64,000 nt of DNA from Myxococcota bacterium (GCA_022710975.1 JAKLGA010000010.1:62001-126000), one strand, 5' to 3'. Numbered from the stretch's first letter, positions 1 to 64,000 are shown. Numbers and translations: made by a program. Notes: generated from the letters alone by a model not told the origin.

Positions 1-770
1 AAGCCAGACCACTGGGTCTTCTTCGTAGGGTCCTCGGCGAAGGTGTTCGTGAGCGCCACCGGCAGGGTCATCGACAGCGGCGTCTTGCGGCGCTCGAAGG
101 TCGCGCGGATGGCCCGGACGAGCAGGTCGCCCTCGAAGCCGAAATCCCTGGCGAGCACCAGGAGGTCGTAGAAGTCCTTCATGCGGCTGTTCGCCATGCC
201 GAGCTGCACCATCGCCTCGAGCTTCTCGGCGACCACTGTCTCGCGCGGGTAGGCTCGCAATCGCGGCGCCGGGAAATCCAGCAGGGCTGGGAAGTCGACC
301 ATGGTGGCATCGGGTGTGATGGCATCTCCGAAGCCGACGTCGACCTGAAGGCGTACTTTCGCGTTCGTCACACGCGCGACGAACTCGATGCGGACGCCGC
401 CGTACTCCTGCTCCTCGCGGATGAGGCCGACCGAGAGCGAGCCGAGATCGAAACGGACCCCGTCGTCGGGCACGTCGAGCGCGAGCACCTCGGCGAAGAC
501 CTGGCGCATGTGCTCTTCGCCCGGGTCGCCGGACCCGAGCAGGTCGAGGTCGCGCGTCGCCCGGTGGGGCTTGCCGGTCCACAAGGTGAAAAGCGAGGCC
601 CCCTTCAGCACGAACCGCCCCGCGTGCTTCGACGACGCGAGTCGGAACAGGAGCCGCTCGTTGGCATAGCGCGTGAGCACGAGCTGGAAGTCCTCGCCTT
701 GCTCGCGGGCCAGCCTGAGCAGGCGAGCGCGTACCGAGGCTCCGATGTCTTTGGCCGGCGTCTTTTTCAT
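1..770 (-). CDS. abiEii: AbiEii/AbiGii-type nucleotidyltransferase toxin, 3' end outside window
   Basis: This is the toxin half of an AbiE (type IV) toxin-antitoxin or abortive-infection pair. I translated 256 residues from the ATG at 770 down to the left edge with no stop, so the C-terminus is missing. Family landmarks visible in order are motif I (KGASLFTLW, near residue 56), motif II with the two acidic residues of a nucleotidyltransferase (RDLDLLG, D74 and D76), motif III (QVDVGFGD, D144) and motif IV (AEKLEAM with K183, then KDFYDL with D199). The start overlaps the stop of the upstream antitoxin gene by the 4-bp ATGA at 767-770, so translation is probably coupled. In known members the toxin modifies nucleotides or tRNA; its target here cannot be read from sequence. 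All visible catalytic motifs are intact, so the toxin looks functional as far as it can be seen. Confidence 0.9.
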   Translation of the reverse strand, partial: MKKTPAKDIGASVRARLLRLAREQGEDFQLVLTRYANERLLFRLASSKHAGRFVLKGASLFTLWTGKPHRATRDLDLLGSGDPGEEHMRQVFAEVLALDVPDDGVRFDLGSLSVGLIREEQEYGGVRIEFVARVTNAKVRLQVDVGFGDAITPDATMVDFPALLDFPAPRLRAYPRETVVAEKLEAMVQLGMANSRMKDFYDLLVLARDFGFEGDLLVRAIRATFERRKTPLSMTLPVALTNTFAEDPTKKTQWSG

Positions 771-1375
771 GCCAGCGCTTCCAGGTACGGCCGCATGAGC
801 GCGTAGATGCGGTCGGCGCGGGCGGCTTCGACGAGCGCGTCGATGCTGCCCTTGCGCTTCTTCAGGTAGTCCTTGAGCGCGGCCAGCGCGACCTCGAGGC
901 CGACGTGCCGGCGGAAACGGAAGCAGTCGGCCACCGTCTTCGGGGGCGTGGTGAGCTGCACGTCCACCCCGCCAATGACGCGAGTCTCGACGCCGTGCTC
1001 GCGAGCACGGCCGCTGGCGCGGACGACCTCGAGCTTCGGGTAGGCCAGCTTGGGCATGCGAGCACGGCGATCGATGAGCACCCACACAGCGTGCGGGGAC
1101 TCGGTCGTGAGCCCGTGCACCTGGAGCGCGCTGAGCAGGCAGACGATGGCGTGCGGTACGCGCTTGGCGACCTCGGCGAGGGAGCTCTGCTCGGTGGCGG
1201 GAGCCTCGACGAGTCGATACAGCCCGCGGTCCACGCGCTCGAGCACCCCCCGGTCGCAGAGGCGCTGGAGGTAGGCCCTTGGAATGCCGGCCTCATCGAG
1301 GTCGCGAGCTCGCACCGGTCCCTTCTGGGCGAGTCGCTTGAGGACGTCGTTCTTCGATGTGGGCTTGGGTGCCAT
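767..1375 (-). CDS. abiEi: AbiEi-type antitoxin / autoregulator
   Basis: This 202-residue protein has an N-terminal winged-helix region (about residues 8-55, ending RGVLERVDRGLYRL) followed by the AbiEi-type C-terminal domain (VCLLSALQVHGLT, then the PPKTVADCFRFRRHVG stretch). It is the cognate partner of the downstream nucleotidyltransferase, and the two genes share an ATGA overlap. I chose the ATG at 1375 (MAPKPTSKND). A longer reading frame starts at 1423, but that upstream ATG lies inside the inverted repeat expected to bind the protein. In characterised AbiE systems the antitoxin binds inverted repeats in its own promoter and represses the operon; the repeat at 1373-1424 fits that. Assignment rests on fold landmarks plus the adjacent toxin. 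Confidence 0.88.
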   Translation of the reverse strand: MAPKPTSKNDVLKRLAQKGPVRARDLDEAGIPRAYLQRLCDRGVLERVDRGLYRLVEAPATEQSSLAEVAKRVPHAIVCLLSALQVHGLTTESPHAVWVLIDRRARMPKLAYPKLEVVRASGRAREHGVETRVIGGVDVQLTTPPKTVADCFRFRRHVGLEVALAALKDYLKKRKGSIDALVEAARADRIYALMRPYLEALA

Positions 1376-1424
1376 GATACGTAACGCTGCTCCGTTTATC
1401 CAGTGACCGACATTTCGTATCATG
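1373..1424. promoter_or_regulatory. Inverted repeat, probable AbiEi operator
   Basis: Two 9-bp arms in perfect inverted orientation, CATGATACG (1373-1381) and CGTATCATG (1416-1424), are separated by 34 bp. Similarity continues imperfectly inward for a few bases. The proximal arm includes the start codon of the antitoxin gene. AbiEi proteins are known to bind paired inverted repeats in their promoter, so this is the likely autoregulatory site; binding itself is inferred. Confidence 0.6.
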
Positions 1425-1474
1425 CTCGGTCTCGGATCTCAAGGAGAAAGCCAGGTGGTATCGGCCGTTCATTA

Positions 1475-3088
<1,614 letters not shown>

Positions 3089-3129
3089 GGAGTCATCACC
3101 CTCCCAAAGACGATCTGTTGACTAGCACT

Positions 3130-3143
3130 GTCAGGCGCCTGAC
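3130..3143. promoter_or_regulatory. 14-bp perfect palindrome upstream of the FHA-sigma54 regulator
   Basis: GTCAGGCGCCTGAC is a perfect 14-bp palindrome 42 bp upstream of the regulator's start codon. It could be an operator for that gene. It could equally be a remnant of DNA between the regulator and the decayed glycosyltransferase. No matching second site was noticed. Confidence 0.3.
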
Positions 3144-3178
3144 GCCAGTGGATAACTGCTCTCGGCCCCTGGGGCGCC

Positions 3179-3480
3179 TCAGAGGTGTTTGCCGGCTACC
3201 GCACCGACCTCGCGCTCGTGTACCGGGCGCTCGTGGAGATCGTGACCAACGCGAGACTGGCCGGCTTGTGCGCGAGGATTCCCCGGCGGCCTTTGGCGCG
3301 GCCCTGGTCGGGGCACTGGCCGACCCAGCGCGGCTCCTGGCCTGGGGCGCCCGGGCCCAGGAGGAGGCGCCTCAGCGCTTCCGCTTCGACCGCCAGGTCG
3401 AGGCCGTCACGGACTTGTGCGCCAGGGTCCTGGTTGCCCCGGGCGTCCCGACGGAATGGCTCGGCGAGGCTTTTGCCTGA
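3179..3480 (+). pseudogene. Remnant of a family-4-type glycosyltransferase C-terminal half
   Basis: Two reading frames on the + strand together resemble the end of a group-1 glycosyltransferase. The first (about 3182-3270) reads VFAGYRTDLALVYRALVEIVTNA, like the strand-helix before the donor-binding loop. The second, in another frame (about 3268-3480), reads LVREDSPAAFGAALVGALADP and continues to RFDRQVEAVTDLCARVLV before a stop. The stretch that normally lies between them (the NEGTP...EAMAAG donor-sugar loop) is absent and the frame changes, so this is a deletion-bearing relic. No start codon or ribosome site precedes it. The match is by recognition of conserved wording only. Confidence 0.55.
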
Positions 3481-3996
3481 TCTGTTTGAAGGCGATCGAC
3501 AACAGCATCGCGGCGCACAACGTGGGAAAGTGTGGGCAGATTCTCACCCTTGCCAGTGGTTGGGTTAGAAGCGTACACTGCCCAAGACACCGGGGATGAT
3601 ACTCGTCGATGTTTAGGGCTCGGAGGGTGCGCATGCCGAAGGATTCACGGTTGGCGGAGAGATACCCAAGCCCTTGCAGGCTATTCTTCTCATCTTCTGG
3701 CACGCGCAATCAGGCTGTTGGACGAGCCTTTCGCCTGCATCGTTACCGCCGATTTTTTGATATAGCAGCTGCCTGGTGGCAACTTGGCAGTGTCGGGTCT
3801 AGTCGTAAAATGCTTCCGCAGTACAACTTGCTCGCGATCCATAAAAACTTGGGCGTAGACCAGAAGCAGAAATCCTGTTCGCTCGCAAGTATGCGCCGAG
3901 ACGACCTATACCCCTGTGGAGCTGGAGTGAGAATGCGGATTATTGAACACGAAATGAGATAGCTACTCTCTTGCTTACTACGGTAGGAGGCACCAT
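3481..3996. other. Gene-free stretch at the left edge of an AT-rich block
   Basis: No convincing gene is seen here. Base composition drops from GC-rich to clearly AT-richer from about 3580 onward, matching the two following genes rather than the rest of the window. Short open frames in this stretch have no recognisable content or ribosome site. It probably contains the promoter of the lipoprotein gene at 3997 and the left junction of an imported segment. Confidence 0.5.
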
Positions 3997-5553
3997 ATGG
4001 GTAGTGGGCCAGTATTTCAATCAGCACTTGGAATTCTATGCATCATCTTTACCATCGGATGTGGTAATCGTAAAGTCGAAGAGCAGTCCACCGCTCTAAA
4101 AAGTAGTAGTCTAAACGTAATTTCAAAATCGAGCGAGCGGGATTCATCCAACGGAAGTTCCTTTGTGCCTGAAATTCAGAAAGAAGTTGAATCCAACAGG
4201 AACCATGCGAGGGATAACGCGTATTTTGATAATAACAATGGTGTCTACGGACGTGGGCTTAAGATCCCTGGCTGGAAAACAATGCGGACGCAAACAGATT
4301 TTGAGCGTGAGTATTCGCCGGAATTGCTGAAAGAGATGGCCAAGACGAATGTGCCATTGCGCCTACTCCTTGATTCATCGCGAAAATCTAATGAAGCAGC
4401 GGCTGAAGGAGAAATCCAGGCTTTGCCTCCAGTCAGCCCCCCTGAATATTGCTCAATGGATTCATCGGACATTGTAATTGAAAAAAGTGCCATTACTGCA
4501 AATGGCACCATCAAACAAATCGTTGCTGACACAGAGAATGGTTTTAAGTACATTATAACTGATAAAGAAATTTCATTCTATCATGACGAGAGCATTACCA
4601 ATAGAGTTGCTCTGCTGGGAGAGAAACCTGCTACCTACTCCAGCTATTGCAATGGAAAGTGGTTGGTAGCCGCTGAGATTGGCGAACCCTTAAGCAGGAG
4701 AACTGTTTCACGGATTGTCAGCGACACAGGAACGGAGTTATGGAGCGTCCCCGGTGATGTAATTTCTGTTTCATGCAATGGCGATAATGTGATAACGATG
4801 GAATTTGATAATGATGGTTCAACTTCCGGTTTGACCTTCTTGAAGCGCGATAGGAGTCCAATTCAATTGAAGTTAGCATCTGACGGATTCCGTACCGTAG
4901 AGGCCTGTGCAACGAATAGTGGTTCGATAACAATCGAGGGCAATTCGCGGACTCGGCTAGCTTTCAATGATATCAGCGGAACTCCAGTAAAAGAAATTCA
5001 GATCGGTCATCCTTGTAATATTGCCAGTTGCGATCTTGGCATTGGAAGGTACTTTCTCTCGTGCATAGATCCTGCATCTAAGACTGGCTACTTGGCTGTA
5101 TATTCCGACACAGGTGAGGAAGTAAACCGGGCTTGGAATGCTTTCGTTGGTGACAGCATTATTGCGCTTGATAAGAAGTCATCGAGAGTATTTATTGGGA
5201 AATCCTGTGGCGGTGGGATTGTCTACGACTTTCTGCATGATACAGTATTGTGCCGCGTGAAAGAGCTTTCAGGCCAGGATGACAATTCTTCTCCCCGACC
5301 GAAGAGTCTGGACAGTCTACGGATTATCCAGGCTATACTGGATGGCGATTCTCTGGGATATGTTGGTCGAAGAAAGCTGCCTGTCGATAGTCTTGGCCAC
5401 AGAAGAGGGGAGAATTCTATCGTACTGACGAGCCTCTCAGGGAGAATACTGTTGACAGAGAGATCTGATCAGCATGTCTATTCTCTATTTGTTAGAGCAG
5501 GTAGCGTTGGGTATTCGACTGGAAGCGGAGTGTATTTTATTCGTCGCAAGTAG
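3997..5553 (+). CDS. Secreted lipoprotein, probable beta-propeller-like body
   Basis: The 518-residue product begins with a short hydrophobic segment and a lipobox ending IFTIGC, so it is predicted to be lipid-anchored. The start at 3997 follows GGTAGGAGG. Residues about 24-130 are Ser/Asn-rich and polar, like a linker. The rest (about 150-518) consists of alternating short beta-type segments with repeated turns (for example WSVPGDVISVSCNGDNVIT, LAVYSDTGEEV, IVLTSLSGRILLTERS), which resembles a WD40/PQQ-type propeller without a clear family signature. The gene is AT-richer than its neighbours and uses codons like the first third-kilobase block of the next gene, 37 bp downstream. The two are probably one transcript and were probably acquired together. 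No specific function is assigned. Confidence 0.75.
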   Translation: MGSGPVFQSALGILCIIFTIGCGNRKVEEQSTALKSSSLNVISKSSERDSSNGSSFVPEIQKEVESNRNHARDNAYFDNNNGVYGRGLKIPGWKTMRTQTDFEREYSPELLKEMAKTNVPLRLLLDSSRKSNEAAAEGEIQALPPVSPPEYCSMDSSDIVIEKSAITANGTIKQIVADTENGFKYIITDKEISFYHDESITNRVALLGEKPATYSSYCNGKWLVAAEIGEPLSRRTVSRIVSDTGTELWSVPGDVISVSCNGDNVITMEFDNDGSTSGLTFLKRDRSPIQLKLASDGFRTVEACATNSGSITIEGNSRTRLAFNDISGTPVKEIQIGHPCNIASCDLGIGRYFLSCIDPASKTGYLAVYSDTGEEVNRAWNAFVGDSIIALDKKSSRVFIGKSCGGGIVYDFLHDTVLCRVKELSGQDDNSSPRPKSLDSLRIIQAILDGDSLGYVGRRKLPVDSLGHRRGENSIVLTSLSGRILLTERSDQHVYSLFVRAGSVGYSTGSGVYFIRRK

Positions 5554-5590
5554 TTGCATGCTTGATAGGCGCAAGGATTGGGGTGATCCG

Positions 5591-8500
5591 ATGATGAAGT
5601 ACCTCGTCGGAGTTATTATCGTAGGAATTGCGACAATTTCGGTGAACGTTTCAGGTTACGAGTGGCCTGGCCGAAATATCGTACGAGTGACCGGAGTTGT
5701 GGGTGAGGCGAGAGAAGCGCGTCGATTTCATAATGGCGTTGACATGGCGTATCCGAATTGTACTCCAATCTATCACGTGTTGGCAAATGGATATTGCAGG
5801 CGGCACAGGATGATGGATAGCACCAGACATCTACCTGCACCCTGGGTGTCCGTTGATGCATTTCTTGATGAATCTGAATCACAGATGGCCGCCTATGTAC
5901 ATTTGTCTGCTAACTTCAACGACAATTGCGGGAAAGACTGCGATTGTGACATTGACATGTGCGAAAACGGAGAACCAGTTGAAGGGGGACCAATTGGCGC
6001 AGTCTGCGGATATAGGTTTCCGCAACACCTACATTTTATTCACGGACCCAGAGATGAGGGCAGTCGTTTAGGTGGGGAATATAATCCTCTATTACAGAGT
6101 AACTTGGATGCCTATCTTGACACAGTGCCTCCGTACATGGAGGGAGTCTGGCCTGGAGAAACTCCATTTGTTGAGTTGTGTCCAGAAGATAACGAGGCGG
6201 ATCTCGATGAGGCGATTTGCCAGGGACGCGTATTCCAAACAAATCAAGACTATACAATAGTATCTGGAAAGGTGGATGCTGTTGTCAGAGCGAAAGATTT
6301 CTATACTCCAGAGCCAGGTGGAGTCGCAGATGTTGGTACCAGAACAGGAGTATTTGCTCTGGGCTTCGGAGTTGCGGATGAAGCGGTCGGCTATTGGTAT
6401 AGAGAACCGGAGCAGAGGATACAGTTTACTGCAAATCCGGCATCCTTAGCAAACGCACTGGTGTTCAGGACTTCCTCGCCGCCACAAGACGAAAGAATGC
6501 CCATAGAATATATCGTTACAAACGATATGTTTAGAATCGGTCTGCCTGTTCCGGGGGTGTTGTTGGATTCTGGTTGGAATACTCTGGAGTCAGATTCCGA
6601 GGAGGACCAGAATGACGCCGAAAGTATTTCAGATGCTGCTTTTCCTGATGGAAAGTATTCGTTTGTGCCCTGCGTTTGGGATGTGAGTGAAAACTATGCT
6701 TGCGTGAGGAAGAGCGTAATCGTCGACAATTTCAAGCCGAAAGTTCGGATGATAACAATTCGTGGGGTCGGCGCATCCATCGAGCATCTAGCGAAAATTG
6801 GTGACGTAGTCCTTGTTGAAATACTGTTCGATCAGGAAATGGATTCAGATGTAAAACCGACAATTAGACTAAATGAATCCGGAGAGGAAATCGCGACAAG
6901 TGGCGAATGGGTGAAAGGGTATTCTGGAATCATCGATACTTATGCGGTTTCAATCAGGATGCCTCAGCTGCAGACACAGTTGTCAAAAGAGCAACAGATG
7001 ACCATTGTTCGGGTGAAAGGCTTGGGAACTGAAGATAGAGATATTTCGACCGAGTTGTCGGTCGTCGATGATGAAGAGAAAACACCGATTGTGTTATGGG
7101 CTGACCTGGTTCGTCCAATGCCGAGTGTGGCTAGCTGGGTCGGACCAGTGGTCGAGTGCGGCGATCTGGAGGTCATCCCTGCGTTAGAAGACGAGCCAGA
7201 TAGGTTATCGCTTGAAGGGGAGAGCGTGCCATTGGACCAGCGCCTTGGAACTTCGGTGTTGTATATCCAGAAAGTTTTCCCTGCGATGTCAATTGCAGCG
7301 CTTGATCTCGGTGGACTGAATGAGAGAGTAGATTTTAGTGGATTCGAGGGTGGAAGTGAGTATCTTTGGTATATTGTCCTCCAGGATTCTGCTGGAAACT
7401 ATGATCAGATTAGCGAGAATGAAAATGATGGTGATAGACAGACATTCAACACTTTTACGGTTGCTGAGTGCGATAATGAAGCAGGCTGCGATATTGTGGC
7501 CTGCAAGTCTGATGAAAGGACTTGTGAAAGGATTCCGAACTGCCCTCCTCCAGGCAGTGGCGAGACATGCAAGAGCTACAATTGCGTGAGTAGTACTCGC
7601 GGAGAAGGAAGATGTCTTGCAGTAGCGACCGACGACTGTGATCCGTCCCCAGATCCGAATGACCCTGACTACGACCCTCGCAGCCAGGACTGGACCGACG
7701 ACAACGTGGACCTCGCCGACCAGGTCCCGACCATGGAGAATGTGACGAACCTCCGGCCGGACTCGGAGATCGCCATCCTCGGTGCCGGAGTCTACCCCGC
7801 CACCTTCGGCCTCCTGGCCGAGTTCGGCGAGGACGCGCGGCTGGTTGGAACCCGGCTGGCCCCTGCCAGCCTCGCGGGCGTGAAGCTCCTGATCGTGCCC
7901 TCGGGAGCACTGCGGAACCAGGAACCCCAGGGGCTCGCGGAAGGGCTGCGCGCCTTCGCAGAGACCGGTGGTCAGGTCATCGTCATGGGACAACCCTATG
8001 GGCGGGACTTCGGGGCGGTTCCTGGACCGGTCGCCGGATACGGCTGGCAAGAAGACCTCATGTGCTGGATCGGAAACCTGTACTTCGGCGAGGACTACGC
8101 CGAGCACCCGGTCATGTCCTCGGTCGGCACCAGCTCGAGTGGCAGAGGAGTCATGACCCTGCCTGTCGACGGCCACTTCACGGGTTGGCCAGGCGATGCC
8201 GAGGTCTGGCTTCGAAGGGTCAGCACCAACCAGGCTGCCGTGGTGCGCTATCCAATCGGTCTCGGAGCCATCATGGTGAGCGCCGCGTACCTCGACCATG
8301 ACAGGGTGCGGGCGTTCCGGTTGCGTTCTGCAGAGGCCGTGCGCGGTGGCCAGCTCCTCGACGAGGAGGAGTTCTTCCGCGACCTGGTGACCTGGCTCAA
8401 GGACCCTCGACCTGAGGCTGAGTTCGCCCGGGTGTCTGACGGGCAGGCGAACGTCCCCCTGGTCCTGCACGTCACGAACGACTCGCCGGGCGCGGAGCGC

Positions 8501-11500
8501 GCAGCCGCAGCCAAGATCATGGTGATGGACCCGAGCCGGACCTACACCATGTGGCAGGCCGAGGTGCCGGTCGACCTCGTGGAAGGGGCGTCTGCCGATC
8601 TCTCGTTGGCCGTGCCCTTCGATTGGACCCGCTTCCACCAGGGTGCTGGTGGCTCTCCTTTCTATCCGCCCGTGGGCATCTGGCACACGCAGATCGAGCT
8701 GCTGGACGCCGAGGGGAACGTGATCCGCGATGACCGCGAGGCGCTGAGCGGCCGATTCGTGGTGCCCGCCGAGGCCGGCGAAGACGCATGGTTCGACCCG
8801 AATGAAGTGACGCTGAGCATTCTCGTGGAGCGCTCCAGCATGCCTGCGGGCATGGAGGGTCGCTACCGATTCGAGATCGGGAACCAGGGGCCAGCGGCCC
8901 GGCGTCTCCGGCTGGAGCTCAACAGGTTCGGCAGGCGTGAGCTCCTGCTGGCCGCGACGGCCGAGGTTGCGCCCAGCGATATGTGGGTGCCGGAGTACTC
9001 CACCGGCGATTCGGTCACCGGAGAATTCCAGGTCGTGGCGCGGGTGTTCGATGCAGACACGGATGAACTCCTCGCCATGGCGCGGAAGTCGCTCTGGTTC
9101 CTCGAATTCCCGGTAGCCATGTCGGCCGAGGCGTTGCCGGAGTATCCCGGGGCAGGCGCGGTCGTCTCCGTGGAGGTGGGCTTCCGCAACCTGACAGACG
9201 TGGATCTCAGCGGGACGCTCGAACTGGAGATGGATGGCCTGACCGCTCCGTGGACGGCTCCGGTGACCCTCGGTCCGGCCGCAGACGGCCGAGTGACCAC
9301 CACGGTGCAAGTGCCGGATCTGGCCTGGCCGGGAGAGACCTACCTGGTGATCGCCCGGATGATCGCGGCCGATGGCCAGCCGCTGGGCAATGCCCAGGAC
9401 CCGATCGTCGTGTACCAGCCCGGCATCCGACCTTGGGTCGAGGTCCGGACCGACCGGGATGTCTACCAGCGCGGGGACGAGCTGCGGGTCGAGGTCGAGG
9501 TCCGGAACGAAGGGGAGGAGGGTGGCGCGCTACCCTACAAGCTCACGGTGGGCGATTTCGGGTCGTTCGAGGGCGAGATGACCTTGGCGCAGGGTGGCAC
9601 CTCGGTCTTGAACCGGCAGGTGACCGTGCCCGCGGATCTCGTGCGCGGTGGGGACGTCGCGATCATGTTCGAGACCTGGCAGGCCACTGGCTTCAAGCAC
9701 GTGACGGTCGAGGTGCCTTCGCTGGCCATCGTTCCGGTGGTCCAGGCCCTGCCTGGTGGGATCCTGGTCACCGGTGAGGTGCGTCAGACCGGTACGGCTC
9801 CTCTTGCCGGAGCCCTTGGATGCAGGCTCTGGGGACCTGGCGGTTCGCTCGAGGCGGAGCAAGTGTTCCTGGACTTTGTGGTTCCAGGCACGGTGGGGCA
9901 ACCCTTCACCTGCACACTTCCAGTAGGCGCTCTCGAGCGGGGGGCGTACCTTGTCGAGGTGGTGGCCAGCTCGCCCCAGGCGGTATCCGAGGCGCGCGTC
10001 GAGCGCCAGCTCGCCGCCGACTTCGAGATGCTTCAAGCTGACCTCGTCTGCATGGATCTGGCGGCGAACGGAGCCTGCCTCACTTCCTTCCTCCTGGGCG
10101 AGGACTTCGGGCGGCCCGTTCATCTGGTGAACCGGGGTGACTTCTTCTACCCGGAGGTCCGCGTCTCGCGGTCCCTGCCCGAGGTGGGCATCGCGTGGGA
10201 GGCAGTGGCCTCGTTGCCGCCGCGGTCCGTGGTCGAGGTGCGGCCTGCGGCCGCCGTGCCGGTGCCGTTCTTCCAGAACGCCGCCTCCTGGATCGAATGC
10301 CCCTCGGTGATCACCCCCACGTCCATGGAGCTCCAGGCCCTGGTGCCGGGCGGTTTCTCGGAGCTCGGCTCCGAGACTGCCCTGGTGCTCACCCCCCTGC
10401 TCGAGCTGGAGGTGACCCAGGTTGCCTACGACGCCTGCAGCGGCGCTCCACTCCAGATCAGCGTGGCCGGCTCGGCACGCGGACCTTCGCTGGCCGGGCC
10501 GCTGGACGTGCGGGTGCTCGTGGAGGTGCCTGACGCCGGGTTGTCTCGCGAGGTGCAGGCGACCCTGGCCCCTGGCGCTGCCTCGTTCTCCCAGGATCTC
10601 GAGCTCTCCGTGCCGTCGGCCCTCGGGCCGGGGACCCACGCGGTTCGCCCGCGCTGGCTCCGCCCGGTGGTTGCGCCCCATCTGCTGCCTTTCGCCGCGA
10701 CCGTGGCAGGCGGGAGCTTCGCCGTGGGCGGCGCGGGGCTGGATGCGACCCTGGTCACCAGGCCCCTGGCTGCGGGCGAGGCCGGACTTCTGGCCCTCTC
10801 CAATCCTGGCCAGACCGGCGGCTGGGTGGATTGGCGCATCCTTCTGGCAGATGCAGGCGGCAGGCGCTGGCTCGAGCTCGAGGGGGGCGGAGAGCTCGCG
10901 GGCTGCGGCGGCGCGGGCCTGGACCTTCCGTTCACCGTCCCTGACGGGCTCCAGGGCGGGCGGTACTCCCTGTCGCTCGAGACCTCCCTCGATGGCGGCT
11001 CGCCTTCGTGGCGCAGGTGGGACCTGGATCTCGCCGGCCTCGAGGCCGGAATGGACCTGTGGACCAGCCAGGACGTGTACCGGAGCGGGCTGCCGGTCCA
11101 GGGCCTGGGGACGCTCACCGGGGGGCCGCTGCCCATCGCGGGCGGTTCCCTGCATCTCGAGGTGGTCCGGCTCGCGGCCGGCGCCGGGGTCGCGGCGCCC
11201 GGGTGGCCTGCCTTCGGTGCGGGCCCGGCCAGGACGATGGCGGTGGATGGCGCGGGAGAGATCTCCTCGCCGCGGCTCCTGTGGGAGCAGTCGCCGGCCG
11301 AGCTCTCCGGCGGCTGGCCCGGCGAGCGGGGCCCCGCGGTCGCCGACCTCACCGGAGACGGAGCGGCCGATCTGGTGGTGGCCAGCGTCGATGGCCAGGT
11401 GCGTGCGCTGCGCGGCTCGGACGGGGGCCTGCTGTGGACCTACACGGCCCCTGCCGGCCTGAGCGCCTCGGTCCCGGCGGTGGACGATCTGGATGGAGAC

Positions 11501-14500
11501 GGGTTGCCCGAGGTGGCCGTGCTGCTCCGCGACCGGGTGGTTGCGCTCCGCGGCGCGGACGGGAGCCTCGCCTGGGAGGCCATGCTGCGCACGGCGGTGG
11601 GGGTGGGCGCACCCGCGCCGCTCGTCCTGGCCGACACGGATGGCGACGGGCTTACGGAGGTGGCGCACTTCGAGCACTACCGGGTGTGGCGGTGCATGGC
11701 GCCTCCGTTCAACAACATCTGCTTCTGGGTGAACGTGCCCTTCCTCCAGGTGCGGAACGGAGCGACCGGCGTGCCGACCTGGGACAGCCTGTCCTCGGGC
11801 CTGCCCGCCGAGCCCGTGACCTACCGGGCGCTGGCGGCCGCAGACCTCGACGGGGATGGTGCGGACGAGGTCGTGCTGTCGACCGCCAGCGGACTGGTGG
11901 CGCTCGCCGCCTCCGGGGAGCTGCGCTGGTCCACGGCCATTCCGGGCTGCTCCCAGACCACGTCCGCGGTGGTGGCGGACCTCGATGCAGCGCCCGGCCA
12001 GGAAGTCCTGGTCGGCTGCTCGAGCACAAGCGGGGACGTCTCGTTTCTGGCGCTCGTCTCCGGCGCGACCGGCGCGCTCCTGCGCTCGGTCGGCCTGGGC
12101 GTCTACGACAGCGCGAGCACCCCGCTCAGCGTGGCGGACCTGGACGGCGACGGGGACCAGGACGCGGTGCTGGGCCTCGGCTCGACGGTCGTGGCCGCGG
12201 ATCTGACCTCGGGCGCCATGTGGAGCTTGCCCCTCAGCGCGGCCCTCGGCGCGGGCCTGCCGGTGGCCGACCTCGACGGCGACGGATCGGCCGACGTGCT
12301 CGTGCTCGACAGCACGGCCTGGGAGAGCCTGCGGCTCGTGTCTGGCGCGACGGGCGCGGTGCTGTGGGACAGCGCAGCCTCCGGGCTCTCACTGGCCGGT
12401 ACGGCGCACCCGGCCCTCGGGGATCTGGACGGGGACGGCTGGCTGGAGGTGGCGCTGGTGCGCGCCAACAACTCCACCGGCGAGGGCGCCTACCTGGCCC
12501 TGGACTCGCTGACGACGGGCGGGCCCGCGGGGAGCGGGGGCGTGGTCGAGGAGGTGCTCTGGACCACCGACCGGCCGCAGGGGCTGGCCGCAACGGAAGC
12601 CCTCCCTCTCGACGAGGCCGTGGGAGCGCTGGCCGCCACGGGCCAGCTCTGGTGGCGGGGCTGGCTGACCTCGGCGGCGGGTCAGGAGCTGGCCCGGGAC
12701 GCCTACCCGTTCTGGATCGTGGACGGGGACCTGGCCGTGTCGATTGCTGCCGCGCCCGAGGTGGCCAGGGTCGGCGGGACCGTGGCCGTCTCCGGCGAGG
12801 TCCGTGAGCTCGGTGCGACCGCCGCGCCTGGCGTGGTGCTCGAGGTTCGGGCCGAGGACGGCGGCCTGCTGTTCCAGGACTCCATGGATCTGGCGGCCTC
12901 CGAGGTCCGGCCGTACACCTTCACCACGGGTGCAGGCGCGGTCGGCGTGCACGACATCAAGGCGACGGTCACGGGGACCGGCGGCGACACGGCCCAGGCC
13001 TGGGCGCGTTACCGGGTGACGGCCTCCGCCCTGGAGGTGGCCTTCACCGGGCCCGAGGTCGTGGGCGACGAGCCGTTCGCGCTGCTGGCGACCCTGCGCA
13101 ACGCGGGCGAGCTGCCCCTGGCGCTCACCGCGGCGGTCTCGGGTGGGAGCGACCCCAGGAGCTTCGATCTGGGTCCCGGCCAGACCCTGGAGGAGAGCTA
13201 CCCGCGGGCCATCGCCGCGGACACCACCTTCACCCTCGCGGTGACCGGCGAGGAATCCTGGTCCGGCTCGCACCTGGTGCGCTTCGGCCTCGCGGCGCGG
13301 ATGCTCGCGGAGCCGCTGGCCGGCTACCCCGTCGATGAAATCGTTTCGATCCCCTGGAGCGTGGAGAACCTGGGTGAGCTCGGACACGCCTACGGGACCG
13401 AGCTCCAGGTGGTGACCCTAGGTGGGGTGCTGGTCGAGCGCTGGGCGGAGACGATCGAGCTCGCGGCGTCGGGTGACCCGGCCGGCTGGGACCGCTACCT
13501 CGGCACAGTGGAGCTCTTCCTCCCCGAGGGCGGCTACCGGATCCAGCACGCGGTGGAGCACGGGCAGGCGGGCGAGGAAGCCTTCGAGGTACAGATGCCG
13601 CTCGGCCGGGGAGAGATCCCCATGGCCGCTGTATACAGGGCCGGACCAGTCGACGTGCCCTGGACCCTCGAGAACCTGGCCGGGACCGCCGGGACCTTCG
13701 AGCTGCTGCTCTCCGTCGAGCGGGGCGGCGAGGTCCTGGCAACCTCGTCCCCGAGCGTGAGCCTCGGGCCCGCGGGTGGCGGATCTGCGCTCTTCACCGA
13801 CAGGATGACCGTCTGGCTCGAGCCAGGGACCTACCTCGCCCGTCTCCAGGGGGCGAGGCTCGAGTCCGAGGTGATAGCCTCCTTCGAGGTGCTGGCCGAC
13901 CGGGCGCTCTCGGTCGCGCTCGAGGAGACCGGCACAGGCTGCGGACACACCCTCACGGCGAGCCTCAGGAACCTCGGCTTCGAGGCCTTCTCCGGCAGGC
14001 TGCGGGCCCGGGCTCCGGGCTGGGAGTGGTCTGCGCCCGTGGGGCTTGGCGGTCAGGGCGGAACGGCCGTGGTCGAGATCGCACCAGACCTGTCTGCCGC
14101 GCCTGCAGGCCCGGCGTGGGTGGAGGTGGAGATCCTGGATGGCGCCGGGATCTTGCTGGCCACGGCCGACCGGAGCGTCACGGTGCGGGGCGGGATGTGC
14201 GCGCTTGCCGCCCGGCCCGATCGTGTGGCGGCCCTGGCGGGCGAGGACGCGGTCTTCCCGTTCGTCCTGTCGAACGCGGGCGACCACCACGCGACGTGCA
14301 GGCTCGAGCTGGGTGCGCTCGAGGATCAGGGGCCGGAGCTTGCGGTCCGCGGTCTGGCCCCCTGCGAGCAGCAATCTGTGCCCTTCGACTACCTGCTGCC
14401 CTGGGACCTGGAGGCGGGCGAGATCCCGCTGCCGTACACCCTGAGCGTGGCAGACGGGGAGAGCGCGGGCGGAGAGCGTGGTTTCGTCATCCTGGAGGTC

Positions 14501-17500
14501 CAGGGGGTGGAGATCCGGGTGACCTCGAGCCTGGACAGGTGCCACTACCTGCCTGGCGAGACAGCGCAGCTCGAGCTCCTCGTCGAGAGCCTGGGCGTCC
14601 CGCCCCAGGGCCCGGTGGTGCTGGCCGTGGAGTACCCGTCGTTCTCGACAGAGGAGCTGGTCTCCCTGGAGGCCGGCCCGGTGTCGCTCTCCTACGAGAT
14701 TCCCGAGGTCCAGGAGGCCTGGGAGCGGATCATGATCTCGGTCCGCCTGCTCTCGGGCCGCAGCGTGTTCATGGACGGCAGGCGCGTTCGCGCGTCTGAC
14801 CTCGGGGTCTGGGTGTGCACCGACCGGGACGTGTACGACCCGGGCGACACGGTTCAGGTCACCTTCGGCGCGGACGAGGTCTGTGACCTCCGCCTCCGCG
14901 ACTTCACCACAGGCTGGGAGCACACGGCTGCGCTCGAGCCCGGCGGAGAGGGAACCGCCTCGTTCCTCCTGCCCGCCGGGATGCGCCGGGGCACCCACGT
15001 CCTGGAGTACGGCTGCGGCTCGCTCTCGCACATGCACCCCTACGAGGTGCGCGGGGCCTGGGTGCGCTTCCTGTCCCTCACCGCGGACAGCTTGCAGTAC
15101 GCGCCGGGCGATCCGCTCGAGCTCGACGCGGTGGTGGAGTCGGCCTCTGCCTTCGAGGGCTGGATGCGCTGCAAGGGCCTGCGGCCCGACGGCACGACCT
15201 TCCCCATCGAGGCGCGGGCCGTGTCCCTCGACCAGGGCGTTCAGCGGCTCCTGTTCCACGGGAGCATGGACACCGACCACCTCGGCAGGCACCGCCTCGA
15301 TTGCGCCGTCTTCCTGGACGATAGCGAGGAGGTTTTTCTGGCCCAGGACTGGACCTGGGCTCAGGTGGGTGATGCCGACATCCTGGGGATCGCGACGGAC
15401 AAGCCGGTGTACGAGTCTGGCGAGGAAGGCGCCACGGCCACCGCCATGGTGTTCGGCCATGCGCTCGGCGTCGAGGTGGTCCTCGATCTGGACGGGGCCG
15501 AGGTCCTGCGCCAGGTGGTGGATCTCGAGGGACACGCCAGCCTCTCGGTGGCGCTCTCCCGGGAGCAGATCTGGGCGCTGGGTGAGCACCGCATCGAGGG
15601 GACCATGACCGCGGACGGGCTCGTGGGCCAGGCGTCCGTCGCCTTCCTGACCCAGGACACCATCCCTCCGGCCATCGAGATCACCGGCGTGACCGAGGGC
15701 GGGCTGCACCCGGCGCCCGTGTCGCCCGCGGTGGCCGTCACCGATCACAACCCCCGCCTGCAGCGCATCGCCCTCGACGGCATGGCCTGGGGCTCGGGCA
15801 TGGCGGTGTGGGCCGAGGGGCCGCACCGGCTGGTGGTCGAGGCCGAGGACCTCGCGGGGAACCTCTCTCGTCGCGAGATCGGCTTCTCCGTCGACGCGGC
15901 CTCGCCGCGCATCTCCATCCTCGGGGTGGCGGACGGCGAATGCTACGCGGCCATGGTCTCGCCCGTGGTCCAGGTCGTGGATCCGAGCCTGGCCTGGGTT
16001 GAGGTGCTGCTCGACGGGGCGCCCTTCGTGAGCGGCACCCCGGTCGGCGAAGGGGAGCACCTGCTCCAGGTGGTCGCCGAGGATCTGGCCGGCCACCGCA
16101 CCGAGGCCTCGGTGTCCTTCAGCGTGGATCTGACCGACCCGGTGGTGGCCATCCTCGGGGTGCAGGACGGCCTGGTGACCGAGGCCGACGTCTCGCCCTC
16201 GGCTTCCTTCTCGGACGCCCACCTGACGCTCGGCAGGGCCTACCTCGACGGTCAGGCCCTGGAAGGCACGCCGCTGGTCTCCGCGGAGGGCGAGCACCGG
16301 GTGCAGGCCTTCGCGCTCGACTGCGCCGGTCGGGTGGGGCAGGCCTCGGCCTGGTTCTCCATCGACCGGAGCCCGCCCGAGCTGGAGCTCTGGCTGATCG
16401 CAGACGGGGCCTGCTACGCGCCGCCTGTCCAGCCTGCCTTCTGGGCCTGGGATCCGAACCTGACCTCCCTGGAGGCCTGGCTGGACGGCGCTCCCTTCGA
16501 GAGCGGCGATCCGGTAGAGGCCGAGGGGACCCACCAGCTCGACGTGGCCGCGGTCGACTCGCTGGGCCACCGCAGCGAGGCCTCGGCCTCGTTCCTGCTG
16601 GACGGGACGCCGCCCCTCTTGACCGTGGCCGGCGTGACCGACGGGGCCGTGTACACGCAGCCTGTGGCCGCCACCTTCGAGGCCGCGGACGACAACCTCT
16701 CCGAGCTGGCCGCGCTCCTCGACGGCCTGCCGTACCTCGCGGGGACCCCCGTCTCGGCCGGCGGCGAGCACGAGCTCGTCGTCTGGGCCAGCGACTGCGC
16801 GGGCAACACCTCCTCCGAGGTGGTGCGCTTCAGCCTGCGGACCTCGACCCGGCCGGTATTCGCGTACACCGTCTGCGCCGAGGGCCTGGTGGTCATGGAG
16901 AACTTCTCCGGGGTCAGCCAGGACGCGGAAGGCCGGGGCGGGGACCTCGTCTCTCGCGGGGACCTGTCGATGGAGAACCACGCCTTCATCGCGGACGACG
17001 CCACGGCCGGCGGGGACGTCCGGCTCGACAACAACTGCGAGATCGGCGGGGACCTCCACCTCGTGGGTCAGCTCACCCTCCTGCACAGCTCGGAGATCCT
17101 GGGGCAGGTGGTGGACATCGACGGACCGGTGCCGAGCTGCCTGTGCGGCTACGACCTGGACGGGGTGCTCGCCTACCGGGCCGAGGTGAACGACAACACC
17201 CTGCTGGCCGCCGACCCGGGCATTGCTCCCTTCCTCGTCGAGGGGTCCCTGGTGGTGACCAAGAATAACCGGGTCACCCTGCCCGCGGGCATCTACTACT
17301 TCCGGTCGGTCGTGCTGCGGAACAACGCCCGGCTCGAGCTCGCCGAGGGCGCGCAGGTGGAGCTGTACATCGAGGAGAACCTCCAGGTGGAGAACAACGC
17401 CAGGATCGACCACCCCATGGCGCGGGCCGCGGACCTCTGGGTGGTGACCGGGACCGATTCGGACGCGGGTGAGCTGCTCACGCTGCGCAACCACGCCGGG

Positions 17501-17653
17501 CTGGGGTTGATGCTCTTCGCCCCTCGGGCAGACGTGACCCTGGAGAACAACGCCCTCCTGCGCGGTGGCCTGGTGACCAGGGATCTCACGTTCCGCAACC
17601 ACTTCCGCCTGATCGGCGCAGGGGAGACTCTGGGGACGACGGGCTGTCCGTAG
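5591..17653 (+). CDS. Giant secreted protein: M23-like peptidase domain, Ig-like repeats, FG-GAP propeller, C-terminal beta domain
   Basis: The 4,020-residue product starts at the ATG at 5591 (signal peptide MMKYLVGVIIVGIATISVNVSG; GGGGTGAT upstream). An earlier in-frame start at 5474 overlaps the previous gene and is less likely. Residues 47-148 hold the M23 (lysostaphin-type) metal-ligand pattern, HNGVD (H47, D51) and HLHF (H146, H148). Ig-like and Cys-rich segments follow, then a ThuA/GATase-like domain (about 700-930, ILGAGVYPATFGLLAEFG). Macroglobulin/CARDB-like repeats come next, several opening TDRDVYxxGD (about 1286, 3076, 3269). About eight FG-GAP-type DLDGDGxxEV motifs form a likely propeller (about 1919-2290). 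Five roughly 80-residue cadherin-like repeats (about 3356-3753) precede a terminal domain rich in ENNA/RNHA/NNAL turns. Codons are AT-rich up to about 7640 and GC-rich afterwards. Its role may be cell-wall or adhesion related; this is inference. Confidence 0.88.
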   Translation: MMKYLVGVIIVGIATISVNVSGYEWPGRNIVRVTGVVGEAREARRFHNGVDMAYPNCTPIYHVLANGYCRRHRMMDSTRHLPAPWVSVDAFLDESESQMAAYVHLSANFNDNCGKDCDCDIDMCENGEPVEGGPIGAVCGYRFPQHLHFIHGPRDEGSRLGGEYNPLLQSNLDAYLDTVPPYMEGVWPGETPFVELCPEDNEADLDEAICQGRVFQTNQDYTIVSGKVDAVVRAKDFYTPEPGGVADVGTRTGVFALGFGVADEAVGYWYREPEQRIQFTANPASLANALVFRTSSPPQDERMPIEYIVTNDMFRIGLPVPGVLLDSGWNTLESDSEEDQNDAESISDAAFPDGKYSFVPCVWDVSENYACVRKSVIVDNFKPKVRMITIRGVGASIEHLAKIGDVVLVEILFDQEMDSDVKPTIRLNESGEEIATSGEWVKGYSGIIDTYAVSIRMPQLQTQLSKEQQMTIVRVKGLGTEDRDISTELSVVDDEEKTPIVLWADLVRPMPSVASWVGPVVECGDLEVIPALEDEPDRLSLEGESVPLDQRLGTSVLYIQKVFPAMSIAALDLGGLNERVDFSGFEGGSEYLWYIVLQDSAGNYDQISENENDGDRQTFNTFTVAECDNEAGCDIVACKSDERTCERIPNCPPPGSGETCKSYNCVSSTRGEGRCLAVATDDCDPSPDPNDPDYDPRSQDWTDDNVDLADQVPTMENVTNLRPDSEIAILGAGVYPATFGLLAEFGEDARLVGTRLAPASLAGVKLLIVPSGALRNQEPQGLAEGLRAFAETGGQVIVMGQPYGRDFGAVPGPVAGYGWQEDLMCWIGNLYFGEDYAEHPVMSSVGTSSSGRGVMTLPVDGHFTGWPGDAEVWLRRVSTNQAAVVRYPIGLGAIMVSAAYLDHDRVRAFRLRSAEAVRGGQLLDEEEFFRDLVTWLKDPRPEAEFARVSDGQANVPLVLHVTNDSPGAERAAAAKIMVMDPSRTYTMWQAEVPVDLVEGASADLSLAVPFDWTRFHQGAGGSPFYPPVGIWHTQIELLDAEGNVIRDDREALSGRFVVPAEAGEDAWFDPNEVTLSILVERSSMPAGMEGRYRFEIGNQGPAARRLRLELNRFGRRELLLAATAEVAPSDMWVPEYSTGDSVTGEFQVVARVFDADTDELLAMARKSLWFLEFPVAMSAEALPEYPGAGAVVSVEVGFRNLTDVDLSGTLELEMDGLTAPWTAPVTLGPAADGRVTTTVQVPDLAWPGETYLVIARMIAADGQPLGNAQDPIVVYQPGIRPWVEVRTDRDVYQRGDELRVEVEVRNEGEEGGALPYKLTVGDFGSFEGEMTLAQGGTSVLNRQVTVPADLVRGGDVAIMFETWQATGFKHVTVEVPSLAIVPVVQALPGGILVTGEVRQTGTAPLAGALGCRLWGPGGSLEAEQVFLDFVVPGTVGQPFTCTLPVGALERGAYLVEVVASSPQAVSEARVERQLAADFEMLQADLVCMDLAANGACLTSFLLGEDFGRPVHLVNRGDFFYPEVRVSRSLPEVGIAWEAVASLPPRSVVEVRPAAAVPVPFFQNAASWIECPSVITPTSMELQALVPGGFSELGSETALVLTPLLELEVTQVAYDACSGAPLQISVAGSARGPSLAGPLDVRVLVEVPDAGLSREVQATLAPGAASFSQDLELSVPSALGPGTHAVRPRWLRPVVAPHLLPFAATVAGGSFAVGGAGLDATLVTRPLAAGEAGLLALSNPGQTGGWVDWRILLADAGGRRWLELEGGGELAGCGGAGLDLPFTVPDGLQGGRYSLSLETSLDGGSPSWRRWDLDLAGLEAGMDLWTSQDVYRSGLPVQGLGTLTGGPLPIAGGSLHLEVVRLAAGAGVAAPGWPAFGAGPARTMAVDGAGEISSPRLLWEQSPAELSGGWPGERGPAVADLTGDGAADLVVASVDGQVRALRGSDGGLLWTYTAPAGLSASVPAVDDLDGDGLPEVAVLLRDRVVALRGADGSLAWEAMLRTAVGVGAPAPLVLADTDGDGLTEVAHFEHYRVWRCMAPPFNNICFWVNVPFLQVRNGATGVPTWDSLSSGLPAEPVTYRALAAADLDGDGADEVVLSTASGLVALAASGELRWSTAIPGCSQTTSAVVADLDAAPGQEVLVGCSSTSGDVSFLALVSGATGALLRSVGLGVYDSASTPLSVADLDGDGDQDAVLGLGSTVVAADLTSGAMWSLPLSAALGAGLPVADLDGDGSADVLVLDSTAWESLRLVSGATGAVLWDSAASGLSLAGTAHPALGDLDGDGWLEVALVRANNSTGEGAYLALDSLTTGGPAGSGGVVEEVLWTTDRPQGLAATEALPLDEAVGALAATGQLWWRGWLTSAAGQELARDAYPFWIVDGDLAVSIAAAPEVARVGGTVAVSGEVRELGATAAPGVVLEVRAEDGGLLFQDSMDLAASEVRPYTFTTGAGAVGVHDIKATVTGTGGDTAQAWARYRVTASALEVAFTGPEVVGDEPFALLATLRNAGELPLALTAAVSGGSDPRSFDLGPGQTLEESYPRAIAADTTFTLAVTGEESWSGSHLVRFGLAARMLAEPLAGYPVDEIVSIPWSVENLGELGHAYGTELQVVTLGGVLVERWAETIELAASGDPAGWDRYLGTVELFLPEGGYRIQHAVEHGQAGEEAFEVQMPLGRGEIPMAAVYRAGPVDVPWTLENLAGTAGTFELLLSVERGGEVLATSSPSVSLGPAGGGSALFTDRMTVWLEPGTYLARLQGARLESEVIASFEVLADRALSVALEETGTGCGHTLTASLRNLGFEAFSGRLRARAPGWEWSAPVGLGGQGGTAVVEIAPDLSAAPAGPAWVEVEILDGAGILLATADRSVTVRGGMCALAARPDRVAALAGEDAVFPFVLSNAGDHHATCRLELGALEDQGPELAVRGLAPCEQQSVPFDYLLPWDLEAGEIPLPYTLSVADGESAGGERGFVILEVQGVEIRVTSSLDRCHYLPGETAQLELLVESLGVPPQGPVVLAVEYPSFSTEELVSLEAGPVSLSYEIPEVQEAWERIMISVRLLSGRSVFMDGRRVRASDLGVWVCTDRDVYDPGDTVQVTFGADEVCDLRLRDFTTGWEHTAALEPGGEGTASFLLPAGMRRGTHVLEYGCGSLSHMHPYEVRGAWVRFLSLTADSLQYAPGDPLELDAVVESASAFEGWMRCKGLRPDGTTFPIEARAVSLDQGVQRLLFHGSMDTDHLGRHRLDCAVFLDDSEEVFLAQDWTWAQVGDADILGIATDKPVYESGEEGATATAMVFGHALGVEVVLDLDGAEVLRQVVDLEGHASLSVALSREQIWALGEHRIEGTMTADGLVGQASVAFLTQDTIPPAIEITGVTEGGLHPAPVSPAVAVTDHNPRLQRIALDGMAWGSGMAVWAEGPHRLVVEAEDLAGNLSRREIGFSVDAASPRISILGVADGECYAAMVSPVVQVVDPSLAWVEVLLDGAPFVSGTPVGEGEHLLQVVAEDLAGHRTEASVSFSVDLTDPVVAILGVQDGLVTEADVSPSASFSDAHLTLGRAYLDGQALEGTPLVSAEGEHRVQAFALDCAGRVGQASAWFSIDRSPPELELWLIADGACYAPPVQPAFWAWDPNLTSLEAWLDGAPFESGDPVEAEGTHQLDVAAVDSLGHRSEASASFLLDGTPPLLTVAGVTDGAVYTQPVAATFEAADDNLSELAALLDGLPYLAGTPVSAGGEHELVVWASDCAGNTSSEVVRFSLRTSTRPVFAYTVCAEGLVVMENFSGVSQDAEGRGGDLVSRGDLSMENHAFIADDATAGGDVRLDNNCEIGGDLHLVGQLTLLHSSEILGQVVDIDGPVPSCLCGYDLDGVLAYRAEVNDNTLLAADPGIAPFLVEGSLVVTKNNRVTLPAGIYYFRSVVLRNNARLELAEGAQVELYIEENLQVENNARIDHPMARAADLWVVTGTDSDAGELLTLRNHAGLGLMLFAPRADVTLENNALLRGGLVTRDLTFRNHFRLIGAGETLGTTGCP

Positions 17654-17792
17654 CCATTCCCTCTGTCTGGACCTGGGTACAGCTGGTCGAACGGGCGAAA
17701 AAGCTTGCCGTCTGCCTGGAAGTATATGAAGATTGCTGCAAGTCATCTTGAATGTGACTAACAGCAACTACGATATGCCATGGATGGGCGGC

Positions 17793-18617
17793 ATGACCAA
17801 GGAAGCGGCAGGACCCAACAGGGACGTGAAGGAGAGGCTCAGGCGGCTCGCCAAGGGCAGCCAAGGCCACCTGGTGACGACCCGCCGCGCGGCCGAGATC
17901 CTCGGGCTCGAGCCACGTGCTGCCCACCTGGCGCTCGGTCGGCTCCTGAAAGCAGGTTGGCTGGAGCGGGTGAAAAGGGGCCTGTTCCTCATCCTGCCGC
18001 TGGAGGCTGACCGGAAGGGCGCGGCCATCGAGGACCCGTGGATCCTGGCCCGTGAGCTGTTCAAGCCCTGCTACATCGGGGGCTGGTCCGCCGCCGAGCA
18101 CTGGGGACTCACCGAGCAGATCTTCCGCGAGACCTTCGTGGTCACGAGCGCCTACGTGCGCAGCTCCACGCAGTCCCACCTGGGAGCCGCTTTCCATCTG
18201 GTGCGGGCGAGGAGCCCTCGCGTCGCCAGCGTCTCGACCCTCTGGCGAGGACAGGAGCGCATCGCGGTGTCCGACCGGGAGCGGACTCTCGCCGATGCCC
18301 TGGCCATCCCCGCCTGGGTCGGCGGGGTTCACCACCTGATCGACATGCTGCGGTCCTACCGCTCCAGTCCGGAATGGCAACCTTCCCGGCTGCTGGCGCG
18401 CGTTGGGGAGGTGAGCTCGGGCGCGGCCTTCAGGCGGCTCGGCTACCTCGCCGAGGCGGTCCTGGGCGAGCGCGGAGCGTTGGTGGAGGCCTGCCTGGCG
18501 CGACGCACGACCGGCAACGTGCGCCTCGAACCTGGAGCCAAAGGAAAGGGGAAGCTGTCCACCCGCTGGCGCCTGTGGATCAACGTCGACCTTCTCCAGG
18601 GCGGTAGCCTGTCATGA
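17793..18617 (+). CDS. AbiEi-family antitoxin-like regulator, second AbiE locus
   Basis: This 274-residue protein has an N-terminal winged helix (GHLVTTRRAAEILGLEPRAA, then RLLKAGWLERVKRGLFLILP) and an AbiEi-type domain (GGWSAAEHWGLTEQIFRETFVVTS and SDRERTLADALAIP). The frame is open further upstream to a TTG at 17733, with ATGs at 17775, 17784 and 17793. I took the last because it sits just before the conserved helix, but the start is uncertain. The stop overlaps the ATG of a truncated toxin gene by the same 4-bp ATGA seen in the first AbiE locus. With the toxin destroyed, this antitoxin is an orphan: it may be under decay, or it may serve as a repressor or as immunity to a related toxin. 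Confidence 0.82.
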   Translation: MTKEAAGPNRDVKERLRRLAKGSQGHLVTTRRAAEILGLEPRAAHLALGRLLKAGWLERVKRGLFLILPLEADRKGAAIEDPWILARELFKPCYIGGWSAAEHWGLTEQIFRETFVVTSAYVRSSTQSHLGAAFHLVRARSPRVASVSTLWRGQERIAVSDRERTLADALAIPAWVGGVHHLIDMLRSYRSSPEWQPSRLLARVGEVSSGAAFRRLGYLAEAVLGERGALVEACLARRTTGNVRLEPGAKGKGKLSTRWRLWINVDLLQGGSLS

Positions 18618-18748
18618 TCGGGAAGCAGGACATCCTCGAGCGTGCCCGGGAGTGGCAGCTTCGGCCCGAGGTGGTGGAGAAGGACTACGTCCTGGGCTGG
18701 CTGCTCCAGGCCATCGCCCGCCTCCGGGAGGCCTCCTGCCCCCGCTGA
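18614..18748 (+). pseudogene. Truncated AbiEii-type toxin gene (44 codons)
   Basis: From the ATG at 18614 the frame reads MIGKQDILERAREW, then LRPEVVEKDYVLGWLL, and ends at a TGA at 18746-18748. This is the standard opening of an AbiEii/AbiGii nucleotidyltransferase, which normally runs to roughly 250-300 residues. Everything after the first helices, including all catalytic motifs, is gone. The ATGA overlap with the upstream antitoxin gene is intact. The truncation point lies 18 bp before the stop codon of the convergent small gene at 18767, so a deletion that joined foreign DNA here is the simplest reading. Confidence 0.8.
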
Positions 18749-18766
18749 CAGGCAGGCTTCAGGTAG

Positions 18767-19102
18767 TCAAGTAGCCGCCTTCGGGCGGCTGGTCCCCAGC
18801 ATCTCCGCGGCCAGCTCGATCGCCTTCTGGCCCGCCATGGGGAGCACGGTGCGGTGGGGATCGAGGCACCTGACCACCATCTGCTCGGTCGCGAGGATGG
18901 CCACGATGAGCCGCTCCCAGGTGACCGCGTACTTCCGAAGATCGTTCATGGTGACGGGGTCACCTGTCAGGTTCTCTTGCCTGTCGAGGCCGGCCTCGAT
19001 GAGCTCACGCAGGAGCTGAGCGACGCTCGTTCTGCGCCTCTGTGCGCACCCCTTGAGCCGGGCTTGGAGCACGATTGGTAGCCGGATCGACATGATCGTC
19101 AT
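18767..19102 (-). CDS. Small ribbon-helix-helix-like protein
   Basis: This 111-residue protein opens MTIMSIRLPIVLQARLKG, then TSVAQLLRELIEAGLD, a beta strand plus two helices typical of ribbon-helix-helix DNA-binding proteins such as plasmid/mobile-element regulators and MobC-like accessory factors. The C-terminal half is helical and unassigned. The ATG at 19102 has a GGAGGA eight bases upstream, better placed than the ATG at 19093. It lies between a broken AbiE locus and an excisionase-integrase pair, so a role in element maintenance or transfer is likely. Two direct repeats 113-145 bp upstream may be its binding sites. Confidence 0.65.
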   Translation of the reverse strand: MTIMSIRLPIVLQARLKGCAQRRRTSVAQLLRELIEAGLDRQENLTGDPVTMNDLRKYAVTWERLIVAILATEQMVVRCLDPHRTVLPMAGQKAIELAAEMLGTSRPKAAT

Positions 19103-19614
19103 GAGTGGTCCTCCCTTCCGTTTGAGGCTTGGCTAGGCAAGGTTCGTGCCTTCCGAATGAGCACGCGAAACCACCCGGAAAAGGTCCCTTCCGGAATCTC
19201 CCTGGGTGCCGAAGGTGGTCGAAATCTTGGCCAACGTGGTCGAAATCCTGACCAGGCGGCCCGGTGGTTTTTTCCCATCTCGAACTACTCGACGCACTAC
19301 GTGCAAGAGGCAATGACCAATTGTGGAATCCGGAGATCCGGGCCACGAAGTATTCCAAAGCGTAGTGTTCGAATCATCGCCTGTGTAATACGCCTTTCCT
19401 TTTGTCTGGCGGTCAGTTGCTCGGCAAACAACGGTTGCGTTAGGTGTGGGGTGAATACAGGGGACTGGGGGGACCCCAGGCCGAAACAGAAAAGCTGGGG
19501 GCGCGCGATCTAAAATCCCATGCAGAAGCCATGTTCCGCGCCATGGCGTTTTCATGCGGCGCGCGTTTCGTTTTCCGATCGTCCGCTGGCACGAGCCTTG
19601 CCATTGCTCCTCGC
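19103..19614. other. Intergenic control region with 21-bp-spaced direct repeats
   Basis: No convincing gene is seen. The 12-mer GTGGTCGAAATC occurs twice, at 19215-19226 and 19236-19247. The 21-bp period places both copies on the same face of the helix, which suits a dimeric or multimeric regulator. Composition is patchy, with an AT-richer part near 19270-19430. The region probably carries divergent promoters for the ribbon-helix-helix gene and the excisionase-integrase pair. Confidence 0.45.
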
Positions 19615-20127
19615 ATGATCGAGCACAACCTCAGACCTCTTCCCGTGATCGATGGGCCGACCTCTTGCAGGATCGCCACCCGCGGTCTGGCCGACGCCGC
19701 CGAGAGCCTTGGACTCCTCGGAGAGCTGATGGCCGAGCTGTCCAGGCGGCAAGGCAATGGCGCTGGGCTGCACTCGCCTCAGGAGGTGCCCGCGCCTGCG
19801 GACACCTCCCAGGTCCTGAGCGTCGCCGAGGCCATCGGATCGGTGCTCCGGCGGATCTCCTGCCCACCGACATCCGCCTGGAACACGGCCGAGCAGGCCT
19901 CGGTGTACCTGGGCTTGCCCTCCCGAAAGGCGCTCTACCAGGCAGTCCGCCGCGGGCTGGTGCCCGCCCATCGCATCGGCCGGCGCCTGCGCTTCCGGGT
20001 CGCCGAGCTCGACCGTGTGCTCGGGGTAGCACGGACCGATCAGGCCATCGCGGAGTCCCTTCCAAGCATCCACCGAACGGCAGTATCATCGGCAGGCACG
20101 ACGCCCGCTTGCCGAGGAAGGAGGTAA
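19615..20127 (+). CDS. Excisionase-like helix-turn-helix protein
   Basis: The frame is open further upstream, but I start at the ATG at 19615 (MIEHNLRPLPVIDG), giving 170 residues. The C-terminal part carries a MerR/excisionase-type helix-turn-helix: NTAEQASVYLGLPSRKALYQ, then AVRRGLVPAHRIGRRLRFRVAELDRVL. That is the HTH_17-like pattern used by Xis and other recombination directionality factors. The N-terminal 80 residues are unassigned. The gene ends 5 bp before the recombinase start, so the two are almost certainly cotranscribed. It may direct excision or repress the integrase. Confidence 0.72.
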   Translation: MIEHNLRPLPVIDGPTSCRIATRGLADAAESLGLLGELMAELSRRQGNGAGLHSPQEVPAPADTSQVLSVAEAIGSVLRRISCPPTSAWNTAEQASVYLGLPSRKALYQAVRRGLVPAHRIGRRLRFRVAELDRVLGVARTDQAIAESLPSIHRTAVSSAGTTPACRGRR

Positions 20128-20132
20128 GAGCG

Positions 20133-21218
20133 ATGGGCGTCAGCAAGTACGTGAAGCGAGGCCTGACCCTGTGGCAGGTCGACGAGACGTTGGTGATGCC
20201 GGACGGCAGGGAGAAGCGTTTCAGGAAGCGCTGCATCCCGACCAAGGAGCAGGCGGTGGCGCTGGCGGCCAAGGTTCGCGCGGAGGCTTTCGAGGGGCGG
20301 TTCTTCGACCGGCCCAAGAAGCCCAGCCTGACCGTGGCCGGGCTGTGGTCGCTGTACGAGCCCGTGTCCCAGCGCGAGAACCGTGCGGCCAAGGACGACC
20401 GGTGGCGGGCCAGGCACATCGTCGAGCACATGGGTCCGAAGCTGGCCGCTCTCCTGCACCAGGGCGATGTCGACGACTACCGCACGGCCAGGTCCAGCGA
20501 GAAGACGCGCATGGGCAAGCCGCCGGCTCCGGCCACGCAGGACCTCGAGGTGGAGCTGCTGAAGCGCATGCTCGGCTACGCCGTCAGGTGCAACAAGATC
20601 CCCACGAACCCCCTGGCCAGGGTCAAGCTGCTCAAGAGGCCCAACATCAGGCGGAGCGTCATCGGCGAGGAGGGCTTCGAGCGCCTCTTCGAAGCGGCGT
20701 CGCCGCCGCTGAGGCCCATCCTCCTGGTGGCCTTCGACACCGGGATGCGCCTCCGGGAGATCCTGGACCTGACCTGGGACCAGGTCAGCCTCAAGGAGCG
20801 GACCATCCGGCTCGCGGCCCAGGACACCAAGACGGAGACGGCCAGGGTGGTGATCCTCACCAGCCGCGTCGTCGACGAGCTGAAGCGCCTGCCCCGGCAG
20901 CTCCTCGACCCGAGCGTCTTCACGAACCCGGCCACGGGTCAGGCCTGGCGGGACATCCGCAAGATGTTCTGCGCAGCCCGCAAGACCGCCAAGCTCGAGG
21001 ATCTCTGGTTCCACGACCTGCGCCGGTCCTTCGTCACCCGGGCGCGCAAGCTGGGCGTGCCGGAGTCGGTGGTCATGCGCATGTCCGGCCACAAGACCCG
21101 GTCGGTGTTCGACCGCTACAACGTGGTGGACGAGACCGACGTGAGGGCGGCGGTCGGGCGGCTCGAGGCGGCGGTGCCGGGCGCTGTGCCGGCCGCGGTA
21201 GGGCAGGGGACGACGTGA
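20133..21218 (+). CDS. Tyrosine recombinase (phage/island integrase)
   Basis: The 361-residue product begins at the ATG at 20133 behind a strong GGAGG ribosome site. It has an N-terminal AP2/SAM-like arm region (about 1-80), a core-binding helical domain (about 65-165) and a catalytic domain (about 180-345). The catalytic set is visible: the first Arg in GMRLREIL, Lys in TKTETARVV, HDLRRSFV (His-x-x-Arg), MSGHK and the nucleophile in FDRYN. The order and length fit an active integrase. It lies downstream of an excisionase-like gene and ends about 100 bp from the 3' end of an initiator tRNA gene, the usual attachment target for this family. It probably mobilised some or all of the left part of this window. 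Confidence 0.93.
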   Translation: MGVSKYVKRGLTLWQVDETLVMPDGREKRFRKRCIPTKEQAVALAAKVRAEAFEGRFFDRPKKPSLTVAGLWSLYEPVSQRENRAAKDDRWRARHIVEHMGPKLAALLHQGDVDDYRTARSSEKTRMGKPPAPATQDLEVELLKRMLGYAVRCNKIPTNPLARVKLLKRPNIRRSVIGEEGFERLFEAASPPLRPILLVAFDTGMRLREILDLTWDQVSLKERTIRLAAQDTKTETARVVILTSRVVDELKRLPRQLLDPSVFTNPATGQAWRDIRKMFCAARKTAKLEDLWFHDLRRSFVTRARKLGVPESVVMRMSGHKTRSVFDRYNVVDETDVRAAVGRLEAAVPGAVPAAVGQGTT

Positions 21219-21274
21219 GCCCGAGTCACGTCAAAGTTCCGTCGAAGTTGGGTTTGGTGGGCTCCCACTAAGGC

Positions 21275-21308
21275 GAAGGCCCCACCGGAAAACTCCGATG
21301 GGGCCTTC
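21275..21308. terminator. Strong hairpin between integrase and tRNA
   Basis: A perfect 10-bp stem, GAAGGCCCCA (21275-21284) with TGGGGCCTTC (21299-21308), encloses a 14-base loop that can itself pair weakly (CGGA/TCCG). It sits between the integrase stop and the 3' end of the convergent tRNA gene. There is no long T-run on either side, so it may stop or process transcripts from both directions less efficiently than a classical terminator. Confidence 0.6.
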
Positions 21309-21318
21309 AGTTCTGCTA

Positions 21319-21391
<73 letters not shown>

Positions 21392-21456
21392 GCGACGGGC
21401 GCCATATTACGCAGGCCGGTTCGAGAGTCAAGCATTCTTTTCCGCCGCAGGCGACT

Positions 21457-21485
21457 TGGCAAGCCTTGCCTCGATGGGTTAGAAC
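21457..21485 (+). promoter_or_regulatory. Possible sigma70-type promoter for the lipoprotein at 21493
   Basis: TTGGCA (21457-21462) and TTAGAA (21480-21485) are separated by 17 bp, directly upstream of the gene at 21493. The match is moderate and the -10 box lies only 8 bp from the start codon, so transcription from it would give a nearly leaderless message. Confidence 0.3.
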
Positions 21486-21492
21486 GATCACC

Positions 21493-22191
21493 ATGAACGC
21501 CTGGAGACGCCTCCCGTCCTCCGTCCTCGCGACCGGCGCGCTGTGCCTGCTCGCCGCCGCGTGCACGCCCTCGAAGGACTGCCGCTACGCGGAGTGGGCC
21601 TGCGCGCCCTCGTTCCAGTGCCTCCAGGCCGGAGGCGGCGCCTGGGAGTGCTCCCCCCTGGTCTCGGCTGCCCCGGCGCCCGCCGTGGCCCCGCCGAAAT
21701 CCCTTCCCCCGAAGGCGCCCGGCCCCTGCACCGGCCGCCCCCCCTGCCGCAAGGACGCGCTGGAGTGCACCTGCGACGGCCAGGATCGGTTGCTGACCAC
21801 CGTGTTCGATGGGAACAAGGACGGCGTGAAGGACGAGTGCGCCCGGTACACCTACCCCAGCCCGACCCGGGTCCTGGTCGAGGTGGACCAGGGCTGCGAC
21901 GGCAGCATGGACGTACTCCACACGCACGAGCTCGACGCGGCCGGCAACGAGATCCTCTGGGCGAGCGAGCAGAAGGTGCATCCCGAGAAGACCCTGTACC
22001 GGCGCTACCTCTACGAGCTCGGCGCGCTGGTGGCCACCGAGACCGCCCAGGGCAAGCCCGACAACGTCATCCAGCGCTGCGACTACCAGCCACCGTGCCA
22101 GCCGCCCATCCCCAACCCGACGTGCAAGCCGGTCTGCCGCAAGGTGATGCCGCCTCCCACCAGCCCCGAGACCGCCCCCGAGGTCGATTGA
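21493..22191 (+). CDS. Secreted Cys-rich lipoprotein, function unknown
   Basis: The 232-residue product starts at the ATG at 21493; the open frame upstream runs into the tRNA and is not coding. The signal peptide ends in a lipobox LLAAAC, so it is lipid-anchored. The mature part begins with Cys pairs (CRYAEWACAPSFQC), a Pro/Ala-rich linker, then PPCRKDALECTC and repeated-looking beta segments (DGNKDGVKDEC, VDQGCDGSMDV, DAAGNEILWASEQ) that resemble the RHS/YD-like or calcium-loop turns of secreted proteins. It ends with a Cys/Pro-rich tail. No family was recognised. It is the first gene to the right of the tRNA and probably belongs to the resident chromosome. Confidence 0.8.
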   Translation: MNAWRRLPSSVLATGALCLLAAACTPSKDCRYAEWACAPSFQCLQAGGGAWECSPLVSAAPAPAVAPPKSLPPKAPGPCTGRPPCRKDALECTCDGQDRLLTTVFDGNKDGVKDECARYTYPSPTRVLVEVDQGCDGSMDVLHTHELDAAGNEILWASEQKVHPEKTLYRRYLYELGALVATETAQGKPDNVIQRCDYQPPCQPPIPNPTCKPVCRKVMPPPTSPETAPEVD

Positions 22192-22216
22192 CAGCGCGCT
22201 GATTCGCTGGTATTTT
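22188..22216 (+). promoter_or_regulatory. Sigma70-type promoter of fibre module 1
   Basis: TTGACA (22188-22193) and TATTTT (22211-22216) have exactly 17 bp between them. The -35 box overlaps the stop codon of the preceding gene. The start codon of the module-1 lipoprotein follows 54 bp after the -10. Modules 2 and 3 have similar boxes at the same relative place. Confidence 0.65.
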
Positions 22217-22270
22217 CCCCGAAATTTCACGGTTCATTCGGTTCGCGGTCCATCGGAGGAGGAAGAAGGA

Positions 22271-22636
22271 ATGCGTCTTCTCAGGCTCGTGATCGGTGTT
22301 GCGGCAGCCTGGAGCCTCTGCGTGGGCTCGGGAGGCTGCGACAGCAGCTCCGGCCTGCCCGACCTCGACGGCGCCGATGGTGTGGACGGGGGCGAGGACG
22401 GCGTGGACGGAGGCGAGGACGGCGTGGACGGGGGCGAGGACGGTCAGGACGGCGCGGACGGGACCGACGGTGGCCCGACCGCGGGCGGCCCGACCCGCTT
22501 CAGCGTCACCTCGGGCGGCGGGGAGGCCGAGGGGGCGGGGTACAAGGTGCGCCTCCACGTCGGTGCGCCCCAGCCCATGGGCTCGGCGAGCGGCGCCAGC
22601 GGCTCGGTCGAGGCCGGGCCCGGGGCCAGGCCCTGA
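22271..22636 (+). CDS. Asp/Gly-rich small lipoprotein, module 1
   Basis: The 121-residue product has a signal peptide with a lipobox-like GSGGC, then a low-complexity stretch of repeated DGGEDGV units (about residues 37-70). The conserved tail reads TAGGPTRFSVTSGGGEAEG, continues KVRLHVGAPQPMG and ends in GPGARP. The tail recalls the SGGG...YxLxxxVGQPxxG motif found near the N-terminus or surface segments of many secreted bacterial proteins, but it is shorter. A GGAGGAGGAAGAAGG leader precedes the ATG. The gene lies 60 bp upstream of the fibre gene and is probably cotranscribed with it. It may anchor or escort the fibre at the outer membrane; that is inference from pairing in all three modules. 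Confidence 0.82.
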   Translation: MRLLRLVIGVAAAWSLCVGSGGCDSSSGLPDLDGADGVDGGEDGVDGGEDGVDGGEDGQDGADGTDGGPTAGGPTRFSVTSGGGEAEGAGYKVRLHVGAPQPMGSASGASGSVEAGPGARP

Positions 22637-22696
22637 ACCCAATGAATCAGTCCCGGAAGGAAACAAGGATCTTCTCGAAAGGGTAGGAGAATGAAG

Positions 22697-25303
22697 ATGC
22701 GCAAGCTGACCGTCGTGCTTTCCCTCCTGGCGGTCCTCGGGTTCTCGATGTCGGCGCTGGCCGCGGCGCCGGTGTTCGTGCCGGTGCAGGGCTACCTGAC
22801 CGACGCGGACGGCGCCCCGGTGGACGCCGAGGTGTCGATGACGCTGGTGCTGTGGGACAACATGAGCGGCGGGACGCCGTTGTTCTCGGAGACGCAACAG
22901 GTGCTGGTGGAGCAAGGCTTCTTCACCCTGTACCTGGGCGGGACGGGGACCCCGGCCCTGGATCTGGTGCTGTTCCGGGACCACGGCTCGCTGTTCCTGG
23001 GCGTCAACGTGAACGCCGAGGGCGAGATGGCGCCGCGGCTGCCCCTGGGCACGGTGCCCTACGCGGGCTTCGCCCAGTACGCCGGGGACGCGCTCACGCT
23101 CGGCGGCTTGACCGTGGAGGACTTCCGGCTGGGGACGGACGAGGTGAGCTGGGACGACCTGACCGGCGTGCCGGACACCCTGCTGGACGGGGACGCGGAC
23201 AGCCTGGCGGGCCTGGCGTGCGGGGCGGGGCAGGTGGCCAAGTGGGACGGGGCGGCCTGGGCCTGCGCGGACGACGCGCTGGGCGCCGGGGTGAGCGAGG
23301 CCGAGGTGGACGGGTTCGTGGCGAACAACGGCTACGCGCTGACGGCGGATCTGGCGGCGGTGGCCTTCAGCGGGGACTGGAACGATCTGGTGAACGTGCC
23401 GGCGGCGCTGCTGGACGGGGACGCGGACACCCTGGCGGGGATCGCCTGCGGGGCGGGCCAGGTGATCAAGTGGAACGGGAGCGCCTGGGCTTGCGCGGAC
23501 GACATCGACACGGACACGGACACCGACACGCTGGCGGATCTGTTCTGCGCTCCGGGCCAGGTGGCCAAGTGGAACGGCAATGCCTGGGCGTGCGCGGACG
23601 ACGTCGACACGGACACGGACACCGACACCGACACGCTGGCGGGCCTGGTCTGCGGCGCCGGCCAGGTGGCCAAGTGGAACGGCAATGCCTGGGCGTGCGC
23701 GGACGACGTCGACACGGACACCACCCTCGGCGAGGCCGAGGTGGACGCATACGTGGCGGACAACGGCTACGCGCTCGCGGCGGACCTGGCCACGGTGGCG
23801 ACCAGCGGCGACTTCAACGACCTGGTGAACGTGCCCGCGGGCCTGCTGGACGGTGACGACGACACCCTGGCAGGGCTGACCTGCGCGGACGGCCAGCTCC
23901 CGGCCTGGGACGACACGAACGCGGTGTGGGAGTGCGTGGACGACCTGGACACGGACACGCTGATGACGCTGGCCTGCCTCGACGGTCAGCTGGCGAAGTG
24001 GGACAGCCTGGCCGGGATGTGGGCCTGCGCGGACGACATCGACACCGACACGGACACCCAGCTCACCGAGGCCGAGGTGGACGCGATGGTCGCGGACAAC
24101 GGCTACGCCATGGCCAGCCACAACCACGACGCGGTCTACGCGCTGCTCGGCCACGACCACGACGCGGACTACGCGGCCGTCGGCCACAACCACGACGCGG
24201 CCTACGTGAACGTGGGCGAGGCGAACAGCATCAACTCCTCCATGATCGTGGACGGGGCGGTGGTGCTGGGCACGGACACCAGCGGCGCGTACGACGCCAC
24301 CGCGGACACCATCGCCGACGACGGGGTGATCTCCGATGCCGAGGCCGCTGACAACCTGACCATCAACTGGGTGGGCTTGCAGGGCCACCCCGCGCCCTGC
24401 GGCGCAGGCCAGGCGGTGACGGCGGTGGGCGACGCGCTGACCTGCACCGCGTTCGATACCACCGCGGACACCATCGGCGACGACGGGACCATCGTCTCCG
24501 CGGAGATCACCGATGGCACCATCGCCATCGCCGACATCAACACGATCGCCTTCGACGCGCGCTACGCGCTGTCCGGCCACGCCCACAACTACGACGCGAC
24601 CTACGTGAACGAGGGCCAGGCCAACAGCATCACCAGCGCCATGATCGTGGACAACACCGTCGCCAGCGCGGACATCCTGGACTCGACCATCACCACCAAC
24701 GACATCGCGGCCGACACCATCACCGCGGCCGACATCGCCGCGGGCGCGGTGGGCACCTCCGAGATCGCGGACAACACCATCCTTGGCGGGGACATCCAGG
24801 ACGGGACCATCACCTTGGCCGACATCAACACCGCGAGCTTCGACACGCGCTACGCCAGGCCTGCGGGCACAGACAGCAATATCCAGCTGGTCTGGGGCTC
24901 GACCGCAACCGACTGTGCTGGTGCTGGCGCCGCCTACTATGTCTACGAGACCATTCCAGCCACCTGGCCTAGCTCCGGCGGTGCGAGTTTCAGCAAGACC
25001 TACCATGTACGAGCTGTCTTCACCAACGGCAGCGTTGCGGCGCGGACATACTACCTCAACGGCCTGTTCTATGGTGCCGCAACCCAACATGCGACCTTCT
25101 GGTTCTCCAATCATCAGGCCACCCACATCACAGCCGGCGGCGCACCGACTCGCTTTGCCTACAGCACGAGCGGCGCCACGACCGACATCCCCGCGGGCGG
25201 CACGTGCACGAACTACTCGGGCGGCCAGGTCACGATCACCCCGAGCGAGGCTACCGGGGTCATCGTCATCGAGAGCACGGTCTGGGTCCTCTACTATCAC
25301 TGA
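22697..25303 (+). CDS. Fibre-like repeat protein, module 1
   Basis: The 868-residue product has a signal peptide (MRKLTVVLSLLAVLGFSMSALA) and a conserved N-terminal domain (about 25-135, VPVQGYLTDADGAPVDAEVS and VPYAGFAQYAGDA) common in bacterial fibre-type surface proteins. The stalk has six copies of a two-Cys unit, LAGLxCxxGQVAKWxGxAWACADD, interleaved with tail-fibre-like GDWNDLVNVPA turns, (Asp-Thr)n runs, HNHDA repeats and ADIAxxTIT units. The last roughly 140 residues form a unique tip with lower repeat content, ending VLYYH. I start at 22697, not at the ATG at 22691, because module 3 lacks the first ATG and has the second one at good distance from AGGAG. It probably projects from the cell surface; binding partner unknown. 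Confidence 0.85.
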   Translation: MRKLTVVLSLLAVLGFSMSALAAAPVFVPVQGYLTDADGAPVDAEVSMTLVLWDNMSGGTPLFSETQQVLVEQGFFTLYLGGTGTPALDLVLFRDHGSLFLGVNVNAEGEMAPRLPLGTVPYAGFAQYAGDALTLGGLTVEDFRLGTDEVSWDDLTGVPDTLLDGDADSLAGLACGAGQVAKWDGAAWACADDALGAGVSEAEVDGFVANNGYALTADLAAVAFSGDWNDLVNVPAALLDGDADTLAGIACGAGQVIKWNGSAWACADDIDTDTDTDTLADLFCAPGQVAKWNGNAWACADDVDTDTDTDTDTLAGLVCGAGQVAKWNGNAWACADDVDTDTTLGEAEVDAYVADNGYALAADLATVATSGDFNDLVNVPAGLLDGDDDTLAGLTCADGQLPAWDDTNAVWECVDDLDTDTLMTLACLDGQLAKWDSLAGMWACADDIDTDTDTQLTEAEVDAMVADNGYAMASHNHDAVYALLGHDHDADYAAVGHNHDAAYVNVGEANSINSSMIVDGAVVLGTDTSGAYDATADTIADDGVISDAEAADNLTINWVGLQGHPAPCGAGQAVTAVGDALTCTAFDTTADTIGDDGTIVSAEITDGTIAIADINTIAFDARYALSGHAHNYDATYVNEGQANSITSAMIVDNTVASADILDSTITTNDIAADTITAADIAAGAVGTSEIADNTILGGDIQDGTITLADINTASFDTRYARPAGTDSNIQLVWGSTATDCAGAGAAYYVYETIPATWPSSGGASFSKTYHVRAVFTNGSVAARTYYLNGLFYGAATQHATFWFSNHQATHITAGGAPTRFAYSTSGATTDIPAGGTCTNYSGGQVTITPSEATGVIVIESTVWVLYYH

Positions 25304-25376
25304 GGTGGAGCCGCGCACGTCCGCACTCCTCTCCCTGCGCATCCTGAGCTGACCCGCGCCCGCCGGGCGAGTGCGA

Positions 25377-25405
25377 TTGACTGTCCCAGGGTGTCCTGTT
25401 ACCGT
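25377..25405 (+). promoter_or_regulatory. Sigma70-type promoter of fibre module 2
   Basis: TTGACT (25377-25382) and TACCGT (25400-25405) are spaced by 17 bp, in the gap after the module-1 fibre gene and 54 bp before the module-2 lipoprotein start. The same arrangement recurs in modules 1 and 3. Confidence 0.6.
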
Positions 25406-25459
25406 TCCGCCCAACACTCGATGAGCCTTGGCGTTGTCGCTTCTAGGAGGTCAGGAAGC

Positions 25460-25837
25460 ATGCGTTTCATGAGGGTGCTCTCGAAGTTCGGGTTGAGCTT
25501 GGCCTGGGTCTTTTTCCTGGGCCTGGCGGGATGCGACAGCGGCAGCACGAACCCGCCGGTGGACGGCGGGGATGGCGAGGACGCCACGGACGGCGCGGAC
25601 CTGGACGGCCAGGATGGCCAGGACGGCGTGGATGAGGTGGACGGGGCCGACGGTGCGGACGGGACCGACGGCGGCCCGACCGCGGGCGGGCCCACCCGCT
25701 TCTCGATCACCTCGGGCGGCGGGGAGGCCGGGTCGGCCAACTTCAAGGTGCGCCTGAACGTGGGCGCGCCGCAGCCCTACGGCTCGGCGAGCGGCCCGAA
25801 CGGCGCGGTCGAGGCCGGGCCCGGGGCCAGGCCCTGA
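25460..25837 (+). CDS. Asp/Gly-rich small lipoprotein, module 2
   Basis: The 125-residue product begins at the ATG at 25460 after AGGAGG. A longer frame from 25391 would include the promoter leader and is unlikely. The signal peptide ends in lipobox GLAGC. It has the low-complexity DGGDGEDATDGAD region and the conserved C-terminal RFSITSGGGEAGSANFKVRL motif shared with module 3, then AEAGPGARP-like residues shared with module 1. It is therefore a mosaic of the other two copies. It lies 60 bp upstream of its fibre gene, with an almost identical leader. Confidence 0.82.
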   Translation: MRFMRVLSKFGLSLAWVFFLGLAGCDSGSTNPPVDGGDGEDATDGADLDGQDGQDGVDEVDGADGADGTDGGPTAGGPTRFSITSGGGEAGSANFKVRLNVGAPQPYGSASGPNGAVEAGPGARP

Positions 25838-25897
25838 ACCCAATGAATCAGTCCCGGAAGGAAAACAGGATTTTCTTGAAAGGGTAGGAGAATGAAG

Positions 25898-28288
25898 ATG
25901 CGCAACCTGACCGTCGTGCTTTCCCTCCTCGCGGTTCTCGGGTTCTCGATGTCGGTGCTGGCAGCGGCGCCTGCCTACGTACCGGTGCAGGGCTACCTGA
26001 CCGACGCGGACGGCGCGCCGGTGGACGCCGAGGTGTCGATGACGCTGGTGCTGTGGGACAGCATGAGCGGCGGGACCCCGGTGTTCTCGGAGACCCAGCA
26101 AGTGCTGGTGGAGCAGGGTTTCTTCACCCTGTACCTGGGCGGGGCGGGCACCCCGGTCCTGGATCTTGCGATCTTCCGCGACAACGGCTCCCTGTTCATG
26201 GGGGTCGCGGTGAACGGCGAGGCCGAGATGGCGCCGCGGCTGTCCATGGGCTCGGTGCCCTACGCGGGCTTCGCCCAGTACGCCGGGGACGCGCTCACAC
26301 TCGGCGGCTTGACCGTGGAGGACTTCCGGCTGGGGACGGACGAGGTGAGCTGGGACGACCTGACCGGCGTGCCGGACACCCTGCTGGACGGGGACGCGGA
26401 CGCGCTGGCGGGGCTCGCCTGCGGGGCGGGCCAGGTGGCCAAGTGGGACGGGGCGGCCTGGGCGTGCGCGGACGACGCGCTGGGCGCCGGGGTGAGCGAG
26501 GCAGAGGTGGACGGGTTCGTGGCGAACAACGGCTACGCGCTGACGGCCGATCTGGCCGCGGTGGCCTTCAGCGGGGACTGGAACGACCTGGTGAACGTGC
26601 CGGCGGCGCTGCTGGACGGGGACGCGGACACCCTGGCGGGGATCGCCTGCGCCTCGGGCCAGGTGATCAAGTGGACGGGCGCGGCCTGGGGCTGCGCGGA
26701 CGACATCGACACGGACACCGACACGGACACGCTGGCGAACCTGTTCTGCGGGGACGGGCAGGTGGCCAAGTCCGTCGGGGGCGTCTGGGCGTGCGCGGAC
26801 GACGTCGACACGGACACGGACACCACCCTCAGCGAGGCCGAGGTGGACGCGTTCGTGGCGAACAACGGCTACGCGCTCTCGGCCGATCTCGAGCTGGTGG
26901 CCTTCACCGGCGACTACAACGATCTGCTGAACGTGCCCGCGGGCCTGCTGGACGGCGACGACGACACCCTGGCGGGGCTGACCTGCGCGGACGGGCAGCT
27001 CCCGGCCTGGGACGACACGAACGCGGTGTGGGAGTGCGTGGACGATCTCGACACGGACACGCTGATGACGCTGGCCTGCCTGGACGGCCAGGTGGCCAAG
27101 TGGGACGGGCTGGCCGGCGCCTGGGCGTGCGCGGACGACATCGACACCGACACGAACACCCAGCTCACCGAGGCCGAGGTGGACGCGTTCGTGGCGAACA
27201 ACGGCTACGCCATGGCCAGCCACAACCACGACGCGGTCTACGCGCTGCTCGGCCACGACCACGACGCGGACTACGCGGACATCGGCCACAACCACGACGC
27301 GACCTACGTGAACGAGGGCCAGGCTGACAGCATCAGCTCGGCCATGATCCAGACCGGCGCGGTCGGCAGCCTCGACATCGCCGACGGCTCCATCGGCAGC
27401 ATCGACATCGCCAACAACACCATCGACTCCCAGGACATCCTGGATAACTCCATCGTGCTCGCCGACGTGGCGCTGGCGAGCTTCGACTCCCGCTACGCCC
27501 TCACCGGCCACAACCACGACGCGGCCTACGTGAACGTGGGAGAGCCGAACAGCATCGACACCTGGATGATCGTGGACGGGACGATCAGGGGCTTCGACAT
27601 CGAGGATGGCTCGATCGGCACCGACGACATCGGCGATGGTCAGGTTAGCATGTTCGACATCGCCATCAACCAGATCCGCACCCAGCACATCTTCGACGGC
27701 GAGGTGAGCAGCGCGGACATCGCAAATGACACCATCACCGCGGCCGACATCGCCTCGGGCGCCGTGGGCACCTCCGAGATCGCGGATGTGAGCATTGTGC
27801 TCGCCGACATCAGCACGGCCAGCTTCGACACGCGCTACTCCCTCGTCACCCACAACCACGACGCCACCTACGTGAACGAGGGTCAGGCGAACAGCGTGAC
27901 CCCTGCGATGGAGACCATGGAGGCAGGAGCGGAGTTCGGGCAGGGTTTCGCGCAGATTGACCCGACCGGGACGGAGCAGACCGCGGCGACCATCAACATG
28001 ACCTGGCCAGGATCCGGCCAAGTCACGGTCATGGTCGATGCCACTGTCTACTGCGCGACCAATGCCTGGTTCGACATGAAGATCAGGCAAGGCGCCTGGC
28101 ACACAGGGAACTGGGTCCGCGGTGTGCCGAGGGCCGGTGAGTACGTCAACATGGAACTCTCGGGCACGTTCCCGGTCGTCGGTGCTGGGGCCGGTGACAT
28201 CACCGTGACCGTCTGGGATAGCCCGGACAACTGCAATTTCTTCGCGGTGCACAACTTCTCGGCCATCTATACTCCGACTCGCTACTAA
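25898..28288 (+). CDS. Fibre-like repeat protein, module 2
   Basis: The 796-residue product has the same signal peptide and N-terminal domain as module 1. The stalk has five of the two-Cys GQVAKW...WACADD units (six in module 1, four in module 3), (Asp-Thr)n runs, HNHDA repeats and a long series of ADI/EDGSIGxxDI units. The C-terminal tip (about the last 125 residues, from EAGAEFGQGFAQIDPTG) is unrelated to the other tips and ends TPTRY. It contains three Cys and alternating beta-type segments. The start was chosen as in module 1. About 300 bp are identical with module 3, showing recent exchange. It is likely surface-exposed; the tip probably defines what it contacts. Confidence 0.85.
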   Translation: MRNLTVVLSLLAVLGFSMSVLAAAPAYVPVQGYLTDADGAPVDAEVSMTLVLWDSMSGGTPVFSETQQVLVEQGFFTLYLGGAGTPVLDLAIFRDNGSLFMGVAVNGEAEMAPRLSMGSVPYAGFAQYAGDALTLGGLTVEDFRLGTDEVSWDDLTGVPDTLLDGDADALAGLACGAGQVAKWDGAAWACADDALGAGVSEAEVDGFVANNGYALTADLAAVAFSGDWNDLVNVPAALLDGDADTLAGIACASGQVIKWTGAAWGCADDIDTDTDTDTLANLFCGDGQVAKSVGGVWACADDVDTDTDTTLSEAEVDAFVANNGYALSADLELVAFTGDYNDLLNVPAGLLDGDDDTLAGLTCADGQLPAWDDTNAVWECVDDLDTDTLMTLACLDGQVAKWDGLAGAWACADDIDTDTNTQLTEAEVDAFVANNGYAMASHNHDAVYALLGHDHDADYADIGHNHDATYVNEGQADSISSAMIQTGAVGSLDIADGSIGSIDIANNTIDSQDILDNSIVLADVALASFDSRYALTGHNHDAAYVNVGEPNSIDTWMIVDGTIRGFDIEDGSIGTDDIGDGQVSMFDIAINQIRTQHIFDGEVSSADIANDTITAADIASGAVGTSEIADVSIVLADISTASFDTRYSLVTHNHDATYVNEGQANSVTPAMETMEAGAEFGQGFAQIDPTGTEQTAATINMTWPGSGQVTVMVDATVYCATNAWFDMKIRQGAWHTGNWVRGVPRAGEYVNMELSGTFPVVGAGAGDITVTVWDSPDNCNFFAVHNFSAIYTPTRY

Positions 28289-28328
28289 TCCATCCCGAGC
28301 CGGGCCCACCCTCTCGCCGCGGGTCAGG

Positions 28329-28357
28329 TTGACTGCCTGATCCTCGTCTGCTAGCTT
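28329..28357 (+). promoter_or_regulatory. Sigma70-type promoter of fibre module 3
   Basis: TTGACT (28329-28334) and TAGCTT (28352-28357) are separated by 17 bp, 45 bp upstream of the module-3 lipoprotein start. Position and boxes match those of modules 1 and 2. Confidence 0.6.
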
Positions 28358-28402
28358 CACACAACCATCGATCCGCCAATCACGCCGCGGAGGAGGCCCG
28401 CC

Positions 28403-28771
28403 ATGCGCTCGGTCCGGAATCTGCCCATGCTGGTCCTCGGTCTCGGCCTCGTCCTATGCACCGGCCTCGCCGGTTGCGACAGCGGCAGCACGAACCCTCC
28501 GGTGGACGGCGGGGATGGCGAGGACGCCATGGACGGCGGTGAGGACGGCGCGGATGGCCTGGACGGCGGGGATGAGGTGGACGGGGCCGACGGCGCGGAC
28601 GGGACCGACGGCGGTCCGACCGCGGGCGGGCCCACCCGCTTCTCGATCACCTCGGGCGGCGGGGAGGCCGGGTCGGCCAACTTCAAGGTGCGCCTGAACG
28701 TGGGCGCGCCGCAGCCGATGGGCACGTCCACCGGCGCCGGAAGCACGGTCGAGGTCGGCCCCGGTCGGTGA
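28403..28771 (+). CDS. Asp/Gly-rich small lipoprotein, module 3
   Basis: The 122-residue product has a signal peptide with lipobox GLAGC, a DGGEDGADGLDGG low-complexity region and the TAGGPTRFSITSGGGEAGS motif found in module 2. The end differs (TSTGAGSTVEVGPGR). A GGAGGAGG ribosome site precedes the ATG. It is paired with the fibre gene 55 bp downstream, as in the other two modules. The acidic stalk would extend the protein away from the membrane or bind calcium; neither can be shown from sequence. Confidence 0.82.
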   Translation: MRSVRNLPMLVLGLGLVLCTGLAGCDSGSTNPPVDGGDGEDAMDGGEDGADGLDGGDEVDGADGADGTDGGPTAGGPTRFSITSGGGEAGSANFKVRLNVGAPQPMGTSTGAGSTVEVGPGR

Positions 28772-28826
28772 GAACCGAACCTCGAGGAAGAGAGCCAGGA
28801 TTTCTTTCAAGGGACAGGAGAAGAAG

Positions 28827-30959
28827 ATGCGCAAGCTGGCCGTGGTCCTCACCTTCTTGGCTGCCCTGGTCTTTGGCTTCTCGGCCCTGGCGGCGGCGCC
28901 GGCCTACGTGCCGGTGCAGGGCTACCTGACCGACGCGGAAGGGAACCCTGTGGACGGTGAGGTGAGCCTGGAGCTCCGGCTGTGGGACGCCATGATCGGC
29001 GGGGCGCAGGTGTTCACCGAGACGCAGTCCGTCCTGGTGGAGCAGGGCTTCTTCACGCTCTACCTGGGCGGTACCGGGACCCCGGCGCTCGACCTGGCGG
29101 TGTTCCGGGACCAGGACAATCTGTTCCTGGGGATCGTGGTGAACGGCGGAGCCGAGCTCCAGCCGCGCCTGTCCTTGGGCTCGGTCCCCTACGCGGGCTT
29201 CGCCCAGTACGCCGGGGACGCGCTCACGCTCGGCGGCTTGACCGTGGAGGACTTCCGGCTGGGGACGGACGAGGTGAGCTGGGACGACCTGACCGGCGTG
29301 CCGGACACCCTGCTGGACGGGGACGCGGACGCGCTCGCGGGCCTGATCTGCAGCGACGGCCAGGTGATCAAGTACAGCTCCGCGGCCAGCGCCTGGGAGT
29401 GCGCCGTCGACTCCACCGGCGCCGGGGTGACCGAGGCGGAGGTGGACGCGTTCGTGGCGAACAACGGCTACGCGCAGGAGAGCGATCTCGCCCCGGTGGC
29501 GTTCACCGGGGAGTACGCCGATCTGGCGAACGTCCCGGTCGATCAGGACACGCTGGCGGGGATCGCGTGCGGGGTGGGGCAGGTGATCAAGTGGACGGGG
29601 GCTGCCTGGGCCTGCGACGACGACATCGACACGGACACGGACACCACCCTCAGCGAGGCCGAGGTGGACGCGTTCGTGGCGAACAACGGCTACGCGCTCT
29701 CGGCCGATCTCGAGCTGGTGGCCTTCACCGGCGACTACAACGATCTGCTGAACGTGCCCGCGGGCCTGCTGGACGGCGACGACGACACCCTGGCGGGGCT
29801 GACCTGCGCGGACGGGCAGCTCCCGGCCTGGGACGACACGAACGCGGTGTGGGAGTGCGTGGACGATCTCGACACGGACACGCTGATGACGCTGGCCTGC
29901 CTGGACGGCCAGGTGGCCAAGTGGGACGACGTGGCCGGCACCTGGGCGTGCGCGGACGACATCGACACGGTGAACACCGGGGACATCACCGGCGTGCTCA
30001 CCCCGGCCGGCAGCGGCCTCGCAGGCGGCGGCACCACGGGCGACCTGAGCCTGTCGGTGAGCGGGGTGACCTCGGCCATGATCCTGGACGGCGCCATCGG
30101 CGGCGTCGACATCGCCAACGACACCATCGACTCACAGGACATCCTGGACAACTCCATCGTGCTCGGCGACGTGGCGCTGGCGAGCTTCGACAGCCGCTAC
30201 GCGCTGGCCGGCCACGACCACGACGCGAGCTACGCCGCCCTCGTCCACAACCACGACGCGACGTACGTGAACGAGGGCCAGGGCGACAGCATCACCTCGG
30301 CCATGATCGCGCCCGACACCATCACCGCGGCCGACCTCGCCGCAGACGCCGTGGGCGCCTCCGAGATCGCCACCGGCGCAGTGGGCACCCTCGAGATCGC
30401 GGCCGGCGCGGTCGGCGCGGCGGACATCAACACCAGCGAGGTCCAGCGGCGGGTATCGGGCACCTGTGTCGCGGGGTCGGCGGTCCGGACGGTCAACGCG
30501 GACGGGACGGTCGTGTGCGACACCGGCCCGAACGCGATCGGCTCGGTGTTCGAGATCGTTGGCGGCACCGGCTGGGGATGCGCCAGCGCTCTTGGCTACA
30601 CCACCAACTTCGGAATCGCCACGTATCTGTACAATGGGGCTGCAGCCACCTTCTACTGGTACAACGCGATGCCAATCCCGGATACCTATGCTGGCAGGAA
30701 TGTGGTCCTCGACACGGTGACAGTGCGTTACCTCTGCTCCGCGGGAGAGTACATCACCCGAACAATCATCGGTAGCCAGCTGGCCACGGGGAGTTACAGT
30801 TACTTGACGTTTGTGGATACGGACTACTCAGGCTCGGGTTCCTATGTCCTGCCCGTGAACCTTGCTTTCGACGGTGCTGCGCTCCTTGCGCTGCAGGTTG
30901 CGTCGGATGATGCGGCTGGTTATTGCATGGTTACATGGCAGGCGTCTTACCACTACTAG
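28827..30959 (+). CDS. Fibre-like repeat protein, module 3
   Basis: The 710-residue product starts at the ATG at 28827 behind AGGAGAAGAAG, the copy that fixes the starts of modules 1 and 2. The N-terminal domain is the same but more diverged (GYLTDAEGNPVDGEVS). The stalk has four two-Cys units, one VNTGDITGVLTPAGSGLAGG segment typical of phage-tail-like fibres, HDHDA/HNHDA repeats and ADLAADAVGASEI-type units. The tip begins near VQRRVSGTCVAGSAVRTVN and has about 170 residues with five Cys and many aromatics, ending SYHY. Codon use in the tip is less GC-biased than in the stalk. It is presumed surface-exposed. Confidence 0.85.
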   Translation: MRKLAVVLTFLAALVFGFSALAAAPAYVPVQGYLTDAEGNPVDGEVSLELRLWDAMIGGAQVFTETQSVLVEQGFFTLYLGGTGTPALDLAVFRDQDNLFLGIVVNGGAELQPRLSLGSVPYAGFAQYAGDALTLGGLTVEDFRLGTDEVSWDDLTGVPDTLLDGDADALAGLICSDGQVIKYSSAASAWECAVDSTGAGVTEAEVDAFVANNGYAQESDLAPVAFTGEYADLANVPVDQDTLAGIACGVGQVIKWTGAAWACDDDIDTDTDTTLSEAEVDAFVANNGYALSADLELVAFTGDYNDLLNVPAGLLDGDDDTLAGLTCADGQLPAWDDTNAVWECVDDLDTDTLMTLACLDGQVAKWDDVAGTWACADDIDTVNTGDITGVLTPAGSGLAGGGTTGDLSLSVSGVTSAMILDGAIGGVDIANDTIDSQDILDNSIVLGDVALASFDSRYALAGHDHDASYAALVHNHDATYVNEGQGDSITSAMIAPDTITAADLAADAVGASEIATGAVGTLEIAAGAVGAADINTSEVQRRVSGTCVAGSAVRTVNADGTVVCDTGPNAIGSVFEIVGGTGWGCASALGYTTNFGIATYLYNGAAATFYWYNAMPIPDTYAGRNVVLDTVTVRYLCSAGEYITRTIIGSQLATGSYSYLTFVDTDYSGSGSYVLPVNLAFDGAALLALQVASDDAAGYCMVTWQASYHY

Positions 30960-30983
30960 GCCGGAAGGCATTCAGGAGGCCCC

Positions 30984-31487
30984 ATGATCACGATCGAGAA
31001 GTACGCGGACCTGTGCGCGGCCATGGCCCAGACCGGCGGCGACGTGGCCAAGGAGAACGCCATCGCGAGCGCGGCCGGCGTGAGCCCGGCCGACTGGGAC
31101 GCGGCCAAGAAGCACTACACCGCCAAGATGAGCGATCCGGCCGACATGGGCAAGACGGCGCTGGCCTTCATGCCGCTCTACCAGGCGGCCCAGGCCAGGG
31201 CGCGCGGCGGCAAGGAGCCCTGCACCCTCGAGTTCTACACCAAGGTGCACGCCGAGATGGCCTTCATGAAGGATCCCATGGGCAACAAGATCAACTTCAT
31301 GCTGGTGCTCGCCCAGAACGGCACCAACCAGCCCGCCTGGCTGGAGTGCGAGGGCTACTGGACCCCGATCGTGGGCGCGCCGGAGATCCTCGGCCAGCCC
31401 AACCCCAAGTACAACCCGGAGCTGTCGAAGAAGTTCGCGGCGCTGATGCAGAAGGAAGCCGACAGGATCCACGGCATCAAGCGCTAG
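30984..31487 (+). CDS. Uncharacterised 167-residue cytoplasmic protein
   Basis: No signal peptide or membrane segment is seen, in contrast to the genes around it. The sequence is helical and charged, with SAAGVSPADWDAAKKHYTAKM near residue 30 and a C-terminal PNPKYNPELSKKFAALMQKE. No family is named with confidence. The ATG follows AGGAGGCCCC, and the ankyrin gene starts 22 bp after its stop, so the two probably form an operon that could also read through from fibre module 3, 24 bp upstream. Confidence 0.75.
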   Translation: MITIEKYADLCAAMAQTGGDVAKENAIASAAGVSPADWDAAKKHYTAKMSDPADMGKTALAFMPLYQAAQARARGGKEPCTLEFYTKVHAEMAFMKDPMGNKINFMLVLAQNGTNQPAWLECEGYWTPIVGAPEILGQPNPKYNPELSKKFAALMQKEADRIHGIKR

Positions 31488-31509
31488 CCTGTCCGTCGGC
31501 CCGGCCCGC

Positions 31510-32841
31510 ATGCCGTTCCCCTTCGACGAGGCGGCGCGCATCGAGGCGCTGCGTCGTGAGCCGGCCGCGGCCCGCGCGCGGGACTCCCGCGGCCAGACCC
31601 CGCTGCACCGGGCGGCCTTCCTCGGCCTGGCCGGGCTGGCCCGCACGGCGCTCGAGCTGGGCGCCGATCCGGACGCGCTCGACCACGAGGGCCGCACCCC
31701 GCTCATGCTGACCTTCGTGCAGACCACCATGGGTGGCATCTCGTACCCGGGACGGGACGAGATCGCCCGGTTGCTCATCGAGCGGGTGAACGAGATCGAT
31801 CGTGCCGGGCCCGACGGGCTGACCGCCCTGCACCTGGCCCTGGGCGGGTGCTACCCGTTGCCGGGCGAGGAGTCCAACCCGGGGCTCGAGCTGGTGCGGG
31901 CGCTCATCCTGCGCGGGGCCGACCCCAACGCGCGGACCGAGCGCGGCGAGACCTGCCTGCACCTCGCGCTCTTCCTCTCCTCACCAGGCTTGCTGGAATT
32001 CCTGCTGGCGCACGGCGCGGAGGTGAACGCACAGGACGGCCAGGGCGAGAGCGCCCTGTTCAAGGCTTGCCTCCAGGCTCCCTGCGAGCTGCTGCGCCTG
32101 CTGCTCTCGCACCGGGCGAACCCCGATCTGGCCGACGCGCGGGGGGAGACGCCGCTGCACCGCGTGGCGGACTGCATCCGGGACGTCGAGGACGGGCTCG
32201 CGCGGGCCGAGCTGCTGCTCGGGGCCGGCGCGCGACCGGATCTGCCCGCGGCGGACGGCCGCACCCCGCTGCACCTGGCCTGCCGGCATGGGAGCCTCGC
32301 GCTCGTGACCCGCTTGCTCCAGGCCGGCGCCGGGCCCGATCGGACCGGACCCGCGGCCCCGGGCGCCCAGGTCCCATTGATCGAGGCGCTCGGTGCGGAC
32401 CAGCCCGCGATCGCCGAGCTCTTGCTCGCCCACGGCGCGGCGCCGGAAGCGCGCGATCGCGACGGGCGCCCGGCGCTCGATCTGGCCGCCCGCTGGGGGT
32501 GGCTCGAGCTGGTGCGGGCGCTGATCGGCAGGGGCGCCGCGCTGGATGCGACCGACCGGGACGGCGGCACGGCGCTCCACCAGGCGGCCCTGTGGGGGCA
32601 CCTGGAGGTGTGCCGGGCGCTGCTCGAGGCCGGGGCGAACGCCAGCGCTGCGGATCGTTTTGGCCAGACCGCCTTGCTGGCCGCCGCGGGTAGCCGGCGC
32701 CTGGAGCTGGCCGAGCTGCTGCTCTCGCACGGCGCGGATCCGAACGCGCGGCGGGACAACGGCGAGACGCCCCTCTACCACGCCGAGCTGGCCAGGGATC
32801 CCGCCATGCAGGCCCTGCTCAGGCGGCACGGGGCGAGGTAG
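31510..32841 (+). CDS. Ankyrin-repeat protein
   Basis: The 443-residue product is built of about eleven ankyrin repeats, recognisable as DxxGxTPLHxAAxxGxxxLxxxLLxxGADPN (for example DSRGQTPLHRAAFLGL, ERGETCLHLALF, NGETPLYHAEL). There is no signal peptide, so it is probably cytoplasmic and acts by binding a protein partner. The partner may be the product of the gene 22 bp upstream. Several repeats carry inserts (around residues 75-130). It runs convergently into the Cys-rich lipoprotein gene, with 26 bp between the stops. Confidence 0.93.
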   Translation: MPFPFDEAARIEALRREPAAARARDSRGQTPLHRAAFLGLAGLARTALELGADPDALDHEGRTPLMLTFVQTTMGGISYPGRDEIARLLIERVNEIDRAGPDGLTALHLALGGCYPLPGEESNPGLELVRALILRGADPNARTERGETCLHLALFLSSPGLLEFLLAHGAEVNAQDGQGESALFKACLQAPCELLRLLLSHRANPDLADARGETPLHRVADCIRDVEDGLARAELLLGAGARPDLPAADGRTPLHLACRHGSLALVTRLLQAGAGPDRTGPAAPGAQVPLIEALGADQPAIAELLLAHGAAPEARDRDGRPALDLAARWGWLELVRALIGRGAALDATDRDGGTALHQAALWGHLEVCRALLEAGANASAADRFGQTALLAAAGSRRLELAELLLSHGADPNARRDNGETPLYHAELARDPAMQALLRRHGAR

Positions 32842-32867
32842 GGCGTCCGCCCGGCCTCGGAGCGGAA

Positions 32868-34844
32868 TCAGTCCACCACCGACACCCGGCGGCGGGCGAT
32901 GATCCGCGTGTTGCCGTCGGCGTCGCGGGCCTCGATCTCCAGCAGGTGCTGGCAGCGGCTGAGGCCGGATGTGTCCAGGGTCCCATGGAAGCCGACCTGG
33001 CTGCAGCCCGCGTAGCCGGGCCACACCCGGCACACGTCCGGCCGGTCGTCGCCGTAGGCCAGCGGCACCCGCAGCGCGCCGTCCACGACGAGCTCGACCG
33101 CCGCGACCCCCTTGTTGTCCAGCGCCCAGCCGGCCACGCTGGCCGCGCCCGAGAGCGCCGCGTCCGGGGCCGGGGCGTCGAGCACGCCGAAGGGCGGCAG
33201 GGTGGCATCCAGCCACCCGGCCGAGGCGCGGATGGTGTCCAGCGAGCCGATCAAGAGGTAGGCGCGCGAGCGCACCGCCCCGCGGGCGGGGATGCCGAAG
33301 ACGTGCAGCGGTCTGAAGTTGTTGAACGGCAGGGCGCGGAGCTGCCAGCCCTGCCAGTCCGGGTTGCGGTTCTCCACGTACAGGCCCACGCCGTAGTCGA
33401 GCCCGGTCTGCTGCATGCAGGCCCAGCCGCCCGGGCTCTGGAAGTTCTTGTAGAAGAAGCCGTCGTTGCCGGGCTGGTCGATGGCGACCTCGCCGCCGCC
33501 GGAGTCGAACAGGCGCCACAGGTCGGGCGCCTCGTGGCCGTTGGCCGTGTAGACCGTGGGCATCTCCTGGCCGGCCGGGCGGTGCTCGAGGTCCCCCAGG
33601 TTGGTGAGCGTGTAGTCCAGCTCCACCACCAGCGTCGAGAGGAAACGCAGGCGCTGCTCCACGCGCACGTCCGAGCGCCGGTCGCGTAGCTGGGGATCGT
33701 CGCAGGCCTCGCTGGAGCAGTCCTGGCGATCCCAGTTGGGGTTCCAGAAGAGCGGGGTGGTGGTGATCGCCAGGGCGCCGCCCGTGGTCTCGACGCCGTC
33801 CACGCCCGAGCCGCGGTTGCAGCGGTTGCCCCCCTGGACCGGGTTCCACCCGAGGAAGGTGATGGAGTTGGCGCAGTGGGTCGGGGTGGTGGCGCAAGAC
33901 GCGTTCCAGGCGCAGTCCTGCATGGCCCGGTCGGGGTCGTAGAAGGCCACCTGCACCTCCCGGCCGGTGTCGTTGGCGTCGATGGTGTTGGTGCTGTTCA
34001 GCCCGGGCGCGCCCGCGGCCCGCATGCCGAAGAAGATGATCGTGCCGCCCCACTCACGCCGGGTGCCGATCTTGATCTGCCCGTCGGCGGAGTACTGGTA
34101 GTCGTCCTGGAAGCCGTCGACCAGGGTGGACTCGGCCGGTCCAGGGCTGGGCTCCCCGGGCAGCGGGGACGAGGGGACCGGCGCGGGCTCGGGGACAGGC
34201 TGGCAGCCGTTGCACTCCGGCCTCCCCACGCAGGCCGGATCGCCGCAGTCGATCGCCTGGCTGCAGCCGCTGGCCGGGTCGCAGGCGTCGGTCGTGCAGG
34301 CGTCGCCGTCGTCGCAGGCGACCGCCACGTGGGTGCAGCCGATCGCGGGGGCGCAGCTATCCGTGGTGCAGGCGTCCAGATCGTCGCAGCCGACAGCCGC
34401 GTGGCCGCAGCCGCTCCCGGGGTCGCAGGCGTCGGTGGTGCAGGCGTCCAGATCGTCGCAGCCGACCGCCGCGTGGCTGCAACCGCTCCCGGGGTCGCAG
34501 GCGTCGGTGGTGCAAGCGTCCAGATCGTCGCAGCCGACCGCCGTGTGCGTGCAGCCGTGGAGGGGATCGCAGTCGTCGAGCGTACAGGCGTCCTGGTCGT
34601 CGCACTCGGCGGCCGAGGCGCAGGGCGCGGCCTCGACGCAGCCCCAGGCGGGATCGCAGGCCTGCCCGGCCGGGCAGTCGGCGTCGCGGGGCTGGTGCCC
34701 GCAGGCCTGCGTGGCCTGGTCGCAGGTGTCGAGGGTGCAGGCCACCCCGTCGTCGCAGTCCCCGCAGGCCGGGCCGCCGGTCGTCTGTCCGCACGAGACC
34801 AGGGCGCAGGCGAGGGCCAAGAGGAGCGTGGGCGCGTGTCGCAT
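32868..34844 (-). CDS. Secreted lipoprotein with Cys-rich 24-residue repeats
   Basis: The start at 34844 (MRHAPTLLLALACALVSCG) gives a clean signal peptide with lipobox LVSC and 658 residues; the frame is open upstream without a signal. Residues about 25-215 contain at least five repeats of the form CDDLDACTTDACDPGSGCSH, a Cys-knot-like pattern frequent in myxobacterial secreted proteins. The rest (about 240-658) is a beta-rich body with a segment starting LVDGFQDDYQYSADGQIKIG. It includes an Ig-like region near the end (APDAALSGAASVAGWALDNKG) that resembles a carbohydrate or cell-surface module. The function is unknown. The upstream side is divergent from the small membrane protein at 35001. 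Confidence 0.83.
   Translation of the reverse strand: MRHAPTLLLALACALVSCGQTTGGPACGDCDDGVACTLDTCDQATQACGHQPRDADCPAGQACDPAWGCVEAAPCASAAECDDQDACTLDDCDPLHGCTHTAVGCDDLDACTTDACDPGSGCSHAAVGCDDLDACTTDACDPGSGCGHAAVGCDDLDACTTDSCAPAIGCTHVAVACDDGDACTTDACDPASGCSQAIDCGDPACVGRPECNGCQPVPEPAPVPSSPLPGEPSPGPAESTLVDGFQDDYQYSADGQIKIGTRREWGGTIIFFGMRAAGAPGLNSTNTIDANDTGREVQVAFYDPDRAMQDCAWNASCATTPTHCANSITFLGWNPVQGGNRCNRGSGVDGVETTGGALAITTTPLFWNPNWDRQDCSSEACDDPQLRDRRSDVRVEQRLRFLSTLVVELDYTLTNLGDLEHRPAGQEMPTVYTANGHEAPDLWRLFDSGGGEVAIDQPGNDGFFYKNFQSPGGWACMQQTGLDYGVGLYVENRNPDWQGWQLRALPFNNFRPLHVFGIPARGAVRSRAYLLIGSLDTIRASAGWLDATLPPFGVLDAPAPDAALSGAASVAGWALDNKGVAAVELVVDGALRVPLAYGDDRPDVCRVWPGYAGCSQVGFHGTLDTSGLSRCQHLLEIEARDADGNTRIIARRRVSVVD
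34300..34590. repeat. 72-bp tandem coding repeats
   Basis: Within the Cys-rich lipoprotein gene the segment beginning GCGTCCAGATCGTCGCAGCC recurs at 34372, 34444 and 34516, an exact 72-bp (24-codon) period, with more diverged units on either side. The near identity of the inner copies suggests recent expansion in frame. Confidence 0.75.
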
Positions 34845-34951
34845 GGGGGCCTCCGCGGTTCTCCGGACTGGGACGTACGTGGCGATCCTCGCACGCACGC
34901 CTCCTCCCGGCAACCCGGCCCGGCGGCGGAGGCGCGAGCGGCCCCGCCGAC

Positions 34952-34980
34952 TTGAAGGACGGAACGCATCCGTCTACCAT
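34952..34980 (+). promoter_or_regulatory. Sigma70-type promoter for the gene at 35001
   Basis: TTGAAG (34952-34957) and TACCAT (34975-34980) are separated by 17 bp, 20 bp before the start codon. The match is good at both boxes, and the spacing equals that of the fibre-module promoters. Confidence 0.5.
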
Positions 34981-35000
34981 GCCGGCGAGGTGAGGAGCCC

Positions 35001-35417
35001 ATGCAGATCGACCCCGTTCTCCCAGGCCGCGCCTGGCTGCGGCTCACGCTGGCCGGCGTCGTGGGCGGCCTGGCGGCGCTGCTGCCCTGGGCCGTGCTGC
35101 TGGTGGTGATCACGCTGGAGGGCAACCCGGACGGTTCGGCCGGCTGGACCGTGCTGGGCGTGGTGACCGTCCCGTTCGGCGCGATGTCGGCCATCATCGC
35201 CGGCCTGCTCGCGCTCCGGGGCCGTGCCCTGTCGGGCGGTGTGCTCGGCTTCGGCCTGGGCGCGGCCGCCTTCGTGGCCGCGTTCCTGGAGCCCGAGCAC
35301 CCCGGCTTCGCCCTGCTCGGCGCGTCCGGGCTGCTGGCGAGCGCGGCGGCCGGGGCCCTGCTGTGCAGGATCCGCCGTCCACGCGCGGGTCGACCCGCGT
35401 CCCCCGGCCATCTTTGA
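35001..35417 (+). CDS. Small integral membrane protein
   Basis: The 138-residue product has four hydrophobic segments (about residues 14-36, 46-68, 76-93 and 100-118), rich in Gly/Ala, with short loops and a basic C-terminal tail (CRIRRPRAGR). This topology fits a small inner-membrane protein. The ATG at 35001 follows GGTGAGGAGCCC. No family was recognised. It is followed 45 bp later by another membrane protein with its own likely promoter. Confidence 0.75.
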   Translation: MQIDPVLPGRAWLRLTLAGVVGGLAALLPWAVLLVVITLEGNPDGSAGWTVLGVVTVPFGAMSAIIAGLLALRGRALSGGVLGFGLGAAAFVAAFLEPEHPGFALLGASGLLASAAAGALLCRIRRPRAGRPASPGHL

Positions 35418-35442
35418 CGGCCGGGGAGGGCGCCGGTAGGAT
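35414..35442 (+). promoter_or_regulatory. Sigma70-type promoter for the gene at 35463
   Basis: TTGACG (35414-35419) and TAGGAT (35437-35442) have a 17-bp spacer. The -35 box overlaps the stop codon of the preceding gene, as in fibre module 1. The start codon of the next gene is 20 bp downstream. Confidence 0.5.
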
Positions 35443-35462
35443 GCCCCTCCGGAGGTGGCGAG

Positions 35463-36266
35463 ATGGACGGACCCGGCGCGCGACCGGCGGCCCCGCGCAA
35501 GAGCATCCTGTGGCCGGCGTTCCTGGCGCTGTGTTTCCTGCTGCCCGGAGGGGTCACCTTCTCCTTCGCCCTGGGCGAGGCCTCGAGCTTCGCCAGCGAC
35601 TGGGTGTACATCTCGGCGCCGCTGCTCGCGCTCGGCGGTTTGTGCGTGGTCCTGGTGCTCGGCCGGCTGCTCGGCCGGGCGGGGCGTGCGATCGGCGCGT
35701 TGCTCCTCCTCGGCGGGCTCGGCGCGGGCTGGTACCTCCTGGACCAGGCCATCGCCGTGCGGGTCGACTACCGCGAACGCTACGACGCGCTCCAGGCCAC
35801 CGAGAAGCTGTGCGACGGGACGGGCCAGCCCGACCCGCGCGCGGCGGCCTACGACCCGAAGCGCCCAGGCCTGCACCCCGCGGTGGTGTTCACCCGGACG
35901 GAGCACGGCAGCCGCTGCCCCTATGAGGACGACAAGCTCTACCGCCGGTTCGAGCCCGACCGGCACCAGATCGACCGGGTCGAGCTGGTGGCCTGCGTGC
36001 TCGACAAGCCGGACACCGTGGAGAGCTGCCGCTACACCGAGGGCGCGGTCAAGGAGCGCATCCGCGTGGATCGCGAGATCCAGCTCCTGGTCATCCGCAC
36101 CGGGGAGCGGCTGCTGAAGACCACCCTGGTGGGCGAGGTGCCCCGCGCCTGCAAGGACACGGAGGAGTTCTACGGCCAGGAGGCCAAGACCGGCGCCATC
36201 CACGGCGCGCCGCCCAGCGCGGCCGACGTCGTCAGGCAGCTCGAGCCGTTCCTGGAGACGAGGTGA
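35463..36266 (+). CDS. Membrane protein with periplasmic domain, function unknown
   Basis: The 267-residue product has hydrophobic segments at about 15-38, 48-66 and 74-94, then a soluble C-terminal domain (about 97-267) that probably faces the periplasm. That domain starts with VRVDYRERYDALQATEKLCDG and has Cys at several places (SRCPYED, LVACVLD, ESCRYTEG, PRACKDTEEFYG). The Cys-rich layout recalls secreted domains in Planctomycetes and Myxococcota without a named family. The ATG at 35463 follows GGAGGTGGCGAG. The SH3b gene begins 14 bp after its stop, so an operon is likely. Confidence 0.78.
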   Translation: MDGPGARPAAPRKSILWPAFLALCFLLPGGVTFSFALGEASSFASDWVYISAPLLALGGLCVVLVLGRLLGRAGRAIGALLLLGGLGAGWYLLDQAIAVRVDYRERYDALQATEKLCDGTGQPDPRAAAYDPKRPGLHPAVVFTRTEHGSRCPYEDDKLYRRFEPDRHQIDRVELVACVLDKPDTVESCRYTEGAVKERIRVDREIQLLVIRTGERLLKTTLVGEVPRACKDTEEFYGQEAKTGAIHGAPPSAADVVRQLEPFLETR

Positions 36267-36280
36267 GGAGGTCTCGCGCG

Positions 36281-37219
36281 ATGCGCGTCGTGACGCTGTG
36301 GCTGGGAGTGCTCCTGGTGGCGCAGGCGGCCCGGGCCGAGGAGCTGCGGGTGGTGACGGGCACGGGGCTCAGGGTGCGCTCCGCGCCGGACACCACCTCC
36401 GAGGTGCTGGAGAAACTCGAGCTGGGCGCGACCGCGGCGTGCCTCGGGCGGGTGGGGGAGGCCGTGGTGGGGGAGAAGAAGGGCGCCTTCTGCCGGACCC
36501 GGCTGGCCGATGGCCGGGAGGGCTTCTTCTTCGAGGCGCTGACCGGGCCCTTCGACCCGGCCCGGCCGGAGGACGCCTGGCGGGCCATCGTGGACGAGCG
36601 CACGGCGGCCCTCGAGTACTGCGCGGAGAAACGCAAGGAGGACGTCTGGGGCTTCCAGCGCTTCTTGCTCGCCCGCGCCGCCGCGGCCACAGGGCCGGGC
36701 GACAAGGCCCGCTGGGAGCTCGCGGAGCTCAGGCTGATCAAGGTCCAGGCCTGCCTGTACCTGGGAGGAGACGCGCGGGTCTACCGCGACGAGTCCCAGG
36801 GCGCGCGCCTCAGGCGCGAGGCGCTGTGGTCCTTCGTCGACCGGGTCCAGGGCACGCCTGCCTCGGAGCAGGGCGCCTGGCTCGCGGTGGAGCACGGCCA
36901 CGACTTCGAGTGCGAGGGCTACCTGCCCTGCTACCTGGCCTGGAAGCGGCACGTCGAGGCCGAGTACCTGAGGCGCTTCCCGGACGGGCCGCACGCGCAG
37001 GACGCCGCGCGCGGCATCGGCGAGGCCGCCCGGCCGGTGCTGGCCGCGCTGGAGAAGGGCGAGCTCGGCCGGGAGGACCTGGGGGCGAACGATCTGGAGA
37101 CGCTGGCCGTCCTGCGCGGGGCGCTCGCGGCGGTGAAGGGTGACCAGGCCCGGGCCGTGGACGGGGTGCTCGCGCAGATCGAGGCCCGCGTGCGGGCCTT
37201 CGGCGCCAAGGCGCCCTGA
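36281..37219 (+). CDS. Secreted protein with N-terminal SH3b domain
   Basis: The 312-residue product starts at the ATG at 36281 with GAGGAGG upstream; a GTG at 36263 would add six residues before the signal peptide. The signal peptide MRVVTLWLGVLLVAQAARA is followed by a bacterial SH3 domain (about 20-85; LRVVTGTGLRVRSAPDTTSE and GREGFFFEALTG), a fold that commonly binds peptidoglycan. The rest (about 90-312) is helical with repeated-looking segments and no named family. It is probably periplasmic. The pirin gene begins 19 bp after its stop. Confidence 0.82.
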   Translation: MRVVTLWLGVLLVAQAARAEELRVVTGTGLRVRSAPDTTSEVLEKLELGATAACLGRVGEAVVGEKKGAFCRTRLADGREGFFFEALTGPFDPARPEDAWRAIVDERTAALEYCAEKRKEDVWGFQRFLLARAAAATGPGDKARWELAELRLIKVQACLYLGGDARVYRDESQGARLRREALWSFVDRVQGTPASEQGAWLAVEHGHDFECEGYLPCYLAWKRHVEAEYLRRFPDGPHAQDAARGIGEAARPVLAALEKGELGREDLGANDLETLAVLRGALAAVKGDQARAVDGVLAQIEARVRAFGAKAP

Positions 37220-37238
37220 GGCCCCGGGGAGGTGGAGC

Positions 37239-38093
37239 ATGGTCGCGGTGCGTGAGGTCCGCAGGGTGCTGACCGCCAGGCCGACCCGCGAGGGCGCCGG
37301 GGTGCGGCTGCGGCGGGTCTTCGGCGAGGTGAGCGCGGAGCTCGATCCGTTCCTGCTGCTCGACGACTTCGGCTCGGACGATCCGGCCGACTACCTGGCC
37401 GGCTTCCCCTGGCACCCCCACCGGGGCATCGAGACCATCACCTGGATGCTGGCCGGGGAGGTGGCCCACGGCGACAGCCTCGGCAACCGCGGGGTGATCG
37501 GCCCGGGCGAGGTGCAGTGGATGACCGCCGGCGCCGGCATCATCCACCAGGAGATGCCGCGCGCCGCCGCGCGCCTGCGCGGGTTCCAGCTCTGGGCCAA
37601 CCTGCCGCGGTCCCACAAGCTGATGCCGCCGCGCTACCGCGAGGTGAAGGCCGGAGACATCCCCCGGGTCCGGCCGGCCGCGGGAGTCGAGGTGGCCCTC
37701 GTCTGCGGCCGGCTCGGGGGGCAGACCGGCCCGGTCACGGACATCGTCACCGCGCCGACCTACCTCGAGCTGCGGCTCGAGCCAGGGGCGGAGGTCGAGC
37801 TGCCCCTGGCCGACGGGCACAACGCCCTCGTGTACGTCCACGAGGGCGGCCTGCGCCCCGCGGGCGGCGGGCCGCAGGCGGACGCGGGCCAGGCCCTCGT
37901 CCTCTCGGCGCGGGGCGTGTTCCGCGCCCTCGCCGCGGAGGCCGGCGCGCGCTGCCTGCTGGCCTCCGGCCAGCCGCTCGGCGAGCCGGTGGCCTGGGGC
38001 GGCCCGATCGTGATGAACACGCAGGCGGAGCTCGACCAGGCCTTCCAGGAGTACCAGGCCGGAACGTTCCTGGACCGGACCAGGCGGCCCTGA
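37239..38093 (+). CDS. Pirin-family bicupin
   Basis: The 284-residue product has the pirin N-terminal cupin with metal ligands H59 and H61 (FPWHPHRGIET) and H103 and E105 (IIHQEMP), plus a second cupin-like C-terminal half. These four residues match the iron site of characterised pirins, some of which oxidise quercetin or act as redox-sensitive regulators. There is no signal peptide, so it is cytoplasmic. The start at 37239 follows GGGGAGGTGGAGC. Its substrate or partner cannot be told from the context. The gene ends 11 bp before the 37-bp hairpin repeats. Confidence 0.92.
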   Translation: MVAVREVRRVLTARPTREGAGVRLRRVFGEVSAELDPFLLLDDFGSDDPADYLAGFPWHPHRGIETITWMLAGEVAHGDSLGNRGVIGPGEVQWMTAGAGIIHQEMPRAAARLRGFQLWANLPRSHKLMPPRYREVKAGDIPRVRPAAGVEVALVCGRLGGQTGPVTDIVTAPTYLELRLEPGAEVELPLADGHNALVYVHEGGLRPAGGGPQADAGQALVLSARGVFRALAAEAGARCLLASGQPLGEPVAWGGPIVMNTQAELDQAFQEYQAGTFLDRTRRP

Positions 38094-38104
38094 GGAGGCG
38101 GGGG

Positions 38105-38294
38105 GCTAGCATTTCTTCGCCCTGGGACACGGGCTCGAAATGCTAGTATTTCTTCGCCCTGGGATGCGGGCTCGAAATGCTAGCTTTTCTTCGCCCTGGG
38201 ACACGGGCTCGAAATGCTAGCATTTCTTCGCCCTGGGACACGGGCTCGAAATGCTAGTATTTCTTCGCCCCGGGACTCGGGCTCGAAATGCTAG
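38105..38294. repeat. Five tandem 37-bp hairpin repeats
   Basis: Five head-to-tail copies of a 37-bp unit (38105-38289) end in a partial sixth (GCTAG, 38290-38294). Copies differ at only a few positions. Each unit begins GCTAGCATTTC and ends GAAAT, which pairs with ATTTC across the unit, while an inner GCCC pairs with GGGC, so each copy forms a hairpin. The array fills the gap between convergent genes, and the stop codon of the minus-strand gene (TAG, 38291-38293) lies in the terminal GCTAG. It probably acts as a bidirectional transcription end or RNA-stability element. No spacers are present, so it is not a CRISPR array. Confidence 0.9.
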
Positions 38295-40276
38295 GGGTTC
38301 TGGCGGGGGTGGAGGGTCCAGGTGCCCTGGACCGTGCCGATGGCCGGCTGGAGGGCCTGCATGCAGTCCATGGTGAAGCTGCCCGAGGGGGCCTGGAGGT
38401 CGGTGATCTCCACGTCCGCGAACTGCGCGCACATGGTGCCCTGGCGGGTCTGGTAGTTGACCACCACCGGGATGCTGTCTCCCCCCTCGCACTCGTAGGG
38501 CCAGATGAGCTGGAAGTTGAGCCAGCGGGCCTTGAGGGGATCCTCCTTGAGCACCCGGAACACCACGCCCGCGGGGATGGGCTGCTCACCCGGGCCGGTC
38601 AGGACGCACGGCGTGCCGTCGTCCGGGTTGATGAACGAGGGGGTCTGCATGAAGGCGCTGCCGCGCATGGTCCACTGGACGTAGTCGAGGTAGTCGCCGT
38701 TGCCGCCGTCCGGATCGTCCTGGCCATTGTAGAAGAGCTCGACCTGGCCGTGGATCTGGAAGGTGCCCAGGGTGCTGGTCTGCACCAGGTCGAAGGTGCC
38801 CTGCGGCCCCTCGGGCGGCAGCTTGAGCACGAACTTGGTCTCGTCCTTGCTCTTGTCGTTGGGGATGTCCACCAGGGCGCCGCTCATGTCCTTGCCGGAG
38901 GTCTTGAAGCGGATGCGGTTCTCGCCCGCGACCAGGACCAGCGGCACCGAGAAGTCCTTCTGCCCCAGGGCCAGCGTCTTGGTCTGCTCCTCGCCGTAGG
39001 TCCCGTCCGGGTACTCGACCTGCACCCGCACTTCCTCGATCCGCACCTGCCCGGATTCGAGCTTACCCTCGAGCTGCACCTCGTACTCCGAGACCTCCTC
39101 GCCGTTCTGGTGCGAAGTGATCTCGATCTTGGTCTGGTTCTCCTGGTGGAAGCCGGCCTGGGCGTCCTGCAGGATGGCGGCGAAGCCCTCGATCGGGGGC
39201 GGATCGCCCATCACGTTGACCTGGTTCCAGGTGCCGTACTTGATGGTGGCCGTCTTCCCGTCGAGCGAGAAGGCGTAGTCGATGGCCTTCCACTGGCCCG
39301 GCCAGTTCGAGTCGTACACCGCGATCTGGTTGTCGCTGAAGCCGATGGCCAGCAGGGCGTGCTCGCCGTTGCCCGAGACGCCGATCTGGACTGCCACCTC
39401 GCCCGCCATCAGGGCGCCCTGGATGGTCACCACGGCCTGGGCCGGGGGCAGCACGGCGAATTCCGCCCCGGCGAGCGCGGTCGAGAGGTGGGCCCGGGTG
39501 GCGATCACCTCCTGGGCGGTGATGGACCTCTCCATGGCCTCGCTAGGCACGATGTCGCGGAACATCGTGTACAGGCCGCCGCCGTGGCCGAGCTTGTACC
39601 ACTTGGTGAAGGCCGCGATGCCCACGCAGCGTCCGCCCGGGGCGTACTCGTCGCGGATGGTGTTGGCGAAGGAGAACCCGTCGTTGCCCGGCCGGAAGCC
39701 GTTGAAGTAGATGCTGTCCCCGGAGGCCGGCAACGTGTTCTTCCAGGTGAAGTTCGAGGCGTGCCAGGTGAGGAAGCCGGCCCGGCCGCTGGTGCGGTCG
39801 AGGGGCAACGGCTCGAGCACCCGGAGGGCTCCCTCCGGGGTGATGTAGAAGGGGACGGGGTAGGCCTCGGGCTCGGTGAAGGGGAACTCGATCCGCAGCG
39901 CAGCCCCGAACTCGCGCTGGCCCTCCGACTCGAGCACCAGCACCAGCGCGGGCTGCTCGCCCGCGGGGATGTTGGTGAACGAGCCGCCCTGGTCGTGCCC
40001 CAGGTGGAACACGGTCGGCGCGGACACCGCGCCCGCGGGGAAGGTCACCACCACCCCCTCGAGCGGCGAGCCGGCCGGGCCCTCGAGCGTGCCGCCGGCC
40101 GGATCGATGGTGGCCTGGGCCAGCATGCTCTGGGTGCCCTGGGTGTAGCCCGCGGGCGGGGCGGCCTGCTGGGCGGCCCAGTCGATGCCGCCGCCGCCCG
40201 ACTCGCCACACGCCGCGCCGGCCAGGCCCAGGACGACGCCACCGAGGAACACTAGACGTTTGACGAGTTGGTCCAC
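38291..40276 (-). CDS. Lipoprotein with ZU5-like and papain-like cysteine peptidase domains
   Basis: The 661-residue product starts at a GTG at 40276 behind GGAAGGAAGGAGACC. A lipobox-like LAGAAC places the lipidated Cys at 23. Residues about 58-135 resemble a ZU5 domain (GGTLEGPAGSPLEGVVVTFP, then AGAVSAPTVFHL). Residues about 205-340 look like a papain-like cysteine peptidase: C217 in GGRCVGIAAFTKWYK, H306 in GEHALLAIGF and D322/N324 in VYDSNWPG, in the right order for a Cys-His-Asx triad. Residues about 375-530 are Ig-like, and the last 130 form a beta domain. It may be a secreted protease or a non-catalytic relative. Its stop codon sits in the 37-bp repeat array. Confidence 0.85.
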   Translation of the reverse strand: MDQLVKRLVFLGGVVLGLAGAACGESGGGGIDWAAQQAAPPAGYTQGTQSMLAQATIDPAGGTLEGPAGSPLEGVVVTFPAGAVSAPTVFHLGHDQGGSFTNIPAGEQPALVLVLESEGQREFGAALRIEFPFTEPEAYPVPFYITPEGALRVLEPLPLDRTSGRAGFLTWHASNFTWKNTLPASGDSIYFNGFRPGNDGFSFANTIRDEYAPGGRCVGIAAFTKWYKLGHGGGLYTMFRDIVPSEAMERSITAQEVIATRAHLSTALAGAEFAVLPPAQAVVTIQGALMAGEVAVQIGVSGNGEHALLAIGFSDNQIAVYDSNWPGQWKAIDYAFSLDGKTATIKYGTWNQVNVMGDPPPIEGFAAILQDAQAGFHQENQTKIEITSHQNGEEVSEYEVQLEGKLESGQVRIEEVRVQVEYPDGTYGEEQTKTLALGQKDFSVPLVLVAGENRIRFKTSGKDMSGALVDIPNDKSKDETKFVLKLPPEGPQGTFDLVQTSTLGTFQIHGQVELFYNGQDDPDGGNGDYLDYVQWTMRGSAFMQTPSFINPDDGTPCVLTGPGEQPIPAGVVFRVLKEDPLKARWLNFQLIWPYECEGGDSIPVVVNYQTRQGTMCAQFADVEITDLQAPSGSFTMDCMQALQPAIGTVQGTWTLHPRQNP

Positions 40277-40365
40277 GACGGTCTCCTTCCTTCCCCGGCA
40301 GCATTGCCGGGGCCCGCCCCTGCGGCAGCATTCCTAGCGTGAAACGGGCAGCGCCACAAGTGCGC

Positions 40366-41898
40366 TCAGGGCGCCGAGCTCGCCAGCGCGTCCAGGCACT
40401 CCTGGTAGGCCTCGAACAGGAGCGGGGTGGTCTCCGGGCTGACCGCGAAACCCTCGCCGTACTGCGGCTCGTCCCGCCCGTAGGCGTAGGGCGCCTCGCG
40501 GTCGAACTGGCACCTCGGCACCAGGTAGCCCAGCTCGTCGTTGGCCAGGCCGAGGACGACGCGGACGGCGTCGGGCCGCAGGCGCGACTCCAGCGGGGCC
40601 TCGCACGGGGCGCCCTGGAAGTCCGCGCCGGGATCCTGGGGCTGCTGGTAGAAGGTCTCGCCGGCCGGGCCCACCAGGGCCGACTCCGGGTACATCTCGC
40701 CCGGGGCGGTGGCGATCTGGAGCGCGCCGAGCTCGATCACCGCCACCTCGGTGCGGACGAACCGGCCGTACAGGGCCGGCTCGGCCTCGCGGCCCCGCTC
40801 GTCGTAGGCCTGGCGGGGCAGCAGGCCCATCATCACCGCGGCCGTCATCTCGAGGTTGTCGAAGGGCAGCAGCACCTCGCGGGCCTGCCAGCGCAGGCGG
40901 CCGTCCAGGGTCGCGTCCTCGCCGTCCTCGGCCAGGGCCCGCAGCGCCTCCTCGGCCACCAGGCCGCCCAGGCGCTCGGCCTTCTCGAAGCTCTCGTCGG
41001 GCAGCGGGGCGCCGGACGGATCGAGGACCGTGACGTGCAGGGGGTTCAGCAGCCCGCCCAGGGCGCCCTGCCAGTAGAGGCCGATCGCCCCGGGCTGGTC
41101 CGCCTCCAGCCGCCTGCGGAGCGCGCCGGGGAAGTCCGCGGTGAGCAGCGTGTTGTCGCCGTCGAGCGCCTCCGGGTGGTTGGCCCAGTGCACCACGGTC
41201 GCCAGCGGGCTGCCGTCGTCCGGGCGCTCGAAGGCGATGGCGGTGACGCGCTCGTCGAGGGCCTGCGGCTGGCGGCTGTCGTGCACCAGGCCGTCCGTGT
41301 GGCCCACGGCGGCCCGCAGGCGGACCGGCTCGAGGCGCGCCAGGGCCGCGGACAGGCCGGCCACGAGCTCCGCCCGGGCGCGGGCCAGGTAGTGCTCGTC
41401 CCGGCCGGTGTGAGCCACGTCGGGCCCCCACAGCCCGATGGTGTCCGGGCCCTCGTGATCGTGGGTGGAGCTGACCACCAGGTAGCCCAGCTCCAGCCCG
41501 GCCGCGCGCGCGTCGGCGCGCAGGAGCTCCAGATCGTCGCGCAGGAAGCCGACCCAGTCCACGCTCACCACGGCCAGGCTCCGGCCGTCCCGCTCGAGCA
41601 CGAGCAGCCGCGCCTCGATGGGGTCGTGGATCCCGGTCGCGTACCGGCCCGAGCTGAAACCGGCGATCCACACGGGGTCCCACTGCCCGTCCCCGTCCAG
41701 GTCCTCGAGCGGCTCGCCCGGCTGCCAGCGGCCGTCCTGGTCGAGGTCGCTGAAGCTCTCGACGGCCGGCGTGAGGTCCACGATCCCGGCCGCGGCCCGC
41801 AGGCCCGGCGCCTGTCCAGGGTCGCAGCCCAGGGGCAGCAACACGAGCAGGCAGAGCGACGCCGGGAGGCGGGCGCCGGCTGGGGGAGGGACTGGCAT
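40366..41898 (-). CDS. Neutral ceramidase-like lipoprotein
   Basis: The 510-residue product starts at the ATG at 41898 (MPVPPPAG) and carries a lipobox PLGC with the lipidated Cys at 25. The frame is open upstream without a signal. The body resembles the neutral/alkaline non-lysosomal ceramidase N-terminal domain: SVDWVGFLRDD, the metal-site stretch SSTHDHEGPDTIGLWG, VVHWANHPEAL and GALGGLLNP. An insertion near residues 50-75 (DLDQDGRWQPG, DLDGDGQWDP) looks like paired calcium loops. Known members hydrolyse the N-acyl bond of ceramide using zinc; many bacterial relatives have unknown substrates. The gene is divergent from the glycosidase gene at 42059. Confidence 0.88.
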   Translation of the reverse strand: MPVPPPAGARLPASLCLLVLLPLGCDPGQAPGLRAAAGIVDLTPAVESFSDLDQDGRWQPGEPLEDLDGDGQWDPVWIAGFSSGRYATGIHDPIEARLLVLERDGRSLAVVSVDWVGFLRDDLELLRADARAAGLELGYLVVSSTHDHEGPDTIGLWGPDVAHTGRDEHYLARARAELVAGLSAALARLEPVRLRAAVGHTDGLVHDSRQPQALDERVTAIAFERPDDGSPLATVVHWANHPEALDGDNTLLTADFPGALRRRLEADQPGAIGLYWQGALGGLLNPLHVTVLDPSGAPLPDESFEKAERLGGLVAEEALRALAEDGEDATLDGRLRWQAREVLLPFDNLEMTAAVMMGLLPRQAYDERGREAEPALYGRFVRTEVAVIELGALQIATAPGEMYPESALVGPAGETFYQQPQDPGADFQGAPCEAPLESRLRPDAVRVVLGLANDELGYLVPRCQFDREAPYAYGRDEPQYGEGFAVSPETTPLLFEAYQECLDALASSAP

Positions 41899-42058
41899 GC
41901 TGCCGCACTCTAGCCCTTCCGCGCGCCCGCGGCCAGGGGCAACCGTCGCGCTCCGCCACGAGGGTGGCATGACGCGGGCAGGGCCACGCCCAGGGCCAAG
42001 CGACCCTGTGTTATCCTGCTGTCGAGGCCGGCGGAGCGAACCACGGCGCGGAGGGAAC

Positions 42059-43738
42059 ATGATGCGAGCCCTGTGGATCGCGGCGGTGGGAAGCGCGGCG
42101 CTCGTCCTCGCTGCTGCGCCCGGGCGGGCCGCGGTGATCGATCTCGATCCTGGCACCACCTACCAGACCCTGAGCGACTGGGAGGCCATCTGCTATTGCG
42201 CCGACGAGTCCCCGGCCTACCCGCTGTTCATCGGCGAGGTCCAGGACCGCGCCCTCGACGAGCTGGGCATCACCCGCATTCGCCTGGAGGTGCGCTCCGG
42301 CGTGGAGAACGATCAGGACTACTACGCCCTGCAGCGCGACGGCGCCATCGACTACGCCACCTGGCGCTGCAACCGCTACGCGACGGTCAACGACGACGCC
42401 GACCCGGATCACCTTCGCCCGGAGGGTTTTCACTTCACCGAGCTGGACGAGCGGGTGCGGGAGTTCGTCGAGCCGCTGCGCCAGCGCATGCTGGCCCGCG
42501 GCCAGGCCCTGGTCGTCAACCTCAACTACGTGGCCTTCACCGGGCAGATCACCTGCGGCGGGCTCTACCAGCACGATACGCCCGCGGAGTACGCCGAGCT
42601 CATGCTGGCCACCTTCAAGCACCTCCAGGACACCTTCGGCTGGGTGCCGGACTACCTCGAGGTGATCCTGGAGCCCGACAACTCGGCGCAGTGGCGCAGC
42701 GGCACCTTCATCGGCCAGGCCATCGTGGCCACGGACGCCAAGCTCCACGCGGCGGGCTTCCACCCGCGCTTCATCGCCCCCTCCAACACGAACATGGGCA
42801 ACGCGGTCACCTACTTCGACGACATGATCCAGGTGGCCGGGGTGCAGCCGCTGCTGGCCGAGTTGTGCTACCACCGCTACGGCGGCGTCTCCCTGCAGAA
42901 CCTGCAGGCCATCGCCCAGCGGGGTGCGCAGCACGGCGTCGGCACCAGCATGCTGGAGTGGTGGGCGGACGGGAACACCTCCCACACCCTGCACGAGGAC
43001 CTGAAGGTGGGGAACAACGCCGCCTGGCAGCGCGGCGTGTTCTGCAGCGAGGGTGCGCCGGACAGCTCCGCGGCCCTGTACCGGGTGGACACCGGCGATC
43101 CCCAGAACCCGAGGGTGGTCACCAACGGCGGCACCTGGTTCATGCGCCAGTACATGCGTTTCGTGCGCCCCGGGGCGGTGCGCATCGGGGCCGCCTCGGA
43201 CGACGGCGCCTTCGATCCCCTGGCCTTCGTGCACCCCGAGCTCGGCGCGACCGTGGTGATCCTGGCCGCGGCAGGGGGGAGCTTCACGGTGCGCGGGCTT
43301 CCCACGGGCCGCTACGGGGTGCGCTACACCACCGGCAGCGGCAACATCCCGGTGGAGCACGACGTGGCCTTGCCCGAGGTGGACCTGGCCTCCGGGGAGG
43401 AGCTGGTGAGCGCCATCCCCGCGGCGGGTGTGCTGACCGTGTACCGCGTCCCCGGGGTGGAGCCAGACGGCGGGCTCGACGGCGAGGACGCAGGGTTGGA
43501 CGCGGGCGAGGACGCCGGCGAAGATGCGGGCCACGATGCGGGGCCGGACGAGGGCGAGGATCCGGGGGAGGATCCGGGCGTGGACGACCGCGCGGGCCAG
43601 GGAGACGACCACGGCCCCGACGCTCGCCCGGAGGGCTGCTCCTGTGGTGGGGTGGAGGGCCTGGCGCTTCACGGTGTGTGGCTGCTGCCCTGGCTGCTCC
43701 TGCGCCGCCGGAAGCTCGGCGGAAGACAGCAGGGCTGA
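42059..43738 (+). CDS. Secreted GH30-like glycosidase with MYXO-CTERM-like tail
   Basis: The 559-residue product has a signal peptide (MMRALWIAAVGSAALVLAAAPGRA) and a TIM-barrel-like body with candidate catalytic acids E205 (EVILEPDNSAQ) and E300 (SMLEWWADG), placed as in clan GH-A retaining glycosidases such as GH30. A beta domain follows (about 370-470). A Glu/Asp/Gly low-complexity linker (about 475-525) leads to the tail GCSCGG, a hydrophobic helix and LLRRRKLGG, a MYXO-CTERM-type cell-surface sorting signal. RBS GGAGGGAAC precedes the first ATG. Substrate is unknown. The tail is the best single pointer to the host phylum. Confidence 0.87.
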   Translation: MMRALWIAAVGSAALVLAAAPGRAAVIDLDPGTTYQTLSDWEAICYCADESPAYPLFIGEVQDRALDELGITRIRLEVRSGVENDQDYYALQRDGAIDYATWRCNRYATVNDDADPDHLRPEGFHFTELDERVREFVEPLRQRMLARGQALVVNLNYVAFTGQITCGGLYQHDTPAEYAELMLATFKHLQDTFGWVPDYLEVILEPDNSAQWRSGTFIGQAIVATDAKLHAAGFHPRFIAPSNTNMGNAVTYFDDMIQVAGVQPLLAELCYHRYGGVSLQNLQAIAQRGAQHGVGTSMLEWWADGNTSHTLHEDLKVGNNAAWQRGVFCSEGAPDSSAALYRVDTGDPQNPRVVTNGGTWFMRQYMRFVRPGAVRIGAASDDGAFDPLAFVHPELGATVVILAAAGGSFTVRGLPTGRYGVRYTTGSGNIPVEHDVALPEVDLASGEELVSAIPAAGVLTVYRVPGVEPDGGLDGEDAGLDAGEDAGEDAGHDAGPDEGEDPGEDPGVDDRAGQGDDHGPDARPEGCSCGGVEGLALHGVWLLPWLLLRRRKLGGRQQG

Positions 43739-43767
43739 CGGGCTGCGCTCTCCCTGGGAGGACTGGC

Positions 43768-45390
43768 ATGCACCCAGGATCGAACCTGCGCCTGGTCGAG
43801 ATCCTCCTGGCCGCGGCCGTGCTCCTCGCTGGCTGCACGGGCTCGATCTCCGCGAACTCGGAGGAGGACCCAGGAGAGGACGCTGGCGAGGACGGGGCAG
43901 GGGACGGCGCCGAGGATGGGGGAGAAGACGCTGGCGAGGATGGGGGAGAAGACGCCGGCGAGGATGAGGCCGAGGACGACACCGAGGATGGGGCCGAGGA
44001 TGGCGCCGAGGATGGGGCCGCGGACGCTGGCGAGGAGGGGACAGAAGACGCTGGCGAGGATGGGACAGAAGACGCTGGCGAGGAGGGGACGGAAGACGCT
44101 GGCGAGGATGGGACAGAAGACGCTGGCGAAGGTGGGGACGAGGACGCTGGTGCCGATGGCGATGAGGGGGAGGATGCAGACTTGGATGCCGGGGAGGACG
44201 CTGGCGAGGATGCCGGGGAGGATCCGGGTCCCGACGAGGGGGTCGACGAAGACACCGATCCGTGCGAGGGGGTGGACTGCGACGACGGCGATCCGTGCAC
44301 GGACGACGAATGCGTCGACGGCACCTGCTCCTCCAACGCGCTGCCCGACTGGACCGCCTGCGGCGTGGACCAGGTGTGCTTCGGCGGCGCCTGCCTGGCG
44401 CTCGGCTGCGCGGGCGCGCCGCCCACCCCGGCTGGCTGCGACACCTGGGGCGTACCCCGGCCTCTCGACCACGCCCGCTGCCAGCCCGCCGTGGCCTGCG
44501 ACGGCGGGGACGAGGCCAGCGGCGGCGGCAGCCCGGCCTGGCGCGAGCGCGCCTTCCTCACCCTGGTCAACGCGGCCCGCGCGGCGCCCGTCGAGTACCG
44601 CGACGCCTACATGTCCTTCCGCGACGCGAGCGGCGCGAACGTGTTCGACAGCGCCCCGACTCCTCGCCCGCCGCTGGTCTGGAACCACCTGGCGGCCCAG
44701 GCCGCGCGCTTCCACGCCACCGACCGGACGGGCTGCACCACGGGCGAGGTGTACGCGCACAACCTGTGCGACGGGACCGCGTTCGCCACCTGGGTCGGCT
44801 GGTTCGTCGCCGGCGGAGCAGGCGAGGTGTTCTTCGAATGGGCCCTCACCGTGCGGCCGGAGCTGGCGCTGGGGATCGTCAACGGCTTCCTGTGCGACGG
44901 GCTCACCTGGGACATGGCGGGCTACCCGGGCGAGGACTGCGTGAGCGACGGCGACGGCGCCGCCGGGCACCGCCGCCTGCTGGTGCTGGAGCTCGGGTAC
45001 CACAACCTCGGCGCGGGCTTCGCCCGGGTGGGCGGGCAGACCGAGTGGGCCGGGGTGCCGACCACCGCCGCCGCGCCGGCCATCCCGCCGATCGCCTCGG
45101 CGGCCCACTTCTACCGCGGCAGCCAGCTCGTCTTCGGCCTGAACTTCTCGGGCGCGGCCGCCCCGCAGCGCGTGGCGGTGGTGGTCGAGGGGGTGGAGCT
45201 CGAGCTGGCGCTCGAGCTCGGCGGCCCGTCGCTGGGCTTCTACAGCCTTTCGCAGGCGACCGGCGCCGGCTGCCGCTCGTACCACTTCGTGGCGATCGAC
45301 GCGCAGGCACGGCTCTGGCGCTACCCGGCCTCGGGCCAGCTGCGCACCACCCTCGAGGGCGGCTGCGGCGAGGACTTCCTACCCGACTGA
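43768..45390 (+). CDS. CAP-domain (SCP/PR1) lipoprotein with acidic repeat stalk
   Basis: The 540-residue product has a lipobox LLAGC with Cys at 23. Residues about 30-160 are an almost pure Glu/Asp/Gly/Ala repeat (GEDAGEDGTEDAGEEG and similar). A small Cys-rich segment follows (about 161-200, CEGVDCDDGDPCTDDECVDG). The CAP domain spans about 255-425 with RERAFLTLVNAARAAPVEYR, PLVWNHLAAQAARFHATDR and GHRRLLVLELGYHNLGAGFA. CAP proteins are secreted and act as lipid or sterol binders, proteases or adhesins in different lineages. RBS GGGAGGACTGGC precedes the ATG. It lies 29 bp after the glycosidase gene and is probably cotranscribed with it. Confidence 0.9.
   Translation: MHPGSNLRLVEILLAAAVLLAGCTGSISANSEEDPGEDAGEDGAGDGAEDGGEDAGEDGGEDAGEDEAEDDTEDGAEDGAEDGAADAGEEGTEDAGEDGTEDAGEEGTEDAGEDGTEDAGEGGDEDAGADGDEGEDADLDAGEDAGEDAGEDPGPDEGVDEDTDPCEGVDCDDGDPCTDDECVDGTCSSNALPDWTACGVDQVCFGGACLALGCAGAPPTPAGCDTWGVPRPLDHARCQPAVACDGGDEASGGGSPAWRERAFLTLVNAARAAPVEYRDAYMSFRDASGANVFDSAPTPRPPLVWNHLAAQAARFHATDRTGCTTGEVYAHNLCDGTAFATWVGWFVAGGAGEVFFEWALTVRPELALGIVNGFLCDGLTWDMAGYPGEDCVSDGDGAAGHRRLLVLELGYHNLGAGFARVGGQTEWAGVPTTAAAPAIPPIASAAHFYRGSQLVFGLNFSGAAAPQRVAVVVEGVELELALELGGPSLGFYSLSQATGAGCRSYHFVAIDAQARLWRYPASGQLRTTLEGGCGEDFLPD
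43855..44250 (+). repeat. Acidic low-complexity coding repeat
   Basis: Short units such as GAGGACGCTGGCGAGGATGG recur imperfectly through about 390 bp and encode the Glu/Asp-rich stalk of the CAP-domain lipoprotein. The period is a multiple of three, so copy number can change without a frameshift. Confidence 0.8.
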
Positions 45391-45424
45391 GGCGGTCGCG
45401 CCCGCGCGCGCCGGCCCGGGGCGC

Positions 45425-47677
45425 TCAGGCGCCGGAGGCGGCCGAACGGAAGCGGCGCAGGCGCAGGCTGTTGGCCAGCACGAACAGGCTCGACAGGCTC
45501 ATGGCCGCCGCCGCGATCATCGGCGAGAGCAGCACCCCGGCGACCGGGTAGAGCGCGCCCGCCGCCACGGGGAGGAGCAGCACGTTGTAGCCGTAGGCCC
45601 ACACGAAGTTCAGCCGGATGGTGCGCAGGGTCCGCCGGGCCAGGCCGATGGCGTTCACCGCGCCGCGCAGGTCTCCGCTGGGCAGGACCACGTCGGCGGC
45701 CTCCACGGCGATGTCGGTGCCGGTGCCGAGGGCCACGCCCACCTCGGCCTGCGCCAGGGCAGGCGCGTCGTTGATCCCGTCGCCGACGAAGGCCACCCGG
45801 CGCCCCTGGGCCTGGAGCGCCCGGACCGCGCCGGCCTTGTCGGCGGGCAGCACCTCGGACAGCACCTCGTCGAGGCCGACCTGGCGCGCCACCGCGGCGG
45901 CCGTGCTGGGGTTGTCGCCGGTCACCATCAGCACGCGCAGACCCAGGCCGCGCAGGCGGCCGACCGCCTCGCGCGAGCTCGGCTTGGGCGGATCGGAAAC
46001 CGCCAGCACCGCGAAGACGGCGCCGTCGCGGGAGGCGTACAGGACGGTCTTGCCCGCGGCCGCCAGTGCCTGGCCCTCGTCCCCGGGGACCTCCACCCCG
46101 TGATGCGCGAGGAAACGCCCGGAGCCGACGAGCAGCGCCGCGCCGTCCACCTCGCCGCGCACCCCGTGGCCCGGCTCGGCCGCGAAGCCGCACACCTCGC
46201 CTGGCTCGACGCCGCGCGCCCTGGCCGCGGCGGTGATGGCCTCGGCCAGCGGGTGCTCGCTGCGCGCCTCCAGGGAGGCCACCAGCCGCAGCGCCTCGCG
46301 CTCCTCGAGGCCGAAGGCGCGCAGCTCGGTGAGCGTCGGCTTGCCCTGGGTGAGCGTGCCGGTCTTGTCCAGCATGACCGTGTCGACGTGGGCGAGCCGC
46401 TCCAGCGCCGCGCCGTGGCGAAAGAGCACGCCGAGCTCGGCGGCCCTGCCGCCACCGACCAGCAGGGCGGCCGGCGTGGCCAGGCCCATGGCGCAAGGGC
46501 AGGCGATGACCAGCACGGACACGCCCGCCACCAGGGCGTGGCCGAGGGCCGGCGCGGTGCCGAGCAGGAGCCAGGCGCCCACCGTGAGGGCGGCCAGCAG
46601 GATCACCACGGGCACGAACACGGCGGCGATGCGATCGGCCAGCGCCTGGATTGGCGGCTTGCCGCCCTGGGCCGCCTCGACCAGCGCGATGATCCGGCCC
46701 AGGACCGACGCCGCGCCGACGTGGGTCGCCCGGTAGGTGAAGGCGCCGGTGTGGTTGATGGTGCCGCCGACCAGCGGATCGCCGGCGCGCTTGAGCACGG
46801 GGGTCGCCTCGCCGGTGAGCATCGACTCGTCCACGTGGCTCTCGCCCTCGAGCAGCGTGCCGTCCACCACCAGGCGTTCACCCGGGCGCACCTGGATGAG
46901 ATCGCCCGGCACGATGTCCGCGGCCGGCAGCTCGCGCTCGACCCCGTCGCGCAACACGTGGGCGGACTTCGGGGCGAGCTCGAGCAGGCGACGGATGGCC
47001 TGGGACGCCCGCCCCCGGCCCCTGGCCTCGAGGTACTTTCCCAGCAGGATCAGGGTGATGATGGAGGCCGAGGCCTCGAAGTAGACGTGCGCCGTGCCCG
47101 GTGGGAAGAGCCCGGGCGCGACCAGCGCCAGCGAGGAGTAGAGGTAGGCGGCGGACGAGCCGAGCATGACCAGGGTGTTCATGTCCGGGCTGCCGTGGCC
47201 GAGCGCCGCCAGCCCGGCCCGGTAGAAACGCCTGCCCGAATAGAACTGCACGCTGGAGGCCAGGGCGAACGACACCCAGCTCCACGCGGGCGCCATGAGG
47301 AGCTCGTGGAGGCGCGCGGCCAGCATCGGCAGCATGGCGATCAGCACGACCGGCGCGGTCAGCACCGCGGCCAGCACGACCTCGAGGCCCTGACGACGGA
47401 GCTCGCGATCGGGCTCCCGCGGTCCGAGGGCGAGCTCGACGGGCTCGTAGCCGGCCTCGCGGATGGCGGCCTGGATGCGCGCCGCGCTGGCCAGGCCCGG
47501 CGAGAAGCGCACGCGGACCTGCTCGGTGGCCAGGTTGACGCTGGCGGCCTGCACCCCGGGCAGCCTGGACACGGCGCGCTCGACCCGCAGGACGCAAGAG
47601 GCGCAGGTCATGCCGCGCACACCGAGGCTGAGATCGGTCGGGGCCTGGTCGGCCTGCTCGCGTGGCTGTGCACCCAT
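45425..47677 (-). CDS. copA: Copper-translocating P-type ATPase
   Basis: The 750-residue product has one N-terminal heavy-metal domain with GMTCASC (C25 and C28). The transport core carries the actuator motif TGEA, the membrane metal motif CPC (393-395), the phosphorylated Asp in DKTGT (D437), SEHPLAEA and [11 protein letters not shown]. Eight membrane helices are present. The last helices carry YN...P and MSLSS, the signature of Cu(I) P1B-1 ATPases. It exports cytoplasmic copper across the inner membrane. GAGGAG stands upstream of the ATG. No copper regulator or chaperone gene is next to it, so it may be regulated from elsewhere. Confidence 0.96.
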
Positions 47678-47784
47678 CCAGCGGCTCCTCTGCCGGCCAG
47701 GACCGGCCGGCCCGGATCAACCTGGGTCCAGCCGGGCGGTTTGGCAAGGGCCGCGCGCGCCGAGGCTGCGTCCATACGATTGAA

Positions 47785-48819
47785 TCAAGGGTCCACGAGC
47801 CACTCGACCACGCCGAGGCGCTCGATCTCTGCGAGGGATGCGTCCAGGGTGGCCGCCCAGGCAGGCCGAGGATTGCCCTCGGGTCCCACGTGCAGGCCAT
47901 AGACCTCTCCCAGAGGGGCGTCGAGCACCAGCAGGTACTGCGGAAAGCTGTTGTGCTGCCAGTCCGCGAAGGCCAGGCGGAAGAAGTCGGTCACCTCGGC
48001 CCGCTCCCCGCCGTGCTCGATGGCCGCGCCCATGAGCTCCACCGGGCAGTGCTCCATGCACAGCACCGGATCGCCGTTGGAGCGGGTGTGGAGCTCGAAC
48101 CGATCGCCGTTGGAGAGCAGCACGCGGTGGTTGGCCGGTGTGTCCGACGCGTGCGTGCAGCTCCCCAGGCCGAGGGACCATGGCTGGAGCTCGAGGCGCT
48201 GCGGGTAGGGTGCAGCCAGCCAGGCCTCGTCCAGCACCAGGAGCGGCGCGACGGGCGCCCCGTCCTGCAAGGTGAACTCCAGGTGGGCGAGGAGCTCGAG
48301 GGGCTCGCCGCCCGTCTCCGCCTCCAGGGCCTGGTAGCAGGTGAAGCGGACGATCTCCTGGCCCGGCGCCGACCCCGTGGAGGACTCACGGAAGACCTCG
48401 GCGGGCCCGCGCGGGAGGTAGCGCGCGCGGCTGGGGCCGACCTCGATCACGGTGAGCAGCTCCAGGGCGCCGGTCTCTCCAGCGTCCGGCAGGCGGGTCG
48501 CTCCGCCGCGCAGGTCGACTCGGGTGCGGCGCTGGTAGACCGAGAACACGTCTGGGCTCATGGCCCCGCTCGAGCAGGCCTGCGCGCCGTCCGGCACCAG
48601 GACCCAGAGTCCCTGTCCGAGGCCGTCATCCACGTCGCCTGCATCGGTGGGACCGCTCTCGTCTCCGGCAGCCACCGCCGCGTCGTCTCCGGCGTCAGGG
48701 CCTGGATCGATCTCGCCGGCCGCATCAGGTGTGCCAGCGTCGTCGCCGCCTGCGCCGGAGCAGGCCCAGGGTCCGAGCAGGCCCAGGGCCAGGCCTATCC
48801 ATGGTGCCAGACCGCGCAT
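47785..48819 (-). CDS. Secreted lipoprotein, function unknown
   Basis: The start at 48819 (MRGLAPWIGLALGLLGPWACSG) gives 344 residues with a signal peptide ending in a lipobox-like PWAC. A short Asp/Gly/Ala linker (residues about 25-75) is followed by a beta-rich body, including VDDGLGQGLWVLVPDGAQAC, VIEVGPSRARYLPRG and LSNGDRFELHTRSNGDPVLC. Cys residues recur along the body. No family was recognised. The overall plan (lipobox, acidic linker, Cys-bearing beta domain) matches several other lipoproteins in this window. Confidence 0.8.
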   Translation of the reverse strand: MRGLAPWIGLALGLLGPWACSGAGGDDAGTPDAAGEIDPGPDAGDDAAVAAGDESGPTDAGDVDDGLGQGLWVLVPDGAQACSSGAMSPDVFSVYQRRTRVDLRGGATRLPDAGETGALELLTVIEVGPSRARYLPRGPAEVFRESSTGSAPGQEIVRFTCYQALEAETGGEPLELLAHLEFTLQDGAPVAPLLVLDEAWLAAPYPQRLELQPWSLGLGSCTHASDTPANHRVLLSNGDRFELHTRSNGDPVLCMEHCPVELMGAAIEHGGERAEVTDFFRLAFADWQHNSFPQYLLVLDAPLGEVYGLHVGPEGNPRPAWAATLDASLAEIERLGVVEWLVDP

Positions 48820-48861
48820 GATTCCGATGCTGGTCCCCCCGGCCAGGGCTGTCAACCTGCC

Positions 48862-48969
48862 TCAGCGCGGCTCCTCGGCGACCAGCTCCTGCAGCTCGAC
48901 CATGCGGGGCGCGGCCGCGACCGCGGCAGGGACCGCGGCGGCGGCAAGCACGAGGAACGTGAGACGCAT
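48862..48969 (-). CDS. Small secreted peptide candidate (35 residues)
   Basis: From an ATG at 48969 with GGGAGGGAAGC upstream, the frame reads MRLTFLVLAAAAVPAAVAAA, then PRMVELQELVAEEPR and stops. The first part is a typical signal peptide; the short mature part is acidic and helical. It is 43 bp upstream of the lipoprotein start and could be translated from the same transcript. It may be a true micro-protein or the remnant of a longer gene; no family can be named. Confidence 0.45.
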   Translation of the reverse strand: MRLTFLVLAAAAVPAAVAAAPRMVELQELVAEEPR

Positions 48970-49100
48970 GCTTCCCTCCCATGACGCGAGAGGTTCGCGT
49001 GGGCTTCAGCTAGCAGACGGTCCGCGAAGATTCAAGCTGGCGTCACGCGGCCCGGGATGGGCTACAATCCCGCGCAGCGAGCGGGCGCAGGAGGGAGAGC

Positions 49101-50237
49101 ATGCGTGCGTCGATGGGGATCTCCATGGCGGTCGTGCTGGGGGTCGTGCTGGTCGGGCCCGCGGCCCGGGCCGAGGAGCGCTGCAGCGCGCTCGACGCCA
49201 AGGGGGTGGGCGGACAGGTGTGCCTGGTCTGGTCGGCCGGGGACGGCGGCCTGGCGCTCCGCCTCGAGCACCGCCCGGACGAGCGCGCGGGCCAGCGCGT
49301 CCCTCCCGTCGTCCTGGACCTCGGGCGCGAGCCGGCCCTGCGCCCGGACGAGCGCGTCCTGCTGGCCTTCGACCTCGTGCGCGAGGCCCTGGTGTGGCTG
49401 CCGTTCAAGGCGACCCGGGCCGCGGACGGACCCGGGGCCGCCTCGCCCGAGGACGAGTGCGTCTCGAGGCTCTACCGGTTCGAGGCCGGGGACCGGCGCT
49501 GGGAGAGCCTGCCGGTGCGCCTCGTCTGCCGGCGGCCCTGCAGCATGCAGTTCCTGTCCTACCAGACCCGGCTCGGGCCGCGCGGGCCGCAGGGCACCCG
49601 GCTGTTCCACGAGTGCACGGTGGACGGCCAGTACCTCAGGTCCACCTACGCCTGGGAGGACGGCAGGCTCACGCCGCTCGAGATCGCCGAGCCCAAGGCC
49701 CGCGACGCGCTGGCCCGCGGGTTCGCGCCGCCGCCGCTCAAGCCGGTGTGCCAGCGCTCCGCGGCGGTGCGCCAGGCGCTGGAGCGCGCGCTCGGGCAGC
49801 CCTGTGAGGCGCTCGGACCCGACCAGCTCGCCCGGGTCACGCGGCTGGACCTGTCCGGCCAGCAGGTCGCCCGCCTCGCGCCGGGCGACTTCTCCGGCCT
49901 CCCGGAGCTGACCAGCCTCGAGCTGATCGACAACCCGCTCGTCGAGCTCAGCCCGGGCACCTTCGACGGGCTGTGGAAGCTCCACTCGCTCAGCTTCCAG
50001 GGCTGCCGGTTGCGGACGCTGCCCGGCGGGCTGTTCTCCCAGCTCGGGTCCCTCAGGGATCTGTACCTCAACCACAACGCGCTGGAGTCCCTGCCCGCGG
50101 ACGCCTTCGCCGGCCTCACGTCGTTGGACTTCCTGTCGCTCGACCACAACAAGTTGACCGCCCGGCCCGAGGCCGCGCTCGCGCCCTTGCCCAGGGGCTG
50201 CAAGGTGTACGCGAACGGCAATCCCTTCGCGCAGTAG
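49101..50237 (+). CDS. Secreted leucine-rich-repeat protein
   Basis: The 378-residue product has a signal peptide (MRASMGISMAVVLGVVLVGPAARA) and an N-terminal domain (about 25-235) with several Cys and no named family. Five to six leucine-rich repeats follow (about 245-370), such as LDLSGQQVARLAPGDFSGLP, LTSLELIDNPLVELSPGTF and LRDLYLNHNALESLPADAF. The repeats are of the short extracellular type used for protein binding. RBS GGAGGGAGAGC precedes the ATG. A -10-like TACAAT stands at 49063-49068, but no good -35 was found at the usual distance. It is probably periplasmic or exported. Confidence 0.9.
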   Translation: MRASMGISMAVVLGVVLVGPAARAEERCSALDAKGVGGQVCLVWSAGDGGLALRLEHRPDERAGQRVPPVVLDLGREPALRPDERVLLAFDLVREALVWLPFKATRAADGPGAASPEDECVSRLYRFEAGDRRWESLPVRLVCRRPCSMQFLSYQTRLGPRGPQGTRLFHECTVDGQYLRSTYAWEDGRLTPLEIAEPKARDALARGFAPPPLKPVCQRSAAVRQALERALGQPCEALGPDQLARVTRLDLSGQQVARLAPGDFSGLPELTSLELIDNPLVELSPGTFDGLWKLHSLSFQGCRLRTLPGGLFSQLGSLRDLYLNHNALESLPADAFAGLTSLDFLSLDHNKLTARPEAALAPLPRGCKVYANGNPFAQ

Positions 50238-50272
50238 CGAAACTCTCCGTCTCCTCACCAGTTCGGAGTAGG

Positions 50273-50302
50273 TTGACAACCCCTCACGAGCCAGGCTACC
50301 GT
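50273..50302 (+). promoter_or_regulatory. Sigma70-type promoter for the lipoprotein-DUF1302-RND operon
   Basis: TTGACA (50273-50278) and TACCGT (50297-50302) are separated by 18 bp, 55 bp upstream of the first gene. The -10 box is identical to that of fibre module 2. Confidence 0.5.
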
Positions 50303-50357
50303 CTCTTCATTGTCCGATTTCAATCCTGGCCGATTTTTGCTCGTACCAAGGGGAGGC

Positions 50358-51137
50358 ATGATGACGGCAATGTACAGAGTGTTCGCGGTGGTAGGCGCCC
50401 TGGCGATGACCGTCCTGGCCGCGGGCTGCGGGGAAGACGGTGGCAAGGTCACCTTCAAGGCGTACCTGCAGCACTTCGGGGGCGACGACAAGGTGGCCGG
50501 CATCGAGATCCGCGCCCTGGACAACGAGACCGGCACTGACTTGGGCATCAGCGCCACCACGGATGCCACGGGCTGGGTTACGTTTTCCGAGGACCTGCCG
50601 GGCGACGCGGCCGGCCTGGTCGGCTTCCGCTCGGTAGGCGCCGTGATCTCGGGCTCGACCTACGTCGACACCTACCAGTTCAACATCCTGGGCACGGCCC
50701 TGGAGGAGAAGCTGTGGGTGGTCGACGAGACCACCTACCTGGGCGCGCCGATGATGGCGGGCATCACCAAGCAGGACGGCACCTTCGGCCTGGATCCCGA
50801 CACCGCGGTGCTGGCCGGCGGGATCTACTTCGTCGAGGCCAACGGCACGGAGAACCACATCGGCTGCGCCACGGCCCGGACCGATCCCGAGAGCGGCCAG
50901 GTCCGCTACTTCGGCGACAACGGCATGCCGACCACGCTGGACTCGCGCGACACCACCAACCCCATCATCGCCTACTACCTGGTGGCGAACATCACCCCGG
51001 GCCGGGTGACCGCGCGGGCCTACGTGGACGGCACCGAGATCGGCTCCACCGGGCTGCACGTGTACGCGAACGCGGTCTCCATCAGCAACATCTACGCCGA
51101 GACCGCCACGGACCCCGAGCCGGCCGCCTGCGAGTGA
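50358..51137 (+). CDS. Lipoprotein at the head of the DUF1302-RND operon
   Basis: The 259-residue product has a signal peptide with lipobox VLAAGC. The body is beta-rich with an Ig-like N-terminal part (KVTFKAYLQHFGGDDKVAGI, then DATGWVTFSEDL, similar to a carboxypeptidase-regulatory-like fold). A second part contains GTENHIGCATARTDP and ANITPGRVTARAYVDGTE. RBS GGGGAGGC precedes the ATG. It sits 31 bp upstream of the DUF1302 gene, behind the likely operon promoter, so it may be an accessory subunit of the envelope machine encoded downstream. No named family is seen. Confidence 0.8.
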   Translation: MMTAMYRVFAVVGALAMTVLAAGCGEDGGKVTFKAYLQHFGGDDKVAGIEIRALDNETGTDLGISATTDATGWVTFSEDLPGDAAGLVGFRSVGAVISGSTYVDTYQFNILGTALEEKLWVVDETTYLGAPMMAGITKQDGTFGLDPDTAVLAGGIYFVEANGTENHIGCATARTDPESGQVRYFGDNGMPTTLDSRDTTNPIIAYYLVANITPGRVTARAYVDGTEIGSTGLHVYANAVSISNIYAETATDPEPAACE

Positions 51138-51168
51138 GCCGGGCCGGCCACCCCCTCAGGAGACGGAC

Positions 51169-52884
51169 GTGAGATCTACACGTTTCGTTGTTTGCGCACT
51201 GCTGTCCGCGGCGCTGGCCCTGCCCGCCCGGGCCCAGGACGAGGGCGGGGGAGAGGACCTGAGCGAGGACCCCGTGTTCTCCGTCAACGGCCTGGTGCAG
51301 CTGCAGAGCGGCATGTTCGTGCCGCTCCTGTCCGATCTCTTCCAGGCGCACGAGAACACCGGGGAGATCCGCAACATCGACGGCCAGCCGACCGGCGAGC
51401 CGTGCGATCCGGTGATGACGCCGCAGAAACCGTGCTACCCGACCGATCACGGTCAGGAGGCTGGTAGCCTGTCCATGTTCCGGCTGAGCGCCCAGCTCGA
51501 GGCCGACTGGCGGCCGCTGGCCGACTACCAGCTGCACGCCATCGTCCGGGCGGCCAAGTCGCTCGAGACCGACGCGGACGGCATGGCCCAGATGCCGCGG
51601 CCCTCGATCTCGCTCGACCCGGGCAAGCGCCGGGCCGAGGCCCGCGCCTTCGTCAACCGCAACTACTACACCGAGTTCGACCTGCGCGAGTTCTACCTGG
51701 ACGCCTTCGTCAGCGAGGACCTCAGCTTCCGCATCGGGCGCCAGCAGGTGACCTGGGGCGAGACCGGCCAGTTCCGGCTGCTGGACGTCATCAACCCCAT
51801 CGACAGCACCTGGCACTTCGGCTCGATCGAGTCCTTCGAGGACCAGCGCATCCCGCTGTGGATCGTCAAGGGTCTGTGGGAGTTTCCGGACATCGACCAC
51901 GCCCTCGAGGTGGTCTGGGTGCCGGGCATCGACCGGCCCGAGGACTCGGTGACCGTGCCGCTGACCCTGGTGGGCGCCTGGGGCCTGCCCTACACCAACA
52001 CGCCCTCGCCTTACGTGGTCGACGAGAAGGTGTTCCTCTACCCCAAGAACAGCATCGAGGACACCATGCGGATCGGCTTCCGCTGGAAGGGCAACCTCAC
52101 TCCCGCTCTCGGCTACAGCGTGATCTACTACTACACGCACCAGCAGTCTCCGCCCATCCCGTTCTACTACGACCGGGTGCGCAACGAGGACGGCTCCTAC
52201 AGCTCGACGCACCTGGAGAAGCTCTACCTGGGCTTCCCCCGGCAGCACATCGCCGGGCTGTCGCTCGACTTCACCCTGGAGAACCCGGTCGGCATGGTGG
52301 TCCGCTTCGAGGCCGCCATCGAACCCGACCGCATGTACCCGCGCACCTCGACCACCGGCAACACCCTCCAGGATCCCGACGTCCCCCGGCGGGTGCACTT
52401 CCTGCAACCGCGCTACCCGGCGCTGACCACGGCGCTGGTGTTCATGCGGCCGACCATGATCCGCTTCCTGAACCCGGAGCAGAACATCACCCTGATGCTC
52501 CAGCTCATGTACTCGGGCGTGTTCATCCCGGACGAGAACGAGACCGACCGCTACGACCTGGTGGAGATCCCGGGCTTCAACGACTACCTGGTCACCCAGC
52601 ACCAGCTCCGCGTCATCTTCGCCGCCTTCACCACCTACCTGCACGGGATGCTGATGCCCAAGGTGGTCGTGGCCTGGATCATGCCGGACCTCGCCCGGGT
52701 GAGCGGCGCGGACGTGTTCAACGACTCGTCCGGCTTCGTCAGCGCCTCCCTGGCGGTGCGCCTGGGCAGCTACTGGCGCCTCAACCTGGCCCTGACCGAC
52801 TTCTTCGGCAACGACGCCTACTCGGGCGTCGGGCTGTTCCGGGATCGTGACGAGATCAACCTGAGCATCCTGTGCCAGTTCTAG
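51169..52884 (+). CDS. DUF1302-family outer-membrane beta-barrel protein
   Basis: The 571-residue product starts at a GTG at 51169 (RBS CAGGAGACGGAC) with a signal peptide ending PARAQ. The body has regular amphipathic beta strands and family wording: SVNGLVQLQSGMFVP, FDLREFYLDAFVSEDLSFRIG, RQQVTWGETGQFRLLDVINP and the ending LSILCQF, an aromatic C-terminus as expected for outer-membrane barrels. DUF1302 proteins are encoded next to DUF1329 proteins in many Proteobacteria, often with YCF48-like proteins and RND transporters, and are thought to form a cross-envelope route for hydrophobic compounds. The exact cargo is unknown. Confidence 0.9.
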   Translation: MRSTRFVVCALLSAALALPARAQDEGGGEDLSEDPVFSVNGLVQLQSGMFVPLLSDLFQAHENTGEIRNIDGQPTGEPCDPVMTPQKPCYPTDHGQEAGSLSMFRLSAQLEADWRPLADYQLHAIVRAAKSLETDADGMAQMPRPSISLDPGKRRAEARAFVNRNYYTEFDLREFYLDAFVSEDLSFRIGRQQVTWGETGQFRLLDVINPIDSTWHFGSIESFEDQRIPLWIVKGLWEFPDIDHALEVVWVPGIDRPEDSVTVPLTLVGAWGLPYTNTPSPYVVDEKVFLYPKNSIEDTMRIGFRWKGNLTPALGYSVIYYYTHQQSPPIPFYYDRVRNEDGSYSSTHLEKLYLGFPRQHIAGLSLDFTLENPVGMVVRFEAAIEPDRMYPRTSTTGNTLQDPDVPRRVHFLQPRYPALTTALVFMRPTMIRFLNPEQNITLMLQLMYSGVFIPDENETDRYDLVEIPGFNDYLVTQHQLRVIFAAFTTYLHGMLMPKVVVAWIMPDLARVSGADVFNDSSGFVSASLAVRLGSYWRLNLALTDFFGNDAYSGVGLFRDRDEINLSILCQF

Positions 52885-52927
52885 TCCTGAACCGCGCAGG
52901 ATGATCTCCTCTGAGAGGTGTGACCCC

Positions 52928-54196
52928 ATGAGAACCAAGTCGATCGCGCTCGTCGGCGTGCTCCTGCTGTCCTTCGGCACCGCCCTGGCCGGTGACATCA
53001 CCGCCGAGAACTGGGGCGAGAAGGTCGGTTTCGCGCCCGATCCGGCCCTGACGGCCCTGGCCAAGAAGGGCGTGACCGTCAGCGCCCAGAACCTGGCCGA
53101 GTTCAAGGCGCTCGTCCCGCCCGGGATGAAGCTGCTCATCGAGAAGTACAACCTGAGCATGCCGCTCAAGCCCTACGAGCCCATGCACCCCTCGACGGGC
53201 TACGTCGAGGCGACCAACAAGTACCTGGGCCAGGCCAAGATCAAGGACGTGGGCGGAGACTACCGCGCCCGGGGCATCGATGGTTACGTGGCCGGCCTGC
53301 CGTTCCCCCAGCCCAAGACGGGCCTGGAGGTGGCCTGGGATTACCAGTACGCCTACATGGGCGACGACGGAGACTCGGTCTTCTCGGTCTACTGGATCTC
53401 GGCCAAGAGCGGCGTGGAGCACAAGGAGCTGTGGCGCTGGGCGTTCATCATCCGCACCGTGAACCGCACCGACATCGCGCCCATCCCGGCCATCAAGTCG
53501 TTCCTGGACAAGGGCCTGCAGTACACCTCGATCACCTACGCCCTCGAGCCTTACGACAAGAAGGGCTTCGGCGCCCTGTACTCGCGTTCGGTCGACCCGC
53601 TCGACCAGCAGGGCCACATCTACGTCCCGGCCATGCGGCGCGTGCTGCGCAACACCTTCGGCACGCGCGGCGACACCTGGAACTCGACCGACCTGCTGTA
53701 CGAGGACGTGCGCGGATACATGGGCTACCCGGAGTGGATGAACTGGGAGATCAAGGAGAAGGCCACCCTGCTGATGCCCGTGGCCGCCGAGGTGCCGGTG
53801 GTCAAGGACAACGCGGAGCGGGTGTTCGATCTGAAGTCGCCGCCCTACTGGAACCCGAAGCTCGTCTACCAGCCCCGGCCGACCTACGTGCTCGAGGTCA
53901 AGCCCAAGTTCCCCGACTACCCCTACCAGCGCATGGTGTTCTACATCGACGCCGAGACCTACGTGATCGTGTACAAGGAGGCCTACGACAAGAAGGGCGA
54001 TCTGTGGAAGATGATGCTGATGGGCTGGAACGCGCCGACGAACATGAACACGCACCCACCCGTGCTGAGCGTGGGGCTGGTCGTGGATCTGCAAGCCGAG
54101 CACGCCACGCTGATCGACATGCACAAGTCCGAGGCCAACCTGAACCTCGACCAGAAGATGTTCACCCTGTCGAACCTCCAGAAGCGAGGCAAGTGA
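52928..54196 (+). CDS. DUF1329-family periplasmic protein
   Basis: The 422-residue product starts at the ATG at 52928 after GAGAGGTG; an ATG at 52901 would spoil the signal peptide. It has a signal peptide (MRTKSIALVGVLLLSFGTALAG) and the DUF1329 body: EYNLSMPLKPYEP-like N-terminal region, GLPFPQPKTGLEVAWDYQYA, IRTVNRTDIAP, QRMVFYIDAETYVIVYKEAYD. DUF1329 has a LolB/LppX-like lipid-binding fold in family models, fitting a shuttle between the RND pump and the DUF1302 barrel. It lies 43 bp after the DUF1302 gene and 1 bp before the YCF48-like gene, so all are cotranscribed. Confidence 0.92.
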   Translation: MRTKSIALVGVLLLSFGTALAGDITAENWGEKVGFAPDPALTALAKKGVTVSAQNLAEFKALVPPGMKLLIEKYNLSMPLKPYEPMHPSTGYVEATNKYLGQAKIKDVGGDYRARGIDGYVAGLPFPQPKTGLEVAWDYQYAYMGDDGDSVFSVYWISAKSGVEHKELWRWAFIIRTVNRTDIAPIPAIKSFLDKGLQYTSITYALEPYDKKGFGALYSRSVDPLDQQGHIYVPAMRRVLRNTFGTRGDTWNSTDLLYEDVRGYMGYPEWMNWEIKEKATLLMPVAAEVPVVKDNAERVFDLKSPPYWNPKLVYQPRPTYVLEVKPKFPDYPYQRMVFYIDAETYVIVYKEAYDKKGDLWKMMLMGWNAPTNMNTHPPVLSVGLVVDLQAEHATLIDMHKSEANLNLDQKMFTLSNLQKRGK

Positions 54197-54197
54197 C

Positions 54198-55229
54198 ATG
54201 CGCCGGTCCCCCTGGGGCCTGGCCCTCGCCCTGCTGCTGAGCGCGTCGGCACTGAGGGCGGGCCCGCTGGAGGAGATCTCCCACCGGGACAAGCTCTACG
54301 ACCTCGCGCTGCGCGGCGACGAGGCGTTCGCCGTGGGCTACCCCGGCCTGCTGCTCGCCTCGGCCGATCGCGGCCGCACCTGGCGCGCGTTGGACGCCGG
54401 CACCCGGGACGTGCTGTACGCCATCGCGCTCAACGGCGCCGGGCAGGGGATCATCGTCGGCCGCGCCGGGCTGGTGCTCACCAGCGCCGATGCCGGCCGG
54501 AGCTGGCAGCGGCGCGAGAGCGGCGTGACCTCCAGCCTGTTCGACGTGGCCCTGACGGACGACGGCCAGGCCTGGGCCGTGGGCCACCTGGGGGTCATCC
54601 TGCACAGCGCCGACGCGGGCGCGAGCTGGCAGGCCCAGGCCTACGACGCCACCCTGCCGCCGCTGGCCGGAGCGCAGGCCGAGCCGGGCGCAGTGGAGGC
54701 CCTCAGCTCCGCCGAGGAGGACAACGAGGGCGCCGTGGAGGAGGCCCGGCTGCTGGCGGTGGCCTTCGCCGATGGCCTGCGGGGCTGGATCGTGGGCGAG
54801 TTCGGGCTCATCCTGCGCACCGAGGACGGCGGCAAGCGCTGGGTTCGCCAGCGGGCCGCGTCGGGCAACCTCCTGTTCGGCCTGCACGTGGTGGACGCAC
54901 TGCGGGCCCTGGCCTTCGGCGCTGAGGGCGTGGCCATGCGCACCGCCGACGGCGGCCTGACCTGGACGCTTGTCCCGGTGGGCACCCAGGACCACCTCCT
55001 GGCCGCGGGCCCCGCCGGCGCGCGGGTGTTCCTGGCGGGCCGCGATGGATTGCTCCTGTCCATCGATGAGGACGGCGCCCAGCCTGCGCTGCACCCGACC
55101 GGGACGTACGTGTGGCTGAACGCGATCCGTTTCTTCGACGCCAGCGTCGGCCTGGCGGCCGGTGGGCGCGGGCACCTGCTGCGGACCGTGGATGGCGGCG
55201 AGACCTGGCAGCGCCTGGCGGGGAGGTGA
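54198..55229 (+). CDS. YCF48-like beta-propeller protein
   Basis: The 343-residue product has a signal peptide (MRRSPWGLALALLLSASALRAG) and about six to seven propeller blades with BNR/YCF48 wording: GYPGLLLASADRGRTWRALD, GRAGLVLTSADAGRSWQRRE, GHLGVILHSADAGASW, GEFGLILRTEDGGKRWVRQ and GGRGHLLRTVDGGETWQRL. YCF48 proteins assist assembly of membrane complexes in plants and cyanobacteria; bacterial relatives occur next to DUF1329/RND genes with unproven roles. The start overlaps almost directly with the stop of the DUF1329 gene (1-bp gap). An Asp/Glu-rich insert lies near residues 165-185. Confidence 0.92.
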   Translation: MRRSPWGLALALLLSASALRAGPLEEISHRDKLYDLALRGDEAFAVGYPGLLLASADRGRTWRALDAGTRDVLYAIALNGAGQGIIVGRAGLVLTSADAGRSWQRRESGVTSSLFDVALTDDGQAWAVGHLGVILHSADAGASWQAQAYDATLPPLAGAQAEPGAVEALSSAEEDNEGAVEEARLLAVAFADGLRGWIVGEFGLILRTEDGGKRWVRQRAASGNLLFGLHVVDALRALAFGAEGVAMRTADGGLTWTLVPVGTQDHLLAAGPAGARVFLAGRDGLLLSIDEDGAQPALHPTGTYVWLNAIRFFDASVGLAAGGRGHLLRTVDGGETWQRLAGR

Positions 55230-55234
55230 GCGCC

Positions 55235-57619
55235 GTGACTGACATCAAGCACCCGCAGCCGTCCAGCGCGCCTCCGGCCAGCCGGCTGACCTTCCCCGAG
55301 CGGCTGGGCGCGGGCATGATGCGCCACCGGCTGGCGGTGCTCGCGCTCGTGGCGCTCACCACGCTCGGCTTCGGCTACCTGGCGCTCCAGGTCCGGGTGG
55401 AGAGCCCGACCATCGATCTGTTCCCCTCGAACCACCCTTACGTGGAGACCTTCAAGAAGTACTCGGACGTGTTCGGCGGGGCCAGCCGGGTGGTCATCCA
55501 GCTCGAGGTCACCGAGGGCGACGTGTTCAACCCCGAGACCCTGGCCAAGGTCCAGCGCATCACCAAGGCCCTGGAGCTGATGCCGGGCGTCAACAACTAC
55601 CAGGTCCTGTCGCTCGCCCAGCGCAAGGTCAAGGAGCAGAAGGTCGACGCGGAGCGCGGCTTCCGGGCCATCCCGCTGGCCTGGCCCGAGGTGCCCACGG
55701 ACCAGGCCGGTTGCGAGGAGCTGCGCCAGCGGGTGCACAAGAACCGCCGCATCCACGGCAGCCTGGTGTCGCTGGACGACAAGGCCACGCTGATCCTGGC
55801 CGGGTTCTTCGAGGGCAAGCAGGAACCGCTGGCGATCTACCAGGGGGTCGAGGAGATCGTGGCCCGCGAGGCGGACGCACGCACCAAGGTCCAGCTCATC
55901 GGCCGGCCGGTGCTGCTCGGCTTCATCATGAGCCAGTACCCCCAGCTCGTCTGGCTGTTCCTGCTGACGGTGGGCTCCATCCTGGCGGTGCTGGTGTTCT
56001 ACTTCCGGGATCTGCGCGGGGTGCTGGTGCCGGTGATCACCGCGCTGGTCTCCGCGGTCTGGGGCGTCGGCTGCCTGAGCTTGCTGGGATACAACTTCGA
56101 CCCGCTCTTGATCGTGGTGCCGTTCATCATCAGCGCCCGCGCCCTGTCCCACTCGGTGCAGCTCGTGGAGCGCTACATCGAGGAGTACATCGAGCGCGGC
56201 GATCGGATCGCCGCGGCCACGGCCACCTTCGTCGGGCTGTTCAAGCCGGGTTGGCTGGGCATCGTCGCTGACGCGGCCTGCGTGATGCTCGTGCTGCTGA
56301 CGCCCATCCCGCTGCTGCAGAAGCTGGCGATGATGGGCGGGCTGTGGATCCTGTCCGTCCTGGTCAGCGACATGGTCCTCAACCCGATCATCCTCTCCTA
56401 CCTCCCGCCGCCCAAGCTCAGGGCGATCAAGAAGGACGATCTGCTCGGCCGGCTCCTCTCGCGCGTGGCGGGCTGGTGCCTCGGGCGCTCGCGCCGCTAC
56501 ATCCTGGCCGGCGTCCTGGTGATGGGCCTGGTCGGTTTCGTCTTCGCCCGCAACCTGGTGATCGGCGACGTCAACCCGGGCACGCCCATGCTGTGGCCCG
56601 ACAGCAAGTACAACCAGGACACCGAGCGGATCGCCGAGAAGTTCCGCAACACCGAGGAGTTCACCGTGGTGGTGGAGGGCGAGAGCCGCGACGCCATCAA
56701 GAACCCCCAGGTGTTGCGGACCATGGAGGCGTTCCAGCGGCACATGGAGGCCATCCCCGAGGTGGGCGCCACCGCCTCGCTGGCCGATCTGCTGCCGGGC
56801 ATCATCTCCATCCTGCACGGCGGCGATCCGCGCTGGGAGCTCATCCCGGACGACCCCCGGGACAGCGGCTTCTTCCTGGAGATGATCTACCAGGCGGCCG
56901 AGCCCGGGGACCTGGTCCGCAACGTGACCATCGACAGCCAGAACGCCAACATCACCCTGTACCTCCGCGACCACAAGGGCGACACGCTGCGCCGGGTGGT
57001 CGAGCACGCCAAGGCGTTCATCGACGCGCACCCGGTGCCCGGGGCCCGTTTCCGCCTGGCCGGCGGGTACGGGGGCCTGCTGGCGGCCATCAACGAGGTG
57101 GTCGCCCAGCAGGAGGCCCTGGTGACCGTGCTGGCCTTCGGGGTCATCTTCCTCTTCTGCGCACTGGGGTACCTGTCGTTCGTGGCGGGCATCTTCTTCC
57201 TGTTCCCGCTGCTCGTCTCCAACTACATGACCTACCCGCTGATGGGCGCGCGCGGCATCGGGCTGGACGTGAACGCGCTGCCGGTGGTGGTCCTGGGCGT
57301 GGGCATGGGGGTGGACTACGGCCTGTACGTCGTCGGCCGCATCCAGGAGGAGTTCAAGCGGCTGGGGAACATCGAGGAGTCGATCCGGGTGGCCATCACC
57401 ACCTCGGGCAGGGCGGTGGTGTTCACCGCCTCGACCATGGTGTTCGGGGTGGTGTTCTGGTCGTTCTCCTTCCTGCGATTCCAGGCGGACATGGGCCTGC
57501 TGCTCCTGTTCTGGATGATCATCAGCATGCTGGGCGGCATCATCCTGCTGCCCGCGCTGGTCGCCTGGATCAAGCCGAAGTTCCTGTTCGGCCCCCGCAA
57601 GGCGGACCGCCCCGCCTAG
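55235..57619 (+). CDS. RND/MMPL-family transporter
   Basis: The 794-residue product starts at a GTG at 55235, 5 bp after the YCF48-like gene, behind GGGAGGTGAG. It has the twofold plan of the RND superfamily: one helix (about 31-50), a large periplasmic loop, five helices (about 230-400), then the same again. Family wording includes RVESPTIDLFPSNHPY, FIISARALSHSVQLVERYIE and VVVLGVGMGVDYGLYVVGRI, the last carrying the buried Asp near residue 698. It resembles hydrophobe/lipid exporters of the MMPL/HAE-3 type. There is no membrane-fusion protein; the DUF1329 and DUF1302 proteins probably replace it in bridging the periplasm. Confidence 0.95.
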   Translation: MTDIKHPQPSSAPPASRLTFPERLGAGMMRHRLAVLALVALTTLGFGYLALQVRVESPTIDLFPSNHPYVETFKKYSDVFGGASRVVIQLEVTEGDVFNPETLAKVQRITKALELMPGVNNYQVLSLAQRKVKEQKVDAERGFRAIPLAWPEVPTDQAGCEELRQRVHKNRRIHGSLVSLDDKATLILAGFFEGKQEPLAIYQGVEEIVAREADARTKVQLIGRPVLLGFIMSQYPQLVWLFLLTVGSILAVLVFYFRDLRGVLVPVITALVSAVWGVGCLSLLGYNFDPLLIVVPFIISARALSHSVQLVERYIEEYIERGDRIAAATATFVGLFKPGWLGIVADAACVMLVLLTPIPLLQKLAMMGGLWILSVLVSDMVLNPIILSYLPPPKLRAIKKDDLLGRLLSRVAGWCLGRSRRYILAGVLVMGLVGFVFARNLVIGDVNPGTPMLWPDSKYNQDTERIAEKFRNTEEFTVVVEGESRDAIKNPQVLRTMEAFQRHMEAIPEVGATASLADLLPGIISILHGGDPRWELIPDDPRDSGFFLEMIYQAAEPGDLVRNVTIDSQNANITLYLRDHKGDTLRRVVEHAKAFIDAHPVPGARFRLAGGYGGLLAAINEVVAQQEALVTVLAFGVIFLFCALGYLSFVAGIFFLFPLLVSNYMTYPLMGARGIGLDVNALPVVVLGVGMGVDYGLYVVGRIQEEFKRLGNIEESIRVAITTSGRAVVFTASTMVFGVVFWSFSFLRFQADMGLLLLFWMIISMLGGIILLPALVAWIKPKFLFGPRKADRPA

Positions 57620-57628
57620 ACACCCCTA

Positions 57629-57769
57629 CCGGAAAGGTGCCAGCCCATTGTTGGACTTTTTGACGCGTTTTTGACGCGCGTCAATGCTGAAATTTCAATG
57701 AGTTGAGTGGCTCAGCGGAACATCCGCCAAGACGCCCCGAGAAAGTGGCTGGCACCTGCTCCGAGCTGG
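57629..57769 (+). mobile_element. MITE-like element, copy A
   Basis: An about 141-bp segment with 11-bp terminal inverted repeats, AGGTGCCAGCC (57635-57645) and GGCTGGCACCT (57747-57757). Inside is a 14-bp perfect palindrome TTGACGCGCGTCAA (57671-57684) and a conserved core that continues into TGCTGAAATTTCAAT. The same sequence returns in the same orientation at 58876-59028. It carries no gene. Copy A ends 15 bp from the stop codon of the minus-strand beta-lactamase gene and lies between convergent genes. No transposase for it is present in the window. Confidence 0.75.
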
Positions 57770-57784
57770 CTTCGTTCACTCCGC

Positions 57785-58588
57785 TCAGCCGCCCGGCAGG
57801 GCCAGGCGGGCCTCGACGAGGGCGCGGGCCAGCTCGCGGGCGTCCGCGCCGCGCACCTCCCGCGAGTCGCCGGACCTTGGCTGCGCCACCAGCACGAACA
57901 CCACCTCGCGCCCGCCCCGGGCAGCGTGGCCCACGAACCAGCCCAGCCCGGGCCGGCCGGCCAGGAGGCCGGTGCCGGTCTTACCGCCGAACAGGTCGCC
58001 GCGCTCGTCCGCCTGGTCCATGAGGCCGCGCACCACCCGCTGGGCCGCGGGCGAGAACGGCAGCCCACCCTGGTACAGCCTGGTCACCAGGTCGAGCTGC
58101 TGGCTGGCGGTGACCCGCAGGGTGCCGTCGATCCAGAACAGGCCGGGCCCTGCGCGCCGGTCGCCGTAGCCGACCAGGTCGAGGTAGGCCTGCATGCGCG
58201 CCTGCCCGACCTCCCGGGCGACGCGCTCGAAGTACCACACCGCCGAGTCCCGGAAGGCCGTGCGCAGGGTGTGGCCCTGCTCCCAGGCCTTCATGCGTTT
58301 GGGCTGGCCGTCCCAGGCGTAGGCGGCCTCGGGGCCGGCGAGAACGCCGGTGTCCAGGCCGATGAGCGCGTTCAGCACCTTGAAGGTCGAGCACGGCGGC
58401 AGCGGTTCCTCGCACAGCGCGCCGCCCAGGCGCTCGGTCTCACCGGTGTCCAGGTCGGCCAGCAGGAAGCAGCCCTCCAGGCCGCCGAAGGGATCGGCGC
58501 TCGGCTCCTCGGCTTGCGCGTTGACGACCGGCGCGAGCAGCGTGAGCAGGCCGCCGAGAGCGACACATTGCATCCGGGTCCATGACAT
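57785..58588 (-). CDS. Class D (OXA-type) beta-lactamase
   Basis: The 267-residue product has a signal peptide (MSWTRMQCVALGGLLTLLAPVVNAQA) and the class D motif set: S67-T-F-K (PPCSTFKVLNALIGLDTG), S115-A-V (FRDSAVWYF), Y141-G-D (usually YGN), the conserved WIDG segment and K203-T-G with GTG and LGWFVG following. Enzymes of this class hydrolyse beta-lactams through the serine acyl-enzyme and carbamylated lysine (K70). Length and motif order are normal. GGGAGGAACC stands before the ATG at 58588. The gene lies between two copies of a MITE-like repeat. It may be a resident enzyme rather than an acquired resistance gene. Confidence 0.92.
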   Translation of the reverse strand: MSWTRMQCVALGGLLTLLAPVVNAQAEEPSADPFGGLEGCFLLADLDTGETERLGGALCEEPLPPCSTFKVLNALIGLDTGVLAGPEAAYAWDGQPKRMKAWEQGHTLRTAFRDSAVWYFERVAREVGQARMQAYLDLVGYGDRRAGPGLFWIDGTLRVTASQQLDLVTRLYQGGLPFSPAAQRVVRGLMDQADERGDLFGGKTGTGLLAGRPGLGWFVGHAARGGREVVFVLVAQPRSGDSREVRGADARELARALVEARLALPGG

Positions 58589-58875
58589 GGTTCCTCCCGC
58601 GGGAGATGGACCGGCCCTCGGTCACGCGACCCCGCGCGGCCGGAGCCGGCCGTGGATGCCGGCCTGCCATGCAAGTTGCCGACCAACCCCTCACGCCGCC
58701 GTCGCAGCCTGAAGATCGCGGAGAATCACTGTTCCTGGGCGTCGGACGCGTCGCGGTCGGGCGGACACCCCCGCGTCCGGCCGGACACAGGCCCCAACCC
58801 GGGGACGCCGATTGCCGATGCGGGCCCCTAGGGCGCGGCCAGCTGCTTGGCGAGCTGGTCCATTCCGTCCAGCCA
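58589..58875. other. Gene-free stretch upstream of the beta-lactamase
   Basis: No convincing gene is seen. The minus strand ends with a short frame reading LDGMDQLAKQLAAP before a stop near 58829, preceded by the element copy B; it could be the tail of a gene cut by that element, but 14 residues are too few to name. The promoter of the beta-lactamase gene is probably in this stretch. Confidence 0.4.
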
Positions 58876-59028
58876 CCGGAAAGGTGCCAGCCTCTTCAAG
58901 GCGGTTAATGACGCGTTTTTGACGCGCGTCAATGCTGAAATTTCAATAAGTTGAGTGGCTCAACGGATCATCCTTCGAGACACCCCGAAAGAGCCCCGAA
59001 AAAGTGGCTGGCACCTGCTCAGAGCTGG
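58876..59028 (+). mobile_element. MITE-like element, copy B
   Basis: An about 153-bp segment homologous to copy A, with the same 11-bp terminal repeats (58882-58892 and 59006-59016), the TTGACGCGCGTCAA palindrome (58919-58932) and the conserved core. It differs by small insertions in the left and right thirds. Its right end lies 3 bp from the stop codon of the minus-strand DUF169 gene, so each copy directly follows a gene's stop. This suggests a role as a 3'-end structure, an insertion preference, or both. Confidence 0.75.
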
Positions 59029-59031
59029 GGC

Positions 59032-59808
59032 TCAGGCCGGGTCGGCGGGTGGGTGGCGCTTGGTGCGCGCCTCCAGCAGCTCGCGCCACCAGGAGCGTCC
59101 CAGGAAGGCGTCGTCGGGGTAGCCCAGCATGCGCTCGAGGCGCTCCGGACCGACCGTCAGGCTCATGAGCTCGCGGGGCAGGTACTTCCGCATGGCGACG
59201 TCGGTGCAGCCCAGCACGGCCCGCTCGCGGCCGCCGAGCACCAGCTCGCGCCACAGCAGCCCGCAGCCCGAGGAGAAGGGCGCGATCACCTCGTCCGGCT
59301 CGGCCGACCAGTAGGCCGCGAGCGTCATCAGCGCGCTCAGCCGATCCGCGTCGGCGAAGAAGGTCACGCTCCGGACCGCGGGCCAGGCCTCGAGCCGCAG
59401 CGGGCCGAGCAGCAGGCTGTCGCCCGAGGGCGTGAGCCTCCGCGCGCGGTCCAGGTACTCCTGGGCCAGGGCGGGGCTGGCCTTCAGCCCCTCGCCCATG
59501 GGGGCGCCGTTCTTCCCGTCGGTCAGGAAGTTGGCCATCCAGGGCGGGTAGGGCCCGCCCAGCCCGAGCGAGCGCTGCAGGCCGGGGCAGCCGTGGCTGG
59601 GCTTCCCGAAGTCGTCGTCCGCGCGGCGCACCACCAGGGTCTCGCCCTTCACCCAGCGCGGGTAGTAGGCGAAGCAGCAGGCCCGGCCGCGCGCCTCGAC
59701 GAGCTTGCCGAAGGCGGGCGAGGGCGCGGCGTCGTACAGCGCGACACGCGGCGTGTCGAGCTCCAGGGCGCCGAGCAGGCGCTCGAGGGCGGCTTGGGTC
59801 GGCGGCAT
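59032..59808 (-). CDS. DUF169-family protein
   Basis: The 258-residue product starts at the ATG at 59808, 6 bp after a strong AGGAGGTGACC; the GTG at 59817 lies in that site and is rejected. No signal peptide is present. Family wording includes RACCFAYYPRWVKGETLVV, FGKPSHGCPGLQRSLGLG and VIAPFSSGCGLLWRE, with Cys residues that could bind a metal cluster or cofactor. DUF169 proteins are found mainly in anaerobes and their biochemical role is unproven. It is the last gene of the glycyl radical operon and ends 3 bp from element copy B. Confidence 0.85.
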   Translation of the reverse strand: MPPTQAALERLLGALELDTPRVALYDAAPSPAFGKLVEARGRACCFAYYPRWVKGETLVVRRADDDFGKPSHGCPGLQRSLGLGGPYPPWMANFLTDGKNGAPMGEGLKASPALAQEYLDRARRLTPSGDSLLLGPLRLEAWPAVRSVTFFADADRLSALMTLAAYWSAEPDEVIAPFSSGCGLLWRELVLGGRERAVLGCTDVAMRKYLPRELMSLTVGPERLERMLGYPDDAFLGRSWWRELLEARTKRHPPADPA

Positions 59809-59827
59809 GGAGGTCACCTCCTGGAGA

Positions 59828-60583
59828 TCACTTGGCGAAGCCCGAGTCCAGGCTGGTCCAGAACGGGCGGATGGTGAGCGCGCAGGGGGACGGCTGCACC
59901 CCGCCTACCAGGATCACCACCCGCCGCTCGTGCGGGCTCTGCAGCCAGCCCAGCGGGTAGGCCGAGCCGAAGGCGAGGTCCGCGTGGTTGTGGTCGATCG
60001 AGCCGATCACCTTCTTGCCCCGCAGCCTGGAGGTGAGCACCACGTCCGTGCGCGGGAACTCGTTCTCCTGGGTCTTGCCCGGGGTGTGCGCCTCGGACGG
60101 GATGCCCCGCTCGATCAGCACGAGCTCGATGTCCAGCACGTCCCCGCCGAAGGCGGCCGGGAACACCCCCTGCTTCGGTGGCTGAGCGAAGGGCGCGATC
60201 TTGTGCTTGCGCAGCTCGGCCGCGCCCGCGCCGAACAGGCAGTAGCAGACGTCCTGCGCGCTGCTGGGGGCGTCGGTCAGGCAGTCCGTGGATTCGCAGC
60301 GGAGGTTGACCAGCTCGGCCCCCTCGGGCGGCCCCTCGGCGCCGCTCGCCCGCGAGACGAAGGCGAACCAGCCATCCTTCGAGAAGCCGAGCGGCACGAA
60401 GCTCGCCTTCTGGCCCGCGAGCTCGGCGTTGCGCCGGTCGCTCGGCCCCAGGTCGAGCGCGCGACCGAGCCAGGGGCCGAGGCCGGCCTCGGCCGGCTCC
60501 GCCGCCGAAGGAGCCGCGGGATCGGTCAGGAGCAGCAGGCCCGCGAGTCCGCCGCGCAGAAGCCAGAGCACGTCAGCCCTCAT
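59828..60583 (-). CDS. Secreted protein of the glycyl radical operon, function unknown
   Basis: The 251-residue product has a signal peptide (MRADVLWLLRGGLAGLLLLTDPAAPSAA) and a mature beta-rich domain with FSKDGWFAFVSRASG, five Cys between residues about 95 and 117 (LRCESTDCLTDA, VCYCLFGAG), SIDHNHADLAFGSAYPLGWL and an end rich in aromatics. GGGGAGGC precedes the ATG. It lies 13 bp from the preceding gene and 19 bp before the next one, so it is part of the operon. No family was recognised. A secreted component in an otherwise cytoplasmic operon is unusual. Confidence 0.78.
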   Translation of the reverse strand: MRADVLWLLRGGLAGLLLLTDPAAPSAAEPAEAGLGPWLGRALDLGPSDRRNAELAGQKASFVPLGFSKDGWFAFVSRASGAEGPPEGAELVNLRCESTDCLTDAPSSAQDVCYCLFGAGAAELRKHKIAPFAQPPKQGVFPAAFGGDVLDIELVLIERGIPSEAHTPGKTQENEFPRTDVVLTSRLRGKKVIGSIDHNHADLAFGSAYPLGWLQSPHERRVVILVGGVQPSPCALTIRPFWTSLDSGFAK

Positions 60584-60596
60584 GGATGCCTCCCCG

Positions 60597-61436
60597 TCAG
60601 ACGGTCGCCGCGCTCTGCAGCGGCTCGGGCGGGTAGATGCGCCCCGGCACGGGCGGCATGGAGTTGTACACCCAGTCCACGTCGACGAGCCCCAGGCGCA
60701 GCGGGCCGAGGCCGCGGAAGCCGGCGAAGGGCCCGCGCAGCAGCACGCTCTCGGTCGCCAGGTTGAGGGCGAACACGGCCACGGGCGTACCCTCGCGGAG
60801 CCCCGCCAGCTCGCCGGCGAAGGCGGTCGGGGCGAAGGCCAGGCGGCCCGGACCGACGGGTGCGCAGGGCACGCACGGCACCAGGCGCGGGTAGCCGTCC
60901 GCGTCCGCGAAGCACAGGAACTTCAGCGTGGTCAGCCCCTGCAGGTGGCGGCGGGTCCAGGCGTTGAAGACCTCGGGCCGGCCCGCGCCCAGGGAGGGCC
61001 GCACGAGCCGGGCCCGCAGCCCGCCGGCCAGCATGCTCGGCAGCGGCACGCGCATCCGCTCCGAGACCGCCACCAGCTCGAGGTGGTGGACGGTGTGCAC
61101 CCCGAAGTAGGCGTTGTAGCGGAACATGGACCGGGCGTTGAAGGCCAGGTGGTCCTCGCCCTCGCGGGTGGCCGCGGTCCAGCGGGCCTTGCCGCGCCAC
61201 ATGCGCCGGTCCATGCTCAGCACCAGGAAGCCCACCCGCGGATCCTGCCGCACGTGGAGCTTGGAGCGGCCCTCGGTGAACTGGCCGAACATGAGCGCGC
61301 CCTCGCCCTTGGCCGTCAGCGAGGTGATCAGGCTGACGTGCGGCAGGCCGCGCGGATCGAGGGTGGCCAGCAGCCCCACCTTGACGTCCGGGGTGAAGGC
61401 CTCGATGGCTTCGGCGGTCAGGCGCGTGCGTCGCAT
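60597..61436 (-). CDS. Pyridoxamine-phosphate-oxidase-like split-barrel protein
   Basis: The 279-residue product opens LTAEAIEAFTPDVKVGLLAT, then LDPRGLPHVSLITSLTA and ALMFGQFTEGRSKLHVRQDP, the first half of a flavin-binding split barrel. A second stretch (SMFRYNAYFGVHTVHHLELV) and a long C-terminal domain (about 155-279) with LVPCVPCAP and GLVDVDWVYNSMPP follow. Such proteins bind FMN or related cofactors and reduce small molecules; the substrate is unknown. It starts 3 bp after the activase stop, so translation is probably coupled. The C-terminal half is longer than in typical short members. Confidence 0.82.
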   Translation of the reverse strand: MRRTRLTAEAIEAFTPDVKVGLLATLDPRGLPHVSLITSLTAKGEGALMFGQFTEGRSKLHVRQDPRVGFLVLSMDRRMWRGKARWTAATREGEDHLAFNARSMFRYNAYFGVHTVHHLELVAVSERMRVPLPSMLAGGLRARLVRPSLGAGRPEVFNAWTRRHLQGLTTLKFLCFADADGYPRLVPCVPCAPVGPGRLAFAPTAFAGELAGLREGTPVAVFALNLATESVLLRGPFAGFRGLGPLRLGLVDVDWVYNSMPPVPGRIYPPEPLQSAATV

Positions 61437-61439
61437 GGC

Positions 61440-62381
61440 TCACTCCAGGCGCGTGGGGCCGCTGACCAGGACCCGGGCGGGCTCCAGGCCCGCGCCGCGG
61501 GCAGCGGCGGCCAGGCGCTCCAGCTCGGCGGCGCCGAGCAGGGCGGTCTCGGCGAAGTCCCAGCTCCGCCCCAGCCGCCGGTACTGCTCGCGGCACAGGT
61601 TGTTGAAGGTCAAGAGCTCCCAGCGCTCGACCGCTGGGCCGAGCTCGCGGGCGATGAAACCGCCGAGGGCGGCCAGGTTCTCCGGGCTGGCGGTCGCCCC
61701 GGGGATGAGCGGGGTGCGGATCCACAGGCGCTGGCCCGGGCGCAGCCCGCGGGCCAGCGCGCGGGCGTTCGCCAGCACCCGCTCCGGCCCGTGGCCGGTC
61801 CAGCGGCGGTGCAGCTCCGGGTCGAGCAGCTTCAGATCGTACAGCACCAGATCCGCGTCGGCCAGGCACTGGGCCAGCGCCTCCGGGCTGCAGTGCCCGC
61901 AGGTGTCCAGGGCGGTGGACACGCCCGCGGCCCGCAGGCGGGCGAACAGCCCGGCCACGAACCCCGGCCACAGGCTGGGCTCGCCGCCCGAGGCGGTCAC
62001 CCCGCCGCCAGACGCCTCGAAGTAGGCCCGATCGCGGAGCAGCTCCCCCACCAGCTCGTCCAGCGTCCACTCGCGGCCGAGCACCTCCAGGGCCGCGGCC
62101 GGGCACTCGCGCGCGCAGGCCCCGCAGGCCTGGCAGCGCTGCGGATCGGGGCGCGGGCCCTGCGCGGGCGGGCGCAGCGCCCCGCGCGGGCAGACCGGCT
62201 CGCAGGCCCGGCAGCCCAGGCAGGCCTGCGGGTTCCAGGCCGTGCGCGGACGGCGCTCGATGCTCTCCGGGTTGTGGCACCAGCGGCAGGAGAGCGAGCA
62301 GCCCTTGAAGAACACGGTGGTGCGGATGCCGGGCCCGTCCTCGGTGGACATGCGCTGGAGGTTCAGCAGGGTGGCCTTCAT
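61440..62381 (-). CDS. Glycyl radical enzyme activating enzyme (radical SAM)
   Basis: The 313-residue product begins MKATLLNLQRMSTEDGPGIR and carries the radical-SAM cluster motif C28-x3-C32-x2-C35 (GCSLSCRWC). A ferredoxin-like insert with two further clusters follows: C54, C57, C60, C64 (ACLGCRACEPVC) and C83, C86, C89, C93 (RCQACGACAREC). The SAM-binding stretch TASGGEPSLWPGF follows. Activases with this insert belong to the subfamily serving glycerol dehydratase, CutC and other non-PFL glycyl radical enzymes. It generates the glycyl radical on the upstream-encoded enzyme, with which it overlaps by ATGA (62378-62381). Confidence 0.95.
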   Translation of the reverse strand: MKATLLNLQRMSTEDGPGIRTTVFFKGCSLSCRWCHNPESIERRPRTAWNPQACLGCRACEPVCPRGALRPPAQGPRPDPQRCQACGACARECPAAALEVLGREWTLDELVGELLRDRAYFEASGGGVTASGGEPSLWPGFVAGLFARLRAAGVSTALDTCGHCSPEALAQCLADADLVLYDLKLLDPELHRRWTGHGPERVLANARALARGLRPGQRLWIRTPLIPGATASPENLAALGGFIARELGPAVERWELLTFNNLCREQYRRLGRSWDFAETALLGAAELERLAAAARGAGLEPARVLVSGPTRLE

Positions 62382-64000
62382 GGCGCGCGGTGGCTCTCCC
62401 GGGCGATCACCTCGTCCTGGAGCTCCTTGCCGATGGCGGTGAAGTAGGCGTTGTAGCCGGTCACCCGCACCAGCAGGTGGCGGAAGTCGCCCGGGCGGCG
62501 CTGGGCCTCCCGCAGCACCTCGGCGTCCAGCACGTTGAGCTGCAGGGCCGTGCCGCCGTTCCTGGCGTAGCCCTTCAGGAAGGCCTTGAGCTTCTCGCGG
62601 TGGGCGGGATCACGGACCAGGGCCGGGTGGAAGGTGAGCGTGTGCGAGGCGCCGTTGGGCAGCAGGTTGAAGAGCCCGGCGAAGTCGCCGCCCAGGCCGT
62701 CCGGAGCCGCTCCGCCGAGCGCCTTGCCCACGGAGTTGGCGCAGGCGGTCGGGCCCTTGAGATCGGCGCCGTTCGTGGGGCAGATGGCGTTCGACAGGAA
62801 CTGGCCCTGGGGCCGCCCGTCGGCGCTGGCCGCCATCACGTAGCCGTCGCCCACCCAGTAGTTCCAGGACAGCATGCCCGGACGGAACTGCCGGCCGGTC
62901 GCGCGCGTGCGGTGGCGCCAGACCTCGTCGGTCCAGGTGCGCATCACGCGCAGCGCCAGCGCGTCGGCCGCGTCCTCGTCCCGCCCGTACTTGGGCGCCC
63001 GGAAGCGGGCCCAGGCCTGCAGACGCTCGTGGCCGCTCCAGTTGTCGCGCAGCGCCCGGACGAGCTCCCCCGTGCTGCAGCGCTTCTGCTCGAAGACCAG
63101 CTCGCGGATGGCCAGCAGGGAGTCCACGCAGGTGGCGAAGGTGACCCCCTCCAAGGTCACGAAGCTGAGCTCCGCCCCGCCCTGGGTGACGTCCCGGGCC
63201 TGGCGCGCGCAGCCGCGCACCAGGCAGGACAGGTAGGGAGTGGGGGCGGTCTCCGCGCGGATGGACTCCGACAGCTCGTACAGCGCCACGCAGCGCGCGA
63301 TCATGGCGCGCATCTGGCGGGTGAAGGCCGCGTAGAAGGCCTCGAAGTCGGGCATGCGGTCCGGATCGCCGGTGGCCGGGCCGTCCTGGCGCACGGGATC
63401 GGCCTTGCCGGTGAGCGCGTCCACTGCCGGGACGAGATCGCGCCCGCCGGCCAGCGCCAGCTCGACCGCCTTGAGCAGGTTCAAGTTGCAGTCCACCGTG
63501 CCGGAGCGGTCGTTGCCCTGCATGGTGTTCTCCAGGCAGCCGACCGGGGCGTAGTCGTGCACGTTGCCGGGGTGGATCCTGTCCTCCACGCCCGCCAGGC
63601 GGGCCTGGCGCAGCAGCCCGGCCATGGAGCGCTCGTCGAAGTTGAGCAGGAAGGGCGCGCCCTGGCTGCGGGCGATCATGTCCACCAGCCTGTCCAGCAG
63701 CGCCTCGGGGCTCCGCTGGTGCAGGCGCACGTTGGGCTTGGGCTCGAGGATGGGCGAGAGCTCGTCGATCACCTCCAGCACCGCCCAGGTCAGATCGTTG
63801 GTGAGATCGCGGCCACCGGGCCCGAGCCCGCCCAGGGTGACGAGCTGGCCGAAACCCGAGGTGATGCCCTGGTTGCCGCCCACCCGCAGCATGGCGTCGT
63901 AGGCCGTGTTGGCGTGGATCCAGAAGCAGCCGAGCAGCTCCTTGCCCAGCTCGCGCGGCATGCCCTGGGCCAGGGAGCGCTCCCAGTAGGGCCCGAGCAG
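62378..64000 (-). CDS. Glycyl radical enzyme, 5' end outside window
   Basis: The frame is open to the right edge, giving the last 540 residues; the true start lies outside. The active-site Cys is in APVGCLENTM (codon 63536-63538), in the GCxE pattern of eliminating or decarboxylating glycyl radical enzymes rather than the CC pair of pyruvate formate-lyase. The radical Gly is in RVTGYNAYF (codon 62456-62458), 25 residues before the end; the usual wording is RVSGYxxxF or RVAGYxxxF. The protein ends in a normal basic tail. Substrate cannot be assigned: the motif set does not match choline, glycerol, isethionate or arylacetate enzymes well enough. It is the first visible gene of a five-gene operon. 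Confidence 0.92.
   Translation of the reverse strand: MLGPYWERSLAQGMPRELGKELLGCFWIHANTAYDAMLRVGGNQGITSGFGQLVTLGGLGPGGRDLTNDLTWAVLEVIDELSPILEPKPNVRLHQRSPEALLDRLVDMIARSQGAPFLLNFDERSMAGLLRQARLAGVEDRIHPGNVHDYAPVGCLENTMQGNDRSGTVDCNLNLLKAVELALAGGRDLVPAVDALTGKADPVRQDGPATGDPDRMPDFEAFYAAFTRQMRAMIARCVALYELSESIRAETAPTPYLSCLVRGCARQARDVTQGGAELSFVTLEGVTFATCVDSLLAIRELVFEQKRCSTGELVRALRDNWSGHERLQAWARFRAPKYGRDEDAADALALRVMRTWTDEVWRHRTRATGRQFRPGMLSWNYWVGDGYVMAASADGRPQGQFLSNAICPTNGADLKGPTACANSVGKALGGAAPDGLGGDFAGLFNLLPNGASHTLTFHPALVRDPAHREKLKAFLKGYARNGGTALQLNVLDAEVLREAQRRPGDFRHLLVRVTGYNAYFTAIGKELQDEVIARESHRAP

Follow-up and report, generated by a model that had tools for sequence, protein, structure and literature searches.

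The locus analysed here raises the question of why a gene for a small lipoprotein should stand directly ahead of a gene for a long fibre-like protein three times in succession, and of what the two products have to do with each other. In the window (the whole 64-kb stretch of DNA that was analysed), three such gene pairs follow one another in tandem, all on the + strand, and all six ORFs of the modules proposed by an earlier sequence-only reading were found. Module 1 consists of a 121 aa lipoprotein (22271–22636), with the lipobox GSGGC, an Asp/Gly-rich spacer and a C-terminal tail, and an 870 aa fibre (22691–25303); module 2 of a lipoprotein (25460–25837) and a 798 aa fibre (25892–28288); and module 3 of a 122 aa lipoprotein (28403–28771) and a 710 aa fibre (28827–30959). 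For lipoprotein 2, the ATG at 25460 is a likelier start than the GTG at 25391, as AGGAGG lies ahead of the former and the latter falls within a promoter-like site. The gap between lipoprotein and fibre gene is 54–55 bp in every pair. The three lipoproteins, which are 78–90% identical at the DNA level, possess a lipobox (GGC, AGC), an Asp/Gly-rich middle and a C-terminus that is almost constant among the three window copies.

Each module has its own promoter-like site, recognised by pattern match on the + strand: TTGACA-N17-TATTTT at 22188–22216, TTGACT-N17-TACCGT at 25377–25405 and TTGACT-N17-TAGCTT at 28329–28357, in each case 45–54 bp upstream of the lipoprotein ATG. The pattern TTGACW-N17-TANNNT has exactly three matches in the 64-kb window, one per module, where 0.02 would be expected, a comparison that serves as a guide and not as a test, as the pattern was composed after the sites had been seen. 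The presence of one such site per module suggests that every lipoprotein-fibre pair is a transcription unit of its own.

The fibres share most of their length. A Sec signal peptide can be read from the sequence of each, followed by an N-terminal domain (22769–23092, 25970–26293 and 28899–29222) and a stalk, the units of which repeat both within and between the window fibres. Fibres 1 and 2 show 91.5% DNA identity across their first 933 bp, and fibres 2 and 3 show 94% across 424 bp of the stalk, so that the proposed sharing of signal peptides, N-terminal domains and stalks, often at the DNA level, is borne out. This similarity ends at the tips (24869–25303, 27923–28288 and 30537–30959): mutual comparison of the last ~120–150 residues of the three fibres revealed no significant similarity, and no counterpart of the tips turned up in Pfam or among PDB sequences. 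The GC content at third codon positions (GC3) falls at all three tips, from 0.959–0.970 before the tip to 0.707–0.810 within it (0.97 to 0.78 in fibre 1, 0.96 to 0.81 in fibre 2 and 0.96 to 0.71 in fibre 3; Fisher p 1.5e-13, 1.1e-7 and 3.9e-17, respectively), which suggests a foreign origin and a more recent arrival of the tips.

Two additional fibre genes, L019 and L020, are found elsewhere in the genome, and the L020 fibre carries a homologue of tip 3 (46% identity over 171 aa) on an N-domain that is 66–69% identical to the N-domains of all three window fibres. No further relatives of the window tips were found in the 195 genomes of the phylum that were searched. Both the low GC3 of the tips and this single homologue might be expected if the divergent C-termini were the degenerating ends of ordinary repeat-rich secreted proteins. 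We consider such decay barely credible, as the tips are unbroken frames of 120–150 aa with C-termini rich in aromatic residues, tip 3 is conserved on a second fibre, and the unlinking of tip and base extends across the phylum. Among 54 full-length N-domain proteins, N-domain identity is at least 50% in 33 pairs, only about 6 of which have similar tips. The fibres L095 and L097 of a single genome have N-domains that are 85% identical and unrelated tips, while collar-type tips that are ~45% identical occur in relatives on N-domains of just 26–35% identity. These comparisons show that tips have been exchanged across a conserved base, as the sequence-only reading had supposed for the three window fibres; the reverse arrangement in homologous loci, with conserved tips on variable stalks, was looked for across the phylum and was not what we found.

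Neither Pfam nor the PDB yielded a sequence match for the three window fibres. The N-terminal domains are, nevertheless, recognised by the NCBIfam profile NF053851 (Bdello_MAT_N), with E-values of 1.2e-4, 1.7e-5 and 1.5e-5 for fibres 1, 2 and 3, and down to 1.8e-9 for relatives from the phylum. In a comparison by hhalign, a profile of 68 N-domains from the phylum aligned to four Bdellovibrio N-domains with a probability of 97.1 (E 1.2e-10). The Bdellovibrio loci were reached with a hand-written consensus query, and the fetched loci alone are used as evidence; the independently fetched proteins score 218–227 bits with NF053851, and one of them matches PDB entries of MAT proteins (8ol4, 8ond, 8ojn). 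We conclude from these profile comparisons that the fibre base and the MAT N-domain are distantly homologous. As the scores of the window fibres (22.0, 24.7 and 24.8 bits) are below the curated cutoff of 60 bits, we call them MAT-like rather than members of the MAT superfamily. AlphaFold models of the N-domain for the three window copies (pLDDT 49) were too poor for use.

The MAT proteins are the mosaic adhesive trimer fibres of Bdellovibrio bacteriovorus (Caulton et al. 2024, PMC10769870), trimeric and prey-binding, with swapped tips, and the surface element that holds their N-domain was described as yet to be identified. Both kinds of protein possess a signal peptide, a homologous beta-rich N-terminal domain followed by a repeat unit of the type CxxGQxxxWxGxxWxC, and a long fibre stalk. 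In both, the base is conserved and mosaic non-S74 tips are exchanged between near-identical stalks (Bd2133/Bd1334 being the MAT example). The statement of the sequence-only reading that no named system was known can thus not be upheld for the fibres. The window fibres differ from MAT fibres in that no S74 domain is recognised in them and in that each has a lipoprotein partner, none being mentioned for MAT fibres (PMC10769870). A YadA-like C-terminal membrane anchor, as in trimeric autotransporters (type Vc), gave no Pfam match on the window fibres.

Another candidate source of such proteins is a phage. Fibres 2 and 3 have stalks that are recognised by PHROG 892, a tail-fibre profile (residues 545–664 in fibre 2), phage tail fibres have similar stalk repeats, and some relatives end in phage-type tips (Collar, PF07484; gp53-like C-terminal domain, PF21882). 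An integrase gene (19554–21218) is located beside tRNA-Met. From these features, the array might be what is left of the tail-fibre genes of a phage or tailocin, but we regard this as very improbable, since the window fibres are secreted with a signal peptide and have lipoprotein partners, and no other phage structural gene lies near the array, its neighbours being a tRNA, the integrase, an AbiEi-like ORF and an ankyrin protein. Fibre 2 and the tips have no match in 50,697 phage records, and N-domain queries gave no match on the viral contigs scanned. The integrase is, moreover, on the far side of the tRNA gene, the 3' end of which points away from the array, and no tRNA-type direct repeat was found that would link the array to the neighbouring integrase element.

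At 19554–21391, the tyrosine integrase gene (PF00589) directly adjoins the tRNA-Met gene, and an AbiEi-like antitoxin ORF is located at 17733–18617. An integrated element is probably present to the left of tRNA-Met; no flanking repeat for it was found in the window.

What sets the MAT-like fibres of the window apart is their lipoprotein partner. Of 195 genomes from the phylum, 70 contain N-domain genes, and these genomes cover 48 of 90 genera. An automatic scan with a simple pattern, rather than a trained predictor, detected a lipobox ORF within 330 bp upstream of 25 of 45 N-domain genes; among 202 other genes the number was 15 (p 2.6e-12). The lipoproteins of relatives vary greatly, from ~65 to ~500 aa in mature form, with middles made of DG repeats, Cys-rich segments or Pro/Asp repeats, and end in a common tail of ~45 residues (GG(G)...S.NY.L....G.P.......S..Y.L..G). 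In the window this tail motif occupies 22493–22624 in lipoprotein 1 (TRFSVTSGGGEAEGAGYKVRLHVGAPQPMG...; profile E 2.4e-14, with a profile that contains this very sequence), 25694–25825 in lipoprotein 2 (5.6e-14) and 28634–28765 in lipoprotein 3 (1.9e-16). A profile built from 14 tails taken from pairs gave about two dozen credible matches in 58 genomes, nearly all adjoining an N-domain gene. Credible tails came from 14 genomes, each of which also has N-domain genes; of the 32 genomes lacking N-domain genes, none has such a tail (p 1e-6).

As this first profile had been trained on pairs, the test was repeated on genomes outside the training set. A tail HMM made from the earlier set only had 13 matches at E<0.01 among 1043 ORFs, 11 of them in the ORF ending 80–141 bp upstream of the N-domain; the other two are in loci that had been included on the strength of a tail match. 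In the held-out genomes, a tail-bearing lipoprotein precedes about 28 of the 53 untruncated N-domain genes, a count for which 23 were flagged by the scan, two of these were judged spurious, and seven missed cases were added by eye. The lipoprotein is thus a conserved partner, as had been proposed, for about half of the N-domain genes of the phylum, held-out genomes included. Far from occurring as often without fibre genes as with them, tail lipoproteins are only rarely orphans: three cases are known, two in the 58-genome set (L084 and L138; at G024:C63 and G020:C84) and a third real-looking one from later loci (L199). The tail motif was not found in the three Bdellovibrio genomes searched, and the word "lipoprotein" has no occurrence in the MAT paper (PMC10769870), for which reasons the pairing of MAT-like fibres with a lipoprotein may be new.

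Tail and N-domain also vary together. The correlation between their distances (Mantel r 0.48) exceeds that of all 5000 within-family shuffles (mean 0.25, maximum 0.38), so that, in these alignments, tail and N-domain are shown to co-vary beyond family relatedness, which tips do not. As tips are unlinked from N-domains while tails co-vary with them, the stable co-inherited unit is tail plus N-domain, the tip being the part that is exchanged. One might still suppose that the lipoprotein is a separate, co-transcribed surface or envelope protein that does not bind the MAT-like fibre at all and acts, say, as a decoy, as part of a matrix or coat, or as a shield against the cell's own fibre; orphan tail lipoproteins do exist, and the docking of tail to fibre is our interpretation. 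We think this rather unlikely, as the only conserved part of the lipoprotein is its tail, which tracks the N-domain and not the tip across families, and as tail genes are rarely found away from N-domain genes.

Of several possible explanations for these data, we favour, with moderate confidence, one in which a lipid-anchored, flexible tether docks the base of the fibre, leaving exchangeable recognition tips to face outward. Each module would be transcribed independently as a two-gene unit. The lipoprotein, for which export and lipidation can be read from the sequence, would be kept in the outer membrane, and its low-complexity middle would serve as a flexible spacer. The C-terminal tail of ~45 residues, probably a beta-strand structure, would dock the N-terminal domain of the neighbouring fibre, which would project from the cell, probably as a trimer, and may bind something on other cells or surfaces with its C-terminal tip. 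Tail and N-domain would be inherited together, while tips would be exchanged, in part at least via foreign DNA.

A fibre-specific assembly or export factor would equally be encoded in fixed pairing with its fibre and co-vary with it, and a lipoprotein gene upstream of the fibre gene suits a chaperone as well. Such a factor would bind the N-domain, either within the periplasm or once it has reached the outer membrane, and aid folding, trimerisation or membrane crossing of a fibre that is then held otherwise or released, and the existence of N-domain genes without a lipoprotein (about half) would fit this. We consider this role unlikely, as most of the lipoprotein is spacer, low in complexity or rich in Cys and differing greatly in length, and only the C-terminal tail is conserved, an architecture that is tether-like rather than chaperone-like. 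The sequence-only reading had left the choice between export and anchoring undecided; we infer that anchoring is the more likely function and favour export less.

Docking by a lipid-anchored tether has to accommodate the N-domain genes without an adjacent lipoprotein. They include both additional fibre genes of this genome: no lipoprotein gene is present upstream of L020, and the intact fibre gene of L019 is preceded by a short ORF (L019:7084-7287) that has kept the end of a lipoprotein tail, has no signal peptide, and reads as a deletion remnant of a lipoprotein gene. With about half of the bases unpaired, either fibres can use a lipoprotein in trans or they do not always need one; the first possibility would account for the unpaired fibres and the orphan lipoproteins alike. 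Co-variation of tail and N-domain can also result from linked inheritance without contact. An AlphaFold model of tail and N-domain as one chain, obtained by reading module 1 through its stop codons under table 4, had a pLDDT of 40 and was too poor for use.

From the three Bdellovibrio genomes, in which the tail is absent, it follows that the lipoprotein is not a general MAT anchor in Bdellovibrio. We propose, tentatively and with somewhat more doubt than conviction, that the tail lipoprotein is the kind of surface anchor that MAT-type fibres have lacked so far, a dedicated docking tether that fixes the conserved base while tips are exchanged freely, in use throughout the phylum and replaced by something else in Bdellovibrio. 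The MAT paper leaves open how its fibres are retained by the cell, and the lipoprotein is a concrete candidate for the anchor. A short conserved tail encoded beside the fibre gene also offers a defined and cheap binding test, and with the base domain in so many genomes of the phylum, base and partner together allow a recognition repertoire to be catalogued. TasL of Vibrio (PMC9040878) is likewise a putative lipoprotein and promotes contact with specific target cells; compared by description, it is itself proposed to make the contact, and no N-domain fibre partner is described for it. We have set it aside as a counterpart of the tail lipoprotein.

Several further features were noted. In G020, a relative, some N-domain proteins (L092, L093 and L096) terminate in a hydrophobic helix followed by basic residues, which would suit anchoring by the C-terminal end instead. 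The window contains an open frame of 4059 aa (5474–17653) with FG-GAP and Big_13 repeats, which is a very large putative surface protein. The ORF at 3997–5553 has a GC3 of only 0.42 and a lipoprotein-like start, lies in a GC-poor stretch (46% over 4–6 kb) and is likely to be acquired DNA. At 38105–38294, a 37-base unit is present in five tandem copies that are 92% alike, and at 43481–44228 units of 12 and 24 bases, of the type GGCGAGGATGCG, are repeated in a long array that would be rich in Asp, Glu, Gly and Ala if translated.
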